This document shows positions 1-64,000 of a DNA stretch of 64,000 bases, piece after piece. How positions within the stretch are numbered: the stretch's first letter is position 1; every line of letters starts with the position of its first letter. Origin of the DNA: Loktanella sp. M215. Lineage in GTDB: Bacteria > Pseudomonadota > Alphaproteobacteria > Rhodobacterales > Rhodobacteraceae. The notes under the pieces are model-generated. The model saw only the letters and a list, made by a program, of their open reading frames with translations, made no database searches and had not been told where the DNA came from. The translations under genes and the position numbers were made by a program. Location: NCBI RefSeq assembly GCF_021735925.1, contig NZ_WMEA01000001.1, positions 3,564,001 to 3,628,000 of the forward strand. Direction: 5' to 3'.

Positions 1-51
1 ACCAGCATTCTGACCCAACTGACGGACGCCGCGACCGCCGCCGCGCGCTGA
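1..51 (+). CDS. 3' end of an unidentified gene
   Basis: The window opens inside a reading frame that ends with TGA at 49-51. The visible tail is Ala-rich and contains no domain, so no function can be given. It reads in the same direction as the methyltransferase that follows about 140 bases later. Confidence 0.45.
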   Translation, partial: TSILTQLTDAATAAAR

Positions 52-112
52 GGCGCGGCGGCAGGGGAAATTTCCCTGACGAGGTGCAACGCGATAAGAT
101 TGTCCGTTTTCA

Positions 113-130
113 AGCGGCAGCACTGCCGCT
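113..130. terminator. hairpin between the upstream gene and the methyltransferase
   Basis: A perfect 8-base stem, AGCGGCAG/CTGCCGCT with a 2-base loop, lies between the two genes. There is no clear T tract, so it may be only part of a terminator or an untranslated-region structure. Confidence 0.3.
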
Positions 131-142
131 AGAGAGCCTGAA

Positions 143-157
143 CGGGTCATTGACCCG
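143..157. promoter_or_regulatory. 15-base palindrome upstream of the methyltransferase
   Basis: CGGGTCA and TGACCCG flank one central base, 38 bases before the GTG start. The symmetry suits a dimeric regulator, but no family can be named and it may be chance. Confidence 0.25.
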
Positions 158-194
158 CCGCACCTTTTCCTGAGACTTTCGAAGACGTCTGACC

Positions 195-1520
195 GTGACC
201 CCAGCAACCCGCCTATCCGCTGCCCTTGACCTGTTGGGCGACGTCGCGCGTGACGCGCGCCCGGCGGACGCTGTCGTGTCGGCCTGGTTGCGCACACGGC
301 GCGGCATGGACGACAGCGACCGTGGGGCCATTCTTGAGACGCTGAACGGCGTGCTGCGGCACCATTCGCGTCTGGGCTGGTGGCTGGACCGGCAGGGCTG
401 CAGCGATACCCCGCGCAGCCGGCTGCTGGCATGGCTCGCGCTGGTCGAGCGCCGTTCGCCGGATCAGATCCGGCGTCTGTTCAGCGGCGCCAGGGACGCG
501 CCCCCTGCCCTGACCGACGATGACGCCCCACTGCTGACCGCATTGCAGGGCAGCACCATCCTGCACCCCGACATGCCCGAAGAGGTGCGTCTGGAATGTC
601 CGGACTGGGCTGCAGGCCCGCTGCGCCACAGGTTCAAAGAGCAGTTTGCCGCAGAGATGGCGGCCCTTCTGACACCGCCGCCGCTGGATCTGCGGGTCAA
701 CACGATCAGATCGACGCGCGACGCCATGCTGCGCAGGTTGCAGGATCTTGGCCTGCCAGCCGAAGCCGCGGCACTGGCGCCGCACGGGATCCGGATCAGG
801 GAACGCCTGTCGCTGGCGCGCCTTGCACCGCTGAAGACCGGAGAGGTCGAAATTCAGGACGAGGGGTCGCAGCTTGTCGCCCTGCTGGTCGATGCCCGCC
901 CCGGCGAGAGGGTCGTCGATTTCTGCGCCGGAGCCGGTGGCAAGACTCTGGCGATCGCCGCCCAGATGAACAACAAGGGCCATATCGCCGCCTGCGACGT
1001 CAGCGAAGGACGGCTGAAACGCTGCGCGGAACGGCTGCGCAAGGCCGGGCTGCACAATGTGCAGACCCAGCTGCTGACCAGCGAGACGGACCGCTGGGTC
1101 AAACGCCGCAAGCGCAGTTTCGACCGGGTTCTGATCGACGCCCCCTGCAGCGGCACGGGCACATGGCGGCGCAATCCCGATGCCCGCTGGCGGGCGCATC
1201 GGCAAGAAGGTCTGGAGGAGCTTGTCGCTTTGCAGTCGCGCATCCTGACCAGTGCAGCACGCCTTGTGAAACCGGGCGGGCGCCTAGTCTATGCCACCTG
1301 CTCGATGTTGTCAGAAGAGAACGAGGCGCAGGTCGTGGCCTTCCTTGCGGCGCACCCGGATTTTCGCGTGGTGCCGATACGGGACGTCGCGCCACAGTTG
1401 GCGGGGCAGACCGTTGACGGCTTTCTGTCGCTGACACCGGCGCGCCACGATACCGACGGCTTTTTCGCCGCCGTGATGCAGCGGGAAGCTGAATCCGTGC
1501 CGCCGCCGGAGTCCGTCTGA
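195..1520 (+). CDS. rsmB: RsmB/NOP-family rRNA (cytosine-C5) methyltransferase
   Basis: This 441-residue protein is a SAM-dependent RNA cytosine-C5 methyltransferase of the RsmB/NOP group, which modifies rRNA in the cytoplasm. The SAM-binding motif DFCAGAGGKT lies near residue 242. The two cysteines expected of RNA C5 methyltransferases are present: PCSGTG near residue 317 and ATCSM near residue 369. The N-terminal 150 or so residues resemble the NusB-like region of RsmB. Translation probably starts at GTG 195, because the frame gives a good N-terminal helix from that point. The length fits alphaproteobacterial RsmB-like proteins, but the exact target base cannot be read from sequence, so the symbol marks the family rather than proven identity with E. 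coli RsmB. Confidence 0.88.
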   Translation: MTPATRLSAALDLLGDVARDARPADAVVSAWLRTRRGMDDSDRGAILETLNGVLRHHSRLGWWLDRQGCSDTPRSRLLAWLALVERRSPDQIRRLFSGARDAPPALTDDDAPLLTALQGSTILHPDMPEEVRLECPDWAAGPLRHRFKEQFAAEMAALLTPPPLDLRVNTIRSTRDAMLRRLQDLGLPAEAAALAPHGIRIRERLSLARLAPLKTGEVEIQDEGSQLVALLVDARPGERVVDFCAGAGGKTLAIAAQMNNKGHIAACDVSEGRLKRCAERLRKAGLHNVQTQLLTSETDRWVKRRKRSFDRVLIDAPCSGTGTWRRNPDARWRAHRQEGLEELVALQSRILTSAARLVKPGGRLVYATCSMLSEENEAQVVAFLAAHPDFRVVPIRDVAPQLAGQTVDGFLSLTPARHDTDGFFAAVMQREAESVPPPESV

Positions 1521-1760
1521 CCCAGAAGGGTGCCACGTCAGGCCGTCACCTTCATCGCAATGGCCACGTCTGATCAGGCGGCATCTTGGCGTCACGGCTT
1601 CCATGCGATGACCTTGGCATACCGTGTGTCTGCGACCCTTCATCACGATCACGCGCCCTCAATGGACAGCTCAGATTGTTTCGACTACGATTTCTGCAAG
1701 CTTTGATGGTGCGCGGTCCCCTTGACACCGCGCGGCGTCAATTCGGGGGGGAGAATCCAT

Positions 1761-2054
1761 ATGTGTCATATTTTCGCCGGTCAGGATCCGCATCGCTATG
1801 CCAGTCAGACCCGCCGCCTGCGGCTGAACGGGCAAAGCACCAGCATCCGGCTTGAAAATGCCTTTTGGGCGGTCATCGACCAGATCGCGGCCCGCGACGG
1901 GGTGACAACGCCGATGTTCATCTCGAAACTGCACGCGGAAGTGCTTGAACTGCATGGCGAGCCGGAGAATTTCACCTCGCTGCTGCGGTGCGCCTGCCTG
2001 AAGTTCATGGACACCTCTGCCACCGCCCGGCGCTTCGAGATCGCCGCCGAATAG
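1761..2054 (+). CDS. ribbon-helix-helix domain protein
   Basis: The 97-residue product contains a stretch (RLNGQSTSIRLENAFWAVID) typical of the ribbon-helix-helix fold found in small alphaproteobacterial proteins. Such proteins usually bind DNA as dimers, but the targets of this family are not established. The ATG at 1761 is preferred over an in-frame ATG at 1722 because a purine-rich GGGGGGAGA element sits just upstream of it. The gene stands alone, between the methyltransferase and the palindrome at 2084-2107, so it is a possible ligand for that site; this is only positional inference. Confidence 0.7.
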   Translation: MCHIFAGQDPHRYASQTRRLRLNGQSTSIRLENAFWAVIDQIAARDGVTTPMFISKLHAEVLELHGEPENFTSLLRCACLKFMDTSATARRFEIAAE

Positions 2055-2083
2055 ACCCGATCATCGCACCGCGATAAAATGCG

Positions 2084-2107
2084 CGGGTAGTAGGTCCATA
2101 CTACCCG
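2084..2107. promoter_or_regulatory. perfect palindrome upstream of the glyoxalase-GMC operon
   Basis: CGGGTAGTA and TACTACCCG are perfect 9-base arms separated by 6 bases. The site lies 54 bases before the GTG start at 2162 and 30 bases after the preceding stop. It could be an operator for the operon that starts at 2162 or the terminator hairpin of the upstream gene. No T tract follows, which favours an operator. Confidence 0.4.
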
Positions 2108-2161
2108 GCCCGAGGCCAACCCGTCCTAACCTGTCCCCACGACCAACAAGGGGAGAGGCCG

Positions 2162-2557
2162 GTGGCCAAGACGATACATTCCATGATCCGCGTGCTGGAC
2201 GAGGCCCGTTCTGTCGCGTTCTACGAAAAGGCGTTCGGGCTGACGATCGCCGACCGGCTGGATTTTCCGGACTTCACGCTGGTCTATCTGGCCAACGCCG
2301 AGAGTGATTTCGAGCTGGAACTGACGATCAACAAGGGGCGCACCGACCCTTACGACCTAGGCGATGGTTACGGCCACATTGCGGTATCCGTCGACGACCT
2401 TGACGCCGAACACGCGCGGTTCGAGGCGGAGGGCCTCAATCCGCGTAAACTTGTTGAATTCGCCCCAGCGGGGGAGCTGGTGGGGCGGTTCTTCTTCGTG
2501 GCCGATCCGGACGGCTACCAGATCGAAGTGCTGGCCCGCGCCGGCCGCTTCAAGTGA
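2162..2557 (+). CDS. gloA: glyoxalase I-like VOC metalloenzyme
   Basis: The 131-residue protein has the length and layout of bacterial lactoylglutathione lyase, which isomerises the methylglyoxal-glutathione hemithioacetal in the cytoplasm. All four metal-ligand positions of the family are visible: His6, the Glu in FELEL, the His in GHIAVSV and the Glu in YQIEV. The GTG start at 2162 follows a GGGGAGAGG ribosome-binding site. It leads a short operon with the Tat-exported subunit (22 bases downstream) and the GMC dehydrogenase. A role in clearing a reactive aldehyde made by that dehydrogenase is plausible but inferred. Other VOC enzymes share the fold, so the exact substrate is uncertain. Confidence 0.75.
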   Translation: MAKTIHSMIRVLDEARSVAFYEKAFGLTIADRLDFPDFTLVYLANAESDFELELTINKGRTDPYDLGDGYGHIAVSVDDLDAEHARFEAEGLNPRKLVEFAPAGELVGRFFFVADPDGYQIEVLARAGRFK

Positions 2558-2578
2558 TGACATAAGGGAGGAGACGAT

Positions 2579-3103
2579 ATGGAAACGACGACAAGCCCGA
2601 AGGGCATGACGCGGCGCCAGCTTCTGTCGCGTGCGACGGCGGCGGGGGCGGCCTTTGTGGTGGGGGCGGGCTTCGTGGCCGCACCCGACGCCGCCTGGGC
2701 GGTGGAGATGAAGGCCCTGAGCCCGGAAACATTCGCCACGCTGACGCAGATGGCGCGTGACATCTATCCGCACGACAAGGTGGCCGACGAATACTACGCC
2801 GCCGCCGTGCAGATGTATGACACCAACGAAGGGGCTGCGGGCATCGAGGCCGGCATCGCCGCACTGGATGCGGCAGCGCGCGAGGCGGGCTTCGACAGCT
2901 ACCTTGGCACCCTGTGGGAGTCGGACCGCGTGAAGATCCTGCGCGGGATGGAGGAGACCGACTTCTTTCAGCAGATCCGCAGCGGTCTGGTGACGGGGCT
3001 TTATAACCAGAAGGCGATCTGGCCGATCTTTGGCTACGAGGGTGAGAGCTATTCCAAGGGTGGCTACATCAATCGCGGCTTCGACGACATCAACTGGCTT
3101 TGA
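2579..3103 (+). CDS. Tat-exported small subunit of a GMC dehydrogenase
   Basis: The 174-residue product begins with a twin-arginine leader (TRRQLLSRATAAGAA) and a hydrophobic stretch ending near an AWAVE cleavage site. The rest resembles the gluconate 2-dehydrogenase subunit 3 type of protein, which pairs with membrane-associated flavoprotein dehydrogenases. Known relatives use the small subunit's Tat signal to carry the folded flavoprotein into the periplasm. That fits here, because the large subunit starting 15 bases downstream has no leader of its own. The gene has a GGAGGAG ribosome-binding site before ATG 2579. Confidence 0.72.
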   Translation: METTTSPKGMTRRQLLSRATAAGAAFVVGAGFVAAPDAAWAVEMKALSPETFATLTQMARDIYPHDKVADEYYAAAVQMYDTNEGAAGIEAGIAALDAAAREAGFDSYLGTLWESDRVKILRGMEETDFFQQIRSGLVTGLYNQKAIWPIFGYEGESYSKGGYINRGFDDINWL

Positions 3104-3118
3104 GGGGGGAGACGGATC

Positions 3119-4690
3119 ATGGCAGCACCATTTGATCTGAACGACGACAGCGTCGTCGTCATCATCGGCACGGGCGCCGGCGGCGGCACGCTGGGCAACG
3201 AGCTGGCGCAAAAGGGCATCAGCGTCGTCGCACTGGAGGCCGGCGGCCGTTACCTGCCGCAGGATTTCATCAACGACGAGTGGGACAGCTTCGGGCAACT
3301 GGCCTGGACCGATACTCGCACGACCTCTGGCGACTGGCGCGTGGCGCGCGATTTCAAGAACCTGCCCGCCTGGATTGTGAAAGCCGTGGGCGGCACCACG
3401 ACCCACTGGGCCGGTGCCTCTCTGCGGTTTCAGGATCACGAGTGGAAGGCCAAGACGACCTATGGTGCCGTGGAAGGCGCCAACCTGCTGGACTGGCCGA
3501 TCGACCCGCGCGAGATGGACGATTTCTATACCCGCGCCGAGGAGAAGATGCGCGTGACCCGCACCGGCGGCCGCCCCGGCCTGCCCGGCAACAACAACTA
3601 CAAGGTGTTCGAGGCGGGCGCCAAGGCCATCGGCATGAAAGAAGTCAGCACCGGCCACATGGCCATCAACTCTGACGAGACCGGCGACCGGATGATGTGC
3701 CAGCAGACCGGTTTCTGCTTTCAGGGCTGCAAGTGGGGCGCCAAGTGGTCCACCGCCTATACCGAAGTCCCCGAAGGCGAGGCCACCGGCAACATGGAAG
3801 TGCGCGAGCGCGCCCATGTCGCGCGCATCCTGCACGACGCCAGCGGCAAGGTCACGGGCGTCGAGTATTTCGACAAGGACGGCAATCTGCAGATGCAGAA
3901 GGCGCGGATGGTCTGCGTCGCGGGCAACTCTTACGAAAGCCCACGCCTGTTGCTGAACTCTGCCTCGTCGATGTTCCCGGACGGGCTGGCGAACAGCTCT
4001 GGCATGGTCGGGCGCAACTACATGCGCCACGTCACCGGGTCGGTCTATGGCATCTTCGACAAGCCGGTGAAGATGTGGCGCGGCACGACGATGGCGGGCG
4101 TCATGCAGGACGAGGCGGGCTTCAACCCCGACCGCGGCTTTGTCGGCGGTTACGAGCTGGAGACGCTGAGCCTGGGCCTGCCGTTCATGGCGGCCTTCAT
4201 GGACCCGGGCAGCTGGGGGCGTGAATTCACCACGGCGCTGGACAGCTATGAAAACATGGCCGGCCTGTGGATCGTGGGCGAGGACATGCCGCAGGAAACC
4301 AACCGCGTCACGCTGAACATGGACGTGAAGGACCAGCACGGTCTGCCGGTCGCCAACGTCAACTTCAGCGACCACCCCAACGACGTCGCCATGCGCGACC
4401 ACGCCTACAAGACGGGCATGGCCATGTACGAGGCACTGGGGGCCACGCGGGTCTTGCCGACACCGCCCTACCCGTCCACGCACAACCTTGGCACCAACCG
4501 GATGTCGGCGAACGCGGCTGACGGCGTGGTCGACAAGAACGGAAAGGCCCATGATGTGCCGAACCTCTACATCTCTGACGGATCGCAGTTCACGTCGGGT
4601 GCTGCGGAAAATCCCACGCTGACCATCGTGGCGCTGGCGATACGACAGGCCGAACACATCGCCACAGAGATGTCGCGCGGCAATATCTGA
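3119..4690 (+). CDS. GMC-family FAD-dependent dehydrogenase, large subunit
   Basis: This 523-residue flavoprotein belongs to the glucose-methanol-choline oxidoreductase family. An N-terminal FAD-binding Rossmann motif (GTGAGGGTLG, residues about 18-27) is followed near residue 454 by the conserved C-terminal HNLGTNRM segment, which holds the family's catalytic His region. It oxidises an alcohol or sugar, but the substrate cannot be read. It has no signal peptide, so it is probably exported together with the Tat-bearing subunit encoded immediately upstream. Comparable three-subunit dehydrogenases also have a multiheme cytochrome c subunit; none is encoded here, and the gene is followed by a terminator-like hairpin. 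Electrons may pass to a cytochrome encoded elsewhere. Confidence 0.85.
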   Translation: MAAPFDLNDDSVVVIIGTGAGGGTLGNELAQKGISVVALEAGGRYLPQDFINDEWDSFGQLAWTDTRTTSGDWRVARDFKNLPAWIVKAVGGTTTHWAGASLRFQDHEWKAKTTYGAVEGANLLDWPIDPREMDDFYTRAEEKMRVTRTGGRPGLPGNNNYKVFEAGAKAIGMKEVSTGHMAINSDETGDRMMCQQTGFCFQGCKWGAKWSTAYTEVPEGEATGNMEVRERAHVARILHDASGKVTGVEYFDKDGNLQMQKARMVCVAGNSYESPRLLLNSASSMFPDGLANSSGMVGRNYMRHVTGSVYGIFDKPVKMWRGTTMAGVMQDEAGFNPDRGFVGGYELETLSLGLPFMAAFMDPGSWGREFTTALDSYENMAGLWIVGEDMPQETNRVTLNMDVKDQHGLPVANVNFSDHPNDVAMRDHAYKTGMAMYEALGATRVLPTPPYPSTHNLGTNRMSANAADGVVDKNGKAHDVPNLYISDGSQFTSGAAENPTLTIVALAIRQAEHIATEMSRGNI

Positions 4691-4695
4691 CCATG

Positions 4696-4726
4696 ACGGC
4701 CGCGCCCTTCCCAAAGGCGCGGCCGT
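4696..4726 (+). terminator. terminator-like hairpin after the GMC operon
   Basis: ACGGCCGCGCC and GGCGCGGCCGT form a perfect 11-base stem with a 9-base loop, starting 6 bases after the stop codon at 4690. The following bases are TCCCCC rather than a T run. Confidence 0.6.
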
Positions 4727-5216
4727 TCCCCCGTGCGACGGGTCTTCGCAAAACGAGCGTGGAGGCTTCAGGCAGACCAATTGCAGTGGCCTGCTACTGA
4801 ATTGTCATAAGGCTGCGTCGGAGTCCGGCTGGTGTTGACGCCGATCGGTGCCGGCTGCACATCCGTGCCATCCGCTTGATCGTCAGCTTTTCAGCAAGCC
4901 GCCGTTGGCAAACCGCTGGTGTTTACCCATTTTGAAACGCTGAACGCCCCGAACGTCGGCGGTTCGATAGTCACGCTGAGGTCAAGCCTGCACATGGAAA
5001 TTATCGGCTTCACCGCGTGAGCCATTCTTGACATGTCAAGCACAGGGGTCGCGCCTGTTTCGGCGCGGCCCTTGTTGCCGTCAGACGCACATTCGCGAAT
5101 GCGTCGATGCAAAGGCGCCCGCAGATATCTCGAAGTCTATAAATGACGCTCCGTGGCCTGTGCGGTCCATCGCAACCTGCAATGTCACGCACACTTACTC
5201 TCGCTCTTGGCGAAAA
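4727..5216. other. 490-base intergenic region between convergent transcription units
   Basis: I see no supportable gene here. One structured element is present: GGGTCGCGCC and GGCGCGGCCC (5046-5071) form a 10-base stem with one G-T pair and a 6-base loop. It lies about 145 bases beyond the end of the LysR gene on the minus strand and could end that transcript. Confidence 0.4.
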
Positions 5217-6119
5217 TCAGAAGGCAGCCTGCGGCCGCAAATAGGCTCTTCGGAAGTAGTCCCGAAATACAGCCATCGGATCGTTGAAGTCTCTGCCGCG
5301 CCGCCAGGCCAGGCCAATGTCCATGCTTGGCACTGGGATGTCGGTCAGCACGGTCCCAATCCTTCGCCCTTCGAGCGACCATGGCCTGTAAACCATATCG
5401 GATAGGATCGTGATACCTTCACCGTTCGCGACCATCGACCGCACGGCCTCGGTCGAGGCGGTGCGCAGCTTGACCTTGGGATGAAAGCCGGTCCGGCTCC
5501 AATACCTCATGGCCGTCTGGGCGGCTTCGTCGACGGTCAGCATGATGTAATCCTGCGCGGCGATTTCCTCAAAAGTTGCCCGTCCCTTGCGGTGAAAGGG
5601 GTGGGTCTGCGAAACCCACAGCCGTCTGGCAGAGCGGAACAGCGTCTGCTGTTCCAGATCGGGATTTTCGAGGTTTGACGTCAGGACGACAGCCATGTCG
5701 AGGCGCCCGTTCAACAACTCCTCCTCCACGCTTTCGCGTGGGAGTTCCCGCAATTGAATCGCGAGGCCGGGGAAAAGCTGCCGCAGGCGTTCCAGATGAT
5801 AGGGCAGGAAATAGCCCATGACCGTGTAGGTCGCAGCGATGGAAATTGTGCCGGTTATTCCGGACTGGTCCCGCGACAGATGCCGCGCCTGCTCGACCCG
5901 GTCCAGGATGTCTCTGGCAGACCGGGTCAGTTCCCGGCCCGCATCGGTCAGCTCCATGCCCGTATGGGTGCGCTGGAAGAGTTTGACATCCAGCTCCTCC
6001 TCCAGCCGCCGAATGGCATTGGTGATCGCGGACTGCGATATCGCAAGCTGGTTGGCCGCCCGGCTGACCTGACCCGTGTCGGCCGTCGCGATGAAATATG
6101 TCAGCTGCGTGAAATCCAT
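5217..6119 (-). CDS. LysR-family transcriptional regulator
   Basis: The 300-residue protein has the LysR layout: an N-terminal helix-turn-helix (residues about 1-60, beginning MDFTQLTYF) and a C-terminal periplasmic-binding-protein-like effector domain. It is divergent from pxpA, with 114 bases between the two start codons, which is the usual geometry for a LysR regulator that controls its divergent neighbour. It therefore probably controls the pxpA-carboxylase operon in response to an intermediate of that pathway. The start at 6119 matches the family N terminus; the frame stays open upstream, but that extension lies over pxpA and is not credible. The stop at 5217 leaves the domain complete. 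Confidence 0.88.
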   Translation of the reverse strand: MDFTQLTYFIATADTGQVSRAANQLAISQSAITNAIRRLEEELDVKLFQRTHTGMELTDAGRELTRSARDILDRVEQARHLSRDQSGITGTISIAATYTVMGYFLPYHLERLRQLFPGLAIQLRELPRESVEEELLNGRLDMAVVLTSNLENPDLEQQTLFRSARRLWVSQTHPFHRKGRATFEEIAAQDYIMLTVDEAAQTAMRYWSRTGFHPKVKLRTASTEAVRSMVANGEGITILSDMVYRPWSLEGRRIGTVLTDIPVPSMDIGLAWRRGRDFNDPMAVFRDYFRRAYLRPQAAF

Positions 6120-6233
6120 GCAGACGGTCCAATCCCTTACCATTATCGCATTCCAAGATATTGCTCGGCGAAAAATCAGAATTTTACAAGACGGCTTGCG
6201 ATGTTCCAGTCTGCCCGAAACACAGGAGGGCGC

Positions 6234-7016
6234 ATGCGCGATATCGTCGATCTGAACTGTGACATGGGCGAAGGTTTCGGCCATTGGACCTATGGTGAGG
6301 CCCCGGACGAAGACCTGATGGCGCTCATCTCCTCTGCCAACGTGGCGGCCGGGTTTCATGCGGGCGATCCCAATTCCATCGACCGGGTGGCGCGGCTGGC
6401 CGCGAGCTATGGCGTGGGACTGGGGGCACACCCGGCCTATGACGACCTGCGCGGATTTGGCCGCCGGTTCATCGACGCCTCGCCAGAGGAATTGGTGAAC
6501 GATGTGCTTTATCAGATCGGTGCGGTGCGCGAATTCGGGCGCCGCCACGGCATTCCCCTGCAGCACGTCAAGCCACACGGCGCCCTTTACATGGAAGCCG
6601 CCCGGAACGAGACGCTGTCTGCCCAGCTTGTCCAGGCCCTGATCGCGTTGAACGGCGATCTGATCCTGTTCTGCATGGGCATGTCCAAGACCTATGACAT
6701 CGCCCGCGCGGCCGGGCTGACCACGGTGCGTGAATTCTTTGCCGACCGCGATTACGGCGACGACGGATCGATCATCTTCAAACGGACGGTGCAGCGCAGC
6801 GATCCGGAGGCCATCGCCGACAAATGTCTGCGCGCCTGCAAGGAGGGGACGGTGGTGACGGACACGGGCAACGTGATCGAAGTCGCCTTCGAATCCATCT
6901 GCTTTCATTCCGATACGCCCGGCGCCCTGGACAACGGCCGCGCCATCAAGGCCCGGCTGGAAGCCAACAACATCCGCATCGCACCTGCCGCCGAGGTTCT
7001 GGCGCGGATGCGCTGA
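6234..7016 (+). CDS. pxpA: 5-oxoprolinase subunit A (LamB/YcsF family)
   Basis: The 260-residue protein belongs to the LamB/YcsF family and starts with its hallmark DLNCDMGEGFG; KPHGALY follows mid-protein. In bacteria PxpA works with PxpB and PxpC to hydrolyse 5-oxoproline (pyroglutamate) to glutamate with ATP. Here pxpB and pxpC are in the same operon, but separated from pxpA by a biotinyl carrier and a biotin carboxylase. That raises the possibility that the substrate, or the way it is activated, differs from classical 5-oxoprolinase. ATG 6234 follows an AGGAGG ribosome-binding site. The region upstream faces the LysR gene. Confidence 0.88.
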   Translation: MRDIVDLNCDMGEGFGHWTYGEAPDEDLMALISSANVAAGFHAGDPNSIDRVARLAASYGVGLGAHPAYDDLRGFGRRFIDASPEELVNDVLYQIGAVREFGRRHGIPLQHVKPHGALYMEAARNETLSAQLVQALIALNGDLILFCMGMSKTYDIARAAGLTTVREFFADRDYGDDGSIIFKRTVQRSDPEAIADKCLRACKEGTVVTDTGNVIEVAFESICFHSDTPGALDNGRAIKARLEANNIRIAPAAEVLARMR

Positions 7017-7052
7017 TCCCGGCACGCCCCACCCCATCACAGGAGAGACGTC

Positions 7053-7289
7053 ATGGCCGACATCCAATCCCCGCTACCGGGGACGTTCTATCAAAAGCCG
7101 TCACCGGACGAAGAACCCTACAAGGCCGCAGGCGATGCGGTCGCCGCGGGCGACACCGTCGGTCTGATCGAGGTCATGAAGACCTTCATCGAGGTCAAGG
7201 CCGAGGCTGCGGGCACCTTCGATGCCTACGTTGCCGAAAACGAATCCGCCGTGACGGCCGGGGCGGTGCTGGCGCGGTTGCAGGATTGA
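7053..7289 (+). CDS. stand-alone biotinyl carrier protein
   Basis: The 78-residue protein is a lone biotinyl domain. Lys43 in EVMKTF is the predicted biotinylation site; the usual motif is AMKM or VMKM, so this is a recognised variant form. It has no Ala/Pro-rich N-terminal linker of the kind seen in AccB of acetyl-CoA carboxylase. It sits 36 bases after pxpA and 4 bases before the biotin carboxylase gene. Its likely job is to carry carboxybiotin between the carboxylase (7294-8676) and the PxpB/PxpC-like carboxyltransferase pair, rather than to serve fatty acid synthesis. AGGAGAG precedes ATG 7053. Confidence 0.85.
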   Translation: MADIQSPLPGTFYQKPSPDEEPYKAAGDAVAAGDTVGLIEVMKTFIEVKAEAAGTFDAYVAENESAVTAGAVLARLQD

Positions 7290-7293
7290 ACCG

Positions 7294-8676
7294 ATGACCA
7301 TTCAGAAGCTGCTGATCGCCAACCGCGGTGAAATCGCGGTGCGGATCATACGGGCCGCAAAGTCGCTGGGCCTCGCGACGGTGCAGGTTCATTCTGAAGC
7401 GGACGCCGACATGCTGGCCGTGCGCGAGGCGGACGAGGCGATCTGCATCGGCCCGCCGCCGGCGCGGACCTCCTACCTCGATATCGATGCCGTGCTGGAT
7501 GCGGCGCGAACCTCCGGCGCTGACGCCATTCACCCCGGCTATGGCTTTCTGTCCGAAAGTGCCGCATTCGTGCGCCGGGTCGAGGCGGCGGGGCTGACCT
7601 TCATCGGACCTTCGGCCGACACGATTGCCCGCATGGGTGACAAGGTCGCGGCACGGCAGGCGGCCGTGGCGGCGGGCGTGCCTGTCGTGCCCGGGTCCGA
7701 CGGCCGGGTCGACGACATGGAGGAGATCATCGCCCTGGCCGACCGCATCGGTTATCCGGTCATGGTCAAGGCCGCCGCCGGCGGTGGCGGACGCGGCATC
7801 CGGGTCGCCGACGACGCCGCCAGTCTGCGCAAGCTGGCGCCGCAGGCCCGGCAAGAAGCCGAAGCGGCCTTTGGCGACGGCGGGCTTTACCTTGAACGTG
7901 CGATCCGTGCGCCGCGCCACATCGAAGTCCAGATCATGGGCGACGGCATCGACGCCGTGCATTTCTTTGAACGTGAATGTTCGCTGCAGCGCCGCCGCCA
8001 GAAGGTCTGGGAAGAAGCGGGTGCCGCCTGTCTTGATGACGCGACCCGGCAGGCGCTCTGCGCCTCTGCCGTGGCGCTGGCCAAGACCGTCTCTTACCGC
8101 GGTGCGGGGACGCTGGAATATCTGTATGATGCGCAAACGAACGAGTTCTTCTTTATCGAGATGAACACGCGCATCCAGGTCGAACACCCGGTGACCGAAA
8201 TGCTGACCGGCGTCGATCTGGTGGCCGAGATGATCCGCGTCTGCGGCGGCGCCCCCCTGTCGCTGACCCAATCCGACATCAGCGCGCAGGGTCACGCTAT
8301 CGAGGTGCGTATCAATGCCGAAGACCCTCACATGCAATTCATGCCCTTCCCCGGCAAGGTCGGACGGCTGCACCTTCCCGAAGGCGATGGCATCCGCGTG
8401 GATCACTTCCTCTACGACGGCTACCAGATCCCGCCGTTCTACGACTCGCTGCTGGGCAAGCTGATCGTTCACGCGGACACGCGCGAGGCCGCGATCGACA
8501 AGCTGCAAAAGGCCCTGCAGACCCTCGTGATCGCAGGGGTCAAGACGACGATCCCGCTGCACCTTGCCCTGACACGCGACCCGGACGTCCGTGCCGGACG
8601 CTTTCATACCCAATGGCTTGAGACATGGCTTGCGGGCGGCGGGCTTTCGCAACAGCCGACAGGAGAAACCCCATGA
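7294..8676 (+). CDS. accC: biotin carboxylase subunit
   Basis: This 460-residue ATP-grasp enzyme carboxylates biotin using bicarbonate and ATP. It begins with the family's KLLIANRGEIAVRI, has the glycine-rich ATP loop AAGGGGRGIRV near residue 160, and the catalytic EMNTRIQVEH segment near residue 290. The whole length matches AccC of acetyl-CoA carboxylase. Its setting between a biotinyl carrier and pxpB/pxpC suggests a dedicated carboxylase for a cyclic amide or urea-like substrate, not the housekeeping AccC. The symbol is therefore a family label. Its stop overlaps the pxpB start by 4 bases, implying translational coupling. Confidence 0.88.
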   Translation: MTIQKLLIANRGEIAVRIIRAAKSLGLATVQVHSEADADMLAVREADEAICIGPPPARTSYLDIDAVLDAARTSGADAIHPGYGFLSESAAFVRRVEAAGLTFIGPSADTIARMGDKVAARQAAVAAGVPVVPGSDGRVDDMEEIIALADRIGYPVMVKAAAGGGGRGIRVADDAASLRKLAPQARQEAEAAFGDGGLYLERAIRAPRHIEVQIMGDGIDAVHFFERECSLQRRRQKVWEEAGAACLDDATRQALCASAVALAKTVSYRGAGTLEYLYDAQTNEFFFIEMNTRIQVEHPVTEMLTGVDLVAEMIRVCGGAPLSLTQSDISAQGHAIEVRINAEDPHMQFMPFPGKVGRLHLPEGDGIRVDHFLYDGYQIPPFYDSLLGKLIVHADTREAAIDKLQKALQTLVIAGVKTTIPLHLALTRDPDVRAGRFHTQWLETWLAGGGLSQQPTGETP

Positions 8677-9548
8677 AGACCCGATATACCTTCGGCGGTG
8701 ACGAACATATCTTCGTCGAAGTGGACGAGGAAATGTCCCTCGATGCCTTCTTCAAATCCCTGACGATGAGCAATGCGGTCCGCGCGGCGGACCTGCCCGG
8801 CGTGACCGAGATCTGCCCCGGCAATGCGTCCTTTCAGGTCCGCTTTGATCCCGAAGTCATGCATCCCGACGCGATGATGTCCGCGATCAAGGATCTGGAA
8901 ACGCAGGCCGAAGCCGCAGAGGATCGCCTGACCACCCGCATCGTCGAGGTCCCGGTCTACTACAAGGATCCGTGGACCCAGGAGACCTTGATGCGCTTTC
9001 GCGAGCGGCATCAGGACCCCGACGCGACCGATCTGGAATACGCGGCCCGGATCAACGGGTACGACAGCGTCGATGACTTCATCGTGGCTCATCACAGTGC
9101 ACCTTGGTTCGTGTCGATGGTCGGCTTCGTGTCCGGCCTGCCGTTCCTATATCAACTCGTCGCCCGCGACCGCCAGATCGAGGTGCCGAAATATCTGCGG
9201 CCCCGGACCGACACGCCGAAACAGACCGTGGGCTACGGCGGCTGCTTTACCGCGATCTATTCCGTGCGCGGCGCCGGTGGCTACCAGATGTTCGGGATCA
9301 CGCCGATGACGATCTACGACCCCCGGCAAGAGGTGTCGTACCTGAAGGATTTCATGGTATTTTTCCGCCCCGGCGACATTGTCAAGTTCGCACCCATCGA
9401 CCGCGCCGAATACGACCGCGTCCTTGCAGGGGTTGCCGACGGGACATGGCAACCCCGGATCGCAGAGGTGGAATTCGACCTCGACGCCTTCAAGGCGGAC
9501 ATGACCGGCACCAATGCCAAGCTGATGGAGGCGCTCAATGACGCTTGA
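8673..9548 (+). CDS. pxpB: 5-oxoprolinase subunit B / KipI-family carboxyltransferase subunit
   Basis: The 291-residue protein belongs to the KipI (AHS1) family, which in E. coli and Bacillus forms 5-oxoprolinase with PxpA and PxpC and in urea carboxylase forms half of the carboxyltransferase domain. Family features include GGYQMFG near residue 204 and the preceding proline-rich PRTDTPK segment. ATG 8673 follows an AGGAG ribosome-binding site and overlaps the end of the biotin carboxylase gene. Its own end overlaps pxpC by 11 bases. At 291 residues it is longer than E. coli PxpB (about 218), with an N-terminal extension of unclear role. Confidence 0.85.
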   Translation: MKTRYTFGGDEHIFVEVDEEMSLDAFFKSLTMSNAVRAADLPGVTEICPGNASFQVRFDPEVMHPDAMMSAIKDLETQAEAAEDRLTTRIVEVPVYYKDPWTQETLMRFRERHQDPDATDLEYAARINGYDSVDDFIVAHHSAPWFVSMVGFVSGLPFLYQLVARDRQIEVPKYLRPRTDTPKQTVGYGGCFTAIYSVRGAGGYQMFGITPMTIYDPRQEVSYLKDFMVFFRPGDIVKFAPIDRAEYDRVLAGVADGTWQPRIAEVEFDLDAFKADMTGTNAKLMEALNDA

Positions 9549-10509
9549 AATCATCAAGAACGGCCTGTCGACGACGGTTCAGGACCTGGGCCGGCCCGGC
9601 TATTTCCATCTTGGCATCCCGCAGAGCGGCGCGATGGATCGCTATGCCCTGCGCGCGGCGAACCTGCTGGTCGGCAATCCCGAGGATGCCGCCTGCCTGG
9701 AAGCCGTCTTCATGGGCCCCGAAATCACGTTCACAGCGGACTGCACGATCGCCGTCTGCGGGGCAGAGATTCCGGTCACCCTTGACGGGACGGCCTGCGA
9801 GACCTGGACCAGCATCGCCGTGTCCGCCGGTCAGACACTGAAGTTCGGGTTCCTGACGGCGGGTGCCCGCCTTTACATCGCCGTGTCCGGTGGCATCGAC
9901 ACCCCTGCCGATCTGGGCAGCCGGTCGACCTATCCCATCGGCGCATTGGGTGGGGTCGCGGGGCGCGCGGTGCAGCCGGGCGACAGCCTGCCTGTCGGGA
10001 CCGGCACAGCCGCCGCGGCCGGGCGCTGCGTGCCTGCCAACCTGCGCCGTTTGCCGGCGACGCCAGCGGCCCTGCGGGTGTTGCCGGGCCTGTACTGGGA
10101 CCGGCTGACGGATGCGGCAAAGGATCGGTTCTTTGCCGACACCTGGACCGTCGCGTCAGAGGCCGACCGCATGGGATACCGGTTCAAGGGCGGCCATCCG
10201 CTGGAATTCGTCGACCGCGAACAGCCGTTCGGCGCGGGGTCGGATCCGTCGAACATCGTGGACGGCTGTTATTCCTATGGCTCCATCCAGGTGCCCGGCG
10301 GGACGGAACCCATCGTGCTGCACCGCGACGCCGTATCGGGCGGGGGATACTTTACACTGGGGGCCGTGATTTCCGCCGACATGGACCTTGTGGGGCAACT
10401 GCAGCCCAACATGCCGGTCCGGTTTGTCCGGGTCGACATGGACGAAGCGCTGACGGCGCGGCGTCACGAGTCCGAACGGCTTGACCGTCTGCGGCAGGCG
10501 CTGCGGTGA
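9538..10509 (+). CDS. pxpC: 5-oxoprolinase subunit C / KipA-family carboxyltransferase subunit
   Basis: The 323-residue protein is a KipA (AHS2) family member, recognised by the N-terminal LSTTVQDLGRPGYFHLGIP and AMDRYALRAANLLVGN segments. KipA pairs with KipI, either in 5-oxoprolinase or as the carboxyltransferase half of urea carboxylase. It is the last gene of the operon started by pxpA; the start lies inside pxpB. With the biotin carboxylase and carrier, the set PxpB + PxpC + BC + BCCP equals a split urea-carboxylase. Which reaction it catalyses cannot be decided from the sequence. Confidence 0.86.
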   Translation: MTLEIIKNGLSTTVQDLGRPGYFHLGIPQSGAMDRYALRAANLLVGNPEDAACLEAVFMGPEITFTADCTIAVCGAEIPVTLDGTACETWTSIAVSAGQTLKFGFLTAGARLYIAVSGGIDTPADLGSRSTYPIGALGGVAGRAVQPGDSLPVGTGTAAAAGRCVPANLRRLPATPAALRVLPGLYWDRLTDAAKDRFFADTWTVASEADRMGYRFKGGHPLEFVDREQPFGAGSDPSNIVDGCYSYGSIQVPGGTEPIVLHRDAVSGGGYFTLGAVISADMDLVGQLQPNMPVRFVRVDMDEALTARRHESERLDRLRQALR

Positions 10510-10544
10510 CGCGGGGCGGCAGCCCGACAATCTGCGCGGGCGTG

Positions 10545-11540
10545 TCAGTCCGGCACGAGGTAATCGGCCAGATCGGTCGGTGGGTCGATGACCGACACGA
10601 TCTTGAGCTGCGCAATCGTGCGGTTCAGGGCGTTTTGCAGATGGGTCGCCATCATGTTCGCCGCCGCCCTTGCCGTGCCCGCCAGCAGCAGGTCGATCAC
10701 CATGCAAAGTTCCAGCAGGGACTGACGGTGCGGTGGCAGACCAATCGAGAACAGCACGCGCTGGGATGCTTCCAGCGCGCTGCGGTTGGCACTGACGTAA
10801 TGGGCCAGATCGACGTTCGGCGTCGACAGGATCGCCAGCCGCAGAAAGGCATTGTCCAGATCGAACCAGGCCTCGGGACTCATCGTGGCGTCGTCGGGGG
10901 TGTCACGGATGCGCACCGCAAGGTCGGCCAGCGCCGGGATATCAATCTCTGCGGATTTCAGGGCGGCGATCTCAAGAACGATCCGCATCTCGTACTTGTC
11001 CTTGATGCGACGGGCGGTCAGCGGTTCCACGATCCAGCGCATGTTCGCCTTTTTCTGCACCAGCCCGCGTTCCTGAAGGCGGGACAGCACGTCGCGGATG
11101 ACCGTACGGCTGACGTCGAAATCACGGGCCAGCGTCGCCTCGATCACGCGGTAACGGCCGAACACCAGACAGCGCGACAGTTCCGCCGCGACCTCGTCCT
11201 GGATGCGCAACCAGTTCGGCTGGCCAGCGGTGTCGTCCAGACCGTCAAGGTTCAGGTCGATGGACCGCAGATCCAGCCGCTGCGGCGTGTCATCGCCCGC
11301 CACCAGAAAGCCGCGCCCGTCGAACCGGCGGATGCGCCCTTCGTCGGCCAGAATCGACAACGCCCGCTTGACCGTGGCGCGGGACGTGGACAGCCGTTCG
11401 GAGAGGGCACTTTCCTGCAGCACCACGCCGGGTGCGAGCTTGCCTTCCACGATGTTGTTTCGGATCGCCTCTGCCGCGGCCTCGCATAACGTCGAGGGGA
11501 GCGTGCCGCGCACCTCGGCCAAGACCGGTTTGGACCTCAT
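10545..11540 (-). CDS. GntR/FCD regulator with two winged-helix domains
   Basis: The 331-residue protein carries two GntR-type winged helix-turn-helix segments in tandem: residues about 18-82 (ending GRIRRFDGRGFLV) and about 114-175 (SRTVIRDVLSRLQERGLV). A helical FCD effector domain fills roughly residues 180-300. Ordinary FCD regulators have one DNA-binding domain and about 230 residues. It is convergent with pxpC and divergent from the ABC importer operon at 11826, so it probably represses that operon. I chose ATG 11540 because it fits the first domain; a start at 11594 would add 18 residues of low-complexity sequence. The effector is unknown. Confidence 0.85.
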   Translation of the reverse strand: MRSKPVLAEVRGTLPSTLCEAAAEAIRNNIVEGKLAPGVVLQESALSERLSTSRATVKRALSILADEGRIRRFDGRGFLVAGDDTPQRLDLRSIDLNLDGLDDTAGQPNWLRIQDEVAAELSRCLVFGRYRVIEATLARDFDVSRTVIRDVLSRLQERGLVQKKANMRWIVEPLTARRIKDKYEMRIVLEIAALKSAEIDIPALADLAVRIRDTPDDATMSPEAWFDLDNAFLRLAILSTPNVDLAHYVSANRSALEASQRVLFSIGLPPHRQSLLELCMVIDLLLAGTARAAANMMATHLQNALNRTIAQLKIVSVIDPPTDLADYLVPD

Positions 11541-11628
11541 TGGTTCGGACTCTCTGCGGCGGATCAAGAACGACGTTGCAGCCAACCTACCCACTTTCGG
11601 GCGGGGATGGAATAATGTTTTTGGTGCT

Positions 11629-11643
11629 CAATAATCGTTATTG
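11629..11643. promoter_or_regulatory. candidate operator of the GntR regulator
   Basis: CAATAA and TTATTG are perfect arms around TCG. The core TAATCGTTA recurs as TAATCGTAA at 11757-11765. Both lie in the AT-rich spacer between the divergent GntR gene and the importer operon, the expected place for operator sites. No base-level match to a known GntR consensus is claimed. Confidence 0.4.
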
Positions 11644-11825
11644 CGGCCGCGATTCGCAGCCTTTCGCCAATTTTTTCGATCTTATGGCGGAGTATTTCGC
11701 CTGCTTCGCTCAAAGAACGAGCAATGCCTCCACCCAAAAATGACTATTGCATGCACTAATCGTAATTTTTCTTGATCGACTCATCGAACGATGTCTGAAT
11801 GCCCAAAAGCGAACAGGAGTGTCAG

Positions 11826-12899
11826 GTGCTGACGCTGAATCAAGTCACACGCCGCTACGGCCAGACGACGGCGATCGACGCACTCGATTTCGTCGTGCCG
11901 GATGATACTTACGTCGCCCTGCTTGGCGCGTCGGGATCCGGCAAGACCACGCTGCTGCGCCTGATCGCAGGCTTCGAGGAACCCGACGCGGGCACGATCC
12001 GTCTGGGTGACGCGCGTCTGGACGGACGCCCCCCGCACCTGCGCGGCATCGGGTTCGTGTTCCAGAATTTCGCCCTGTTTCCCCACCTCACCGTGTCCGA
12101 AAACGTCGCTTACGGCCTGACCTACCGCGCAGAAGACCGCGTCACCGATAAATCAGAACTGAAGGACCGCATGGCCGCGGCCTTGGCGATGGTCGGCCTC
12201 GACGGCTTCGGTCACCGTGGCGTGGCCGAAATCTCGGGCGGTCAGCGGCAACGGGTGGCGCTGGCGCGGACGCTGGTGACAGAGCCGCGGCTGGTTCTGC
12301 TGGACGAGCCGCTGGGCGCCTTGGACGCCAACCTGCGGGACCGGATGTGCGACGAGTTGCGGGCGATCCGCGAGCGACTGAAGGTCAGTTTTCTGCATGT
12401 CACCGGATCCGAAACCGAAGCGCTGACGATGGGTGACCAGGTTGCCGTGCTGTCCGATGGCAAGATCGCGCAGTCCGACTCGGCCCGCGCCCTGTTCGAG
12501 CGTCCCGCAAATGCCGCGGCGGCCCGTCACCTGAACGCCTGGAACCTGCTACCCGGTCGGGTCGAAAGCAACGTGCTGAAGACGCCCGCCGGCGACATGC
12601 CGATGCCCCGCAGCCTGCGCGACGGGTCCGACGCCCAGATCGCGATCCGGTTCGACCAGATCGGCGTGTCGCCCGTCGACGCCGTGCCGACCGGGCGCAA
12701 TCATTTCACGGCCCGCTACCTGACCGGCGAATTCAACGGCCCCACGGCGCTGTCGTTCTTTCGCACCATCGATGGCGCACTGATCCAGGTCGTCGACCAT
12801 TTCAGCGATGCCCGGCTGCCCGACCTGACCGAAGGGCAGACCTATGCCCTGCATTATCAACCCGACGCAGCACTGGTCTTTGAAGGAGGCGCACGATGA
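11826..12899 (+). CDS. polyamine-type ABC transporter ATPase
   Basis: The 357-residue ATPase has Walker A GASGSGKTT, signature ISGGQRQR, Walker [16 protein letters not shown] and a C-terminal TOBE-like regulatory region, the layout of PotA-type importer ATPases. It energises the two permeases encoded next. GTG 11826 is favoured because CAGGAG precedes it at a good distance; ATG 11799 in the same frame is an alternative that adds nine residues. The signature threonine seen in many relatives after the H-loop is replaced by VTGSETEAL, where His of the usual VTHDQ is absent, so this subunit may be catalytically weakened and may pair with the second ATPase at 17472. Confidence 0.85.
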   Translation: MLTLNQVTRRYGQTTAIDALDFVVPDDTYVALLGASGSGKTTLLRLIAGFEEPDAGTIRLGDARLDGRPPHLRGIGFVFQNFALFPHLTVSENVAYGLTYRAEDRVTDKSELKDRMAAALAMVGLDGFGHRGVAEISGGQRQRVALARTLVTEPRLVLLDEPLGALDANLRDRMCDELRAIRERLKVSFLHVTGSETEALTMGDQVAVLSDGKIAQSDSARALFERPANAAAARHLNAWNLLPGRVESNVLKTPAGDMPMPRSLRDGSDAQIAIRFDQIGVSPVDAVPTGRNHFTARYLTGEFNGPTALSFFRTIDGALIQVVDHFSDARLPDLTEGQTYALHYQPDAALVFEGGAR

Positions 12900-13807
12900 C
12901 GTCCACCGCGGCCGACATCGCCACCGACCGCCGGACCAGCCCCGCGGTCATCCGCCAGAACAAGGATCGGCGTCGCGCCCTTTTGCTGCTGTCGCCGGGC
13001 GTGATCTGGATGACCCTGTTCCTGCTGCTGCCGCTGTGTATGGTGGTCTACGTGTCCTTCTGGACGCAGACGACATTCGCGGTCGAACCCACGCTGACGA
13101 CGGCCAGCTGGCAGCAGTTCCTCAGCTCTCCCACCTACTTGTCGGCCATCTGGACCACGGTGCGGATCTGGGCGATCGTGCTGACCGCGACGCTGGTGGT
13201 GGGCTATCCTGTCGCGCTTTACATCGGGCTTTTCGTGCAGAACAAGACGCTGCAGACGGCCCTGCTGGTCGCCTGCGTGATCCCGTTCTGGACGTCTTTC
13301 CTGATCCGCGTGATCGCCTGGCGTCCCATGCTGGGGACCGAGGGGGCGATCAACACGATCCTGCTGAAGGTCGGGCTGATCCACGAACCTTTGACCTTCC
13401 TGCTGTTTTCCGAATTCTCGGTGCTGGTCGGCATGACGCAGATCTACTGCGTGTTCATGGTCGGGCCCATTACCTTCATGATCGGGCGCATCGACCCCAG
13501 CGTCATCGAGGCCGCCCGCGATCTGGGTGCGTCGTTCGGCACGATCTTTCGTCGGATCGTGCTGCCGCTGTCGCTGCCGGGCGTGATCGTCGGCGCGATC
13601 TTCGTGTCGGTTATGGTGCTGGGCGAATTCGCCACTGCCGCGTCCCTGTCCGGCCGCAAGGTCAACCTGCTGGGCAACATCATCGTCAGTCAGGTCGGAT
13701 CGCTGAAGTGGGCCTTTGCCGCTGTGGCGGGTGTCGTCCTGACGATCATCATCACCGCGGTCATCACGCTGGCCCTGCGTGTCGTCGACCTGCGCAAGGA
13801 GATGTAA
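12896..13807 (+). CDS. ABC transporter permease, PotB type
   Basis: The 303-residue inner-membrane protein has about six transmembrane segments and the binding-protein-dependent transport loop EAARDLGASFGTIFRRIVLP near residue 205, which docks with the ATPase. It overlaps the upstream ATPase gene by 4 bases. It forms the membrane channel with the PotC-type permease that follows 3 bases later. The long polar N terminus before the first helix (LLLLSPGVIWMTLFLLLP) is normal for the family. The substrate is likely an amine, amino acid derivative or similar small organic nitrogen compound, judging by the neighbours. Confidence 0.88.
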   Translation: MTSTAADIATDRRTSPAVIRQNKDRRRALLLLSPGVIWMTLFLLLPLCMVVYVSFWTQTTFAVEPTLTTASWQQFLSSPTYLSAIWTTVRIWAIVLTATLVVGYPVALYIGLFVQNKTLQTALLVACVIPFWTSFLIRVIAWRPMLGTEGAINTILLKVGLIHEPLTFLLFSEFSVLVGMTQIYCVFMVGPITFMIGRIDPSVIEAARDLGASFGTIFRRIVLPLSLPGVIVGAIFVSVMVLGEFATAASLSGRKVNLLGNIIVSQVGSLKWAFAAVAGVVLTIIITAVITLALRVVDLRKEM

Positions 13808-13810
13808 GCC

Positions 13811-14659
13811 ATGAACGCCGGACCCCTGCGCCCTGCCCTCGCAATCTATACCGCCCTGTTCCTGCTGTTCCTCTACGGCCCGATGATCGTGCTGGCGATC
13901 CTGAGCTTTCAAAGCCAGAGCGGCGGCCCCCAGTTTCCGATCCAGGACTGGTCGGTCTACTGGTACGAGCATCTGCTGGGGCTGGCCGAAACCAGCCGCG
14001 TGTCCCAGCTGCCCGTGGGCGACAGCCTGCTGCGGTCGCTGACGCTGGCCTTCATGACGACGGTCGTGTCCGTCACGCTGGGCACCATGAGCGCGGAAGC
14101 CTTCCGCACGCGGTTCAAGGGGTCGGGCCCGGTCTTCTACCTCGTGATCCTCGGCATGATGGTGCCGGGCGTTCTGGTGGGTCTTGGCATGGCCTTGCTG
14201 GCCAATGTGCTGGGCATCGACCGCGCGTGGTGGTCGACGGCGTTCGTCCTGCACGTGGTCTATACATACCCCTTTGCGTTCCTCGTCATGCTGGCGATCT
14301 TCAACCGCTTCGACCGGTCGATCGAGGAGGCGTCGATGTCGCTGGGCGTCAGCCGCGGGCAGACGTTCCGCCGGGTGACGTTCCCGATCCTGTTTCCCGG
14401 CGTGCTGTCGGCGGCGCTTTTCAGCTTCACGCTCAGCTACGACGAATTCGCCCGGACCCTGTTCACGGCGGGGCGCGATCTGACCCTGCCGCTGGCGATC
14501 TACGGCACCTTCTCGGTCGAGATCTATCCCAACATCTTTGCCTTCGGCGTGTTGACGACGCTGTTCAGCTTTACCCTGCTGGTGATCTACGGCCTGCTGA
14601 TGAAGCGGTTCACCGGCGCCAAGACCAGCACATACAAAGGTCAGGAGGACGCGGCATGA
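13811..14659 (+). CDS. ABC transporter permease, PotC type
   Basis: The 282-residue membrane protein is the second permease of the importer, with about six transmembrane helices and the docking loop EEASMSLGVSRGQTFRRVTFP near residue 175. Its stop overlaps the start of the first SDR gene (ATGA), so the dehydrogenases are translated with the transporter. This implies that they act on the imported compound or its first product. Confidence 0.88.
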   Translation: MNAGPLRPALAIYTALFLLFLYGPMIVLAILSFQSQSGGPQFPIQDWSVYWYEHLLGLAETSRVSQLPVGDSLLRSLTLAFMTTVVSVTLGTMSAEAFRTRFKGSGPVFYLVILGMMVPGVLVGLGMALLANVLGIDRAWWSTAFVLHVVYTYPFAFLVMLAIFNRFDRSIEEASMSLGVSRGQTFRRVTFPILFPGVLSAALFSFTLSYDEFARTLFTAGRDLTLPLAIYGTFSVEIYPNIFAFGVLTTLFSFTLLVIYGLLMKRFTGAKTSTYKGQEDAA

Positions 14660-15384
14660 TCGCCCTGGTGACGGGTGCAGGGTCCGGCATCGGCGCTGCC
14701 ATCGCGGAACGGCTGGCAGCGGATGGCCACCGTGTGGCCGTCAACGATCTGCACATCGACAGTGCCATGGCCACGGCAACGCGCATTCGCGCCACGGGCG
14801 GTGAGGCGCAGGGCTATGCCGCCGACGTCTCGGACGAGGCGGCGGTCGGCACCATGCTGGCTGCCGTTCACGCTGACATGGGCGCCCCGGATATCGTCGT
14901 GAACAACGCGGGATTTGCGCATCAGGCGCCATTCCTGGACATCACGCCCGCGCAGTTCGACCGCATCTTTGCGGTCCATGTGCGCGGCACCTACCTTGTC
15001 ACCCGCGCCTGCCTGCCCGCGATGATCGACGCAGGGCACGGGATCGTGGTCAATATCGCGTCACAACTGGGCCAGATCGGCGGGGTGGAACTGGTGCATT
15101 ACGCGGCGGCGAAGGCGGCGATCATCGGCATGACAAAGTCGCTGGCGCGAGAGATGTCGGCCAAGGGCATCCGCATCAACGCCGTGGCGCCCGGCCCGAT
15201 CAACACACCCTTGGTCGAGACCCTATCGGACGACTGGAAGGACATGAAACGCGCGGAACTGCCCCTCGGCCGCTTTGGCGAGCCGTCGGAAATCGGCGGC
15301 GTCGTGTCGTTCCTCTGTTCCGCCGATGCGGCGCTATTCGTCGGCCAGACCCTTGGCCCCAATTCCGGAGATGTGATGCTATGA
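14656..15384 (+). CDS. SDR-family NAD(P)-dependent dehydrogenase 1
   Basis: The 242-residue protein is a classical short-chain dehydrogenase: TGAGSGIG cofactor motif at residue 6, NNAG near residue 82, Ser in NIASQLG and the catalytic YAAAK. It is made from an ATG overlapping the PotC-type gene and itself overlaps the second SDR gene. It should oxidise an alcohol or reduce a ketone of the imported substrate; nothing in the sequence identifies that substrate. The two SDRs are distinct rather than duplicates, sharing only family motifs. Confidence 0.82.
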   Translation: MIALVTGAGSGIGAAIAERLAADGHRVAVNDLHIDSAMATATRIRATGGEAQGYAADVSDEAAVGTMLAAVHADMGAPDIVVNNAGFAHQAPFLDITPAQFDRIFAVHVRGTYLVTRACLPAMIDAGHGIVVNIASQLGQIGGVELVHYAAAKAAIIGMTKSLAREMSAKGIRINAVAPGPINTPLVETLSDDWKDMKRAELPLGRFGEPSEIGGVVSFLCSADAALFVGQTLGPNSGDVML

Positions 15385-16142
15385 CCGACAGCAACAATAA
15401 GATTGTCCTGATCACCGGGGCCGGTATCGGTATCGGGCGCGCGACGGCCGAACGGTTCGGCCGGGACGGATATCATGTCATCGTGACGGACGTGCTGGAC
15501 ACAGACGGCCAGTCGGCCGTGACAGCGATCATTGACGCCGGTGGCAGCGCCGAATTTCGACACCTCGACGTGCGCAGCACGCCGGATGCCGATGCGCTGG
15601 TGGCGGATATCATTGCAATCCATGGAAAGATCGACGTCATCGTCGCCAATGCCGGCATCGCCCATCGCGTGCCGATGGCCCAGATGACGGATGAGAAGTG
15701 GGACGAAACCTTTGATATCGACCTCAAGGGGATGCTGCGTGTCATTCGTCCGGCCTTGTCATCGATGCCCAAGGGCGGGTCCATTGTCTGCCTCAGTTCG
15801 ATCATGGGCGTGGCTTACGGCTGGGATGAACACGTCCACTACTCCGCCGCCAAGTCCGGCGTCGTGGGGCTGGTCAGGGGTCTGGCCGTGGAATGCGCCA
15901 AGTCGGAATTGCGCGTCAACGGCGTCGCCCCCGGCTATATCCGCACGGCGCAACTGCTGAGCGAACAGAACAGTCTGGGGCCGAACGCGGCAGAGATCGC
16001 ATCCCCCTACATCCCGATGGGACGATTGGGCGATCCGGCAGAGATCGCATCCGTCATCGCCTTTCTTGTATCTTCCGACGCCTCTTACCTGACGGGTCAG
16101 GTGGTGACGGTCGACGGCGGTCTGATGCCAGGCCGCTACTGA
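15381..16142 (+). CDS. SDR-family NAD(P)-dependent dehydrogenase 2
   Basis: The 253-residue short-chain dehydrogenase has TGAGIGIG near residue 13, ANAG near residue 93, a Ser in LSSIMG and the catalytic YSAAK, and ends with the family's DGGLMPGRY tail. The start overlaps the preceding SDR stop by 4 bases. As with its neighbour, the position inside the importer operon points to catabolism of the imported compound. A 35-base gap with a CAGGGAA ribosome-binding site separates it from the binding-protein gene. Confidence 0.82.
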   Translation: MTDSNNKIVLITGAGIGIGRATAERFGRDGYHVIVTDVLDTDGQSAVTAIIDAGGSAEFRHLDVRSTPDADALVADIIAIHGKIDVIVANAGIAHRVPMAQMTDEKWDETFDIDLKGMLRVIRPALSSMPKGGSIVCLSSIMGVAYGWDEHVHYSAAKSGVVGLVRGLAVECAKSELRVNGVAPGYIRTAQLLSEQNSLGPNAAEIASPYIPMGRLGDPAEIASVIAFLVSSDASYLTGQVVTVDGGLMPGRY

Positions 16143-16177
16143 GCCGAACACAATAAACAGCAACAGGGAAAAACGAC

Positions 16178-17404
16178 ATGACATCTTCTTCTTCGTTCAA
16201 TCGTCGCCGCTTTCTGCAGGGGACGGCGGCCGTCGGGGCCGCTGCTGCAGGGTCCGGCATCCACCCCTGGACCAAATGGGCCATGGCACAGGATCTGTCC
16301 TCGGAATCGTTGCGGACGACCGGTCTGTCCACGACCGTGCAGGACCGCATCCTTGAAATGTTCAAGGCCGACTCTGGCGTATCTGCGGTCTCTGGCACGC
16401 CGGCCACGTTCCCCGATGCCCAGACCAAGATCCTGTCCGGATCGTCCGACTACGACACATGGGAGATCATCGCAGAACGTCTGCCTGCGTTGATCGCCAC
16501 CGACAACGTCGAACCGATCCCCGTCGCCGACGTGCCGAACTGGGCCAACATCCGCGACACCTTCACCAAGATCGATCCGCGCTGGGACGCGCGGTCGCAG
16601 ATCACCGGCCAGATCTGGACGGACGAGACGCAGACCTCTCTCTACATGGTGCCGGCGGTCTACAACTACGATTCCATCGGCTACAACCCGGACGTCCTGT
16701 CCGAGGAAGAAGCCAACACCTGGACCGCGATCTTCGACGAAAAATGGCAGGGCAAGTCCGGTTTGAACGTCGATCCGCTGATCGCCATCGGACAGGCCGT
16801 CCTTGCCATGAATTCGCTGGGTCTGCTGGAGGCCAAGAACCCCGGCAACCCCACCGTCGAGGAAATCGACGAGGCCGCCAAGTTCCTGATCGCCAAGAAG
16901 AAGGCCGGCCAGTTCCGCGCGCTGTGGGGCGATTTCGGCGAGTTGGTCAACCTGATGGCATCGGGTGAAATGGTCGTCTGCGACGCGTGGCAACCCGCCG
17001 TCATGGCCGTCAAGGCGCAGGGCAAGCCCGCGAAATATGCGACACCCAAGGAAGGCTACCGCGCCTGGGCCATCGGTCCGTCGATGCTGCGCAATACGCC
17101 GAACCGTGAGGCGGTCATCGCCTACGCCAACTTCTGGCTGTCCGGAGAGCCGGGCATCAGCGTCACCGAGCAAGGCTATTATTCGCCGTCCACCAGCATC
17201 AAGGATGTCATGGACCCGAAGAAATACGCCTTCTGGTACGAGGGCGCGCCGTGGGAAGGCGAGGCCGAGCGTGGCATCAATCCCGGCGACCTGCGCGACG
17301 GTGGCTCTCTCGAAGAGCGTGCGGCGAACGTGGCCTACTGGCACCAGTGGCCCGACGAATACGACCAGCTGATCCGCCGCTGGGACGAATTCCTGAACGC
17401 CTGA
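16178..17404 (+). CDS. Tat-exported polyamine-type solute-binding protein
   Basis: The 408-residue periplasmic binding protein has a twin-arginine leader (NRRRFLQGTAAVGAAAAG) cleaved after about residue 38 (AMAQD). The fold is the PotD/PotF type of extracellular binding protein. It presents the ligand to the permeases encoded upstream. The C-terminal half has a segment KEGYRAWAIGPS near residue 290 and a WYEGAPWEGEAERGINPGD stretch that recur, diverged, in the leaderless protein at 20824. Tat export suggests that it folds in the cytoplasm, perhaps with a bound ligand or metal. Confidence 0.87.
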   Translation: MTSSSSFNRRRFLQGTAAVGAAAAGSGIHPWTKWAMAQDLSSESLRTTGLSTTVQDRILEMFKADSGVSAVSGTPATFPDAQTKILSGSSDYDTWEIIAERLPALIATDNVEPIPVADVPNWANIRDTFTKIDPRWDARSQITGQIWTDETQTSLYMVPAVYNYDSIGYNPDVLSEEEANTWTAIFDEKWQGKSGLNVDPLIAIGQAVLAMNSLGLLEAKNPGNPTVEEIDEAAKFLIAKKKAGQFRALWGDFGELVNLMASGEMVVCDAWQPAVMAVKAQGKPAKYATPKEGYRAWAIGPSMLRNTPNREAVIAYANFWLSGEPGISVTEQGYYSPSTSIKDVMDPKKYAFWYEGAPWEGEAERGINPGDLRDGGSLEERAANVAYWHQWPDEYDQLIRRWDEFLNA

Positions 17405-17471
17405 TCCCCGCCATCGGGCCCCGCAGGTGCGCGGGGTCCGACCCCTTCACCGGTTGAATTCGCAGGTGCCC

Positions 17472-18542
17472 ATGATCCACGATCTTGAATTGCTGCAGGT
17501 CGGAAAGACCTATCCCGACGGGACCGTGGCCGTGTCCGGTTTCGATCTGAAGGTGGAAAAGGGCGAATTCGTCGCATTCCTTGGCCCGTCGGGCTGCGGC
17601 AAGTCCACGACCCTGCGCATGATCGCCGGGTTCGAGGACATCACTCAAGGCGAAATCCTGATCAAGGGACGCAACGTGTCCCGCACGCCGCCGGAAAAGC
17701 GCCCGACGTCGATGATCTTTCAGAACTATGCCCTGTTTCCGCACATGACCGTGCGCCAGAACATCGGGTTCGGGCTGGATATCAAGAAGATGCCCAAGGC
17801 CGACAAGGACAGCAAGGTCGACCGGATCCTCGACATGTTCGACCTGACCGCCTTTGCTGAGCGAAAGGCCGACAAGCTGTCGGGGGGCCAGCGCCAGCGC
17901 ATCGCACTGGCCCGCGGCCTTGTGGTCGAACCCGAGATCCTCCTGCTGGACGAACCGCTGGGCGCGCTGGATGCGAACCTGCGCCGGATCATCCAGAACG
18001 AGCTGAAGCTGCTGCAGCGCGAACTGGGCATCACCTTCGTCTTCGTCACCCACGCCCAGTCCGAGGCGCTGGGACTGTCGGACCGCGTCGTCGTGATGTC
18101 GAACGGGATCGTCGAACAAATCTCGCCACCCAAGGAATTGTATCGCCGACCCGCGACCCGCTTTGTGGCCGACTTCATCGGGTCCAACACAATCATCGAA
18201 GGCCGCCCCGTAGGCTTGGCAGAGGCGGGCAGCTACGCCCACCTTGAAACGCCGCTGGGCCTGATCAAGGGGCGTGGCCCCGCAGGCGCCGGTCTGGCCG
18301 TGATCCCGGCAGAGGCCTTCCGCATCACGCCCAGCGGCGCCGCGCACGAGATCCGATTTGCCGGCACCGTCACCGCGCGGCAGCTGGTCGGATCGGTCGG
18401 ACACCTGCGTGTGCGCCTGTCCGACGACCGCGAAATTTCGGTCGAAACCCATTCCGGAACGCCAGAGGCGCAAGCCCTGACGCCCGGATCGACGGTGACG
18501 CTCGGGGTCGACCCCGAGGCGATTACCCTGATACCTGCATGA
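17472..18542 (+). CDS. second ABC transporter ATPase of the importer
   Basis: The 356-residue protein has Walker [10 protein letters not shown], signature LSGGQRQR, Walker [16 protein letters not shown], the H-loop [10 protein letters not shown] and a C-terminal TOBE region. Unlike the ATPase at 11826 it keeps the H-loop His. Two ATPases in one operon suggest a heterodimeric motor, or two alternative motors. ATG 17472 gives the family N terminus; a GTG-type start further upstream at 17427 would add 15 unrelated residues. It follows the binding protein by 67 bases. Confidence 0.87.
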
Positions 18543-18561
18543 CTTACCAAGGAGAGTAGAC

Positions 18562-19440
18562 ATGGCAAAAGAAATTCTGGTCGGCTTCGGCATCGACGTG
18601 GACGCAGTGGCCGGTTGGCTGGGGTCCTACGGCGGCGAAGACAGCCCCGACGACATCTCTCGTGGCATGTTCGCGGGCGAGGTAGGCTCGCCCCGGTTGC
18701 TGGACCTGTTCGACAAGATGGGCCTCAAGACCACATGGTTCATTCCCGGCCATTCGGCCGAAACATTTCCCGAACAGATGAAGGACGTGGCCACCCGCGG
18801 CCACGAGATCGGCATCCACGGCTACAGCCACGAAAACCCCATTGCCATGACCCGCGAGCAGGAAATCGCGGTACTGGACAAGGCCATCGACGTCATCACC
18901 GTCCTGTCGGGCAAGCGGCCGACAGGCTATGTCGCCCCCTGGTGGGAATTTTCCAACGTCACCAACGAGTTGCTGCTGGAGCGCGGCATCAAGTATGACC
19001 ATTCGCTGATGCACAACGACTTTACCCCCTACCGGGTGCGCGTGGGCGACAAGTGGACCAAGATCGACTATTCGCTGAAGCCAGAACAGTGGATGAAACC
19101 GCTGGAGCGGGGCGAAGAGACAGACCTGATCGAGATTCCGGCCAACTGGTATCTGGACGATCTGCCGCCGATGATGTTCATCAAGAAGGCCCCCAACAGC
19201 CACGGCTTCGTCAATCCCCGCGACATCGAGGAGATGTGGCGCGATCAGTTCGACTGGGTCTATGCCAACATGGATTATGCCGTGTTTCCGATCACGATCC
19301 ACCCGGACGTGTCGGGCCGCCCGCAGGTGCTGCTGATGCTCGAACGCCTGATCAAGCACATCCAGAGCCACGAAGGCGTGCGCTTTGTCACCATGAACGA
19401 GATGGCCGACGACTACGACAAACGCTTTCCGCGCGCCTAA
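18562..19440 (+). CDS. NodB-fold hydrolase, polysaccharide deacetylase/imidase type
   Basis: The 292-residue protein has the NodB-homology metal site: Asp12/Asp14 in GIDVDA and His86/His90 in HGYSH, with the partner motif PWWEFS near residue 130. It has no signal peptide and is therefore cytoplasmic. Cytoplasmic members of this family of about 290 residues include PuuE-type allantoinases, peptidoglycan-deacetylase-like proteins and cyclic imide hydrolase. I favour amide or imide ring hydrolysis, because the operon also holds an importer and an asparaginase. AAGGAGAG precedes ATG 18562. The metal is expected to be zinc, which may link it to the G3E GTPase encoded 400 bases downstream. Confidence 0.75.
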
Positions 19441-19514
19441 GCGCTGGCCATGCTGGGCGCAGGCCGGATACAACCGGCCTGCGCCCTGACCGATATAGAA
19501 AAGAAGACAGCAAC

Positions 19515-19838
19515 ATGTGCTCGCTCTGCGGCATCCTTGGATGCGATGACCACTGGACCAATGCCGTCGACCGGCCCGGAGTCTATACGCGCAATGCTGA
19601 CCGCCAGCAGCGCCGCGCGGATGCGACGCAAAGGATCGCGGCCGCGAACCGCGTGCTGTCCTTTCGGCGGCTATCACTCGCTGAATGGCAGGGACGGTCC
19701 TATGTCCTGTCCACGGCTACCGGCGCGACCACGATCTTCGACGCCCTTTCGCACCTGTGGCCAGAGGCAGAAGCGATGGCGACCCGCGGTTTTGATCCGC
19801 TGGATCCCGCATTGATCGACTGGGTGGCCGCACGATGA
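19515..19838 (+). CDS. small cysteine-motif protein coupled to a G3E GTPase
   Basis: The 107-residue protein is not recognised as a named family. Its N terminus holds Cys2, Cys5, Cys10 and His13 (MCSLCGILGCDDHW), a cluster suited to metal binding, followed by a basic helical stretch and an acidic C terminus. Its stop overlaps the GTPase start (ATGA). Co-translation with a G3E GTPase suggests a client or partner in metal delivery. The ATG at 19515 is chosen because it places the cysteines at the very N terminus; the frame is open upstream but only through the end of the hydrolase gene. Confidence 0.65.
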   Translation: MCSLCGILGCDDHWTNAVDRPGVYTRNADRQQRRADATQRIAAANRVLSFRRLSLAEWQGRSYVLSTATGATTIFDALSHLWPEAEAMATRGFDPLDPALIDWVAAR

Positions 19839-20827
19839 CGCCGGTCACGCTGCTGACGGGCTTTCTGGGGTCCGGCAAGACCACGCTGCTGCAACGTCTG
19901 CTGACCGATCCCGCCATGGCGCAGGCCGCCGTGCTGATCAACGAATTCGGCGAGGTGGGACTGGATCACGACCTGCTGGACCGCATCGACGATAATGTGG
20001 TGCTGATGAAATCCGGCTGCATCTGCTGCACGGTCCGCGGAGAGGTCGCCGATGCCCTGATGAACCTGCAATCCCTGCGCGACCGGGGCGAGATTGCCTT
20101 CGACCGGGTGGTCATCGAAACGACGGGCCTTGCCGATCCCTACCCTGTTCTGCAGACCCTGCGCGCCCATCCGGTGCTGCGCAGTCACTTCAACAACGGC
20201 GGCGTGCTGACCACGGTGGACAGCGTCAACGCGGCGTCCCAGATCGCGCACCGGGCAGAGGCCGTGCGCCAGATCGCCGCCGCCGACCGCATCGTCCTGA
20301 CCAAGACCGACCTTGCCGACCCCGGTGACGTGCTGGCCCTGTGCCGCGCACTGGCCCGGGTGAATCCGACGGCACACGTGGTGACCAGTGACGCCCCCAC
20401 CCCCCAGATCGTCGGTGCACTGGATGTCGGCCTGATCCCCGACGATATCCCGGACACCGCGTCCCACGAGGGTCATCATCACCATGCCCACACGCTGAAC
20501 GAGGATCTGGGCGTCGTGACCTTTTCACTGACCGTCGATCAGCCCGTGGACTGGACCAACTTTGGTATCTGGCTGACGCTGCTGCTGCACCGCTACGGCG
20601 ACCGCATCTTTCGCGTGAAGGGAATCCTGTCGATCGCGGGCGAGACCAATCCCGTGGCCATTCATGGCGTACAGCATCTGGTCCACGCGCCGGTCCATAT
20701 GACCCGCTGGCCCAAGGGACCACGCACCTCCCGCCTTGTCTTCATTCTCGAAGACATCGACCCCGACCTGATCCGCCGGTCCTTTGCCGCCTTCATGAAA
20801 CTGGATGACGTGCGGGCCGTCGCGTGA
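19835..20827 (+). CDS. G3E-family GTPase, putative metallochaperone
   Basis: The 330-residue cytoplasmic GTPase (COG0523/CobW family) has Walker A GFLGSGKT (residues 9-16), the metal-binding GCICC motif (Cys62, Cys64, Cys65), the LTKTDLAD base-recognition motif and a His-rich stretch near residue 213. Family members insert or deliver Zn, Co, Ni or Fe to client enzymes. Its 4-base overlaps with the cysteine protein upstream and the leaderless binding protein downstream make these three genes a tightly coupled unit. The client is probably a metalloenzyme of this island, the NodB-fold hydrolase being the obvious candidate. Confidence 0.85.
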   Translation: MTPVTLLTGFLGSGKTTLLQRLLTDPAMAQAAVLINEFGEVGLDHDLLDRIDDNVVLMKSGCICCTVRGEVADALMNLQSLRDRGEIAFDRVVIETTGLADPYPVLQTLRAHPVLRSHFNNGGVLTTVDSVNAASQIAHRAEAVRQIAAADRIVLTKTDLADPGDVLALCRALARVNPTAHVVTSDAPTPQIVGALDVGLIPDDIPDTASHEGHHHHAHTLNEDLGVVTFSLTVDQPVDWTNFGIWLTLLLHRYGDRIFRVKGILSIAGETNPVAIHGVQHLVHAPVHMTRWPKGPRTSRLVFILEDIDPDLIRRSFAAFMKLDDVRAVA

Positions 20828-22020
20828 CGGCCCCTCTTCGGATCCTGTGCACCGAAATCCTGCCGTGGCGGCTGCTCAAGGATCAGGCAGAGGCCGATCT
20901 GGATTTTCCGATCGAGTTTCATGAACAGGACTTCGTGACGGCCCAGCGCACCGCGGCGATGTCGCCCGAAAGCTACGATGTCTACGACCAGTGCTTTCAC
21001 AACCTCGACATCGTCTGGCATTGGCGCGCGATCCAGCCCATCGACGTCAGCCGGATCGAAACCTGGGACGAGATGACGGGGCTGGCCCGCACCATTGGCG
21101 TCCCCGGGCGACGCGGCGTCGGTGATGCACCGGCGACACGCCTTTACGTGCAGCCCGACGGCACCCTGTCCGAAAACCCGACCGGCCGCATCTCGATGCT
21201 GCCGACAGTCCACAACTTCGACAGCTTCGCCATCAATCAGGAGGTCTCGACCGTCGATGTCGACCGCGAGGTCACCAGTTGGAGCGAACTGCTGGCGCCG
21301 CGCTGGCACGGCCGCGTCGCGCTTGTCGACGAACCTGCGATCGGGGCGTTCGATCTGACGATGGCGCTGGTCGCAGCGGGTCGCATGACTGTCCGTGATC
21401 TGGGCAACATGACCGTCGAGGAAATCGACGAGATGGCCCGGCATGCGACGGAACTGGTGCAGTCCGGTCATTTGGCGCCGTTCTGGCGGCGCGCACCCGA
21501 ACCCGTCGAACGCTTCGCCTCCGGGGAATTGACGATCTCGTCGATCTGGTCGCCCTCTGTCGTCACGATGAAGGCGCGCGGTCTGAAGGTCCGGCAGGCG
21601 TTTCCGGCCGAAGGCTACCGTGCATGGCACGGCGGCCTGTGTCTGGCCCGGCATCTGGATGGCGACCGACTGGACATGGCCTATGCCTGGCTGAACTGGT
21701 TTCTGGAAGGTTGGGCCGGTGCCAACATGGCGCGGCAAGGTTATTACATCTCTGTCCCGGATCGCATCCGCGCACATCTGGACCCGGACGAGTGGGATTA
21801 CTGGTACGACGGAAAACCGGCCGCCCGCGATCTGCCCGATCCACAGGGTCGGACCGCGATCCGAGCCGGCGAAATCCGGTCGGGCGGGTCCTATCGCACC
21901 CGGTCCAATCACATCGCCGTCTGGAACAGCACCATGGACGAGCATAACTTCCTCGTCCGGCGCTGGACCGAGATCATCGCACTGGCCGAACAGCGTGGCG
22001 CACGCCGCCGCACCGGCTGA
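20824..22020 (+). CDS. leaderless paralogue of the PotD-type binding protein
   Basis: The 398-residue protein resembles the binding protein at 16178 across its length: VEEIDE, FPAEGYRAWHGG, QGYYIS and WDYWYDGKPAA match segments of that protein in order. It has no signal peptide. Its GTG start at 20824 overlaps the GTPase stop (GTGA), so no exported N terminus has been missed upstream. It should therefore stay in the cytoplasm. Possible jobs are a ligand sensor, a cytoplasmic carrier or an enzyme derived from a binding protein. No catalytic motif is visible. The gene is followed 18 bases later by the asparaginase. Confidence 0.82.
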   Translation: MTAPLRILCTEILPWRLLKDQAEADLDFPIEFHEQDFVTAQRTAAMSPESYDVYDQCFHNLDIVWHWRAIQPIDVSRIETWDEMTGLARTIGVPGRRGVGDAPATRLYVQPDGTLSENPTGRISMLPTVHNFDSFAINQEVSTVDVDREVTSWSELLAPRWHGRVALVDEPAIGAFDLTMALVAAGRMTVRDLGNMTVEEIDEMARHATELVQSGHLAPFWRRAPEPVERFASGELTISSIWSPSVVTMKARGLKVRQAFPAEGYRAWHGGLCLARHLDGDRLDMAYAWLNWFLEGWAGANMARQGYYISVPDRIRAHLDPDEWDYWYDGKPAARDLPDPQGRTAIRAGEIRSGGSYRTRSNHIAVWNSTMDEHNFLVRRWTEIIALAEQRGARRRTG

Positions 22021-22038
22021 CACCCGAAAGGCCCTTAA

Positions 22039-23022
22039 ATGCCAAACGTCACCATCATCGCCACCGGCGGCACCATCGCATCCCGGGCCGCGACAGAGGG
22101 CGGGCCGGTCAATGCCGGGATTGCCGGGCAGGCTTTGCTGGACAGCCTGCATGAACGGCCCGACGGCATCACCCTGCGCGTGGAGGATTTCGAGGCCAAG
22201 GGCAGCTACGCCCTTGATCTGGCGACGATCCACCGGCTGTGTCAGCGCATCGACGCGGTGCTGGCCGATCCGGATGTCGCCGGTGTCGTCGTCACGCATG
22301 GCACCGACACGATGGAAGAATCGGCCTATCTGGCCGATCTGCTCGTGACCTCGTCCAAGCCGGTGGTCTTTACCGGTGCGCAGCGCCACGCAGGCGTGCC
22401 GGATACCGACGGACCCCGCAACATCGCGGACGCCATCCGCTGCGCGGCACACCCCGCACTGGTTGGTCAAGGGGCTGTCATCCTGTTCGAAGGTGATATT
22501 CACGCCGCACGCGATGTCGCAAAAACGCATACGTCGCGCGTCGATGCATTCCGGTCCGCCGGTCTTGGCAAATTGGGCGAAGTCGACGCAGGCGACGTCC
22601 ATATCTACCGGCACCGGTTGATGCGGTCCGTGCTGACGACGGATCGGCTGGACGACGGGGTGGAAATCCTGCTTCTGGGCCTCGGGGCCTCGCCAGCCCT
22701 TCTGAACTTCTGTCTGACCATGGGGGCAAGCGGTGTCGTGCTGGCAGCCTTCGGCAGAGGCAATGCCCCCCAGGGCTTTGCAGACAGCGCGAAACGTCTG
22801 ATAGATGCGGGCATTCCTGTTGTTGTCGCATCGCGATGCGGTGAAGGACGCACTCTCCCGGTCTACGGCGGCGATTCCGGCGGGCGCACCTTGGAACAAT
22901 CAGGCGTGATATTTGCCGGAAGCCTTCAGCCCGTCAAAGCGCGCCTACTCCTCAGTGTGCTTCTGGGACGACATTCAGACATGCCCTTCATGCGTCAATC
23001 GTTCGCGGATTATAGCGCGTAA
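22039..23022 (+). CDS. L-asparaginase-family amidohydrolase
   Basis: The 327-residue protein is a type I/II asparaginase. The first catalytic Thr is in ATGGTIAS (residue 12) and the second in THGTDTMEES near residue 87; VFTGAQR follows. It has no signal peptide, so it acts in the cytoplasm. The family hydrolyses side-chain amides of Asn or Gln and related half-amides. As last gene of the importer operon it may release ammonia from the product of the NodB-fold hydrolase; that order of reactions is inference. AAAGG precedes ATG 22039. Confidence 0.85.
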   Translation: MPNVTIIATGGTIASRAATEGGPVNAGIAGQALLDSLHERPDGITLRVEDFEAKGSYALDLATIHRLCQRIDAVLADPDVAGVVVTHGTDTMEESAYLADLLVTSSKPVVFTGAQRHAGVPDTDGPRNIADAIRCAAHPALVGQGAVILFEGDIHAARDVAKTHTSRVDAFRSAGLGKLGEVDAGDVHIYRHRLMRSVLTTDRLDDGVEILLLGLGASPALLNFCLTMGASGVVLAAFGRGNAPQGFADSAKRLIDAGIPVVVASRCGEGRTLPVYGGDSGGRTLEQSGVIFAGSLQPVKARLLLSVLLGRHSDMPFMRQSFADYSA

Positions 23023-23210
23023 CAGTAGTCCCGTTCGGTTACACGAGTGGCCGATGGCGGTCTTTGAAAAGATCGGTGGGTTCTACGATCAGCGCTGTCG
23101 GCGCGCAGCACTCGGCTGGAAACGTCCCGTCGCTTTCGAATGTAAGGTGCCTTGAACGCGCACCTGGGGCGGCCAGAAAGCGCGATAGGTCCACATTGGA
23201 AAACATCGCG

Positions 23211-23867
23211 TCACAGCGCCATATAAAGCGATATGAGACCGACAAAAACGAGGCTCAGGGCCCAGACCAGATCCAGATTGAACCAGCTTCTGGAAAGGAA
23301 TCGGAGCCCGAACCAGCGGTAGACCCCAAAGGCGATCAACCCGCCGGAAAGCGTCATCGCCAGTGTGTGGACCAGCGCCACGCCCACCGCGATGCCGGCA
23401 TTACTGGTCATCAGGGTTTGGGCTGCGGCGTGACCCGCATCGGTGTCGACAGTCTGGCAGATGCCCAGATAGATCGGCACCAGCATCAGGCCCGCACCAT
23501 GCGCCATGGCCGCAAGAAACGACCACAGCGCCAGCCGGGACGGCGGCACGCGGGCCAGAAAGCGCGGATGCCGGCGATTGAAGAACAGCCAGACGCCAAG
23601 CCCGATCACCAGACAGGCGGCGGTGATCTGGATTTCGCGCTGCCACTGCGCCACGAACAGCAGGGCCGTGAACGGAAACAGGATCGCCCCCATGGCCAAC
23701 AGATGCCCTGCGGCCAGCGCGCCGACGGCCTTGAACAGGCTGCGTGGCGACCGGTCCATCAGGGCGGCCGAGACGGCGAGCGGCCATCCCATGCCCGGAT
23801 TGATCCCGTGGTAGACGCCAGAGGCCGCAACGGCCCACCACAGGGCCGTTGCCGTCGTCACATCCAT
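23211..23867 (-). CDS. six-helix membrane protein linked to methanethiol oxidase
   Basis: The 218-residue protein has about six hydrophobic segments and no recognised domain. Histidines recur next to or within the helices: YHGINPGMGW near residue 20, AAGHLLAMG, AMAHGAGLMLVP and LVHTLAMT. The first motif recalls the HxxxPGHG segment of NicO/RcnA-type metal exporters, but only loosely. It begins 7 bases after the stop of the SBP56 gene, so the two are co-transcribed. Handling of the metal needed by that enzyme, or transport of a sulfur product, are both open. Confidence 0.65.
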   Translation of the reverse strand: MDVTTATALWWAVAASGVYHGINPGMGWPLAVSAALMDRSPRSLFKAVGALAAGHLLAMGAILFPFTALLFVAQWQREIQITAACLVIGLGVWLFFNRRHPRFLARVPPSRLALWSFLAAMAHGAGLMLVPIYLGICQTVDTDAGHAAAQTLMTSNAGIAVGVALVHTLAMTLSGGLIAFGVYRWFGLRFLSRSWFNLDLVWALSLVFVGLISLYMAL

Positions 23868-23873
23868 CACGCC

Positions 23874-25274
23874 TTACACAGACGGATAGCAGAAACTGTC
23901 GGTCGAGCAGTCGCCGCCTTCCAGCCGAATCTGGTGGCTGCGATATCCTTTCGGGAAGTCGACAAAGAAATCCTTGTCCAGCGTCAGGCCACCGTTTTCG
24001 CCTACGTTGGCCATCACCATCTGCCCGCCTTCGTCGTCCGGATAGAACTGATCGTCCCACGTGGAATAAAGCGAGTTGGTCCAGTAGACCCGCTTGCCGT
24101 CGCGGCTGATCTCGACCATCTGCGGGGCGTAGGCAAAGGTTTTTCCGTTGGGATGCTTCGTGCCCCGCGCGATGCCGCCCAGTTCGACCTTGCCGGTCAG
24201 TTTGGGGTTCATCGGGTCGGTGACGTCGTATTGATGCATCTCGCCCAAGCCCCAGCAGGCCACGTAAAGATATTTATCATCAAGGCTGAGGTCGATGTCG
24301 GTGACCAGCGGCGGCACGGCCTCGAACCCTTTGAGCAGCGGCGGCAGATTGTCCGCCTTTTCGGGCCGCGGGTCGATGGTGATGGTCTTCTTGGCCGCAA
24401 AGGTGCCGTCGTCCTGTTGCCACCATGTAAAGATCGCGCCTTGCAAGTTCGTGGTGTCCACCACGACGCCGCAGAAGCCGTAATCCTTTGACGGGTCGTG
24501 CGCCGGGCGGATTTCCAGCGCCATCTGGTAATTTTCGCCCAGATCGATGGTCTGGACATTCTTGCGCGCGCGCAGGTTCCAGAAATGGATCGAATGGCCG
24601 TATTTGTTGGCCAGAAGGTCCTCTGCCACGATGCCGTTCTCGTATTGCGGCGGCAGGCCCCATTCGGAACTGATCATGTAGTCGCGCGGCAGGTTCCACC
24701 AGAAGTCATAGTGCTTGTCCTGCTTTCCCCGGTCCATCTCGTAGCGGCCGAGGATCTCGAAGGTTTCGCAATCCATGATGAAGATGCCCGGAGGCCCGTC
24801 GGTGCCATCCACGCCACCGCCACCAAGCGTCGAGACGTAGATGCCTTCCGGTCCGCAGTGGATCGTGTGGGGGCGCGAATAACCGGTCTTGGAAAAGACC
24901 TCCTCGGGTTCGATGATCTTGTGGATTTTCGCCTTCAGCGGCTCTTTTACGTCGATGATGTAGATGCGCGACGACCGGATGCCGGGAATGATCAGGTAGC
25001 GGCGTTCCAGAAAAGCGTGACCGGACAGCGGCGACAGGGACGACGAACAGGCGTTCCAGCCGAAATGGTGAAACTCGTCTCCGGTGTGAGGCATGATCAC
25101 CTGATGGACGATCTGGCCATAGGTGTCGGACGCAGGGTCGACATCGACCACCGCAAGCCCGTCAGGCTGCGACCCGTCCGGGCTGAGCATCAGTGTGAAG
25201 GCCAGCGTTTCGGGCGGGGCTTCCATGGCAAGTTTCGGGGTCGCGTGAAACGTCGGATCTGGTCTCAGGTTCAT
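23874..25274 (-). CDS. mtoX: SBP56-family protein, probable methanethiol oxidase
   Basis: The 466-residue protein belongs to the selenium-binding-protein 56 family, a seven-bladed propeller with many His residues (PHTGDEFHHFGWNACSS near residue 80, SRPHTIHCGP near residue 135, SHQIRLEGGDC near the C terminus). Bacterial relatives are copper-dependent methanethiol oxidases that convert methanethiol to formaldehyde, hydrogen sulfide and hydrogen peroxide. No signal peptide is visible, so it should be cytoplasmic, whereas the characterised methylotroph enzyme is periplasmic. GGGAGGAAC precedes ATG 25274. The neighbours (DmdA-like, acyl-CoA ligase) favour a sulfur role, but SBP56 proteins of other function exist. 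Confidence 0.78.
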   Translation of the reverse strand: MNLRPDPTFHATPKLAMEAPPETLAFTLMLSPDGSQPDGLAVVDVDPASDTYGQIVHQVIMPHTGDEFHHFGWNACSSSLSPLSGHAFLERRYLIIPGIRSSRIYIIDVKEPLKAKIHKIIEPEEVFSKTGYSRPHTIHCGPEGIYVSTLGGGGVDGTDGPPGIFIMDCETFEILGRYEMDRGKQDKHYDFWWNLPRDYMISSEWGLPPQYENGIVAEDLLANKYGHSIHFWNLRARKNVQTIDLGENYQMALEIRPAHDPSKDYGFCGVVVDTTNLQGAIFTWWQQDDGTFAAKKTITIDPRPEKADNLPPLLKGFEAVPPLVTDIDLSLDDKYLYVACWGLGEMHQYDVTDPMNPKLTGKVELGGIARGTKHPNGKTFAYAPQMVEISRDGKRVYWTNSLYSTWDDQFYPDDEGGQMVMANVGENGGLTLDKDFFVDFPKGYRSHQIRLEGGDCSTDSFCYPSV

Positions 25275-25344
25275 TGGTCGTTCCTCCCTTGAAAATGACG
25301 TCCGTGGTTCTGCGCGATCTCCTCGCTGCGATCTTAGCCCTGAT

Positions 25345-27027
25345 TCACAAAGCGGGGTGCTTTTTCTTGCTGACGGGGCCAGACGCTGCCGGCGAACCCT
25401 CTGCCGCCAGCGCACGCGCTTGTTCGCGCAGGACGAATTTCTGGATCTTTCCTGTCGTGGTGCGCGGGATCGGCATGAACACGATCCGTCCCGGCACCTT
25501 GTATCCCGCCAGGTGGGTGCGGCACCAATCCCGCAGCTGGTCCGCGTCAACGTGGGCGTCTGCAGTCCGTTCGACGAAGGCACAGGGCGTTTCGCCCCAG
25601 CGGTCGTGCGGCATGGCGACGACGGCCACGACGGCCACGTCGGGGTGACGATACAAGACCTCCTCGACCTCGATCGAGGATATGTTTTCGCCGCCAGAGA
25701 TGATGATGTCCTTGGACCGATCCTTGAGCTGGATATAGCCGTCCCGGTGCATCACGCCGAGGTCGCCGGAATGGAACCAGCCCCCGGCGAAAGCCTCTTG
25801 CGTGGCTTGCGGATTGCGGAAATACCCCTTCATCACCACGTTGCCGCGAAACATGACCTCGCCCATGGTCTGGCCGTCGCGCGGCACCGGCAGCATCGTC
25901 TTTGGGTCCAGCACGTCGAGCTGTTCCAGCGGCAGATAGCGCACGCCTTGCCGGGATTTCAGCCGCGCCTGTTCGGCAAGTGGCAGATCGGACCAGCTGT
26001 CGTGCCAGTCATTCACGACGGCGGGACCATAGGTTTCGGTCAGCCCGTACAGGTGGACGACATCGAAACCTGCTGTCTTCATGTCCGCCAGCAGCTTTTC
26101 GGGGGGCGGGGCCGCTGCGGTGAAAAACTGCACGTTGTGACGCAGGTCGCGTTTGGCCGCCGCGGGGGCCGAGATCATCAGCGACATGACGATCGGTGCG
26201 CCGCAGAGGTGGGTCACGCCTTCATCGGCCAGCGCGGTCCAAATAGGTTCCGCCCTGACCTGCCGCAGGCAGACATGGGTGCCGATGATGGCGGACATCG
26301 TCCAGGGAAAACACCAGCCGTTGCAATGGAACATCGGCAGGGTCCACAGGTAGACCGCATGCTTCGGCATGGACGCCGTCAGCGCGTTCCCCTGCGCCAG
26401 CAGGGAGGCGCCGCGATGATGCGACACCACGCCCTTTGGATCGCCCGTCGTGCCAGAGGTGTAGTTGATCGCAATCGCGTCCCATTCATCCAGCGGCATC
26501 AGCCATGCGAAATCAGGGTCGCCAGCGGACAGAAAAGTTTCGTAGTCGGCGGCAGCGACGACGGCTGTCGGGTCCGTGAATTCCGGATCGTCGTATTGGA
26601 TCAGAACCGGTTTGACCGTTGCCAGCGCCAGCGCGTCCTGCATCAGCGGCATGAATTCGCGGTCAACGATCACCAGCCTCGCGCCAGCATGATCAAGCTG
26701 GAACGCGATGATTGCCGCATCCAGCCGCGTGTTGATCGAATGCAGCACAGCCCCGCACATCGGCACGCCGTAGTGGCATTCCAGCATCGCGGGCGTGTTG
26801 GCCAGCATGGCCGAGACCGTATCTCCGCGCTCGATCCCCGCCTGTGTCAGCGCCGACGCCAACTGGCGCGACCGTCGGTAGAATTCGGCGTAGCTGCGCC
26901 GCAGCGCACCATGCACGATGGCCGTATGGTCCGGAAACACGCTGGCCGCGCGGTCCAGAAAGGTCAGCGGTGTCAGCGGCTGATGGTTCGCGGGATTGCG
27001 ATCCAGACCGGTGTTGTAGGGGTTCAT
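25345..27027 (-). CDS. acyl-CoA ligase (AMP-forming)
   Basis: The 560-residue enzyme is an adenylate-forming acyl-CoA synthetase: AMP-binding P-loop YTSGTTGDPKG near residue 210, LYGLTETYGP near residue 330, SGDLG near 415 and the C-terminal PRTTTGKIQK with its catalytic Lys. It activates a carboxylic acid to its CoA thioester in the cytoplasm. Beside the DmdA-like and methanethiol oxidase genes it could be DmdB (methylmercaptopropionate-CoA ligase), but general short- and medium-chain ligases look the same. The start at 27027 is chosen because upstream codons overlap the crotonase gene; the spacing to it is 10 bases. Confidence 0.82.
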   Translation of the reverse strand: MNPYNTGLDRNPANHQPLTPLTFLDRAASVFPDHTAIVHGALRRSYAEFYRRSRQLASALTQAGIERGDTVSAMLANTPAMLECHYGVPMCGAVLHSINTRLDAAIIAFQLDHAGARLVIVDREFMPLMQDALALATVKPVLIQYDDPEFTDPTAVVAAADYETFLSAGDPDFAWLMPLDEWDAIAINYTSGTTGDPKGVVSHHRGASLLAQGNALTASMPKHAVYLWTLPMFHCNGWCFPWTMSAIIGTHVCLRQVRAEPIWTALADEGVTHLCGAPIVMSLMISAPAAAKRDLRHNVQFFTAAAPPPEKLLADMKTAGFDVVHLYGLTETYGPAVVNDWHDSWSDLPLAEQARLKSRQGVRYLPLEQLDVLDPKTMLPVPRDGQTMGEVMFRGNVVMKGYFRNPQATQEAFAGGWFHSGDLGVMHRDGYIQLKDRSKDIIISGGENISSIEVEEVLYRHPDVAVVAVVAMPHDRWGETPCAFVERTADAHVDADQLRDWCRTHLAGYKVPGRIVFMPIPRTTTGKIQKFVLREQARALAAEGSPAASGPVSKKKHPAL

Positions 27028-27037
27028 GTCTTGCACT

Positions 27038-27838
27038 TCAGGCGTCCTGCCAGGCGGGGGCACGTTTCGCGATGAAGGCACCGATGCCTTCGGCGGCGTC
27101 GCGGGCCAGCATGTTGTCGACCATGACCTGCGTGGCGTAGTCATAGGCCTCGGCCAAGGTCATCTCGCGCTGCGCATAGAAGGCGCGTTTGCCTGTCGCC
27201 AGTGTCATGCTGGATTTCGACGCGATCTTGCGCGCCAGATCCATCGTGGCGTCCCGCAGATCGTCGATTGCGGCAGTCCTGTTGATCAGTCCCATTTCTG
27301 CCGCGCGGTCGGCCGGGATCATGTCGCCGGTCAGCAGCATCTCCATCGCGTGTTTGGCGGCCACATTTCGCGACAGGGCGACCATTGGGGTGGAACAGAA
27401 CAGCCCGATGTGCACGCCGGGGGTGCTGAATGTTGCCGTGTCGGCCGCAATGGCAAGGTCGCAGCTGGCGACAAGCTGGCAACCTGCGGCGGTGGCCACG
27501 CCCGTGACCTCGGCGATGACGGGCTTCGGGCAGGTGACGATGCCCTGCATGACGGCGGAGCATTGCGTCAGGACCTGTGCGAAATAGGCACGCCCCCCGT
27601 CCGGACCGCTGCGGCCTGCGGTCATTTCCTTGAGGTCGTGACCCGAACAGAATGCGGGGCCGTTCGCGGCAAGGATGATGACCCGGACCGCAGGATCGGC
27701 ACCAGCCCGTGCAAAGGCACCGGCCAGTTCGGCCAGCATCGCCTCGGACAGCGCGTTGCGCCGCGCGGGGTCGTTCAGGGTCAGACGCAGGATGCCATCC
27801 ACGTCCAGATCGTGCGTCAGGATGTCGGCCGTCAGCAT
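27038..27838 (-). CDS. ECHDC3-like crotonase without the catalytic glutamates
   Basis: The 266-residue protein has the enoyl-CoA hydratase fold and closely resembles the ECHDC3 subfamily (GVATAAGCQLVASCD, STPGVHIGLFCSTP, MVDNMLARDAAEGI). At the two positions that hold catalytic Glu in true hydratases it has Gln (GCQLVA) and Gly (STPGVH). A normal hydratase, and the DmdD hydratase/lyase, need both Glu residues, so this protein probably does another acyl-CoA reaction or none. It starts inside the end of the OsmC gene (7-base overlap) and is followed 10 bases later by the acyl-CoA ligase. Confidence 0.82.
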   Translation of the reverse strand: MLTADILTHDLDVDGILRLTLNDPARRNALSEAMLAELAGAFARAGADPAVRVIILAANGPAFCSGHDLKEMTAGRSGPDGGRAYFAQVLTQCSAVMQGIVTCPKPVIAEVTGVATAAGCQLVASCDLAIAADTATFSTPGVHIGLFCSTPMVALSRNVAAKHAMEMLLTGDMIPADRAAEMGLINRTAAIDDLRDATMDLARKIASKSSMTLATGKRAFYAQREMTLAEAYDYATQVMVDNMLARDAAEGIGAFIAKRAPAWQDA

Positions 27839-28311
27839 GACATCAGGTCCGATCGTACGGGTTGCAGGATGTTGATGTCGACGCTGTCCGCCAGCGTATT
27901 CGCGATAAAGCAGTAGCGATGCGCGCGGTGCTGCATCTTGTCCAGCTCGGCCTCCGACGGCGAAAATCCGGTGTCGAACCGCACGACCGGGTGCAGGTCG
28001 ATGCGGGTCACAGACATCTGGCCCTGCGCATTCTTGCCCAGATGTGCAACTGCGTGATCGCTGTAGCTGGCCACCGGCCAGCCCGCCTTGGCCGCCAGCG
28101 CCAGAAAGGTCATCATGTGGCAACTGGACAGCGCCGCGGCCAGCGCCTGTTCCGGGTTGGTATGGGCCGGATCGCCGCCCCAACCGGGGGCGGCGTCGAC
28201 CTGGATGTCGCAATCGCTGTTGAATTGCACGGTATGTGCATTGGAGTATTTGCCCGTCAGCAGCGCGGGTTCCGCACGCTGCCAATGCAACTGGATCGAA
28301 AGGTCGGACAT
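27832..28311 (-). CDS. OsmC-family thiol peroxidase-like protein
   Basis: The 159-residue protein has the OsmC/Ohr layout with both redox cysteines: one in LSSCHMM near residue 63, one in HRYCFIANTL near residue 131. OsmC proteins reduce organic or hydrogen peroxides using thiols. In this operon it may deal with peroxide released by the methanethiol oxidase; that is inference from position. It lies 29 bases after the DmdA-like gene and overlaps the crotonase gene. Confidence 0.85.
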   Translation of the reverse strand: MSDLSIQLHWQRAEPALLTGKYSNAHTVQFNSDCDIQVDAAPGWGGDPAHTNPEQALAAALSSCHMMTFLALAAKAGWPVASYSDHAVAHLGKNAQGQMSVTRIDLHPVVRFDTGFSPSEAELDKMQHRAHRYCFIANTLADSVDINILQPVRSDLMSC

Positions 28312-28340
28312 GTGTCAGGTCTCTTGATGGGCCGGGACGC

Positions 28341-29480
28341 TTACGCGGCGGCGAGTTTCTTCTTGGGGTCGTAGAACGGACGCTCCACCACGGTCGCGCG
28401 GGCCGGCCCGGACGGAGTCATGACTTCGACCTCGATCCCGATCTGCGCATGTGCGACGGCAACCATGGCCAAGGCGATGTTCCGGTCCAGCCGTGGCGAA
28501 TAGACCGCAGATGTGACCTTGCCGATCTGCGTGCCGTCCTGCGTGAGCGGCCAGAACGTGGTGTTCGGACCTTTCATCGGCGCACCGTCGATGATCACAC
28601 CGACCTGAACGCGGGTCACACCCTGATCGCGGATACGGCGCAGCGCGGCCTTGCCGATGAAATCGGCCTCCATCTCAAGGTTCACGAGGCGGTCGAGGCC
28701 CAGCTCGTAAGGGTTCGTCTTGATGTCCGCGTCCGCATGATAGGACAGCATCCCGCCCTCGATCCGGCGGATGGAGGAGGTGTGGCCCGGCTTCAGCCCA
28801 AAGGCCATGCCCGCCGCCATGATCCGTTCCCACAGCGCGTCGCCATAGGCACTGTCGCGCAGATAGATTTCGTAGCCCAACTCGCTGGACCAGCCGGTGC
28901 GCGACACCAGCAGCGGGATGCCGTCCAGTTCCAGTTCGCGGTGCCAGTAATATTTCAGGTCAAGGATGTTGTCGCCGAACAGGGCCTGCATGATCTCGCC
29001 AGACTTCGGACCCTGAAGTTGCAGCGGTGATACGTCCGGCTCGCCGATCGTGACGTCCAGACCGGCATGCACGGCCACGCCCTGTGCCCACAGCAGGATG
29101 TCGCTGTCGGCTAGCGAAATCCAGAAGTGGTTTTCGGCCAGACGCAGCAGGATCGGATCGTTGAGGATGCAGCCTTCGGCATTGGTGATCAGCACATATT
29201 TGCACTGGCCGACGGCCATCTTCGACAGATCGCGGGGCGTCAGCATCTGCACAAAGCGTGCCGCATCGGGGCCGGTGATTTCGACCTGACGTTCCACCGC
29301 CACGTCGCACAGGATCGCATCGTTGACGAGGGTCCAGAAGTTCTGTTCCGGATCGCCGAAATCGCGCGGGATATACATGTGGTTGTAGACGGAAAAACCC
29401 TTTGCACCCCAGCGCACGGTGGCGTCGAAATAGGGTGATTTCCGGATCTGCGTGCCAAAGCCGAAGTCGTCTGCGTGCAT
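28341..29480 (-). CDS. DmdA-like GcvT-family methyltransferase
   Basis: The 379-residue protein belongs to the GcvT/DmdA folate-dependent family. Segments shared with DmdA include the N-terminal YNHMYIPRDFG, DVAVERQVEITGPDA, MLTPRDLSKMAVGQCKY and ISLADSDI. DmdA takes a methyl group from dimethylsulfoniopropionate to tetrahydrofolate. The segment RTGWSSELGYEIYL differs from the RSGWSKQGGYEVY form I know from SAR11 DmdA, so the substrate may be another methylated compound. ATG 29480 follows AGGGGGA; a start 15 bases further upstream is possible. It is the first enzyme gene of the operon. Confidence 0.65.
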   Translation of the reverse strand: MHADDFGFGTQIRKSPYFDATVRWGAKGFSVYNHMYIPRDFGDPEQNFWTLVNDAILCDVAVERQVEITGPDAARFVQMLTPRDLSKMAVGQCKYVLITNAEGCILNDPILLRLAENHFWISLADSDILLWAQGVAVHAGLDVTIGEPDVSPLQLQGPKSGEIMQALFGDNILDLKYYWHRELELDGIPLLVSRTGWSSELGYEIYLRDSAYGDALWERIMAAGMAFGLKPGHTSSIRRIEGGMLSYHADADIKTNPYELGLDRLVNLEMEADFIGKAALRRIRDQGVTRVQVGVIIDGAPMKGPNTTFWPLTQDGTQIGKVTSAVYSPRLDRNIALAMVAVAHAQIGIEVEVMTPSGPARATVVERPFYDPKKKLAAA

Positions 29481-29640
29481 TTTGTTCCCCCTCATGCGTC
29501 ACCGGTCGGATGGGCCGGGATCGATTAAACCTGAGGGAATTTAGGTCGCAACGATGCATATATTCGGTCTGAAAAAGCGGCCGTTTCAGACTGGCCGGGC
29601 TCTTTTTTAGGCAGAGTTGAGACCGACCAGTCTTCTGAGG

Positions 29641-30132
29641 TCAACTGACACCCTTGGACGCCAGTTTGGCAAGGTTGGGGTGGCTTGCCTTGACGATGCG
29701 AGTCGCGATGTAGGTCATGTATCTGTCCACACCAAGTTCAGCATCCAGCATCGCTTGCATCAGCACCTGAAACGACGTGAGATTGGAGCTGACAGCCTTC
29801 AGCACGTAATCCATCCCACCCCCTGTGGCGATGCATTCCGTGATCTCGTCCCGGTTCAGGACAAAGGCTTCGAACCTGTCGAAATCGGCTTTGCGGTGAT
29901 GGGTCAGCGATACGGTGACCATGACCTGCGTCACGTCGCAGACCCGGTCGATCGCGATGTCACCGTGATAGCCCCGGATCAGACCAGCCGCCTTGAGCCG
30001 ATCCAGCCGGGCCCAGCAGGGCGTCGCCGAAATGTTGGCGATCTCGGCCAGCTTGGCCTTGCTCAGCTGCCCATGCTGCTGGACCGCGCAGAGGATGCGA
30101 ATGTCGGTTGCATCAAGGCCAATCCGTTTCAT
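29641..30132 (-). CDS. Lrp/AsnC-family regulator
   Basis: The 163-residue protein has an N-terminal winged helix-turn-helix (GLDATDIRIL to GYHGDIAI) and a C-terminal RAM domain for ligand binding and oligomerisation. It precedes the DmdA-like gene on the same strand by 160 bases, so it may regulate the organosulfur operon and itself. ATG 30132 and GTG 30147 are both possible; no ribosome-binding site clearly decides, and I use the ATG because it matches the family's short N terminus. Confidence 0.82.
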   Translation of the reverse strand: MKRIGLDATDIRILCAVQQHGQLSKAKLAEIANISATPCWARLDRLKAAGLIRGYHGDIAIDRVCDVTQVMVTVSLTHHRKADFDRFEAFVLNRDEITECIATGGGMDYVLKAVSSNLTSFQVLMQAMLDAELGVDRYMTYIATRIVKASHPNLAKLASKGVS

Positions 30133-30438
30133 TCGCCGGCTATCCACATTGTATCATGACCTTGGCTTTCAAGCACCGCTCGCTTCAACCAAGCTAACGC
30201 GCAAAACCAGCTGTGGTAGACCATTTTGCGACCCGTTCCTCTTCGCCAGCGGCAATGGCTGAACTGCCCCCGGTCCACCAAAGGCCGGATTTATCGGCAA
30301 AGGACGTTCCGGCGCGTGACAAGACATGCGATCTCGAATTCGGAGCGGTCATTGTCTTTCGCCCTCGCGCGTCCCCGTCTGCTCAGCGGATATTTAGGCG
30401 GCCCGCAGCGCATATTCACATGAACGTAAAACATCCAA

Positions 30439-31707
30439 TCATGCGACCTCCGCTTTTGCTTCACGCTCTGCCTCGGCATTTTCGATGGCCCATTCGCCCG
30501 CCGCCTCGATCGCGACCGGAGAGGCTGTTGGAAGAACGTTCAGATAACTGTCCGTTTCATCGACCGGCGCGATGGCCCGTTGTGTCATGCGATAAAGCGC
30601 ATAAAGCGCGATGGCGACAAACGTTACACCAATCACCAGCCAAAACGCCCCTGGTTCCAGATTTTGCATGGCCCAACCCGTCACGAGCGGACCCGCGATC
30701 GCGCCCAGCCCAAAGGTAAAGACAAGGCCACCAGACGCAGCCGGCATGTCCGAGGCGGACAGCGAGTCGTTCGTATAAGCCAACAGGAGGGCATAGAGGG
30801 GCGTCGTGACACCACCGGCAAAAAATGCAGCGAACATCAGCGCCCAGATCCCGCCGTCCGTCACCCACCCCAGCAGACAGGCGGCAGCACCAAGGACGGA
30901 AAGACCGAAGATCAGTTTGCGCCGGTCCATCCGGTCCGACATCCAACCGATCGGATATTGCATCACCAATGCGCCGGCAAACAACATGGCGATGAACAAA
31001 GAAATCTGTCTGGCCGAAAGGCCGATCTTGGTGCCGAAAACCGCCCCCATCCCCGATTGGGTCGCATAGACACTTCCAAGCAGGAATATGCCAACGGTGC
31101 CCAGTGGCGAGCCGTTGAACAAGTCGCGCAGTGGCATAGGTTTGGCAACATCGACCACCGGGACTGCGGCGGCTGACAGCAGAATGGGCGCGAATGAGAC
31201 CGACACAAGGATAGAGGCACAGATGAACAGCACGGACGTTCCTGCGTCCCCCAGCGTCAGCAGTCCCTGCGCGCCAATAATGCCGAGGGTCTGCGCGATC
31301 ATGTAAGCCGACAGGACTTTCCCACGTGTCTCATTGGTGGCCGCGGCATTCAGCCAGCTTTCGGCGGCAACATAGATGCCCGACATGCAAAACCCGACGA
31401 GGACCCGCAGCAGGGTCCAGGCCCACGGCTCCGTCAGAAGTGGAAGCGCAATCAATGCCGCCGACATGAAGCTGCCCAGTGCTGCGAACACGCGCACATG
31501 GCCGACCCGTTGGATCATCAGCGGGGTCAGGCGAGCCCCGGACAGAAATCCGACAAAGTAGCCGGAGGTCACGACGGCCAGCGCGGTCGACGAAAATCCT
31601 TCGATTCCGCCCCGCAGGCCGATCAGGGTAAAGTGCATGCCGTTGCCCAGCATGATCAACACGATACCGAGCAGGAGGGCCCAGACCCCAGAAAGAACGT
31701 TGATCAT
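30439..31707 (-). CDS. MFS transporter, YcaD-like
   Basis: The 422-residue inner-membrane protein has about twelve transmembrane segments and the MFS loop pattern GWMSDRMDRRKLIFG near residue 250. It resembles YcaD-type major facilitators, whose substrates are not known. The C terminus carries an acidic, Ala/Glu-rich cytoplasmic tail (EAAGEWAIENAEAEREAKAEVA region). It stands alone; the 290 bases before the Lrp gene hold no supportable gene. Confidence 0.82.
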   Translation of the reverse strand: MINVLSGVWALLLGIVLIMLGNGMHFTLIGLRGGIEGFSSTALAVVTSGYFVGFLSGARLTPLMIQRVGHVRVFAALGSFMSAALIALPLLTEPWAWTLLRVLVGFCMSGIYVAAESWLNAAATNETRGKVLSAYMIAQTLGIIGAQGLLTLGDAGTSVLFICASILVSVSFAPILLSAAAVPVVDVAKPMPLRDLFNGSPLGTVGIFLLGSVYATQSGMGAVFGTKIGLSARQISLFIAMLFAGALVMQYPIGWMSDRMDRRKLIFGLSVLGAAACLLGWVTDGGIWALMFAAFFAGGVTTPLYALLLAYTNDSLSASDMPAASGGLVFTFGLGAIAGPLVTGWAMQNLEPGAFWLVIGVTFVAIALYALYRMTQRAIAPVDETDSYLNVLPTASPVAIEAAGEWAIENAEAEREAKAEVA

Positions 31708-32145
31708 GGATTACCCATCTTTGCCGCGCGAATTTGAACTCTGATTTTATCTTTATGTCAGACATCCTGTCTTGCTTTCGCTGCAACGCCGCATCGGTTT
31801 CCAAACGCGACAGTGCAGTCCAACCCAAAAGGTTTATTTCAATCGCTCAATGCCTGCATCTGCGACCCTGAAGTGTTCACAGATGCGGGCGTCGGCACCC
31901 TTCGCCCACCAGCCACCGACTGATCGCCGCTTTCCGACCTACTTTGTGACCGATCGCAATTTCATGGGACATGTCAGCGATATCGCAGCAAGGGTCATTC
32001 ATGTCGTTAGAACGCAAGAACACACAGCTTTGTTGCCGTCGTGCGTGTCGCGTCGGGCCTGCCCCCACGTTCACCTGACGCGGCGGAGGTCGGAACTCAT
32101 CCAGATGTCTGACGGTTGAATTTGCGAATATCGCAAGGAGCCGTC
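31708..32145. other. 438-base intergenic region with divergent promoters
   Basis: The two flanking genes diverge from this region. I found no gene, repeat or strong hairpin. The end nearest the aldehyde dehydrogenase carries its AAGGAG ribosome-binding site at 32135-32140. Confidence 0.4.
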
Positions 32146-33522
32146 ATGTCCACGATCACCACAACAAATCCCGCGACCGGCGAGACGATCAAGACCTACC
32201 CGCTGATGTCAGAGCAGGAGGCCACCGCAAAGCTGGAGGCCGCGCACGTCGCATTCGAGAAATGGCGCACCATGCCCCATGCGGATCGCGCGCCCTACCT
32301 GACCAAGATCGCGCAAAAGCTGCGTGACAACGCGGACGATCTGGCCGCCCTGATGACGCAGGAGACCGGCAAACTGCTGAAGGACGGCAAACGCGAGGTC
32401 GAAATCTGCGCCGCGATCTTCGACTATACGGCCAAGACCGGCCCCGACGCGCTGGCGGACGAGGAACGCACCCACGGCCCCAACGGGTCGCGCGGTGTCG
32501 TCAGCTATCAGCCACTCGGCGTGATCTATTCGATCCAGCCGTGGAATTTTCCACTGTATCAGCCGGTCCGCGTGCTGGCCGCGAACCTGATGACCGGGAA
32601 TGCCTGCGTGCTGAAACACGCCAGCATCTGCACCGGCACCGGCCTGCGCCTGCGCGAGCTCTGCATCGAGGCGGGTCTGCCAGAGGATCTGTTTCAGGTT
32701 ATCCTGATCGACCACGACACCAGCGACAAGCTGATCGCCCACCGCCTCGTGCGCGGCGTGACGCTGACCGGCAGCGACGGGGCCGGTCGTCACGTCGGGG
32801 CCGTCGCCGCCAAGGCGCTGAAAAAGACGGTGCTGGAACTGGGGTCGAACGATGCCTACCTCGTGCTGGAGGATGCCGACATCGCAACTGCAGTCAAATA
32901 CTCGGTCATAGGGCGGCTTTATAATAACGGAGAGACCTGCGTCGCGGCCAAGCGCTTCATCGTGGCGGACAAGGTCTATGACGCCTTCGTCACTGCCTAT
33001 GTCGACCAGATGAAAGCCATCCGGATGGGCGATCCCACGGATGACGACAGCCAGCTTGGCCCGTTGTCGAGCGAAGATCAGTTCGACACCGTCAAAGGTC
33101 AGGTCGACGACAGCGTGGCCAAGGGTGCGCGCGCACTCTGCGGCGGCACGGCCCCGGATCGCACCGGGGCCTATTACCCCGCCACGGTGCTGGTGGACGT
33201 GGCGCCCGGCATGCCCGCCTATGACGACGAAATCTTCGGCCCCGTCGCCGCCGTCATCCGTGCCAAGGACGACGCAGACGCAATGCAGATCGCCAACGAC
33301 AGCCGTTACGGTCTGGGCGGCGGCATCTTTTCCAAAGACGAAGACCGCGCGCTGAAGCTTGCCCGCGATCATTTCGACACCGGCATGATCCGCATCAATT
33401 CCTTCGGGGCCGCCGATCCGAACATGCCGTTCGGCGGGGTCAAGGATTCAGGCTACGGGCGCGAACACGGCGGCTTTGGCATGAAGGAATTCGTCAACGT
33501 GAAAGCGATCTTCCTGCCATGA
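32146..33522 (+). CDS. succinate-semialdehyde dehydrogenase-like ALDH
   Basis: The 458-residue NAD(P)-dependent aldehyde dehydrogenase resembles GabD-type succinate-semialdehyde dehydrogenases. The catalytic Cys lies in NNGETCVAAKRF near residue 265 and the general-base Glu in LELGSN near residue 231. QPWNFPLYQ near residue 132 belongs to the cofactor site. AAGGAG precedes ATG 32146. Its stop overlaps the GST gene by 4 bases. It oxidises an aldehyde to its acid; succinate semialdehyde is a family-based guess. Confidence 0.85.
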   Translation: MSTITTTNPATGETIKTYPLMSEQEATAKLEAAHVAFEKWRTMPHADRAPYLTKIAQKLRDNADDLAALMTQETGKLLKDGKREVEICAAIFDYTAKTGPDALADEERTHGPNGSRGVVSYQPLGVIYSIQPWNFPLYQPVRVLAANLMTGNACVLKHASICTGTGLRLRELCIEAGLPEDLFQVILIDHDTSDKLIAHRLVRGVTLTGSDGAGRHVGAVAAKALKKTVLELGSNDAYLVLEDADIATAVKYSVIGRLYNNGETCVAAKRFIVADKVYDAFVTAYVDQMKAIRMGDPTDDDSQLGPLSSEDQFDTVKGQVDDSVAKGARALCGGTAPDRTGAYYPATVLVDVAPGMPAYDDEIFGPVAAVIRAKDDADAMQIANDSRYGLGGGIFSKDEDRALKLARDHFDTGMIRINSFGAADPNMPFGGVKDSGYGREHGGFGMKEFVNVKAIFLP

Positions 33523-34133
33523 TTACGCTTCACGCGCTGCAATATTCCCGCGCCACCCGCGTGTTGTGGCTGCTGGCCGATCTGGGCCAGCCCTGCAACC
33601 GGATCGACTATGATCGCACCGACGCCTTTCGCGCGCCGGAGGCGCTGGCCAAGGTTCACCCCTTGGGCAAGTCCCCGGTGATCGACGACGACGGCGAGAC
33701 GATCGCCGAATCCGCCACGATCCTGCGCTATCTGGCCGCCAAGTTCGGCGACGACACCCACACGCCGCCCCGCGGCACGGCCGAGTATTGGCGGCACGAG
33801 GCGCTTTTTGACTACGTCGAGGCCTCTTTCGCAGAGGTCGCCTTGCGGGCGATCATGCCCGCGTTCCGTGGCAAGCCGGTGCCCGACGATGCGAAAGCCG
33901 CACTCGACACCCACCTTGCCTATATCGCGCAGGCGATTGGTGACGGGCCATTGCTGTTCGGCGCCACCGCGATGCTGGCGGACATCCAGATTTCCTACAT
34001 CATCGCGTTGCTGGCGCGCTTGGGCCTGTTGACCGATCATCCAAAGGTCGCGGCCTACTGGGACGCCTTGCAGGACCAGCCCGGCTACATCGTGGCCACG
34101 CGGTCCGCTGGACCGATGGCGCCGCCCGCGTAA
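33519..34133 (+). CDS. glutathione S-transferase family protein
   Basis: The 204-residue protein has an N-terminal thioredoxin-like GST domain with the HPLGKSPVIDDDG segment (residues about 47-59, glutathione site) and TIAESATILRYL, followed by a helical C-terminal domain. It is co-translated with the aldehyde dehydrogenase (ATGA overlap), suggesting joint detoxification or metabolism of an electrophilic aldehyde. The exact activity is unknown. Confidence 0.85.
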   Translation: MITLHALQYSRATRVLWLLADLGQPCNRIDYDRTDAFRAPEALAKVHPLGKSPVIDDDGETIAESATILRYLAAKFGDDTHTPPRGTAEYWRHEALFDYVEASFAEVALRAIMPAFRGKPVPDDAKAALDTHLAYIAQAIGDGPLLFGATAMLADIQISYIIALLARLGLLTDHPKVAAYWDALQDQPGYIVATRSAGPMAPPA

Positions 34134-34154
34134 ATTCAACGAAAGGACATATCC

Positions 34155-34757
34155 ATGCCCATGAACATCCTCATCGCCGGTGCGACTGGCAAGACTGGCC
34201 AGCTTTTGACTCAGGACCTGCTGGATCAAGGTCACAAGGTCACTGCCCTTGTCCGCGAAAGCTCTGACACATCGACCTTGCCCGAAGGCACCCACCTGCG
34301 GCACGGCGATCTGACAGACCTGCCACCGGGTGTTTGCGATGGTACTGACGTCGTGATCTTTGCCGCCGGCTCCGGTGGATCGACCGGGCCAGAGATGACC
34401 GACAAGGTGGATCGCAACGGCGCAATGCGGCTGATCGATCTGGCGAAAGAGGCCGGCGTCGACCGCTTCGTGATGCTCAGCTCCATCGGTGCGGATCAAT
34501 CCGACCCCTCGGGCGATCTGGCGCATTATCTGAAGGCCAAGCATGACGCTGACGCACACCTCAAGGCGTCCGGTCTGAATTATGCCATCCTCCGCCCCGT
34601 ATCGTTGACGGACGATGGTCGCAGTCAGGATGTCATCCTTGGCGATCAGGTCGATCCATCCGCGCAGGCCAGCCGCGCCGACGTGGCCGCCGTGCTGGCC
34701 GAGGCCGCCACGACCGGCACGCACGACGGGCACGCGCTGAACATGCAATCCGCTTGA
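34155..34757 (+). CDS. NAD(P)-binding YhfK/atypical SDR-like protein
   Basis: The 200-residue protein begins with a Rossmann motif GATGKTGQ and continues with the NAD(P)H-binding atypical-SDR pattern found in YhfK, biliverdin-reductase-like and NmrA-like proteins. It lacks a classical YxxxK, which is usual in this group. AAAGGA precedes ATG 34155, 21 bases after the GST gene, so it probably ends the same operon. Function is unknown. Confidence 0.78.
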   Translation: MPMNILIAGATGKTGQLLTQDLLDQGHKVTALVRESSDTSTLPEGTHLRHGDLTDLPPGVCDGTDVVIFAAGSGGSTGPEMTDKVDRNGAMRLIDLAKEAGVDRFVMLSSIGADQSDPSGDLAHYLKAKHDADAHLKASGLNYAILRPVSLTDDGRSQDVILGDQVDPSAQASRADVAAVLAEAATTGTHDGHALNMQSA

Positions 34758-34764
34758 CCCAGAA

Positions 34765-34793
34765 GGGGGGCCGCGGACGACGTCCGGGCCCCC
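34765..34793 (+). terminator. GC-rich hairpin after the ALDH-GST operon
   Basis: GGGGGCC/GGCCCCC and an inner GGAC/GTCC pair form an interrupted stem starting 8 bases after the stop. There is no T tract, so it may act for either strand or only protect the transcript. Confidence 0.45.
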
Positions 34794-34830
34794 GACCCGG
34801 TGCAGCGCAAACTGCATGTGATCGCCTGCC

Positions 34831-35759
34831 CTACCCGGGGTCGCTGGCCGCCGCGATCTTGCCCACGGCGTGGCCGTCGTTGAGGGCGGCATAAGCTCCG
34901 GTCGTCTCGCTCATGGGAGAGACGCGATCGATGACCACGCGCACGATCCCGTCCTCCATCAGCTTTGCCAGATCGGCCAACAGCGCACCGTTCGGTTCCA
35001 TGAAGAACCATTCGAACCGGGCGCCGTGCCGTGCGGCCAAATCGTCTGTGTCCTGACCCTTGATCGAGACAAGTGTCCCGCCCTTTTTGAGCACCTTGAA
35101 CGACCGGTTCAGCGTGTCGCCGCCCAGCATGTCGAAGACGATGTCGTAGTCCGACAGCTCCTCCTCAAAAGCCTGGGTGTGGTCGTCGATCACGACATCC
35201 GCGCCAAGGTCGCGGACCAGATCTGCGTTGCGCGGGCTGCACGTCGTGGCGACGTGGGCACCGACGTGATTGGCGATCTGGATTACCAGCGTGCCGACTC
35301 CTCCCGATCCGGCGTGGATCAGGACCTTGTCGCCCGCCGTCAATCCGGCCTTCGAGATCAGGGCCTGTCACGCCATCAGGCCCGTCAGCGGACCGGAGGC
35401 GGCGTCCATGTGGCTGATGTTTGCGGGTTTGCGCGCCACCTCGTCCGCCTTCAGACGCGCGACCTGCGCGATGGCCCCGGCGTCCTGCTGATTGGCACGC
35501 GCAAAGACCGCGTCGCCCACGCTGAAACCGGTTACGATGCTGCCAACATGCGTGACCTGACCCGAGACATCATGGCCTATCACATGCGGGAACGAGAGAG
35601 GCATGCTGTCCTTCATCGCCCCGATTGCAGGATATCGTCGATGGGATCCACGCTGGCCGCGTGGACGGCGATCAGGGCGGGATCAGCCTTCAGCGCGGGC
35701 GGGTCGATGTCAGCGATTTCGATAGACGTGTCGTAGTGTCGGATAATGGCGGCTTTCAT
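34831..35759 (-). pseudogene. broken zinc-type alcohol dehydrogenase/quinone oxidoreductase
   Basis: The minus strand encodes an MDR-family oxidoreductase in three pieces. From ATG 35759 (MKAAIIRHYDTSIEIAD) the frame runs to a premature stop next to a run of four G's (plus-strand 35619-35622); losing one G there shifts it out of the next piece (MKDSMPLSFPHVIGHDVSG). That piece meets an in-frame TGA at 35368-35370, where relatives have Trp (GLxAWQAL). The frame then continues intact with the cofactor motif GSGGVGTLVIQIA to 34831. Two independent lesions indicate a real pseudogene rather than one sequencing error. Its start overlaps the end of the glyoxalase remnant upstream. Confidence 0.8.
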
Positions 35760-36056
35760 GGACGCGTCTTCTGGGCGATGGGGATCGGTGACCCAACGGG
35801 CGTGGCCCCCTTCGAATAGCTTAACTCATAGCTATGGCTGTAGAACGCGAAGACAACGCCAAAGGGATCTTCGACAAAACCATTCGGAACGGCTCCTCTT
35901 CGGGGGAAATACTCCCGCGCAGGCATCCCCTGCTTGCCACCGGCGGCGTCGATCCTGTCCAGCAGATCTGCGCGTTTGGGGTGCATGCGGAACGGTCAAG
36001 ATGTGACGCGGACCGCCCTCGTCGAGCAAACCGCTCAAAATAGTAGTTTCTGCAAA
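35756..36056 (-). pseudogene. remnant of a glyoxalase/VOC-family gene
   Basis: The 3' part reads as a VOC-like C terminus (NGFVEDPFGVVFAFYSHSYE). A +1 shift near 35985-35990 separates it from an upstream piece (SGLLDEGGPRHILTV) in another frame. No convincing N terminus is present, so it is truncated as well. Its TGA overlaps the ATG of the broken alcohol dehydrogenase (ATGA), showing the two once formed an operon. Confidence 0.5.
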
Positions 36057-36161
36057 ATTCGAAATCTTTAAGAAACCCGTCGGTCACTTGCTGCATGCAT
36101 TGCCGCCAAACCTCCCCTACCCTTCGCGATGATCATGATGTCTGATGAAGAGGGCCGCCCG

Positions 36162-37205
36162 ATGCACGCACGATTTGACAACCCCCATCGCGGGACGGGC
36201 CTGCGCGATCTGCAGCCGACGCCCGGTGCCGACGCCGGTGCGGTGGCCGCGCTGCTGGTCCACTGCCCCCGTCATCAGCGCACGCCGCTGCATGACGCAC
36301 CGACCCTTGCCGCACGGGCGGGGGTCGCGCGGGTGACGATCAAGGACGAACGCGGGCGCATGGGGCTTGGCAGTTTCAAGGCACTGGGGGCCGCCTATGC
36401 GATTGCGCGCGAGGCGGCGCAGGCCGGGGGTGATTGGCCGACGGCCCTGTCAGGGCGGACCTATGTCACCGCGAGCGCGGGTAATCACGGCCTGTCGGTT
36501 GCGGCGGGCGCGCGGCTGTTCGGGGCGACCGCAGTCATTTACCTGGCCGACACGGTGCCCGCAGGCTTCACCAGACGCCTGCGGGACATGGGCGCGCAGG
36601 TGGTACGGGCCGGCGCCGATTACGAGGCGAGCATGGTCGCTGCCGGTGACGCGGCGACAGCACAGGGCTGGACGCTGCTGTCGGACGGATCATGGCCCGG
36701 CTATGTCGACCTGCCGTTCCGGGTCATGGAAGGCTACCGTCAGATCGGAGCGGAGATCGCCGAGCAGATGCCCGACCGCCCCACCCATGTCCTGCTGCAG
36801 GCCGGGGTCGGCGGATTGGCCGCTGCCGTGGCCGCTGAACTGCGTCTGGCCTGGGGCGACGCGCCGCAGATGATCGTCGTCGAACCGGACGCGGCACCGG
36901 CCTTGATCGCAAGCATGCGGGCGGGGCATGTGGTGGAGACGACCGGCCCAGTGTCTGCGATGGGGCGGCTGGATTGCAAGGTGCCGTCCATGCTGGCACT
37001 GGCCGATCTGGCGCGCGACGCCGACAGCTTTGTCACGCTGACCGAGGTCGAGGGTCAGGCCGGGGCTGACGCGGTCGCAAATGCCGGCTGGCCATCGACG
37101 CCGTCGGGTGCGGCAGGCGTGGCCGCACTACTGGCCGGTCTGGCTGATACCGATGCTGACAGTCACGTGCTGTGTATCCTCAGCGAAGGGCCCGAGGATG
37201 CCTGA
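36162..37205 (+). CDS. PLP-dependent ammonia-lyase, diaminopropionate lyase-like
   Basis: The 347-residue fold-type II PLP enzyme has the Schiff-base Lys73 in GLGSFKALG, the cofactor-holding ASAGNHGLS near residue 115 and the phosphate loop GVGGLAAAV near residue 222. It resembles diaminopropionate ammonia-lyase and threonine dehydratase relatives, which remove ammonia from 2,3-substituted amino acids. GAAGAGGG before ATG 36162 decides the start; in-frame ATGs further upstream add a poor N terminus. It overlaps the M24 gene by 8 bases and leads a three-gene cassette. Confidence 0.78.
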   Translation: MHARFDNPHRGTGLRDLQPTPGADAGAVAALLVHCPRHQRTPLHDAPTLAARAGVARVTIKDERGRMGLGSFKALGAAYAIAREAAQAGGDWPTALSGRTYVTASAGNHGLSVAAGARLFGATAVIYLADTVPAGFTRRLRDMGAQVVRAGADYEASMVAAGDAATAQGWTLLSDGSWPGYVDLPFRVMEGYRQIGAEIAEQMPDRPTHVLLQAGVGGLAAAVAAELRLAWGDAPQMIVVEPDAAPALIASMRAGHVVETTGPVSAMGRLDCKVPSMLALADLARDADSFVTLTEVEGQAGADAVANAGWPSTPSGAAGVAALLAGLADTDADSHVLCILSEGPEDA

Positions 37206-38361
37206 CCGGTCCATGATCTTTCCGGCGGCGGAGTTCCGCCGCCGCACAGGCGCCTTGCAGGCGGAAATGGCGACAAGCAGTCTGGACGCGCTGCTTCTGA
37301 CCACGCCGGCCGATGTCTTTTACACGACCGGCTTTCTCACACGGTTCTGGGAAAGCCCGGCGCGCCCGTGGTTCGTGATCGTCCCCGCCTCCGGTGATCC
37401 GGTTGCGGTGATCCCCACGATCGGCGCGGACCTGATGGGCCGCTGCTGGACCCGCGATATCCGCACATGGCAGGCCCCCGATCCGCTGGACGACGGCGTC
37501 AGCCTGCTGGCAGATACGCTGGAAGACCTCGTGCCGTCGCGCGGCCGGATCGGCGTGCCAATGGGGGTGGAGACGCATCTGCGCATGCCGCTGGCCGACT
37601 TTTTGCGACTACAGGACCGCGTCGCACCCCGCGTCTTCGTCGATGGCACCGCCGCCGTCTGCCGCGTGAGAGAGATCAAGTCGGAGCTTGAGATCGAGAA
37701 GATAGGTCAAACCTGTGCCCTGGCCGCCGCCTATGACCGGGTGCCGGAGTTCGCACAGATCGGCACGCCGCTGTCCCAGGTGTTCTGTGATTTCCAGATC
37801 GCATTGCTGACGGCGGGGGCCGATTGGGTCAGTTATGTCGCGGGCGGTGCAGGCCCGGGCGGATATGGCGACGTGATCTCGCCTGCCGACGACAGACCGC
37901 TGGCGCAGGGCGATGTGCTGATGCTGGACACGGGGGCGGTACGCGACGGGTATTTCTGCGACTTCGACCGCAACTATGCCATCGGCCCGCCAACGGACGC
38001 CGTGCGCCGCGCCCACGATGTCTTGCATGCGGCGACGGACGCCGCCCTGTCGGCGCTGCGTCCCGGTATGATGGCCTGCGATGCGCACCGGATCATCGCC
38101 GACGCGATCACCCGCGCCGGAGCCGTTACGGGACGCGGGCGGTTGGGGCATGGGCTGGGGTTGACCTTGACAGAGTGGCCGTCGCTGACGCCGCTGGACA
38201 TGACCACGCTGCGCACCGGCATGGTGCTGACGCTGGAACCGGGAGTCGAGATCGCACCGGGCCGCATCATGGTGCATGAGGAAAATATCGTGCTGCGCGA
38301 CGACGGCCCCGAACTTCTGTCGCGCCGCGCGCCCGCCGATCTGCCGGTGATCGGGGCATGA
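37198..38361 (+). CDS. M24-family metallohydrolase (Xaa-Pro peptidase/ectoine hydrolase type)
   Basis: The 387-residue protein has an N-terminal creatinase-like domain and a C-terminal pita-bread metal domain with all five ligands: Asp in MLDTGA, Asp in CDFDRN, His in LGHGLGL, Glu in LTLEPGVE and Glu in VHEEN. The family includes Xaa-Pro aminopeptidases, creatinase and the ectoine hydrolase EutD/DoeA. Flanking PLP lyase and EutA-like genes make an ectoine-type amidinohydrolysis conceivable, though other eut/doe genes are missing here. It overlaps both neighbours. Confidence 0.8.
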   Translation: MPDRSMIFPAAEFRRRTGALQAEMATSSLDALLLTTPADVFYTTGFLTRFWESPARPWFVIVPASGDPVAVIPTIGADLMGRCWTRDIRTWQAPDPLDDGVSLLADTLEDLVPSRGRIGVPMGVETHLRMPLADFLRLQDRVAPRVFVDGTAAVCRVREIKSELEIEKIGQTCALAAAYDRVPEFAQIGTPLSQVFCDFQIALLTAGADWVSYVAGGAGPGGYGDVISPADDRPLAQGDVLMLDTGAVRDGYFCDFDRNYAIGPPTDAVRRAHDVLHAATDAALSALRPGMMACDAHRIIADAITRAGAVTGRGRLGHGLGLTLTEWPSLTPLDMTTLRTGMVLTLEPGVEIAPGRIMVHEENIVLRDDGPELLSRRAPADLPVIGA

Positions 38362-39107
38362 GGCGCATCCCCTATGACCTGACCGGCCCCATCGGTACGA
38401 CCGCCACGTTGGGCCTGATCGTCTTGCAGGCAGACGAGACGCTGGAACAGGACATGCGCCGCCTGTTCACCGACCCCGCCACGGCGATCCACATCAGTCG
38501 CATCCCGTCGGGCGATACGCTGACGACGGACACGATTGCCGCGATGAAGGCGGACCTGCCGGCAGCGGCCCGTCTGCTGCCCCGCGCAGCAGCCTTCGAT
38601 GCGGTGGGATACGGCTGCACCTCCGGCACCACCTTGATCGGGGCGGACTCTGTCGCAGCGCTGGTGCGACAGGGCGTGGCCGCCCCCGTGGTCACCGACC
38701 CGCTGACGGCAGCGCTGGCCGCCCTGCGGGCGTTTGGCCTGACGCGCATCGGCCTTGTGACGCCCTATGTGGCGTCGGTGGCCGCACCCGTGCGCGATGC
38801 CTTTGGGGCGAAGGGGGTCACAGTGACCGACGCAGTATCCTTTGGAGAACAGGTCGAGGCACGTGTCGCCCGGATCGACCCGGCGTCGATCATGAAGGCG
38901 GCAAGAGCCGTGGCACCCGGGGCCGAGGCGATCTTTCTATCCTGCACCAACCTGCGCACCCTCGACATCATCGCCCCGCTGGAAGCGGAACTGGGCCTCC
39001 TCGTCCTGAGCAGCAATCAGGTCCTGGCTTGGCACTTGGCGCGGGCCACCGGCGCCCCGCTGGCCGCGAACGCACCCGGTTGCCTGTGCCGCTTGCCGCT
39101 GGCGTGA
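38358..39107 (+). CDS. Asp/Glu racemase superfamily protein, EutA/maleate isomerase-like
   Basis: The 249-residue protein has the two active-site cysteines of the maleate isomerase/arylmalonate decarboxylase group: GYGCTSGT near residue 77 and FLSCTNLRT near residue 196. EutA of the ectoine gene clusters belongs to this group. It is translationally coupled to the M24 gene (ATGA). The reaction may be isomerisation or racemisation of a product of the two upstream enzymes; substrate unknown. Confidence 0.78.
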   Translation: MRRIPYDLTGPIGTTATLGLIVLQADETLEQDMRRLFTDPATAIHISRIPSGDTLTTDTIAAMKADLPAAARLLPRAAAFDAVGYGCTSGTTLIGADSVAALVRQGVAAPVVTDPLTAALAALRAFGLTRIGLVTPYVASVAAPVRDAFGAKGVTVTDAVSFGEQVEARVARIDPASIMKAARAVAPGAEAIFLSCTNLRTLDIIAPLEAELGLLVLSSNQVLAWHLARATGAPLAANAPGCLCRLPLA

Positions 39108-39381
39108 CTTGCGATGCGGGCCCTCTGGCTTGCACCGCTCAGATCGTGTCGCAAGAGGTCCTGAAGCGTGATGCACCACGACGTAACTTTCCCTGACACA
39201 TGCTGGCGATAAGGCTTGAGAGCCCAAGTCTGGACGGCCACGCCAGGTTTGTCCCGATACCGGACTCCGGTGCGAGTTGCCGCAAATCTCTGCAATTCAG
39301 CCTAAGTGGCGACCGTCACCTCCAAGACAGGTCTGATGACGCCAAAATTGATTTGGCCACTTATGCAAATGACGCTGGCGA

Positions 39382-40638
39382 TCACTGCGGCAGGTCAAGG
39401 CTTGCCACACTGGCGGCAAGGTTCAACGCGACCCGCGTCGCCTTTGCCATGTCCTGCACCGACACCCATTCCAGCGGTCCATGCACGTTTTGCATGCCGC
39501 AGAAAATGTTGGGACACGGCGTGCCGAACTCGGTCAGGCGTGACCCGTCGGTACCGCCTCGGATTGCGCCGCTCACCGGCTCCATCCCTGTCTGACGCAC
39601 AGCGGCAATCGCCAGTTCCACAGGTGTCATATCCTTTTCCAGCCAATAGCGCATGTTGCGGTATTGGTGGGTGATGTCGCAGGTGATTTCCGCACGCGGC
39701 TCTGTGGCCGCGACGGTGTCGCAGACCTGACGCAGCAACGCGCCCTTGGCCTCCAGCCCTTCCATTTCGAAGTCCCGCAGGATGAAATGCATCTCGACCT
39801 CTGCGGCACTGCCGGTCATCGACACGGCGTGGATGAACCCCTCCCGGCCTTCGGTCGTCTCAGGCGTCATGGTGACGTGGGGTAGCGTCGTCAGCACCTT
39901 GGCAGCCAGATGAAGCGCGTTGACCAGCTGGTCCTTGGCCCATCCGGGATGGATCGATACGCCTGTGATCCGCACCACGCCAGCGTCGGCGGAAAAGCTT
40001 TCGTACTGCACCTCACCCGGCGTGGACCCGTCGAACGTATAGGCAAAGTCCGCTGCCAAATCGGCCGGCAGGTGCGGCGTCACACCGCGTCCGATTTCCT
40101 CGTCGGGGACAAAGGCCAACCGGATGGTTCCGTGCGCGATATCGGGGTTGTCCAGCAGGTGCCGTGCGGCGGTCATGACCACGGCGACACCGGCCTTGTC
40201 GTCGGCTCCCAGCAAGGTGGTGCCGCTCGCGGTGATGATGTCCTCGCCGACCTTTTCCGCAAGGAATGGATATTCCTCTGGCGAGAGGCGCAGATCGGGC
40301 GCATCGGCAAAGCTGATGTCGCCGCCGTTGTAGCCGCGATGCACCACGGGCTTCACACCGCTGGCGTTGAACTGGGGGGCCGTGTCGACATGCGCGAGCC
40401 AGCCCATCACCGGAGCGTTGACCCCTTTCGTCGCAGGGAGTGTGGCCAGCACGACGCTGTCCTGGCTCAGGGTCACATCCTGCGCACCCATGGCCGTCAG
40501 CTCTTTCATCAGCAGACGCGACATATTCAACTGGATCTGCGTGCTGGGCACCGTCGGACTGTGTCCGTCGCTCTGGCTGTCGATCACGGCATAGCGAACA
40601 AGCCGGTCTTCCAGCTCGGTATCGAATTCAGTGCGCAT
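39382..40638 (-). CDS. pepT: peptidase T (tripeptidase)
   Basis: The 418-residue M20-family aminotripeptidase has the metal-site segments LAHVDT near residue 80, GADDKAG near 143 and PDEEIGRG near 176, and FDGSTPGEV. PepT removes the N-terminal residue of tripeptides in the cytoplasm. The gene stands alone. The length equals that of characterised PepT. The 274 bases between its 3' end and the cassette at 36162-39107 hold no gene I can support. Confidence 0.9.
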   Translation of the reverse strand: MRTEFDTELEDRLVRYAVIDSQSDGHSPTVPSTQIQLNMSRLLMKELTAMGAQDVTLSQDSVVLATLPATKGVNAPVMGWLAHVDTAPQFNASGVKPVVHRGYNGGDISFADAPDLRLSPEEYPFLAEKVGEDIITASGTTLLGADDKAGVAVVMTAARHLLDNPDIAHGTIRLAFVPDEEIGRGVTPHLPADLAADFAYTFDGSTPGEVQYESFSADAGVVRITGVSIHPGWAKDQLVNALHLAAKVLTTLPHVTMTPETTEGREGFIHAVSMTGSAAEVEMHFILRDFEMEGLEAKGALLRQVCDTVAATEPRAEITCDITHQYRNMRYWLEKDMTPVELAIAAVRQTGMEPVSGAIRGGTDGSRLTEFGTPCPNIFCGMQNVHGPLEWVSVQDMAKATRVALNLAASVASLDLPQ

Positions 40639-41034
40639 TCATTTATTCCGATTCTGATGGATTTAAGCGGCATCTGGAATTGACGCGGTCAAAGTGTCAA
40701 GGACCCGCCCCTGCGGGCCAGCGACTGAGCCCGCATTGCACGCGCTGCGCTCAAGGTTGTTGCACTCGTGGGCTGCATCAGCCGCACAACCGTCGAAAGG
40801 AGTCTGTCAGCCATGGCGCAGCGCACGGCCGGACAGAGCCCATTTTTTGCCAGATCTTTGCTGTGCAGCGCATGACTGTTACCGCTACATCGCCAGACAC
40901 GTTCAACAACCGCACAGGTTTGGAACGGGGCTTTTGGTAGCGTCATCTGAGGTGGTTTGCGCATGTGCCATAAACGAGGGTTTTTGGAGTGGCGCTCAGA
41001 TCCAATGTGTGGACAAGGCGACGCTTCGGAAGAG
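40639..41034. other. 396-base intergenic stretch, start of the scarred region
   Basis: No gene can be supported. Base composition becomes visibly more AT-rich towards 41000 than in the neighbouring operons, fitting the beginning of acquired or decaying DNA before the insertion sequence. Confidence 0.35.
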
Positions 41035-41514
41035 TCATATATTCCCAACAGAAGATACGCACTCACCCGACGGTATCGCACTTTCCAGCATTCGATTGCT
41101 ATTCGACATAGGCTGGCCTTTCCGCAGTTCCAAGCCGGGTCCCGTTACGACTACTTTATAAGTGCACCCAACAACCAATTTGTCGTGAAGGTCCTCGCGA
41201 GATGTACCCCAGAGGTTAAGCCATGTTGTCTCTGGCAGTTTAAAGCTGCCATGGCCCGACATGATGAGGCCGCAGTATCCAATTGATTGTTTGGGTACTG
41301 TCGATCTGTACTTGGGCCATATTTTAAGGGACCGCCGGCTCCTGCATTCTCGCGCTGCATCGACACGCGTGATGGTTACAATTTCGGTTTGGCGAATGAA
41401 CAACGAGGGAAGGATCATTACACTCACCATGAGAATGCTGAAACCAACCATGAAAATCACCAGTCGATTAGAGGCCTTGAGTGCTTGCTCATCCGTATTA
41501 TACGGCGTCTTCAT
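41035..41514 (-). CDS. small single-helix membrane protein, function unknown
   Basis: The 159-residue product has one strong N-terminal transmembrane helix (VIFMVGFSILMVSVMILPSL, residues about 20-40) and an outside domain with three Cys (SIGYCG, VVGCTYKV and an RECRS segment). I do not recognise the family. GGGGAGA before ATG 41514 supports translation. Its codon use is less GC-biased than the neighbours, and it lies 200 bases from an IS1182 element, so it may be acquired. Confidence 0.5.
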   Translation of the reverse strand: MKTPYNTDEQALKASNRLVIFMVGFSILMVSVMILPSLFIRQTEIVTITRVDAARECRSRRSLKIWPKYRSTVPKQSIGYCGLIMSGHGSFKLPETTWLNLWGTSREDLHDKLVVGCTYKVVVTGPGLELRKGQPMSNSNRMLESAIPSGECVSSVGNI

Positions 41515-41710
41515 AAAGATCTCCCCAAAAGAAGGGCGAGCCACCAGGTCATTCGGACATCTCCCGCACAAAGATACTTGCCAATCGAGGTCAAATTTTG
41601 TCGTCATTTGGCTTTAGGGGATGCTCATGGTCATGCCCAAAACCACAGTTTTTGGAACGCTTCCGAAAGCGACCGTTGGCGCAACCGCAGCGAAGGTCCG
41701 CTTTCCGCCG

Positions 41711-43242
41711 ATTCTGTTGAAAAACAACGGTTCGCTCGTGCAGAAAGTCAGGTGCCGATGAGGGTGCAAGCGCCTTTCTTATCAGGCCGGGCGCACATGC
41801 TGCGGTGCAGGAAGGATCTTGGCTAATTTCCGGAGATTCTGAGCGGTGGCGGCGAGCAAGAATTCGTCATTTGCGCCGTTCGGACCGCGTAATCGGAGCC
41901 GCCCCAGCCCCAGAATGCGTTTGAGGTGGGCGAAGAGCATCTCGACCTTCTTTCGGAGCCGCATTGAGACGGCGTATTGCTCCGTCTTGGCGATGTCGCG
42001 GGCAACCTGACGGGCATCTTCATGCTCTTCGCGGGTGATCTTGCGGGCGTCGGCATTCGGGCAGCATTTCGGCTTCGAAGGGCAGGATTGGCAGGTCAGC
42101 TTCAGGGCCTGATACTTGGCGACGCCCTTGCCGGTTGGGCCACGTTTCGGGTCGGAGTAATTGCGACGGAATTGTTTGAGGGTTTCGCCTTCCGGGCAGA
42201 TGTATTGGTTGTTCTCGGCGTCCCAATCAAAGTCGGCGCGAGACCGAGTGCCGTCTGTGCGGCTCGCCTTGTCAATCACTGGAATATGCGGTGCGATCTT
42301 GCGGTCCACCAGCCAGCCGAGCATCGGTCCGGAGCCATAGGCCGTGTCCGCAATGATGCGCTCGGGATGCAGGTTGAACGTGTCTCTCACACGATCCAGC
42401 ATGGTGCGAACAGACCCGACCTCAGCCTGCCGGATCGACCGGGTCGCTTCCACGTCAACGATCACGGCGTGGTCCGTATCGATCAGGTAGTTCGTCGAAT
42501 AAGCAAAGAACGCAGGGCCCTTGCGAGCTGCAGTCCACTGACTGGACGGGTCTGAATGAGACGTGAACTTGGGCTCAACTGTTGTGGCTGCGCCAAAGGC
42601 GGCGTCATCCAGAACTTGGAGATACTCTCTGACGGCCCGCGGCGCATCGGCTGGATTTATGGCTTCAGGATGCCAGTCTTCCTTCGCCGTCGCGTTCTGC
42701 TTGTTGGCGTCAGCCTCGATCAGGCTTGCGTCTGCGGCGAAGCGCTGGCCGCTGACCAGACCTTCAGCGATGCACCGCGCCACGACCGTCTCGAACACGT
42801 GGCGCAACAGGTCGCTGTCCCGGAACCGGCCATGGCGGTTCTTCGAAAAGCTGGAGTGGTCTGGCACACGATCAGCCAGATCAAGGCGGCAGAACCATCG
42901 ATAGGCGAGGTTCAGATGCACCTCTTCGCAGAGCCGCCGCTCTGACCGGATGCCCAGGCAATACCCAACCAGCAGCATGCGGATCAGCAACTCGGGGTCG
43001 ATGGAGGGGCGGCCGGTATTGCTGTAGAACGGAGCCAGATACTGACGGATGCCGGACAGATCCACGAAGCGATCAATGGATCGCAGCAGGTGATCTTGCG
43101 GGACATGACCTTCTATCGAGAACTCGTAAAACAATGCGCCTTGCGCCTCTTGCCTTGGTCCCAGCATCGCAGATCCTCCGCCTCACTACCGAAAGTGAAT
43201 CAGCGACCAGGCCCCAAATCAACAAGAGTTTTTCAACGGAAT
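41711..43242 (-). mobile_element. IS1182-family insertion sequence
   Basis: Imperfect terminal inverted repeats bound the element: ATTCTGTTGAAAAAC at 41711-41725 and the complement of ATTCCGTTGAAAAAC at 43228-43242 (14 of 15 match). One intact transposase gene fills it. Exact ends may differ by a few bases, and I could not identify a target duplication. Confidence 0.75.
41782..43167 (-). CDS. IS1182-family transposase
   Basis: The 461-residue transposase has an N-terminal DUF772-type domain (IDPELLIRMLLVGYCLGIRSE), acidic residues of a DDE catalytic core (DASLIEAD, VIVDVEATRS, IIADTAYGSGPML), a Cys cluster (CQSCPSKPKCCP near residue 367) and the C-terminal HLKRILGLGRLRLRG stretch typical of IS1182/IS5-type enzymes. 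The frame is complete, so the element could still be active. It reads away from nrdJ. Confidence 0.9.
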   Translation of the reverse strand: MLGPRQEAQGALFYEFSIEGHVPQDHLLRSIDRFVDLSGIRQYLAPFYSNTGRPSIDPELLIRMLLVGYCLGIRSERRLCEEVHLNLAYRWFCRLDLADRVPDHSSFSKNRHGRFRDSDLLRHVFETVVARCIAEGLVSGQRFAADASLIEADANKQNATAKEDWHPEAINPADAPRAVREYLQVLDDAAFGAATTVEPKFTSHSDPSSQWTAARKGPAFFAYSTNYLIDTDHAVIVDVEATRSIRQAEVGSVRTMLDRVRDTFNLHPERIIADTAYGSGPMLGWLVDRKIAPHIPVIDKASRTDGTRSRADFDWDAENNQYICPEGETLKQFRRNYSDPKRGPTGKGVAKYQALKLTCQSCPSKPKCCPNADARKITREEHEDARQVARDIAKTEQYAVSMRLRKKVEMLFAHLKRILGLGRLRLRGPNGANDEFLLAATAQNLRKLAKILPAPQHVRPA

Positions 43243-43462
43243 ACGCCCTGACCGGCGGCGCGGTAACATAATACTGATGGCCGCATGAAAGGGTGTTCAT
43301 TTTTTCACAGGCTGCATCGTTGATGTCGCAGAAGGATGCGCATGACAGGCCCGTTGGCACGCGGCCACGCCGGGGGTTGATCAGTCTCCCTCTTAAATTT
43401 GCAGCAATTGCTCTTCGAAATCATGCAAATCAAGTCCGAAAGAAAGCGCTGCGATCTCTGCA

Positions 43463-43879
43463 ACTGACGAACCCTCCATCACGGCCAACGGTGTCCGGCC
43501 CCGCTACCGGAGGATCGGCCAGGGAGGCGTTCCGCTCGTTCTCCGGCACAGCCCCAACGGCACCAACGCAGACTGGTCCGACACGCTGACCGCAATGTCT
43601 CCCGACCGCCGTGTCATCGCCATCGACCTGTTGGGAAGGGGCAAGACCGATAAGCCGGACACCTGCACCTACATAGCCGATGTGATGCGCGACCCTGTCC
43701 GCGCCAGCCTGAACGTGCTTTCCGTCCAGACCTTCGATCTCGATGGAAGGAGCGTGGCCAGCCGCATCGCCCCCGACGTCGTGATCCGGACAACATCCGA
43801 AGATCGACGTATCGGAAGTGGTTGCATTTTATCCGAGACGCGTGACGCGCCTCGGATATCGCATTTTCGACCACCGTAG
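43463..43879 (+). pseudogene. N-terminal remnant of an alpha/beta hydrolase
   Basis: From about 43463 the plus strand reads as the start of an alpha/beta hydrolase: NGVRPRYRRIGQGGVPLVL, then DRRVIAIDLLGRGKTDKP. The nucleophile Ser and the rest of the enzyme are missing; after about 43680 the frame continues with unrelated sequence to a stop at 43879. No start codon with a ribosome-binding site is evident. It lies between the IS1182 element and nrdJ and is best explained as debris. The remaining bases 43243-43462 hold nothing I recognise. Confidence 0.6.
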
Positions 43880-43958
43880 CTCCTAACGGACCAAATTTGG
43901 CCGACTTTGCCCGTCCAGATGAAGAACGATGCCAGCCGCACCAGTAGTTTGCGCCGCT

Positions 43959-46900
43959 TTAGCTGCAGCCGCTGGTCCCGCCGCAGGTGTTGCACTTCAT
44001 GCAGGTGCCGTTGCGGACCAGCGTGTAGTTCTGGCATTCGCCGCACGGGTCGCCTTCATAGCCCTGCATCTTGGCCCGGTCGCGGGCGGTCAGGCTGCCC
44101 GATGCAGCCATCGTGCCCGAGGACAGGGACGTCGCCTGACCGGTCTGGCCCACGGCGACCTGCGGGACGATCGCCTTGAGCGCCTCCATCGTGTCGGCCA
44201 TCGCGCCCATGCCGCCCTGCAGCACGATCAGGTCCTGCGGCATCCGCTTGCGCAAATATCCTGTGGAGCTGATCTGCTTGAGCACCTCGAGCGAGCGGGA
44301 CGCCGCCGCCTCTGACGGGGTTGCGACGTTCGTCACCCCCTCCTCGACCCCGCGGCCAATGTCATCGAAGGCATGGCCTTCGGGTTTGACATGGGCCAGA
44401 TCGGTCCGGTCCAGATACGACACGGCCAGTTCCCGGAAGATGTAGTCGAGGATCGAGGTCGCGTTCTTGATGCTGTCGTTGCCCTGCACGCCGCCCGCCG
44501 GTTCGAATTTGGTAAAGGTGAAGGCGTCGACGAACTCCTCCAGCGGGACGCCGTATTGCAGGCCGACAGAGACCGCGATGGCGAAGTTGTTCATCATGGC
44601 GCGGAAACCCGCACCTTCCTTGTGCATGTCGATGAAGATCTCGCCCAGTTTGCCGTCCTGATATTCGCCGGTCCGAAGATAGACCTTGTGGCCGCCGACG
44701 ATGGCCTTCTGGGTGTAGCCCTTGCGCCGTTCCGGCAGCTTGTCGCGCTGGGACTTGGCGATCTCCTTGATGATGATGCGCTCCACGATCTTTTCGGCCA
44801 GCACGGCGGCCTTTTCGTGGTTCGATCCAGTGGACAGGATCTCTGCCGCGTCGTCGTCATCCTCGACCAGTGCGGAGGCCAGCGGCTGCGACAGCTTGGA
44901 CCCGTCGCGGTACAGCGCGTTAGCCTTGATCCCCAGCGACCACGACAGGGCATAGGCCTGCTGGCAATCCTCGATCGTGGCGTCGTTGGGCATGTTGATC
45001 GTCTTGGAAATCGCGCCCGAGATGAAGGACTGCGCCGCCGCCATCATCGTGATGTGGCTGTTCACGGACAGATAGCGCTTGCCGATCTTGCCGCAGGGGT
45101 TGGCGCAGTCGAAGACCCTGTAGTGGTCGGGCGACAGGTGCGGCGCGCCTTCCAGCGTCATCGTCCCGCAGACATGGGCGTTGGCGGCGTCGATGTCAGC
45201 CTTGCTGTAACCGAGGTGGCGCAGCAGGTCGAAGGTCGGATCGGCCAGCTTCTCGGCCGGGATACCCAGCGCCTTGCGGCAGAAATCCTCGCCCAGCGTC
45301 CACTGGTTGAAGACGAAGCGGATATCGAAGGCGGCCTTCAGCGAGGCTTCGATCTTGGCGATCTCGGTCTGGCCAAAGCCGTGACCGATCAGCGAGGTGT
45401 GGTTGATCGCGGGCGCCTGCCCCATGCTGCCGTGACCGACGGCATAGGCGATGATTTCCTCGATCTGGGCAGAGCCGTAGCCCAGTTTTTCCAGGGCCGC
45501 CGGCACCGACTGGTTGATGATCTTGAAATAGCCGCCGCCGGCGAGCTTCTTGAACTTTACCAGCGCGAAGTCAGGCTCGATCCCCGTGGTGTCGCAGTCC
45601 ATGACCAGACCGATGGTGCCGGTGGGGGCGATCACGCTGACCTGCGCGTTGCGATATCCATGCGCCGTGCCAAGGCGCAGCGCCTCGTCCCAGGCGTCGG
45701 TCGCGAGGGCGATCAGGCGCTGATCCGGGCAGTTGGCATGGTCGAGCGGGACCGGCTTGATATCCAGGTCGCGGTAGCCGTCCGCCTTGCCACGGGCCGC
45801 GGTGCGGTGGTTGCGGATGACGCGCAGCATGTGGTCGGCGTTGCGGGCATAGCCCGGGAAGGCACCCAACTCTCCGGCCATTTCGGCGCTGGTGGCATAG
45901 GCCACGCCGGACAGGATCGCGGTCAGGGCGGCACCCATGCTGCGGCCCGCGTCAGAATCGTAGCCCAGCCCCATGTTCATCAGCAGCCCGCCGATGTTGG
46001 CATAGCCCAGACCCAGCGTGCGGAAGTCATAGGACCGCTGCGCGATTTCCTTGGAGGGGAACTGTGCCATCATGACGCTGATTTCCAGCGTGACGGTCCA
46101 GAGGCGGCAGGCGTGGATGTAATCCTCTGCCTGGAACTGGCCGTCCTGATAGAAGGTCAGCAGGTTCAGGGATGCGAGGTTGCAGGCCGTGTCGTCGAGG
46201 AACATGTATTCGGAACACGGGTTCGAGCCCCGGATCGCGCCGTCTTCGGGGCAGGTGTGCCAGGCGTTGACCGTGTCGTGATACTGAATACCCGGATCGG
46301 CGCAGGCCCAGGCGGCGTGGCCGACCTGATCCCACAGATCGCGGGCTTTGATGATCTTGGCGACTTCACCGTTCTTGCGGTTGATCAGTTTCCAGTCGCC
46401 GTCTGCCTCTACTGCTTTCAGGAACGCATCCGTGACACGGATGGAGTTGTTGGAGTTCTGGCCGGACACGCTTGAATAGGCCTCGGAGTCCCAGTCGGTG
46501 TCGTAGGTCGGAAATTCGATGCCCGTGTGGCCTTGCTTGGCATAGTCCAGCACGCGCTTGATGTAGGTCTCAGGGATCGCGGAGCGCTTGGCCTCTTTGA
46601 TCGCCGTGGCCAGCGACGCGTTGGCCTTGGGGTCATAGGCATCCTCTGCGGTGCCGTCCCATGCTTTGATCGCGGCAAAGATCGCGTTGAGGTAGCGTTC
46701 GTGCATCTTGGACCCGGCCACGATGCTGGCGACCTTCTGTTCCTCGATGACCTTCCAGTTGATGAACTGTTCGATATCCGGATGATCGGCGTCGACGATG
46801 ACCATCTTGGCCGCGCGCCGGGTAGTGCCGCCGGACTTGATGGCCCCTGCGGCACGATCGCCGATCTTCAGGAAACCCATCAAGCCCGACGACTTGCCGC

Positions 46901-47618
46901 CGCCCGACAGCTTCTCGCCCTCTCCGCGGAGCGATGAAAAGTTGGTGCCCGTGCCAGAGCCGTATTTGAACAGGCGCGCCTCGCGGACCCACAGGTCCAT
47001 GATGCCGCCGTCGTTCACCAGATCGTCGGCGACGGACTGGATGAAGCATGCGTGCGGCTGCGGATGCTCGTAGCTACTGGTGGATTTCGTCAGTTCGCCC
47101 GACTTGTAGTCGACGTAATAGTGGCCCTGCGCCGGGCCGTCGATGCCGTAGGCCCAGTGCAGGCCGGTGTTGAACCACTGCGGGCTGTTGGGGGCGGCGC
47201 GCTGGGTCGCAAGCATGTAGCGCATCTCGTCGAAATAGGCCTGCGCATCGGATTCCTTGGTGAAGTATCCGCCCTTCCAGCCCCAATAAGCCCAAGCCCC
47301 AGCCAGACGGTCGAAGACCTGCCGCGCGCTGGTTTCGCCGCCAAAGGTCGCGCCCTCGGCAGGTTCGGACCGCCACAGGAAGGATGGCACGCCCTTTTCC
47401 TTGATCCGCTTCACGGCCGAGGGGACGCCCGCCTTGCGGAAATATTTCTGGGCGATCACATCGGATGCGACCTGGCTCCAGTCTGCGGGAATGTCGCAGT
47501 TTTCAAGCTTGAAGACGACCGTGCCGTCCGGATTGCGAATCTCGGATGTGGCGCTGCGAAAGGCGATGTCGGCGTAGGCATCGGCGCCCTTGCGCGTAAA
47601 CGTGCGGTCAATCTTCAT
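43959..47618 (-). CDS. nrdJ: adenosylcobalamin-dependent ribonucleotide reductase (class II)
   Basis: The 1219-residue protein is a class II ribonucleotide reductase of the alphaproteobacterial type. It converts ribonucleotides to deoxyribonucleotides using a B12-derived radical, so it works with or without oxygen. Visible features are the [20 protein letters not shown] stretch (its first Cys in the substrate site), [14 protein letters not shown] in the barrel core, and a C-terminal cysteine cluster ([22 protein letters not shown]) that fits a zinc-binding or thiol-relay tail. ATG 47618 follows a GGGGACAG ribosome-binding site. An NrdR-like palindrome lies upstream. It is a core gene, yet it is bordered by insertion-sequence debris on both sides. 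Confidence 0.95.
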
Positions 47619-47706
47619 GTCTGTCCCCTGTTGCGCGCCGGCGTTGCGGCGTGGTCTTTCTTTGTGCCCCGATCGGGGACGAATGCGATAGCGGTTGGCG
47701 CTGCGT

Positions 47707-47724
47707 GACACCACATCTGGTGTC
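47707..47724 (-). promoter_or_regulatory. NrdR-box-like palindrome upstream of nrdJ
   Basis: GACACCA and TGGTGTC surround CATC, about 90 bases before the nrdJ start. The size and ACAC/GTGT ends resemble NrdR boxes, the repressor sites of ribonucleotide reductase genes. A candidate -35 element TTGACC lies just upstream on the minus strand (complement at 47767-47772). A second, weaker half-similar sequence (CACAATCTG) sits at 47740-47748, but its spacing of about 29 bases is not the usual one. Confidence 0.55.
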
Positions 47725-47772
47725 CATCTGCTTGACCTGCACAATCTGACGTATCTTCGACTACAGGGTCAA

Positions 47773-48252
47773 CGGATTTATTCACGAAAACTTCGCAATT
47801 TTCTGTTGACGCATCTGGCCTGAAACGGCGGCCTGATTCACCCCCTGAGTTGTCCACAGTCACCCCCGGGCGTGGCAAAAGAATATCCCGGCCCGTCCCA
47901 CACTTAGGGGTGCCGGCTGACGTAAAGGATGAATGTGGCGCCGTTTGTGGCCTTGGCAGCCGGACGCGGCCGTCCTGCACCGATGAGCGCATAAAACAGG
48001 CACTCTGCTGCGGCGGACCTGTGTCCGAAAGGCTCCGCAGGCGGGCCCGGGTGTTGCGTGTCTGACCAAAGAACGACGGCGGGGGCCATGGCGCTGTCGC
48101 ACGGCCAGACGCCGCCTAGACGTTTTACGACGCACCGCTGCCGCGAGCCTACGGCGGTGGTGCCTTGCCGCATCAGAGGCCGCGAAGGTGATCGAAACAA
48201 AACCAGCGCCCAAGACAGGCGCCGGCATCAGGAAGGCAGGGTAAGTCCTTGA
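47773..48252. other. 480-base region between nrdJ promoter and relaxase remnant
   Basis: Several short open frames occur on both strands, but none has a recognisable product, ribosome-binding site or family resemblance that I can support. The region is GC-rich and may hold further debris of the mobile element represented by the relaxase fragment. Confidence 0.35.
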
Positions 48253-48492
48253 TTAGCGATCTTTCAGAAAGAGACAGAACCCTCGAACCAGGCTCAGCTG
48301 ATCGTCGAGCGGCAGCTCGGCGGGCAGCGCAGGCCGCAGTTCCCGAGCGACACGCGAGTTGGTACGTGTCTCGCTCGCTTCCGCCGCATTCCAGAGTTCT
48401 TCGGCGGACCCATTCCAGTTTACCACGCCGTCGCGAAGCAGACCGGCCACGAAGCGATAATTGTTGACCTGCTGCCCGGAAGTTCCCTCGAT
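48253..48492 (-). pseudogene. MobA/MobL-type relaxase fragment
   Basis: The minus strand reads QQVNNYRFVAGLLRDGVVN, then SAEELWNAAEASETR and VARELRPALPAELPLDDQ, ending at a stop at 48253. The core ELWNxAE...VARE..xALPxEL matches the N-terminal domain of MobA/MobL conjugative relaxases. Only about 75 residues remain and the 5' side runs into the orfA remnant. It indicates past integration of a mobilisable plasmid or element. Confidence 0.6.
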
Positions 48493-48530
48493 CTGATGTA
48501 GTTTCTGCCCAACCTGAAGGAGCAGACGAG

Positions 48531-48698
48531 ATGAGGAAAAGCTGTTTCACCGAAGCGCAGATAATCGGGATGATCAAAGAGCAGGAGGCTGGTTTGCCGA
48601 CGGCTGATCTGTGCCGGAAGCATGGCTTGGGTCCTGCCACGTTCTACAAGCTGAAGGCCAAGTATGAGCTGCTGCCGGTTTCGTGGACACCGGGTTAG
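48531..48698 (+). pseudogene. truncated IS3-family orfA
   Basis: ATG 48531, preceded by AAGGAG, starts a normal OrfA N terminus (MRKSCFTEAQIIGMIKEQEA, then LCRKHGLGPATFYKLKAKYE). After 45 residues it runs into the inverted repeat of the next IS at 48665 and stops at 48696-48698. The rest of this first IS3-type element is absent beyond 50003, so the other end was deleted. Confidence 0.75.
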
Positions 48699-49044
48699 GT
48701 TTGCATAGCTCGGTCCTCGAACGCCATAGGGCTGAGATAGCCCAGCTTCGAATGCCGTCGCCTCGGATTGTAAAAGCGCTCGATGTAGTCGAACACGTCG
48801 GCGCGTGCCGCGTCACGGGTGCGGTAGACCTTGCGGGCTGTCCGTTCGATCTTCAGCGACGAGAAGAAGCTCTCCATTGCTGAGTTGTCCCACACATTGC
48901 CCGCACGGCTCACCCGGCAAATGATGCCGTTGTCCAGCAGCAGGCGCTGAAACTGCTCACTGGTATATTGCGATCCTTGGTCTGAGTGATGGAGCAGCGC
49001 GTCAGCCTTTCCGCGCCGCCAGACGGCCATCCGCTGCCCGGCAG

Positions 49045-49083
49045 TGGTTTGCAGGTCATTCCGGTGGAATGACTGGCAAACCA
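49045..49083. repeat. 39-base palindrome inside the IS3 transposase
   Basis: Two 18-base arms (TGGTTTGCAGGTCATTCC and its near complement) pair at 16 of 18 positions around GGT. The palindrome lies within the 63-base segment that has no counterpart in related transposases, so it is part of an inserted sequence. Confidence 0.6.
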
Positions 49084-49163
49084 TGAGAGGGATCAGCGCA
49101 TCCATGACCAGTGAAGCATCCCGTTCCGCCTTCATGGACCAGCCGACGGTGAGCCATTGATGC

Positions 49164-49186
49164 GCCATTGGTTCAAGCACAATGGC
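49164..49186. repeat. second short inverted repeat at the transposase frameshift
   Basis: GCCATTG and CAATGGC flank 9 bases, and a further direct copy GCCATTG occurs at 49153-49159. It coincides with the extra bases that break OrfB after LDLFSR. Confidence 0.5.
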
Positions 49187-50003
49187 GAACCCTGGAGAAC
49201 AGGTCCAGCACGACCGCCACGTAGAGCCAGCCCTCTGCGGTCCAGATGTAGGTGAAGTCGGCAAGCCACTTCTGGTTCGGCCGGTCTGCTGTGAAGTCGC
49301 GGTCAAGGATGTTGTCGGCGATGACCGACCGCTCGCCGTCATCCTTCGGGTTCCCGCGGCGTTTGGGCCGCGCTCTCATTGCATTTAGCCGCATCAAGCG
49401 TTCGATCCGGTGCAGTCCACATGCGAGACCTTCTTCCAGAACGTCACGCCAGACCCGGCGGGCGCCATAGGTGCGATCGCTGGCCTTGAAGCTCTTGTCG
49501 ATCGACTGGACGAGCTTTGCATCCTGAGCCGCGCGTTCGCTTATCGGCCTTCTGAGCCAGGCATGAAAGCCGGATCGGGAGACGCCCAGCACCGCGCACA
49601 TCCAGCTGACCGGCCAAATGTGCCGATGCTTTGCCACGTAAGCGAACGTCATGTCGCTTCCCGCGCGAAGTAAGCTGCCGCCTTTTTTTAGGATGTCACG
49701 CTCCGCCTTGAGCTTGGCGACCTCTTTCTTCAGGGTCGCAATCTCGGCCAATTCTGCGCGTTGCAAGCCATTGCCGGGAAACGCCGCAACAGGCGCTCCC
49801 ATCAATTCCCGCATCCAGCGACGCAGCACGCTCTCCGCAAGATCCAGGTCCCGGCACGCCTGAGCGACCGCAACGCCTCGCTCGGTCACCAGCCTTACCG
49901 CCTCGATCTTGAACTCGCGGCTAAACTTCCGTCTCGTCATATCCACTCTCCAGTTCAATGGTCACGATCTTATCTTCGTGTCCACAAAACCGGCAGCAGC
50001 TCA

Positions 50004-50136
50004 CATCACCGCACTTCCTGCGAGTGAGGTGAAAAACGAATACGACATCTTCACCACCTCTGATCCGTTGCCCGGCGCAGATGAACCGTTAGAGGCGCTG
50101 GCACAAAGCGTCACCGGCGGCACTTGCACATTTTAG
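50004..50136 (+). pseudogene. 3' remnant of a branched-chain-type binding-protein gene
   Basis: Immediately after the IS, a frame reads EVKNEYDIFTTSDPLPGADE and ends GGTCTF before TAG at 50134-50136. The pattern, a Tyr-Asp segment, then a Pro-Gly-Ala, then a Cys near the end, looks like the C terminus of LivK-type periplasmic binding proteins. It lies just upstream of livH, where such a gene is expected. I infer that the IS, with an associated deletion, removed the 5' part. Confidence 0.55.
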
Positions 50137-50146
50137 CCAACAGCTT

Positions 50147-50172
50147 GGCGGGCGGGCGAAACGCCCCCCGCC
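50147..50172 (+). terminator. GC-rich hairpin between binding-protein remnant and livH
   Basis: GGCGGGCGGGCG and CGCCCCCCGCC form a stem with a bulge and an AAA loop. Such structures often separate a highly expressed binding-protein gene from its permease genes. Confidence 0.55.
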
Positions 50173-50209
50173 GCACATTTACAAAATATCGGGAGGGAGA
50201 GGCGCCACC

Positions 50210-51085
50210 ATGCTGGGGTTATTCATCGCGCAGGTTCTCAACGGTCTACTGGACGGGACATATTACTTGCTGATCGCGCTGGGGCTGTCGCTGATCTTTT
50301 CGCTGGGAGGCATCATCAACCTTGCGCATGGGGCCTTCTTTGCCATCGGTGCCTATCTTGCGATCCTGATCACACCCTATGTCGGCTATTTTGGCGCGCT
50401 GATCATAGTGCCTGTCATGGTGGCCGGGCTGGGCATGGTGACAGAGCGCAATCTGTTCACCCGGTTCTATCGCATCGACCCGCTGTATTCGCTTCTGCTG
50501 ACCTTTGGCCTTGCAATGGTGATCGAACAGGGATTGCGTTGGATCTTCGGTGCCTCGCCGCAAAACTACAACATGCCCGACATTCTGCGAGGGCAGGTGT
50601 TCATGGGCGACTTCATCTATTCACGCTACCGTCTGTTTCTGATTGCCGTCGCCGTCGCCGTGGTGGCCGCACTTTGGGTCCTGCTCAACCGCACGTCCTT
50701 CGGCCGGATCGTCCGCGCGGGTGTCCAAAACCCCGAGATCGTCGGCTCGCTTGGCATTTCGCTGCGGCCCTATCTGTCGATCGTCGCCGGAATCGCCATT
50801 GGCTTGGCGGGCCTCGCCGGCGTGTTGCTATCACCGATCTACACCGTCCATCCAGCCATGGGGGCCGAGATCATCACCCTGGCCTTCGTTGTGGTCGTGA
50901 TCGGAGGGCTGGGATCGTTCTGGGGCGTCATCCTTGCCGCAATCCTTGTCGGTCTGACCAAAGGTGTGCTGGTGGCCGTGGGCCTGTCGGCGTGGTCCAC
51001 CTCCGCCATTTATTTGCTGATGTTCGTTGTCTTGCTGCTGCGCCCGCGCGGCCTGCTGGGCGAACGCATCCTACGGTTCGAGTAA
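50210..51085 (+). CDS. livH: branched-chain-type ABC permease, LivH family
   Basis: The 291-residue inner-membrane protein has about eight hydrophobic segments and begins FIAQVLNGLLDGTYYLLIALG, typical of LivH. SLGGIINLAHGAFFAIGAY and VVIGGLGSFWG are family landmarks. It forms the permease pair with the LivM part of the next gene. GGGAGGGAGAGG precedes ATG 50210. The binding-protein gene expected upstream survives only as a fragment. Confidence 0.9.
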   Translation: MLGLFIAQVLNGLLDGTYYLLIALGLSLIFSLGGIINLAHGAFFAIGAYLAILITPYVGYFGALIIVPVMVAGLGMVTERNLFTRFYRIDPLYSLLLTFGLAMVIEQGLRWIFGASPQNYNMPDILRGQVFMGDFIYSRYRLFLIAVAVAVVAALWVLLNRTSFGRIVRAGVQNPEIVGSLGISLRPYLSIVAGIAIGLAGLAGVLLSPIYTVHPAMGAEIITLAFVVVVIGGLGSFWGVILAAILVGLTKGVLVAVGLSAWSTSAIYLLMFVVLLLRPRGLLGERILRFE

Positions 51086-51089
51086 TCCT

Positions 51090-53600
51090 ATGATCCGCAT
51101 ACACCCACTCTTGATTGCAGCCGTCGCCCTCGTCGTGTTGCCTTTCGTGATCCTGGCCGCTGGCCTAACCTATACCTCTGCGACCGAGGTCGTGGTCTAT
51201 GGCCTTGCCTGCATGGGCCTGAATATCCTGGCCGGGCGCACCGGACTGGTCAGCTTTGGACACGGCGCATGGTTCGGACTGGGGGCATACATCGCCGGGC
51301 TGACTTCTTTGGCGATGGGCGGCGCTTTCATCATTCCGCTGCTGGTAGCGGTGCTTGTCACCGGCGCACTGTCTGCGGTGTTTGGCGCACTCATCCTGCG
51401 CCGCCGCGGGGTTTATTTCTCGCTGATGACGCTTGCGCTTTCGGCACTTGGATTCTCTGTCGCCTTTCGCTGGACCGAGGTTACCGGCGGCGAAAACGGC
51501 CTTGGCGGTATCGAACGGCCGGCGTTCTTTGGCTTTAACTTCGAGATGTCAGAACCTTATTACTGGTTGGTTGCCGTCATCGCGTTTGCCATGCTGGTGC
51601 TACTATGGCGGTTCAACAATTCGCCGATGGGCACCGTCCTGCTGGCGATCCGAGAGAACGAACAGCGGGCGCGTTTCCTTGGCTACAAGGTCGACCGCTA
51701 CAAGCTTGCCGCCTTCGTGCTGTCGGCCACGATCACGGCATTGGCGGGGGTGCTGCTGCTTTACAAAAACCGAATGACCTCGGCAGAGCCGATGTCGGTG
51801 GTGTTTTCTGGCGAACTGCTGGCCATGGTCGTGATCGGCGGGATGCGCAGCTATCTGGGGCCTGCCGTCGGCGCGCTGTTCTACATTCTGTTCCGCGAAT
51901 ACCTGTCGATCTACACCGACAACTGGCTGCTGTGGTTTGGCCTCGTGTTCATGCTGTTCGTGCTTTACGCGCGCGACGGGCTGATCGGCATCCCCGGACA
52001 GATCAAACGCCACTTCAACCGCCCCGCCGAGACCGGTGCGGCGATGTCCGGACGCAAGGCCGGTGTGCACCCGCTGCCTGCCTTCCTGAAACCCACCGAT
52101 CATTCCGATGGTCCACTGCTTGTGGCACAGGGCATCTCGAAGCACTTTGGCGGTCTTAAAGCGGTGGACGCCGTTGACATATCTGTGCGCGACCGCACCC
52201 TGCATGCGCTGATCGGTCCAAACGGCGCGGGCAAGACCACCGCGTTCAACCTGCTGTCGGGCCTTTACAAACCTGACGCCGGTGCCGTGACCCTTGCCGG
52301 AATACCGCTATCGGGGCGCACGCCAGAGGAAATCTCGGAAGCCGGGATCGGTCGAAGCTTTCAGATTACCAACCTGTTCCCGTCGCTGACCGTGCTGGAA
52401 AATATCCGTCTTGCGGTGCAGGCAGGTGACCCAAAGCGCATGAACCCGATGATCAGAGCCCGCAATTTGACTGAGGTGAACGACCGCACCGCGCAAATCA
52501 TGGACTACGCCGGTCTGTCCGGGATGGAAGACGTTGCTGCCGGGTCACTGTCTTACGGCGGCCAACGCCTGTTGGACCTTGGCCTTGCCCTTGGCAACAA
52601 TCCACGGATTTTGCTGGCGGACGAACCGCTGGCCGGTCTGTCCGTGGCCGAGCGCGAACGGGTCGGTCTGCTGATCAAATCGCTGTCGGCGGATATTCCG
52701 GTGCTTTTGGTCGAACACGACATCGACCGCGTCTTTGAACTGGCCGACCATATTACGGTGATGAACGAAGGAGAGGTGCTGCTGGACGGCACCGTCGACG
52801 CCGCGCGCAACGACCCGCGCGTGCAAGAGGTCTATATCGGGTCAGGCACCTCTGTCGTGGCAAGCCGGGCGCGCAACACGGCCGTGCAGGACAAGGTGCT
52901 GCTTTCGTTGGACAAGGTGAACGTCAGCTATGGCAAAAGCCACATCATTCACGATGTCAGCTTTGATCTTCGACAGGGTGAGATTGTGGCCCTACTGGGC
53001 CGAAATGGCGCGGGTAAATCGACGCTGCTGAAATCCCTGATCGGTATCGCCCCTGTCAGCAGTGGCGAAATCTGGCTCGACGGCACCGCGCTGCACGGTC
53101 TGCCATCTGCCGCGATGGCGCAGGCTGGGATATCTTATGTGCCGCAAGGCCGTGGGCTGTTCGCGGGCATGTCAGTCAAGGACAACCTCGAACTTGGACG
53201 TATTAAACGCCAGACCGGCGCGGGGTCACATTGGGACGAAGAGCGCATCTTTACCTACTTCCCACGCCTGAAAGAACGCATCGACACCCCCGCCGATTAC
53301 CTGTCAGGTGGCGAACAGCAGATGGCCGCCGTGGCGCGGGCGCTGTCCGGTGATACCCGCGTGTTACTGCTGGACGAACCCTTCGAGGGTCTTTCGCCCG
53401 CGATTGTCGAGCAGCTTTTTGAGACCTTCGACAACTTGCGGCAGGAGGTATCCATCATCATCGTGGATCACAATCTTGACCTTGCGCTGACCCTCTCTGA
53501 CCGCACCGTCGCGCTGGAACGGGGCAGCATCATCCACGAAGGACCCTCTGCCGCGCTGGCCGATGACATTGATCTGCGCCGCAAGGTGCTTTGGCTTTGA
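51090..53600 (+). CDS. LivM-LivG-LivF triple fusion (permease plus two ATPases)
   Basis: A single 836-residue protein carries three units of a branched-chain-type importer. Residues about 1-310 are a LivM permease (GRTGLVSFGHGAWFGLGAY and AIRENEQRARFLGY). A linker of about 40 residues leads to a LivG ATPase with Walker A GPNGAGKTT near residue 376, YGGQR as signature and ILLADEPLAGLS. A LivF ATPase follows with Walker A GRNGAGKST near residue 637, LSGGEQQ and LLLDEPFEGLSP. The frame is open throughout and no lesions are seen. It starts 4 bases after livH. With LivH the whole membrane machine needs only two polypeptides. Confidence 0.9.
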   Translation: MIRIHPLLIAAVALVVLPFVILAAGLTYTSATEVVVYGLACMGLNILAGRTGLVSFGHGAWFGLGAYIAGLTSLAMGGAFIIPLLVAVLVTGALSAVFGALILRRRGVYFSLMTLALSALGFSVAFRWTEVTGGENGLGGIERPAFFGFNFEMSEPYYWLVAVIAFAMLVLLWRFNNSPMGTVLLAIRENEQRARFLGYKVDRYKLAAFVLSATITALAGVLLLYKNRMTSAEPMSVVFSGELLAMVVIGGMRSYLGPAVGALFYILFREYLSIYTDNWLLWFGLVFMLFVLYARDGLIGIPGQIKRHFNRPAETGAAMSGRKAGVHPLPAFLKPTDHSDGPLLVAQGISKHFGGLKAVDAVDISVRDRTLHALIGPNGAGKTTAFNLLSGLYKPDAGAVTLAGIPLSGRTPEEISEAGIGRSFQITNLFPSLTVLENIRLAVQAGDPKRMNPMIRARNLTEVNDRTAQIMDYAGLSGMEDVAAGSLSYGGQRLLDLGLALGNNPRILLADEPLAGLSVAERERVGLLIKSLSADIPVLLVEHDIDRVFELADHITVMNEGEVLLDGTVDAARNDPRVQEVYIGSGTSVVASRARNTAVQDKVLLSLDKVNVSYGKSHIIHDVSFDLRQGEIVALLGRNGAGKSTLLKSLIGIAPVSSGEIWLDGTALHGLPSAAMAQAGISYVPQGRGLFAGMSVKDNLELGRIKRQTGAGSHWDEERIFTYFPRLKERIDTPADYLSGGEQQMAAVARALSGDTRVLLLDEPFEGLSPAIVEQLFETFDNLRQEVSIIIVDHNLDLALTLSDRTVALERGSIIHEGPSAALADDIDLRRKVLWL

Positions 53601-53610
53601 AAGGACCATC

Positions 53611-54543
53611 ATGACGGAAACCGTTGCCATCATCGGCGCAGGCCTCATTGGCCGCTCATGGAGCGTGCTTTTTGCCCGCGCCGGCCATGCGGTGCAGGTC
53701 TGGGATGCTGACCCTGGCGTGCTGGCACGCTTCAAGGACGATATGACCACGCTTTGCGATACTCTGGTGGACGAACGGCTGCTGGAAGACCGCGACGGCA
53801 CCTTGGCCCGTATCCGCACCTGCCCGACGCTGAAGGCGGCGGTGTCAAACGTCGGCTTCGTGCAGGAAAACGGACCCGAAAAGGTCGAGGTCAAGCAAGC
53901 ACTGTTCGCCGAACTTGACGCGGCCACGCCGCCGGACGCGATCATCGCCTCGTCGACCTCTGCCATCGTTGCATCGCGCTTTACCGAAGCTCTGGCGCAC
54001 CGGGGACGTTGTCTGGTCGGCCACCCGGTGAACCCGCCGCACCTTGTGCCGGTGGTCGAACTTTGCCCAGCCCCCTGGACCACGACGACAACCATGGACC
54101 GGGCCGAGGCGATCTATGCCGCCATCGGACAGGTGCCCGTCCGCATGGCCCGCGAACGCGACGGCTTCGTGTTGAACCGGCTGCAAGGCGCGTTGCTGGC
54201 CGAGGCGCTGCGATTGCTCGACGAAGGTGTCGTCAGCGTCGCAGGACTGGACGCCACCATCAAGGACGGGCTGGGGCTTCGCTGGGCCCTGATGGGCCCG
54301 ATAGAAACCATCGACCTGAATGCCCCTGGCGGTATCGTCGATTATGCCAGCCGCTACGGTGGCTTTTATGCGCGACTGGCCGAAGAACCCGCCGGACCGC
54401 AGGTGTTTTCGGTCGATATCGCAGAAAAAATCGCCGCGACGTGGCCGCAAGACCGCAGCCCCGACGCCATCCGCGCCCGCCAGGACAGTCGCGACAAGCG
54501 CCTTGCCGCGCTGCGCCGCCACCTGTCTGCCGACCACATTTAA
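53611..54543 (+). CDS. 3-hydroxy acid/3-hydroxyacyl-CoA dehydrogenase, lambda-crystallin-like
   Basis: The 310-residue NAD-dependent dehydrogenase has the Rossmann motif IGAGLIGRSW, SSTSAIVAS, the catalytic-His segment GHPVNPPHLVPVVEL and RERDGFVLNRLQ, GLGLRWALMGPIE. These fit the lambda-crystallin/L-gulonate 3-dehydrogenase branch better than L-carnitine dehydrogenase. It oxidises a 3-hydroxy acid to a 3-keto acid. The next gene cleaves 3-keto acids, so the pair forms a two-step pathway. ATG 53611 follows AAAGGA, 10 bases after the transporter gene. Confidence 0.82.
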   Translation: MTETVAIIGAGLIGRSWSVLFARAGHAVQVWDADPGVLARFKDDMTTLCDTLVDERLLEDRDGTLARIRTCPTLKAAVSNVGFVQENGPEKVEVKQALFAELDAATPPDAIIASSTSAIVASRFTEALAHRGRCLVGHPVNPPHLVPVVELCPAPWTTTTTMDRAEAIYAAIGQVPVRMARERDGFVLNRLQGALLAEALRLLDEGVVSVAGLDATIKDGLGLRWALMGPIETIDLNAPGGIVDYASRYGGFYARLAEEPAGPQVFSVDIAEKIAATWPQDRSPDAIRARQDSRDKRLAALRRHLSADHI

Positions 54544-54558
54544 CCCAAGGATACCGTC

Positions 54559-55488
54559 ATGGCCCACCCCCGCAAAGTCATCATCACCTGCGCCGTCACC
54601 GGCGCGATCCATACACCCTCAATGTCGGAATACCTGCCGGTCAGCGCGTCAGAAATCGCCGACGCCGCCATCGGGGCGGCACAGGCCGGGGCGGCGGTCG
54701 TCCACCTGCACGCCCGCGACCCGGAAGACGGAAGGCCCGACCAATCGCCAGAAGCGTTTGCGCCGTTTCTGGGCGTCATTAAGCAAGCCTCGGACTGCGT
54801 GGTCAACATTACCACCGGCGGCGCACCGACCATGACCATCGAAGAACGCGTCCGCCCCGCCGCAGCACACCGACCAGAGGTCGCATCGCTCAACATGGGG
54901 TCGATGAACTTTGGCCTGTTCCCGATGCTCAAGCGGTTTCCCGATCTGAAACACCAGTGGGAACGCGATTATATCAGTAACAAGAATATCATCTTCAATA
55001 ACAGCTTTGGCCAGATCGAACACATCCTGACCACGCTTGGCCCGCTTGGCACCCGGTTCGAATTCGAATGTTACGATACCGCGCATCTTTACAATTTGAA
55101 GTATTTCCTCGACGCCGGGTTGGTGAAGGCCCCGCTGTTCATCCAGACGGTCTTTGGCCTGATGGGCGGCATCGGTGCGCACCCCGAAGACGTCATGCAC
55201 ATGAAACGCACGGCGGACAGGCTATTCGGTGACCAATACCGGTGGTCGGTACTGGGCGCGGGCAAGAACCAGCTTCCCATCGCCGCGATGGCCGCCGCGA
55301 TGGGCGGCAACGTGCGGGTCGGACTGGAAGATTCACTCTGGCTTGGACCCGGCCAACTGGCCAAAAGCAACGCCGCACAGGTCACGAAAGTGCGCCAGAT
55401 CATCGAAGGACTGGGACTCGAAATTGCCACCCCCGATGAAGCGCGCGAGATACTGGAACTGAAAGGCGCCGATCAGGTTGGTTTCTGA
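54559..55488 (+). CDS. beta-keto acid cleavage enzyme (BKACE family)
   Basis: The 309-residue protein is a BKACE (DUF849) enzyme. It starts KVIITCAVTGAIHTPSMS, has the metal-binding HLHARDP near residue 48, SLNMGSMNFG near residue 110 and GGNVRVGLEDSLW near residue 255. BKACEs cleave a 3-keto acid with acetyl-CoA to give acetoacetate and an acyl-CoA. Coupled to the upstream dehydrogenase and importer, it suggests catabolism of an imported 3-hydroxy acid. The specificity residues do not let me name the acid. AAGGA lies before ATG 54559. Confidence 0.87.
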   Translation: MAHPRKVIITCAVTGAIHTPSMSEYLPVSASEIADAAIGAAQAGAAVVHLHARDPEDGRPDQSPEAFAPFLGVIKQASDCVVNITTGGAPTMTIEERVRPAAAHRPEVASLNMGSMNFGLFPMLKRFPDLKHQWERDYISNKNIIFNNSFGQIEHILTTLGPLGTRFEFECYDTAHLYNLKYFLDAGLVKAPLFIQTVFGLMGGIGAHPEDVMHMKRTADRLFGDQYRWSVLGAGKNQLPIAAMAAAMGGNVRVGLEDSLWLGPGQLAKSNAAQVTKVRQIIEGLGLEIATPDEAREILELKGADQVGF

Positions 55489-55497
55489 TCCCCCACC

Positions 55498-55512
55498 CGC
55501 GATGACATCGCG
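55498..55512. promoter_or_regulatory. 15-base palindrome after the BKACE gene
   Basis: CGCGATG and CATCGCG flank a single A, 9 bases beyond the stop. It may be a regulator site or an RNA stem; nothing else identifies it. Confidence 0.25.
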
Positions 55513-55578
55513 ATGTGCTACTATCGTAAGCATGAGAGCCATCGCGGGGCCGACAGGGGTAGTGACCGACCGATTCCA

Positions 55579-55601
55579 AAAATCCCGCTAGCGCGGATTT
55601 T
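55579..55601 (+). terminator. terminator of the liv-BKACE operon
   Basis: AAAATCC and GGATTTT enclose an inner CGC-TA-GCG stem with one bulged C, giving a hairpin with A's on the left and four T's on the right. It could end transcription in both directions. Confidence 0.65.
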
Positions 55602-55744
55602 GCAAATTATCAGACCCGCGCCGGCGTCTTGGGTTTCGGTTCCACCTTTCAATTCCTTCTGCCAAAGAAAATTTGCGTTTAACCAGCCTGGTCAATCGTC
55701 CGGACAAACAATAGCGTCGGCCTAATTGTAGTTTTTTAGGCGAC

Positions 55745-57471
55745 ATGAACAAAACCTCTCATCCCTGTGAAATTTGCGAGGGACGTCATGCTTCTGCCAA
55801 TTTCGTAGCGGCACCGCGTCATGTCGCAAGCTGGACCGATCTCGACTTTTCAGAGCAGATGGCCATGCTCGGTGCACTGGGCGCGCATCTGACTGTCGGA
55901 ACACGCATCGAAGTTGAAGCACCGTTTGGCCATCTGACGCTTTCCATAGGAGAAGCCGAACAACCGGCCACCATCCATACCGGCAACGGACCAGCTTTTT
56001 TTCGTCAGTTCGTGAATCATATCGATCATTCACAATCAATCGATCTCGCCGTCGCCTTCGTGATGGAAAGCGGGCTCGTCATGCTGGAGCCCTATCTAAG
56101 GGATCTGCTGGCTCGTGGAGGGCGGCTCCGGCTCGTCGTCGGTGACTACCTCGACGTCAGCGAGCCGGCTGCCCTGCGCCGCCTGTCGGATCTGCCAGGG
56201 GATGCCGCCTGCCATGTGTTCGAGACGGCAGGCGGAAGTTTTCACCCCAAGGCGTGGCTCTTTCGCGCCGCCAACGATACCGGCACAGCGATCGTTGGCA
56301 GTTCGAACCTGACCCGGACCGCCTTGTCTCACGGCATCGAATGGAACCTGAGCGTCGCGCGTGAAAGTGACTGGGAACCCGTCGGACGCGCCTTCGAAGA
56401 GCTGTTGCTGATGCCGCAGGTGAAGCCGATCACGCCGGCCTGGATCGACACATACGCCGCACGGCGCCGCCGCCAGCCGCTCCCGCAGATGGCGCAGGCG
56501 ATCGTCGAGGACGACACGCCGTTGGGCCACCCTGAACCGCACGAGATCCAACGTGAAGCTTTGGCGGCGCTCATGACAGCGCGCGCCAACGGTAACCGCG
56601 CGGGTCTCGCCGTTTTGGCCACCGGGTTGACCGAACGATGCCTCGTCTACGTCGCGCTCACCCGTGCGCGGGACCTGCTGATCGTCGAATGGCCTGACTT
56701 CTGCAAGGCTGATGCGGACACAGTCTGGAGCCTGCTGGTAGAAGAAGGCGGGCTAATGCTCGGCGATGACGCCATCACCGTCGATAAGTCTGTCCATCCG
56801 GCCCAGATCACTATTCACGGAGAAGTCTTCCCCAATATCTTTTCAAGTCCGATCACAGCCTCCGCACCCGAACCCCGGATCTGTCCCGGACGGCGAGAGT
56901 ATCCTGGACCACGAGGCGAACCGCTCTTTCTACGCCCTTCGGATAGCCATGGGGTGGCCGCGCTCTGGTTGCTCAAAAGCTGCTCCCTCGGAACACCGTT
57001 GCCCAAAGACGCATTCCGCGACGCGGGCGAACGCGGCACCGCGCTCCATCTTGCCATGCGGGTGCTGCTCCGACACCCTGAGCGCGCTGACCGCCTTGGT
57101 CCTGCGACCGGTCTGGAAGAGAGCACCCTCGCCGCGCTGAAAAACAGACCGCCGCACTCCGCGACCGGCTGGCCGAGTGCGGTCTGACAGCCCTCCATCC
57201 CGAACTGCCCTTTGATGCGATTCTCCCAGACGGTCCACGAATCCGCGGCACTACGGACCTTTTGGCATGCAGCGCGGATGGAACGAGAGCGGCATTGATC
57301 GACTTCAAATCCCATGGCCCGCAAAGTCCTCTGGAGGCCGCCCGCCCTCACCTCGCCCAACTCAATGATTACGCGCGCGCCGCGAACCTCCTCTGGCCGA
57401 ACCTGCGGATCGAATTTGCGGGCATCCACTTCCTTGGATCGGGAATGTTGATTTGGGGCGTGCCGAGTTAA
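55745..57471 (+). pseudogene. chimeric PLD-like/helicase and UvrD/nuclease gene
   Basis: The N-terminal 290 residues resemble phospholipase-D-like/DEAD helicases: an HKD-like FHPKAWLF (166-173) and GSSNLT (185-190), then the helicase Q-motif PHEIQREALAAL (265-276) and LATGL, the start of Walker A. At residue 295 (about 56627) the sequence jumps without GKT to LVYVALTRARDLL, motif VI of UvrD/AddA-type helicases. The end of a PD-(D/E)XK nuclease follows (GTTDLLA, ALIDFKSH, QLNDYARA). A run of five A's at 57140-57144, one short, shifts the frame: the long frame stops at 57187 while the nuclease continues to 57471. ATG 55745 is the apparent start. It reads as a deletion fusion of two neighbouring defence or repair genes, later frameshifted. 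Confidence 0.75.
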
Positions 57472-57610
57472 TAGCGCCGAGCTACGATTTCTTAGGGTGG
57501 GGCCGTTGAACAGGGATTTCAAGTTCCTCGTCGCGATCCCAAGTCGCGACCAATATTGCGATCACTCGCTCTTTTCCGACTGCGCGACGCCAAGTTGAGA
57601 ATACCGGCCG

Positions 57611-57640
57611 CCGGAACTGATCTCGCTGCATCAGTTCCGG
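57611..57640. repeat. perfect 10-base-stem hairpin in the guaB 3' region
   Basis: CCGGAACTGA and TCAGTTCCGG flank 10 bases. A second hairpin with a related core lies 18 bases away. The intergenic stretch 57472-57774 holds no gene I can support. Confidence 0.5.
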
Positions 57641-57658
57641 AGAACACTATCCAAATCT

Positions 57659-57680
57659 GCATCAGTCGAGCAACTGATGC
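57659..57680. repeat. second hairpin of the pair near guaB
   Basis: GCATCAGT and ACTGATGC form a perfect 8-base stem around CGAGCA. It shares the ATCAGT/ACTGAT core with the hairpin at 57611-57640, and the two could also pair with each other. Both lie between convergent genes. Confidence 0.5.
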
Positions 57681-57774
57681 AATTTCCGAGGCTGGTATGT
57701 TCGCGTCCCGTTCACCTATCGCTCCAAGGCAAGCAACACCAGAAAAAGGAATGAAAAACCAATAAAATCAATGA

Positions 57775-59244
<1,470 letters not shown>

Positions 59245-59400
59245 TCACTTGGCACTGCGCTATTGCATGGAACGGCGGTGGGCAAAAGGCCGAAACGCCG
59301 CACCTGCGCATGGCACCGGTGCGCGTATCATTGCCGACCTGTTCGGTCGGGCCGCCGCCGCGGCGCTTGCGTCATGGCATGGAACACCGCAGAAGACGGT

Positions 59401-60087
59401 ATGAAACCCACCGACGCCATCACGCCGCCGCCGTGGCACCGGTCGCTGCCGCGCCTGATCCTGCGGCTGGCCGTCATCGGCGGCATGGTCTGGGGCGGCC
59501 TTGCCCTGTTCGACTGGCTGCAGGGCCATATCGCGGATCTGGAGGAAGCGGCACGGTCTCGCATGATGACGACCATCGTGATCGTCGCCATCGCAGCTTA
59601 TGCGGCGATCATCGCCATCCCCTTCGTCCCCGCGATCGAGATCGCGATTGCCCTGATGGTGATGGAGGGGCCGATCATGGCTCCCTTCGTCTGGATCGCG
59701 ACCGTGCTGGGGCTGCTCTTGGCTTATGTCATCGGGCGGCGGGTGTCGCTGGACTGGCTGCACGGCATGTTCCGCGACCTGCACATGATCCGCGCCTGCG
59801 ACATGGTGTATCGCATCAAGACAGAGCCGCCGGAAAACCGCCTCGCCAGTCTGTCGGACCGTCTGCCGCGCTGGCTGGCGCCGCTGGCCACGCGCTATCG
59901 CTATGCGATGCTGGCCGTCCTGCTGAATGTGCCCGGAAACGTGGCCCTTGGCGGCGGTGGCGGCATCCTGATGCTGGCGGGCATCAGCCGCCTGTTCGCC
60001 CCCGGCTGGACGCTGCTGACGGTCTGCGTGGCGACAGCCCCCGTCCCGCTGGCGGTCTGGTTCATGGGTGCCGACATCCTCAAGTGA
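59401..60087 (+). CDS. TVP38/DedA-like membrane protein
   Basis: The 228-residue inner-membrane protein has about five hydrophobic segments (LRLAVIGGMVWGGLALF, TTIVIVAIAAYAAIIAIPFV, WIATVLGLLLAYVIGRR, and a C-terminal pair). VLLNVPGNVALGGGGGILMLAGISR near residue 180 recalls the NxxxGGGxG pattern of VTT/SNARE-associated proteins. Function in bacteria is unsettled; relatives affect lipid or metal handling. ATG 59401 is preferred to 59374 because AGAAGA precedes it. Confidence 0.68.
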   Translation: MKPTDAITPPPWHRSLPRLILRLAVIGGMVWGGLALFDWLQGHIADLEEAARSRMMTTIVIVAIAAYAAIIAIPFVPAIEIAIALMVMEGPIMAPFVWIATVLGLLLAYVIGRRVSLDWLHGMFRDLHMIRACDMVYRIKTEPPENRLASLSDRLPRWLAPLATRYRYAMLAVLLNVPGNVALGGGGGILMLAGISRLFAPGWTLLTVCVATAPVPLAVWFMGADILK

Positions 60088-60176
60088 CGCGGGCGGCGCG
60101 CGTCCTGCCGCAACCGCCCTTTCCCCGCGCGCCAAAATCGCTAGGTTGCGGCTGAATTGATCGAAAGCCCCTGCCC

Positions 60177-62219
60177 ATGACCGACCCCCTCGTGATCTTC
60201 ACCCCCTCCGGCAAGCGCGGCCACTTTGCCGTTGGCACGCCGATCCTGACCGCCGCACGGCAGTTGGGGGTCGATCTGGATTCGGTCTGCGGCGGGCGCG
60301 GCATCTGTTCCAAGTGTCAGGTGTCGCCGTCGTTTGGCGAATTCCCGAAACACGGCGTTACGGTCCGCGAAGACGCGCTCAGCCCGTGGAACGCTGTCGA
60401 GCAGCGCTATGACGACATCCGCGGCCTGCCCAAGGGACGGCGTCTGGGCTGTCAGGCGACCGTGCAGGGCGACATCGTCGTCGACGTGCCGCCCGAAAGC
60501 CAGGTCCACCGGCAGGTCGTGCGCAAGGCCGCCAGCGCCCGCGACATCATCATGGACCCGGCGACGAAGCTGCATTTCGTCACGGTGACAGAGCCGGACA
60601 TGCACGAACCCTCCGGCGATCTGGAACGGTTGGCGCTGGCGCTGAAAGAGCAATGGCAGATCGACAACCTGCACGCCCCCCTGCCCGTGTTGCGCAAGCT
60701 GCAGAAGGCGCTGCGGAAAGGAAACTGGGAGGTCACGGTCGCCCTGCACCGCGGGTCGCTGGATGACCAGTATCAGCTGCTGGACATCTGGCCGGGCTTC
60801 CACGAGGGGCGGATCTATGGCCTTGCCATCGACCTCGGCTCGACCACCATCGCGGCGCACCTGTGCGATCTGCGCAACGGCACGGTGCTGGCCTCTGCCG
60901 GTGTGATGAACCCGCAGATCCGCTTTGGCGAGGATCTGATGTCCCGCGTCAGCTACGCCATGATGAACCCCGGCGGCGAGGTCGAGATGACCGCCGCCGT
61001 GCGCGAGGCGATCAACGCGCTGACGGTCGAGATCGCGACCGAGGCCAAGATCGAGGCCGACCAGATCCTCGAGGCCGTCTTCGTCTGCAACCCGGTGATG
61101 CACCACCTGTTGCTGGGGATCGACCCGGTCGAATTGGGTCAGGCGCCCTTTGCGCTGGCGACTTCCGACGCGATGGCGCTGGCCGCGCGCGACATGGACC
61201 TGACGGCGATGAACGCGGCCGCACAGGTCTTTATCCTGCCCTGCATCGCGGGCCATGTGGGGGCCGATGCCGCTGCCGTGGCCCTGTCAGAGGAACCGGG
61301 GAAATCCGAAGACCTCGTGCTGATCGTCGATGTCGGCACCAATGCGGAAATCCTGCTGGGTGACAAGACGCGGGTTCTGGCGTGTTCGTCGCCCACTGGC
61401 CCCGCGTTCGAGGGCGCACAAATCAGCTCCGGCCAGCGCGCTGCCCCCGGTGCGATCGAGCGGGTCGAGATCGACCCGGTGACCAAAGAGCCGCGCTTCA
61501 AGATCATCGGCAGCGACCTGTGGTCCACCGATGACGATTTCGGGACGCCACAGATCACCGGCATCTGCGGGTCCGGCATCATCGAAGCGGTGGCCGAGAT
61601 GCGGATGGCCGGGATCGTTGACCCGAAGGGCCTGATCGGGTCCGCTGACCAGACCGGCACGCCCCGCTGCGTCGAGACGGGCCGCACCCATGCCTATGTC
61701 CTGTACGACGGCACCGCGACGGGCGGGCCGCTGATTTCGGTCACGCAGGGCGACATCCGTGCGATCCAACTTGCGAAATCCGCGCTTTATGCCGGTGCAC
61801 GGCTGCTGATGGACGAGATGGGGGTGGACCACGTGGACCGGATCACGCTGGCCGGGGCCTTTGGCGCGCATATCAGCCCGAAACACGCGATGGTGCTGGG
61901 GATGATCCCCGATGCGCCGCTCGACAAGGTGACCTCTGCCGGAAACGCCGCCGGCACCGGCGCGCGGATCGCACTGTGCTCGGTCGCGGCCCGGCGCGCC
62001 ATCGCCGTCACGGTCCGCCAGATCACCAAGGTCGAAACCGCCATTGCCCCGAAGTTCCAGGAGCATTTCGTCAACGCCAACGCGATCCCCCACGCGACCG
62101 ATCCCTTCCCGCATCTGTCCAGCGTCGTGACGCTGCCGCAGGTCAGCTTCAACCTTGGCGGTGGCGGGAGTGTGGATGCGGACGGGCGCCGGCGCAGGCG
62201 GGCCCGGACGGCGGAGTGA
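60177..62219 (+). CDS. RACo-type corrinoid activation ATPase with 2Fe-2S domain
   Basis: The 680-residue protein starts with a ferredoxin-like 2Fe-2S domain (Cys38, Cys44 and Cys47 in VCGGRGICSKC, a fourth Cys near residue 92 in LGCQA) and continues with a DUF4445-type ASKHA ATPase domain (AIDLGSTTIAAHL near residue 220, VDVGTNAEILLG near 382, AGAFGAHI near 560). Such proteins use ATP to drive reduction of the cobalt in corrinoid methyltransferases back to Co(I). No methyltransferase is seen in the window. The C terminus ends in an Arg-rich tail (DGRRRRRARTAE). Confidence 0.85.
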   Translation: MTDPLVIFTPSGKRGHFAVGTPILTAARQLGVDLDSVCGGRGICSKCQVSPSFGEFPKHGVTVREDALSPWNAVEQRYDDIRGLPKGRRLGCQATVQGDIVVDVPPESQVHRQVVRKAASARDIIMDPATKLHFVTVTEPDMHEPSGDLERLALALKEQWQIDNLHAPLPVLRKLQKALRKGNWEVTVALHRGSLDDQYQLLDIWPGFHEGRIYGLAIDLGSTTIAAHLCDLRNGTVLASAGVMNPQIRFGEDLMSRVSYAMMNPGGEVEMTAAVREAINALTVEIATEAKIEADQILEAVFVCNPVMHHLLLGIDPVELGQAPFALATSDAMALAARDMDLTAMNAAAQVFILPCIAGHVGADAAAVALSEEPGKSEDLVLIVDVGTNAEILLGDKTRVLACSSPTGPAFEGAQISSGQRAAPGAIERVEIDPVTKEPRFKIIGSDLWSTDDDFGTPQITGICGSGIIEAVAEMRMAGIVDPKGLIGSADQTGTPRCVETGRTHAYVLYDGTATGGPLISVTQGDIRAIQLAKSALYAGARLLMDEMGVDHVDRITLAGAFGAHISPKHAMVLGMIPDAPLDKVTSAGNAAGTGARIALCSVAARRAIAVTVRQITKVETAIAPKFQEHFVNANAIPHATDPFPHLSSVVTLPQVSFNLGGGGSVDADGRRRRRARTAE

Positions 62220-62485
62220 ACAACGGGCGCTGCGCGCGAATCGCGGCGCCCCTGATTAACGCATCCTGCCAGCCGGGCGCCGTTGCAGCCTTCAATCCTG
62301 CAACACCGTCGTCGGAAAATCAGTGCAATCCTTCACGCTTTCCGTGTGGATCCTGCGGATCACGCGTGTTTTCCATGCCTTGCCTGTGTGTCGGATTTCT
62401 TGAAAAACTGTCCTAAATCCATGCTTTAGCCGCTACTTAAGGGGCACGGCCACTTCTGATCTCACCTTTGATCAGGAGATACGCC

Positions 62486-62938
62486 ATGCCTTTCGCCAAG
62501 ACCGCCCTGCGCCACCTCGTCCTTGCCGCCAGCCTTGCCACCGCCGTCGTCGCCGCACCGGCCACCGCCCAGCAGACCCTTGTCATCGGCAACGATCGCG
62601 GTGGTCTGGTCGGCCAGCGCGCCCAGCTGATCGAGCGGCTGAAGCGCGCAGGCCAGCGGGTCGAGATCCGCGGCAGCGTCTGCTATTCCTCCTGCACGAT
62701 GTATCTGGGTGCGGGCAACGTCTGCGTCGATCCGCGCACCTCTTTCGGGTTTCACGGTCCCAGCCGCAGCGGACGCCCCCTGCCCGCCGACCAGTTCGAC
62801 AAGTGGTCCCGCATCATGGCGCAGTATTACAGCCCGCAACTGCAGCAGTGGTTCATGACGCAGGCCCGCTACAGCATCACGACCGTGACGCAGATCTCGG
62901 GGCGAGATCTGATCGCGATGGGCTACCGGACCTGCTGA
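62486..62938 (+). CDS. periplasmic ClpP-like protein
   Basis: The 150-residue product has a Sec signal peptide (about residues 1-29, ending TATAQQ). The mature part contains GSVCYSSCTMYLGAGN and SFGFHGPSRSG, which match the layout of ClpP-like periplasmic proteins, with a Ser in SSCT and a His in FHGP as candidate active-site residues. Cysteines in the same region may form disulfides. AGGAGA precedes ATG 62486 and lies in the right arm of a short hairpin (CTGATC/GATCAG, 62456-62475). Function unproven. Confidence 0.6.
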   Translation: MPFAKTALRHLVLAASLATAVVAAPATAQQTLVIGNDRGGLVGQRAQLIERLKRAGQRVEIRGSVCYSSCTMYLGAGNVCVDPRTSFGFHGPSRSGRPLPADQFDKWSRIMAQYYSPQLQQWFMTQARYSITTVTQISGRDLIAMGYRTC

Positions 62939-62953
62939 TGCCGCAGCGCGGTC

Positions 62954-64000
62954 TCATGCTTGACCACCCGCCACGGATGCGGACATGGCGCGGGACAGCA
63001 CGATCCAGACCAAGGCCACCGCAAGGACCGGCAGCGCCGCGATCGCCAGCGCCGTCCAGCCCCAGGTGGTGACGACCGCACCGGACGCTGCCACGCAGAC
63101 CGTCGCGGCAAGCGCGATCAAGGTGTCGTTGACGCCCTGCACGACGGGCCGTTCCTCCGCGGACACGGCACTGGCCAACAGGGTCGTCGCACCGATGTAG
63201 CCAAAGTTCCATCCGATCCCCAGAAGGATCAGGGCGACGTGGAAATGATGCGGGCTGGCGCCACTGGCGGCGGTCAGGGCCGCTGCGATCAGCAGGACCA
63301 GTCCCGCAGCCATGACGGGGCGTGTGCCGCACCGCGTGATGACGAAGCCGGTCGCGAAACTGGGTGCGAACATGGCAACCACGTGCCAGCGCACGACATC
63401 CCCTGCCAGCGCCGCCGTATGACCAAGGCCGGTCATCGCCAGCGGTGTCGGTGCCATCAAAAGCACCATGACACCTTGGGACACGGCCCCCACGATGACC
63501 GCCGTCAGGACCGGTCCGCGCCCGAGGATCGCAAGAATCTGCACGATGCCGGCGCCCGGACGGTCGCCGCGCGGCGCGGGCGGCGGCATGCGGACGAAGG
63601 CCAGCGGCACCAGACCCAGCAGCGTGACGACCGCGACGGCCGCATAGGCACCGGCCAGCGGCACGGGTGCAAAGGCATCCTTGGCGGCGATGAAGATCTG
63701 CGGCCCCACGACAGCGGCCACGAGGCCAGACGTCAGCACGAGGGAAATGGCCATCGGCTGCCAGCGGTCTGGCACCGCCTCTGCCGCGGCAAAGCGGAAA
63801 TAAAGGTAGCTGGCCAGTGCCGCACCCAGCAGCGCATGGGCCGCACACAACAGAATGAAGCTGCCGGCAAACAGCGCGACCGTGCCCGCAAGACCACCGG
63901 CGATGGCCAGTCCCCCGCCCAGCATGAAACCGGTGCGCCGCCCGCGCCGTCCCATCAGCACGGACAGCGGTCCGGTCGCGATCAGCCCCGCCAGCGCCTG
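62954..64000 (-). CDS. MFS transporter, 5' end beyond the window
   Basis: At least 348 residues of a major facilitator transporter are visible. The first complete landmark is LSVLMGRRGRRTGFMLGG, the loop between helices 2 and 3, so roughly the first two helices lie beyond 64000. The stop is at 62954. About ten hydrophobic segments follow. Neighbours give no hint of the substrate. It is convergent with the ClpP-like gene. Confidence 0.8.
   Translation of the reverse strand, partial: QALAGLIATGPLSVLMGRRGRRTGFMLGGGLAIAGGLAGTVALFAGSFILLCAAHALLGAALASYLYFRFAAAEAVPDRWQPMAISLVLTSGLVAAVVGPQIFIAAKDAFAPVPLAGAYAAVAVVTLLGLVPLAFVRMPPPAPRGDRPGAGIVQILAILGRGPVLTAVIVGAVSQGVMVLLMAPTPLAMTGLGHTAALAGDVVRWHVVAMFAPSFATGFVITRCGTRPVMAAGLVLLIAAALTAASGASPHHFHVALILLGIGWNFGYIGATTLLASAVSAEERPVVQGVNDTLIALAATVCVAASGAVVTTWGWTALAIAALPVLAVALVWIVLSRAMSASVAGGQA

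Follow-up and report, generated by a model that had tools for sequence, protein, structure and literature searches.

A leaderless solute-binding protein as a putative sensing partner of a GntR regulator

Introduction

LysR-type regulators use a type II binding-protein fold as their cytoplasmic effector domain. For binding proteins of transport systems, Antognoni 1999 is reportedly the primary paper on PotD as a repressor of potABCD. In E. coli, the complex of spermidine with PotD inhibits transcription of potABCD, according to the available part of PMC4951125. The substrate of HP0310, an enzyme whose family concerns us below, is given as unknown in the accessible portion of PMC3084791, and the HxnM cyclic imidase of A. 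nidulans takes part in fungal nicotinate breakdown (PMC9304392). A literature search for a leaderless binding protein paired with a regulator found no such paper; one match, PMC13390454, deals with an unrelated topic in the part available.

We describe here such a protein, SBPc, from Loktanella sp. M215. Gene neighbourhood, co-occurrence and phylogeny lead us to consider it rather probable that, within a split GntR switch for cyclic imide or lactam catabolism, SBPc serves as the cytoplasmic sensor.

The Cluster and Its Leaderless Binding Protein

The window (the whole stretch of DNA analysed, 64,000 nucleotides) carries these features:

6258..10509, + strand: YcsF/biotin carboxylase/KipI/KipA genes, PxpABC-like; the first gene's start is inferred
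10545..11594, - strand: GntR regulator, with two GntR winged helices and an FCD domain
11799..12899, + strand: ABC transporter ATPase 1
12896..13807, + strand: ABC permease, PotB-like
13811..14659, + strand: ABC permease, PotC-like
14656..15384, + strand: short-chain dehydrogenase 1; start inferred
15381..16142, + strand: short-chain dehydrogenase 2
16178..17404, + strand: SBPtat, the importer's own binding protein, with a Tat leader
17427..18542, + strand: ABC transporter ATPase 2, with a TOBE domain
18562..19440, + strand: PDA, an HP0310/HxnM-like enzyme of the metal-dependent cyclic-imide-hydrolase family
19515..19838, + strand: CYS, 107 residues, with an MCxLCG...HW start; goes with PDA and G3E
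19835..20827, + strand: G3E GTPase, 330 residues, COG0523/YjiA-like, with GCICC and a His-rich loop
20824..22020, + strand: SBPc, leaderless solute-binding protein, 398 residues, GTG start, SBP_bac_8 fold family
22039..23022, + strand: asparaginase-family amidohydrolase

The YcsF/biotin carboxylase/KipI/KipA names were read from the sequence; their counterparts carry annotation in the cluster of Rhizobium johnstonii 3841, the whole of which lies on pRL12. The SBPc of that strain, RL_RS33620, is annotated as 'extracellular', the kind of label through which leaderless binding proteins have been overlooked; its GntR regulator is RL_RS33680.

An earlier note on this DNA had singled out the overlaps of CYS with G3E and of G3E with SBPc, and both are indeed of 4 bases. 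It was also right that no leader had been missed: the GTG start overlaps the stop codon of the GTPase (GTGA), and a TGA in the same frame six codons upstream leaves no room for an overlooked one. Within residues 1–45 of SBPc the longest uncharged run is 5, versus 21 in Tat-led SBPtat, and there is no hydrophobic core. We infer that SBPc is probably cytoplasmic. It otherwise matches SBP_bac_8 (44.7 bits against a Pfam cut-off of 27), retains the binding-fold motifs EGxRxW, QGYY, WxxG and RxGG, and belongs to a leaderless group in which 57 columns persist out of the 95 that reach 95% conservation among 53 led relatives. R42, H59, D62, M125, A172 and N375 are residues retained in the leaderless clade alone. 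The note's description of SBPc as a paralogue of the importer's binding protein stands as distant homology (33% identity over 263 residues), but SBPtat falls in a well separated clade. Recent duplication of SBPtat was rejected as the origin of SBPc on account of that distance. An APxVH-like vestige of a leader end was also considered: a strict pattern picks out 3 of 14 leaderless proteins, and a looser pattern 5 of the 14. The strict pattern occurs in 15/25 kinase-type and 5/50 permease-type proteins, and was not counted as evidence because it was devised after inspection of the sequences.

The order CYS-G3E-SBPc is kept in 20 of 26 related loci, and SBPc is leaderless in all 20, so the block is no chance arrangement; this is the conservation without a leader that had been proposed as a check. 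Start codons permit the 4-base CYS/G3E overlap in 17 of the 20. G3E and SBPc can overlap in 17 as well, by 4 bases at 12 loci and by 1 base at 5, and a gap separates them in the other three. Led homologues, which the earlier note would have counted against a distinct system, do exist (L025–L027 and L029), but in other clades and with other partners.

Pairing with a GntR Regulator

To judge from gene content and order, the constant partner of SBPc is the GntR regulator, not the G3E GTPase. A double-winged-helix GntR is present in 30 of the 31 genomes with a leaderless SBPc across all samples (6/6, 19/19 with one split gene, and 5/6). The lone miss is G770, where a contig edge adjoins the cluster. 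Among 149 family genomes, the five with a high-scoring leaderless SBPc (at least about 450 bits; next match 370) are exactly the five with a strong double-winged-helix GntR (>400 bits). In other samples, a GntR of this type occurs in none of ten kinase-type genomes and in none of four that hold other led relatives. The regulator gene of Jiella pelagia is broken between two frames, and the SBPc reading frame is intact.

The two genes are direct neighbours in six contexts where G3E is not next to SBPc: they overlap by 4 bases in L024 and L091, lie one base apart in L028, 10 bases in L092 and 165 bases in L220, and converge in L093. The SBPc of L024 and L028 is leaderless as well, in clusters of other than the window type. 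At loci of the window type, SBPc overlaps G3E and lies ~9 kb from GntR. A second, unrelated group (L053, L060 and L061) appears leaderless but lacks a neighbouring GntR, so leader loss alone does not imply a regulator.

The window regulator matches GntR in two stretches and FCD once, both domains over their cut-offs. Its FCD metal residues His1 and His2 are both Leu, so that the set of three histidines is incomplete. Both histidines are lost in 27/35 SBPc-linked regulators and in none of ten SBP-less ones. The full site is kept in the other 8 of the 35, where the regulator may still sense unaided, and the tree accounts for the losses by roughly two events rather than 27; these two points weaken site loss as proof that sensing was handed over. 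The linked regulators form one clade (26/26 rows, support 100/98) apart from ten SBP-less relatives. A search for an operator in the GntR-ATPase 1 interval of 19 sequences gave AT-rich common words and a best exact palindrome shared by 5/19, with no convincing operator.

The leaderless binding proteins are likewise a single clade (24 rows, support 97/91; 89/86 for 16 selected rows when distant members are included, three of these being long branches), and the SBP and GntR trees branch similarly, as judged by eye. Their sister clade consists of binding proteins that are Tat-exported by sequence and lie beside histidine kinases (support 100/100 for the kinase-linked clade and 99/99 for the two jointly). 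In the phylum sample, a kinase-like gene stands beside 23/23 led proteins and a permease at 0/29 loci; the led class and family relatives, by comparison, have a permease at 49/50 and a kinase of that type at none. The sister clade thus looks sensory by its gene neighbours. No histidine kinase adjoins the leaderless protein at any of six phylum loci, nor is one found by Pfam in the window cluster.

A Proposed Switch and Its Alternatives

The loss of the export signal together with the steady regulator partner suggests that SBPc is probably an intracellular sensor of a ring-shaped nitrogen compound. We infer the substrate, pathway and ligand of the cluster from its genes, as follows. A cyclic lactam or imide would be imported by the ABC system in the window, or by an MFS carrier elsewhere; two dehydrogenases would oxidise it, PDA would open the imide ring, and the asparaginase or an amidase would take off the amide. 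SBPc would remain in the cytoplasm and close on the substrate after import, or on an intermediate. The double-winged-helix GntR, transcribed divergently from the operon, would read the closed or open state of SBPc and act as repressor or activator. Physical contact between the two proteins and the direction of control are presumed in this scheme. The leader may have been lost when a Tat-exported sensory protein of the histidine-kinase type exchanged a periplasmic kinase domain for a cytoplasmic regulator. CYS and G3E would form a module of their own, supplying PDA with metal, and SBPc would only be co-transcribed with them. We regard as evenly balanced the wider claim of a family of split one-component systems, in which a leaderless binding protein is the detachable sensor of a double-winged-helix GntR, derives from a Tat-exported kinase-linked protein, and accompanies an FCD pocket that has decayed in most members.

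A binding-protein fold can also work as an enzyme, as in yeast Thi5. SBPc might similarly carry or buffer a pathway intermediate in the cytoplasm, or even act on it as an enzyme, which we think unlikely. It lies within catabolic clusters at every locus whose surroundings were read, and the conserved binding-fold motifs would suit such a role; this would, however, leave unexplained why SBPc goes so steadily with a single clade of regulators and why its sister clade is kinase-linked. The catabolic genes, moreover, differ among contexts (L028 and L220), whereas GntR is constant.

We hold it quite unlikely that SBPc works with G3E and CYS, either to receive a metal-ligand complex in the cytoplasm or to check metal loading, although the close linkage favours this: besides the overlaps at 17 of the 20 window-type loci, SBPc overlaps or lies at most 10 bases from G3E in four MFS-type clusters (L192, L193, L196 and L218) and on rhizobial plasmids (L216, L217 and L221). 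Against it, 27 of 30 loci near CYS have no adjacent SBPc (present at 3/30), and PDA is found at 30/30 and G3E at 29/30; G3E is not beside SBPc in L024, L091, L092 and L219; and CYS is absent from G096 and G457, where SBPc and the GntR regulator are present. These counts weaken G3E as SBPc's constant partner. Separation of the three genes, named in advance as damaging, is thus seen from the CYS side but not from the SBPc side, where 20/26 loci are intact. CYS does co-occur with SBPc in all five SBPc-bearing family genomes, and most genomes searched for both have them in one cluster. By these linkages the block is made of two modules, CYS and G3E with PDA, and SBPc with GntR. Substrate sensing, one of the roles suggested in the earlier note, is the best-supported function, but its grouping of SBPc with the GTPase and the cysteine protein as one unit is not supported, as CYS and G3E keep company with PDA rather than with SBPc.

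The cysteine cluster reported for CYS is present (C2, C5 and C10), but C10 is not conserved; across an alignment of ten members, C2, C5 and W14 never vary and H13 hardly does. CYS has no match above cut-off in Pfam and no notable fold match by sequence against PDB (best E 0.06). A glutamine-amidotransferase role, considered for its MCSLCG start, was dropped, the asparagine synthase match being 12 bits, far under cut-off. The G3E assignment was sound, with GCICC at residues 61–65 and cobW and CobW_C over the Pfam cut-offs. PDA retains the metal ligands D14, H86 and H90, plus D12 and H247, of the site described for the HP0310 family in the available part of PMC3084791. By family membership it is a candidate cyclic-imide hydrolase, and we propose from its linkage near CYS that it may be the client of G3E as metal loader.

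That SBPc controls the importer from inside, by trans-inhibition with captured substrate, is very unlikely. An ABC importer shares its operon in 20/26 loci; but SBPc is kept in seven clusters with an MFS carrier (L192, L193, L194, L196, L215, L218 and L219) that contain PDA, CYS and G3E and no importer permease of the window kind, and window SBPc positions 132, 135, 176, 193, 224 and 249, at least 95% conserved in the 53 led relatives, are conserved in at most 11% of leaderless rows. Export by an unrecognised route is highly improbable: Tat can carry passenger proteins, and the permease-linked and kinase-linked homologues are Tat-exported by sequence, but SBPtat is the operon's sole Tat-led binding protein and SBPc is retained in clusters that yielded no exported binding protein.

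Comparison with Known Systems

PDA aligns gap-free over residues 1–291 of 292 with HP0310 (PDB 3qbu), metal site kept, and the window G3E shares family and two-domain layout with YjiA (PDB 1nij), from which it differs in its His-rich loop and its neighbours CYS and PDA. Through the CYS-G3E-PDA triad, an orphan G3E GTPase gains a candidate client, and the HP0310 family of enzymes a physiological setting. The regulator shares its GntR winged helix and FCD domain with TM0439 and CitO, as these appear in the available part of PMC4746285; compared with them it has two winged helices, a degraded FCD metal site and, by our proposal, an external binding protein.

For the proposed switch, the binding proteins paired with histidine kinases are the closest relatives of SBPc in sequence, with the kinase adjacent and no adjacent permease; they are Tat-exported by sequence and stand beside a membrane kinase, whereas SBPc is leaderless and paired with GntR. 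A likeness in action is PotD, where, on the portion of the source at hand, a ligand-bound protein of this type controls transcription of its own transport operon, as proposed for SBPc. PotD, however, is the importer's own exported protein, moonlighting, whereas SBPc would be dedicated and leaderless, with its own regulator, beside a separate SBPtat. LysR-type regulators have the binding fold fused to the DNA-binding domain; SBPc would be a separate protein. If the pairing is true, a fold of transport and periplasmic sensing has found a second use in the cytoplasm, as a transcription factor's effector-binding subunit on a separate chain, and SBPc would be a step between the moonlighting PotD and the fused LysR-type regulators.

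The importer cluster and its leaderless binding protein

The cluster runs from a divergent GntR regulator through an ATPase, two permeases, two short-chain dehydrogenases, a Tat-led binding protein, a second ATPase, PDA, CYS, G3E and SBPc to an asparaginase-family enzyme. The genes referred to throughout are:

10545..11594 (-), GntR regulator
16178..17404 (+), SBPtat, the importer's own Tat-led binding protein
18562..19440 (+), PDA, an HP0310/HxnM-like metal-dependent enzyme of the cyclic-imide-hydrolase family
19515..19838 (+), CYS, 107 residues
19835..20827 (+), G3E GTPase
20824..22020 (+), SBPc, a leaderless solute-binding protein of the SBP_bac_8 family, 398 residues

The earlier note placed CYS, G3E and SBPc correctly, with two 4-base overlaps, and was right that no leader had been missed: the GTG start of SBPc at 20824 lies within the stop of the GTPase gene, and with its reading frame blocked by a TGA six codons further upstream there can be no missed leader. 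From residue 5 the protein reads LRILCTEI, the point where the mature part of led homologues begins, and the longest uncharged stretch in its first 45 residues is at most five; in the twin-arginine leader of SBPtat the uncharged run is 21 residues long. SBPc is a paralogue of SBPtat, as had been proposed, only in a wide sense and not as a close relative, because their identity is 33% over 263 residues and their clades are clearly apart.

With SBPc as the query, genome contigs yielded 26 loci. The regulator-to-asparaginase cluster is in conserved order at 20 of these, and SBPc is leaderless in all 20. Start codons in this set permit the 4-base CYS/G3E overlap at 17 loci, and at the G3E/SBPc junction a 4-base overlap at 12, a 1-base overlap at five and a gap at three. 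SBPc is also leaderless in a Ruegeria MAG (L024) and a Bradyrhizobium (L028), in surroundings other than the window cluster, and leaders are present at four of the 26 loci (L025, L026, L027 and L029). Judged from these N-termini, the leaderless state is real and conserved.

CYS and G3E accompany PDA

At class level the CYS profile matched 18 of 289 genomes, at family level 11 of 149. We compared 30 CYS loci, the window and two close relatives among them, using a neighborhood of 1.5 kb. CYS begins with [M/V]CxxC[G/A] in all 30, followed by HW in most. A PDA homologue is nearby in 30/30 (weak in L142, partly in view in L147) and G3E in 29/30 (the exception is L143); SBPc is within reach in only three. 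On these counts the link between SBPc and a metallochaperone, proposed earlier as a possible distinct system in which SBPc sensed or carried a substrate or metal-ligand complex, is mostly one of co-transcription. CYS and G3E belong to PDA, and loading of metal into this metal hydrolase is what one would ordinarily expect of a G3E protein.

SBPc appears to be independent of ABC import. Seven stretches (L192, L193, L194, L196, L215, Pantoea L218 and Acidiphilium L219) combine PDA, an MFS carrier (Pfam-confirmed in two of the seven, annotated in two), two dehydrogenases, CYS, G3E and SBPc, which does not adjoin G3E in Acidiphilium. The regulator is present in six and missing from L196, which is cut by a contig end. 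Of the seven, only Pantoea gave a permease match, which falls in a maltose operon next to the cluster; in every stretch, SBPc itself is what led binding proteins match best.

SBPc and its proposed partner, a GntR regulator

In the window regulator, an FCD domain is combined with two GntR winged helices. SBPc and regulator overlap by 4 bases at L024 and L091, are one base apart at L028, are separated by 10 bases at L092 (where a Tat-led binding protein is encoded divergently next to them, together with permeases of its own) and are convergent at L093. They are also neighbors on an Agrobacterium rubi plasmid (L220), where the surrounding 17-kb stretch gave no match to PDA, CYS or G3E. A leaderless SBPc with a high score occurs in five of the 149 family genomes (G000, G298, G358, G364 and G415), and these five, and no others, have a regulator above 400 bits; in three further genomes the regulator is weaker (192 to 220 bits) and adjoins dehydrogenases, with no SBP in the locus. 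Leader inspection covered the matches with a locus in two SBPc searches, 32 of 44 and 31 of 33; the others score no higher than 355 bits.

Searched via loci, the regulator occurs in 19/19 genomes with leaderless SBPc and 0/4 with other relatives (L023, whose locus starts inside a regulator match, was left out). In the phylum sample it occurs in five of six leaderless genomes (in the remaining one, G770, the contig breaks off next to the cluster) and in 0/10 kinase-type genomes. With six from the class and family, this amounts to 30 of 31 genomes with leaderless SBPc, two of which (G096 and G457) lack CYS. Six plasmid records were hand-chosen from 143 matching ones, led relatives being counted in that number; each of the six holds the regulator together with a leaderless SBPc. 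A regulatory pairing is the better-supported reading of SBPc than a metallochaperone link, and the more interesting one.

Two observations concern individual pairs. In Jiella pelagia (L121 1438-2500) the regulator is split over two frames while SBPc is open. On the A. rubi plasmid (L220 12164-17149), genes annotated npdG, cofE and cofH (coenzyme F420 type) lie next to a GABA transaminase and the SBPc-GntR pair.

FCD domains are described, for TM0439 and CitO, as binding metal by three histidines (PMC4746285). Among 35 complete SBPc-linked regulators (truncated L121 left out), histidines 1 and 2 are lost in 27 and all three are kept in eight; they are kept in 10/10 SBP-less relatives. All 26 linked rows of the regulator tree form one clade (supports 100/98), with the losses mainly in one branch of 19 rows plus L096. 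These losses would be consistent with SBPc having taken over sensing in the window lineage, a step that is not needed everywhere.

Ancestry of SBPc

A tree of 90 binding proteins groups the 24 leaderless rows into one clade (97/91). In a second tree of 50 chosen rows, including more distant members, the leaderless clade (16 rows, 89/86) and a kinase-linked clade (19 rows, 100/100) are joined (99/99), with led permease-linked proteins outside. Of 37 matches in the phylum search, 30 came with loci, including that of the window itself; among the 29 others, a kinase-like gene lies within 1.5 kb in 23/23 led and 0/6 leaderless cases, and a permease in 0/29. Kinase domains were Pfam-confirmed for L025, L026 and L027. 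Among 53 class and family loci, a permease lies beside 49 of 50 led proteins (the exception, L070, lies where a contig stops) and 0/3 of a second apparently leaderless group, and a kinase of this kind beside none. Eleven residues are common to leaderless and kinase-linked proteins and not found in other led ones; the EGxRxW, QGYY, WxxG and RxGG motifs are retained across all four groups. Because its sister clade is kinase-linked by gene neighbors, SBPc would be placed beside a sensing branch, not within the transport branch.

The second group (L053, L060 and L061; L159 8296-9576, L160 8409-9689 and L161 8875-10155) is unrelated, looks leaderless (MADEHTRAPVFWDQKF... or similar) and comes from one genus; no permease, kinase or GntR gene was found beside these binding proteins.

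Substrate and proposed mechanism

YcsF, biotin carboxylase, KipI and KipA genes lie ahead of the window regulator, and the R. johnstonii counterparts adjoining the same cluster are annotated PxpA, biotin carboxylase, allophanate hydrolase subunit 1 and carboxyltransferase. A gene at 23874-25583 presumably resembles selenium-binding protein 56 / methanethiol oxidase. Residues 1-291 of PDA align without gaps to Helicobacter pylori HP0310 (517 bits), with D12, D14, H86, H90 and H247 retained. HP0310 is described as not acting on typical polysaccharide substrates, a small molecule being suggested (PMC3084791). In the account of fungal nicotinate breakdown, HxnM is termed a cyclic imidase and stands between the dehydrogenase HxnW and the amide hydrolase HxnN (PMC9304392). 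The window cluster also holds enzymes of these three kinds, and a cyclic lactam or imide is therefore its likely substrate. PDA (18562-19440) is closely related to HP0310, and the dehydrogenases, amidases and oxoprolinase-like genes around PDA suggest cyclic imides for the family.

At L092 725-3464 (G298), a putative hydantoinase-like gene shares its strand with the adjoining PDA and CYS, a further hint of a cyclic amide substrate. In a second cluster of the window's own genome (L094, C1 646000-665900), an SBPc relative with a Tat leader is accompanied by permeases and an enzyme distantly like PDA (25% identity); this cluster gave no call for CYS, G3E or any leaderless SBP.

Most likely SBPc would serve as a sensor in the cytoplasm, with the GntR regulator as its reader; for this pair we infer a physical contact, the ligand and the direction of control. 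PotD, as described, offers a precedent for such a sensor, in that the spermidine-PotD complex inhibits transcription of potABCD (PMC4951125).
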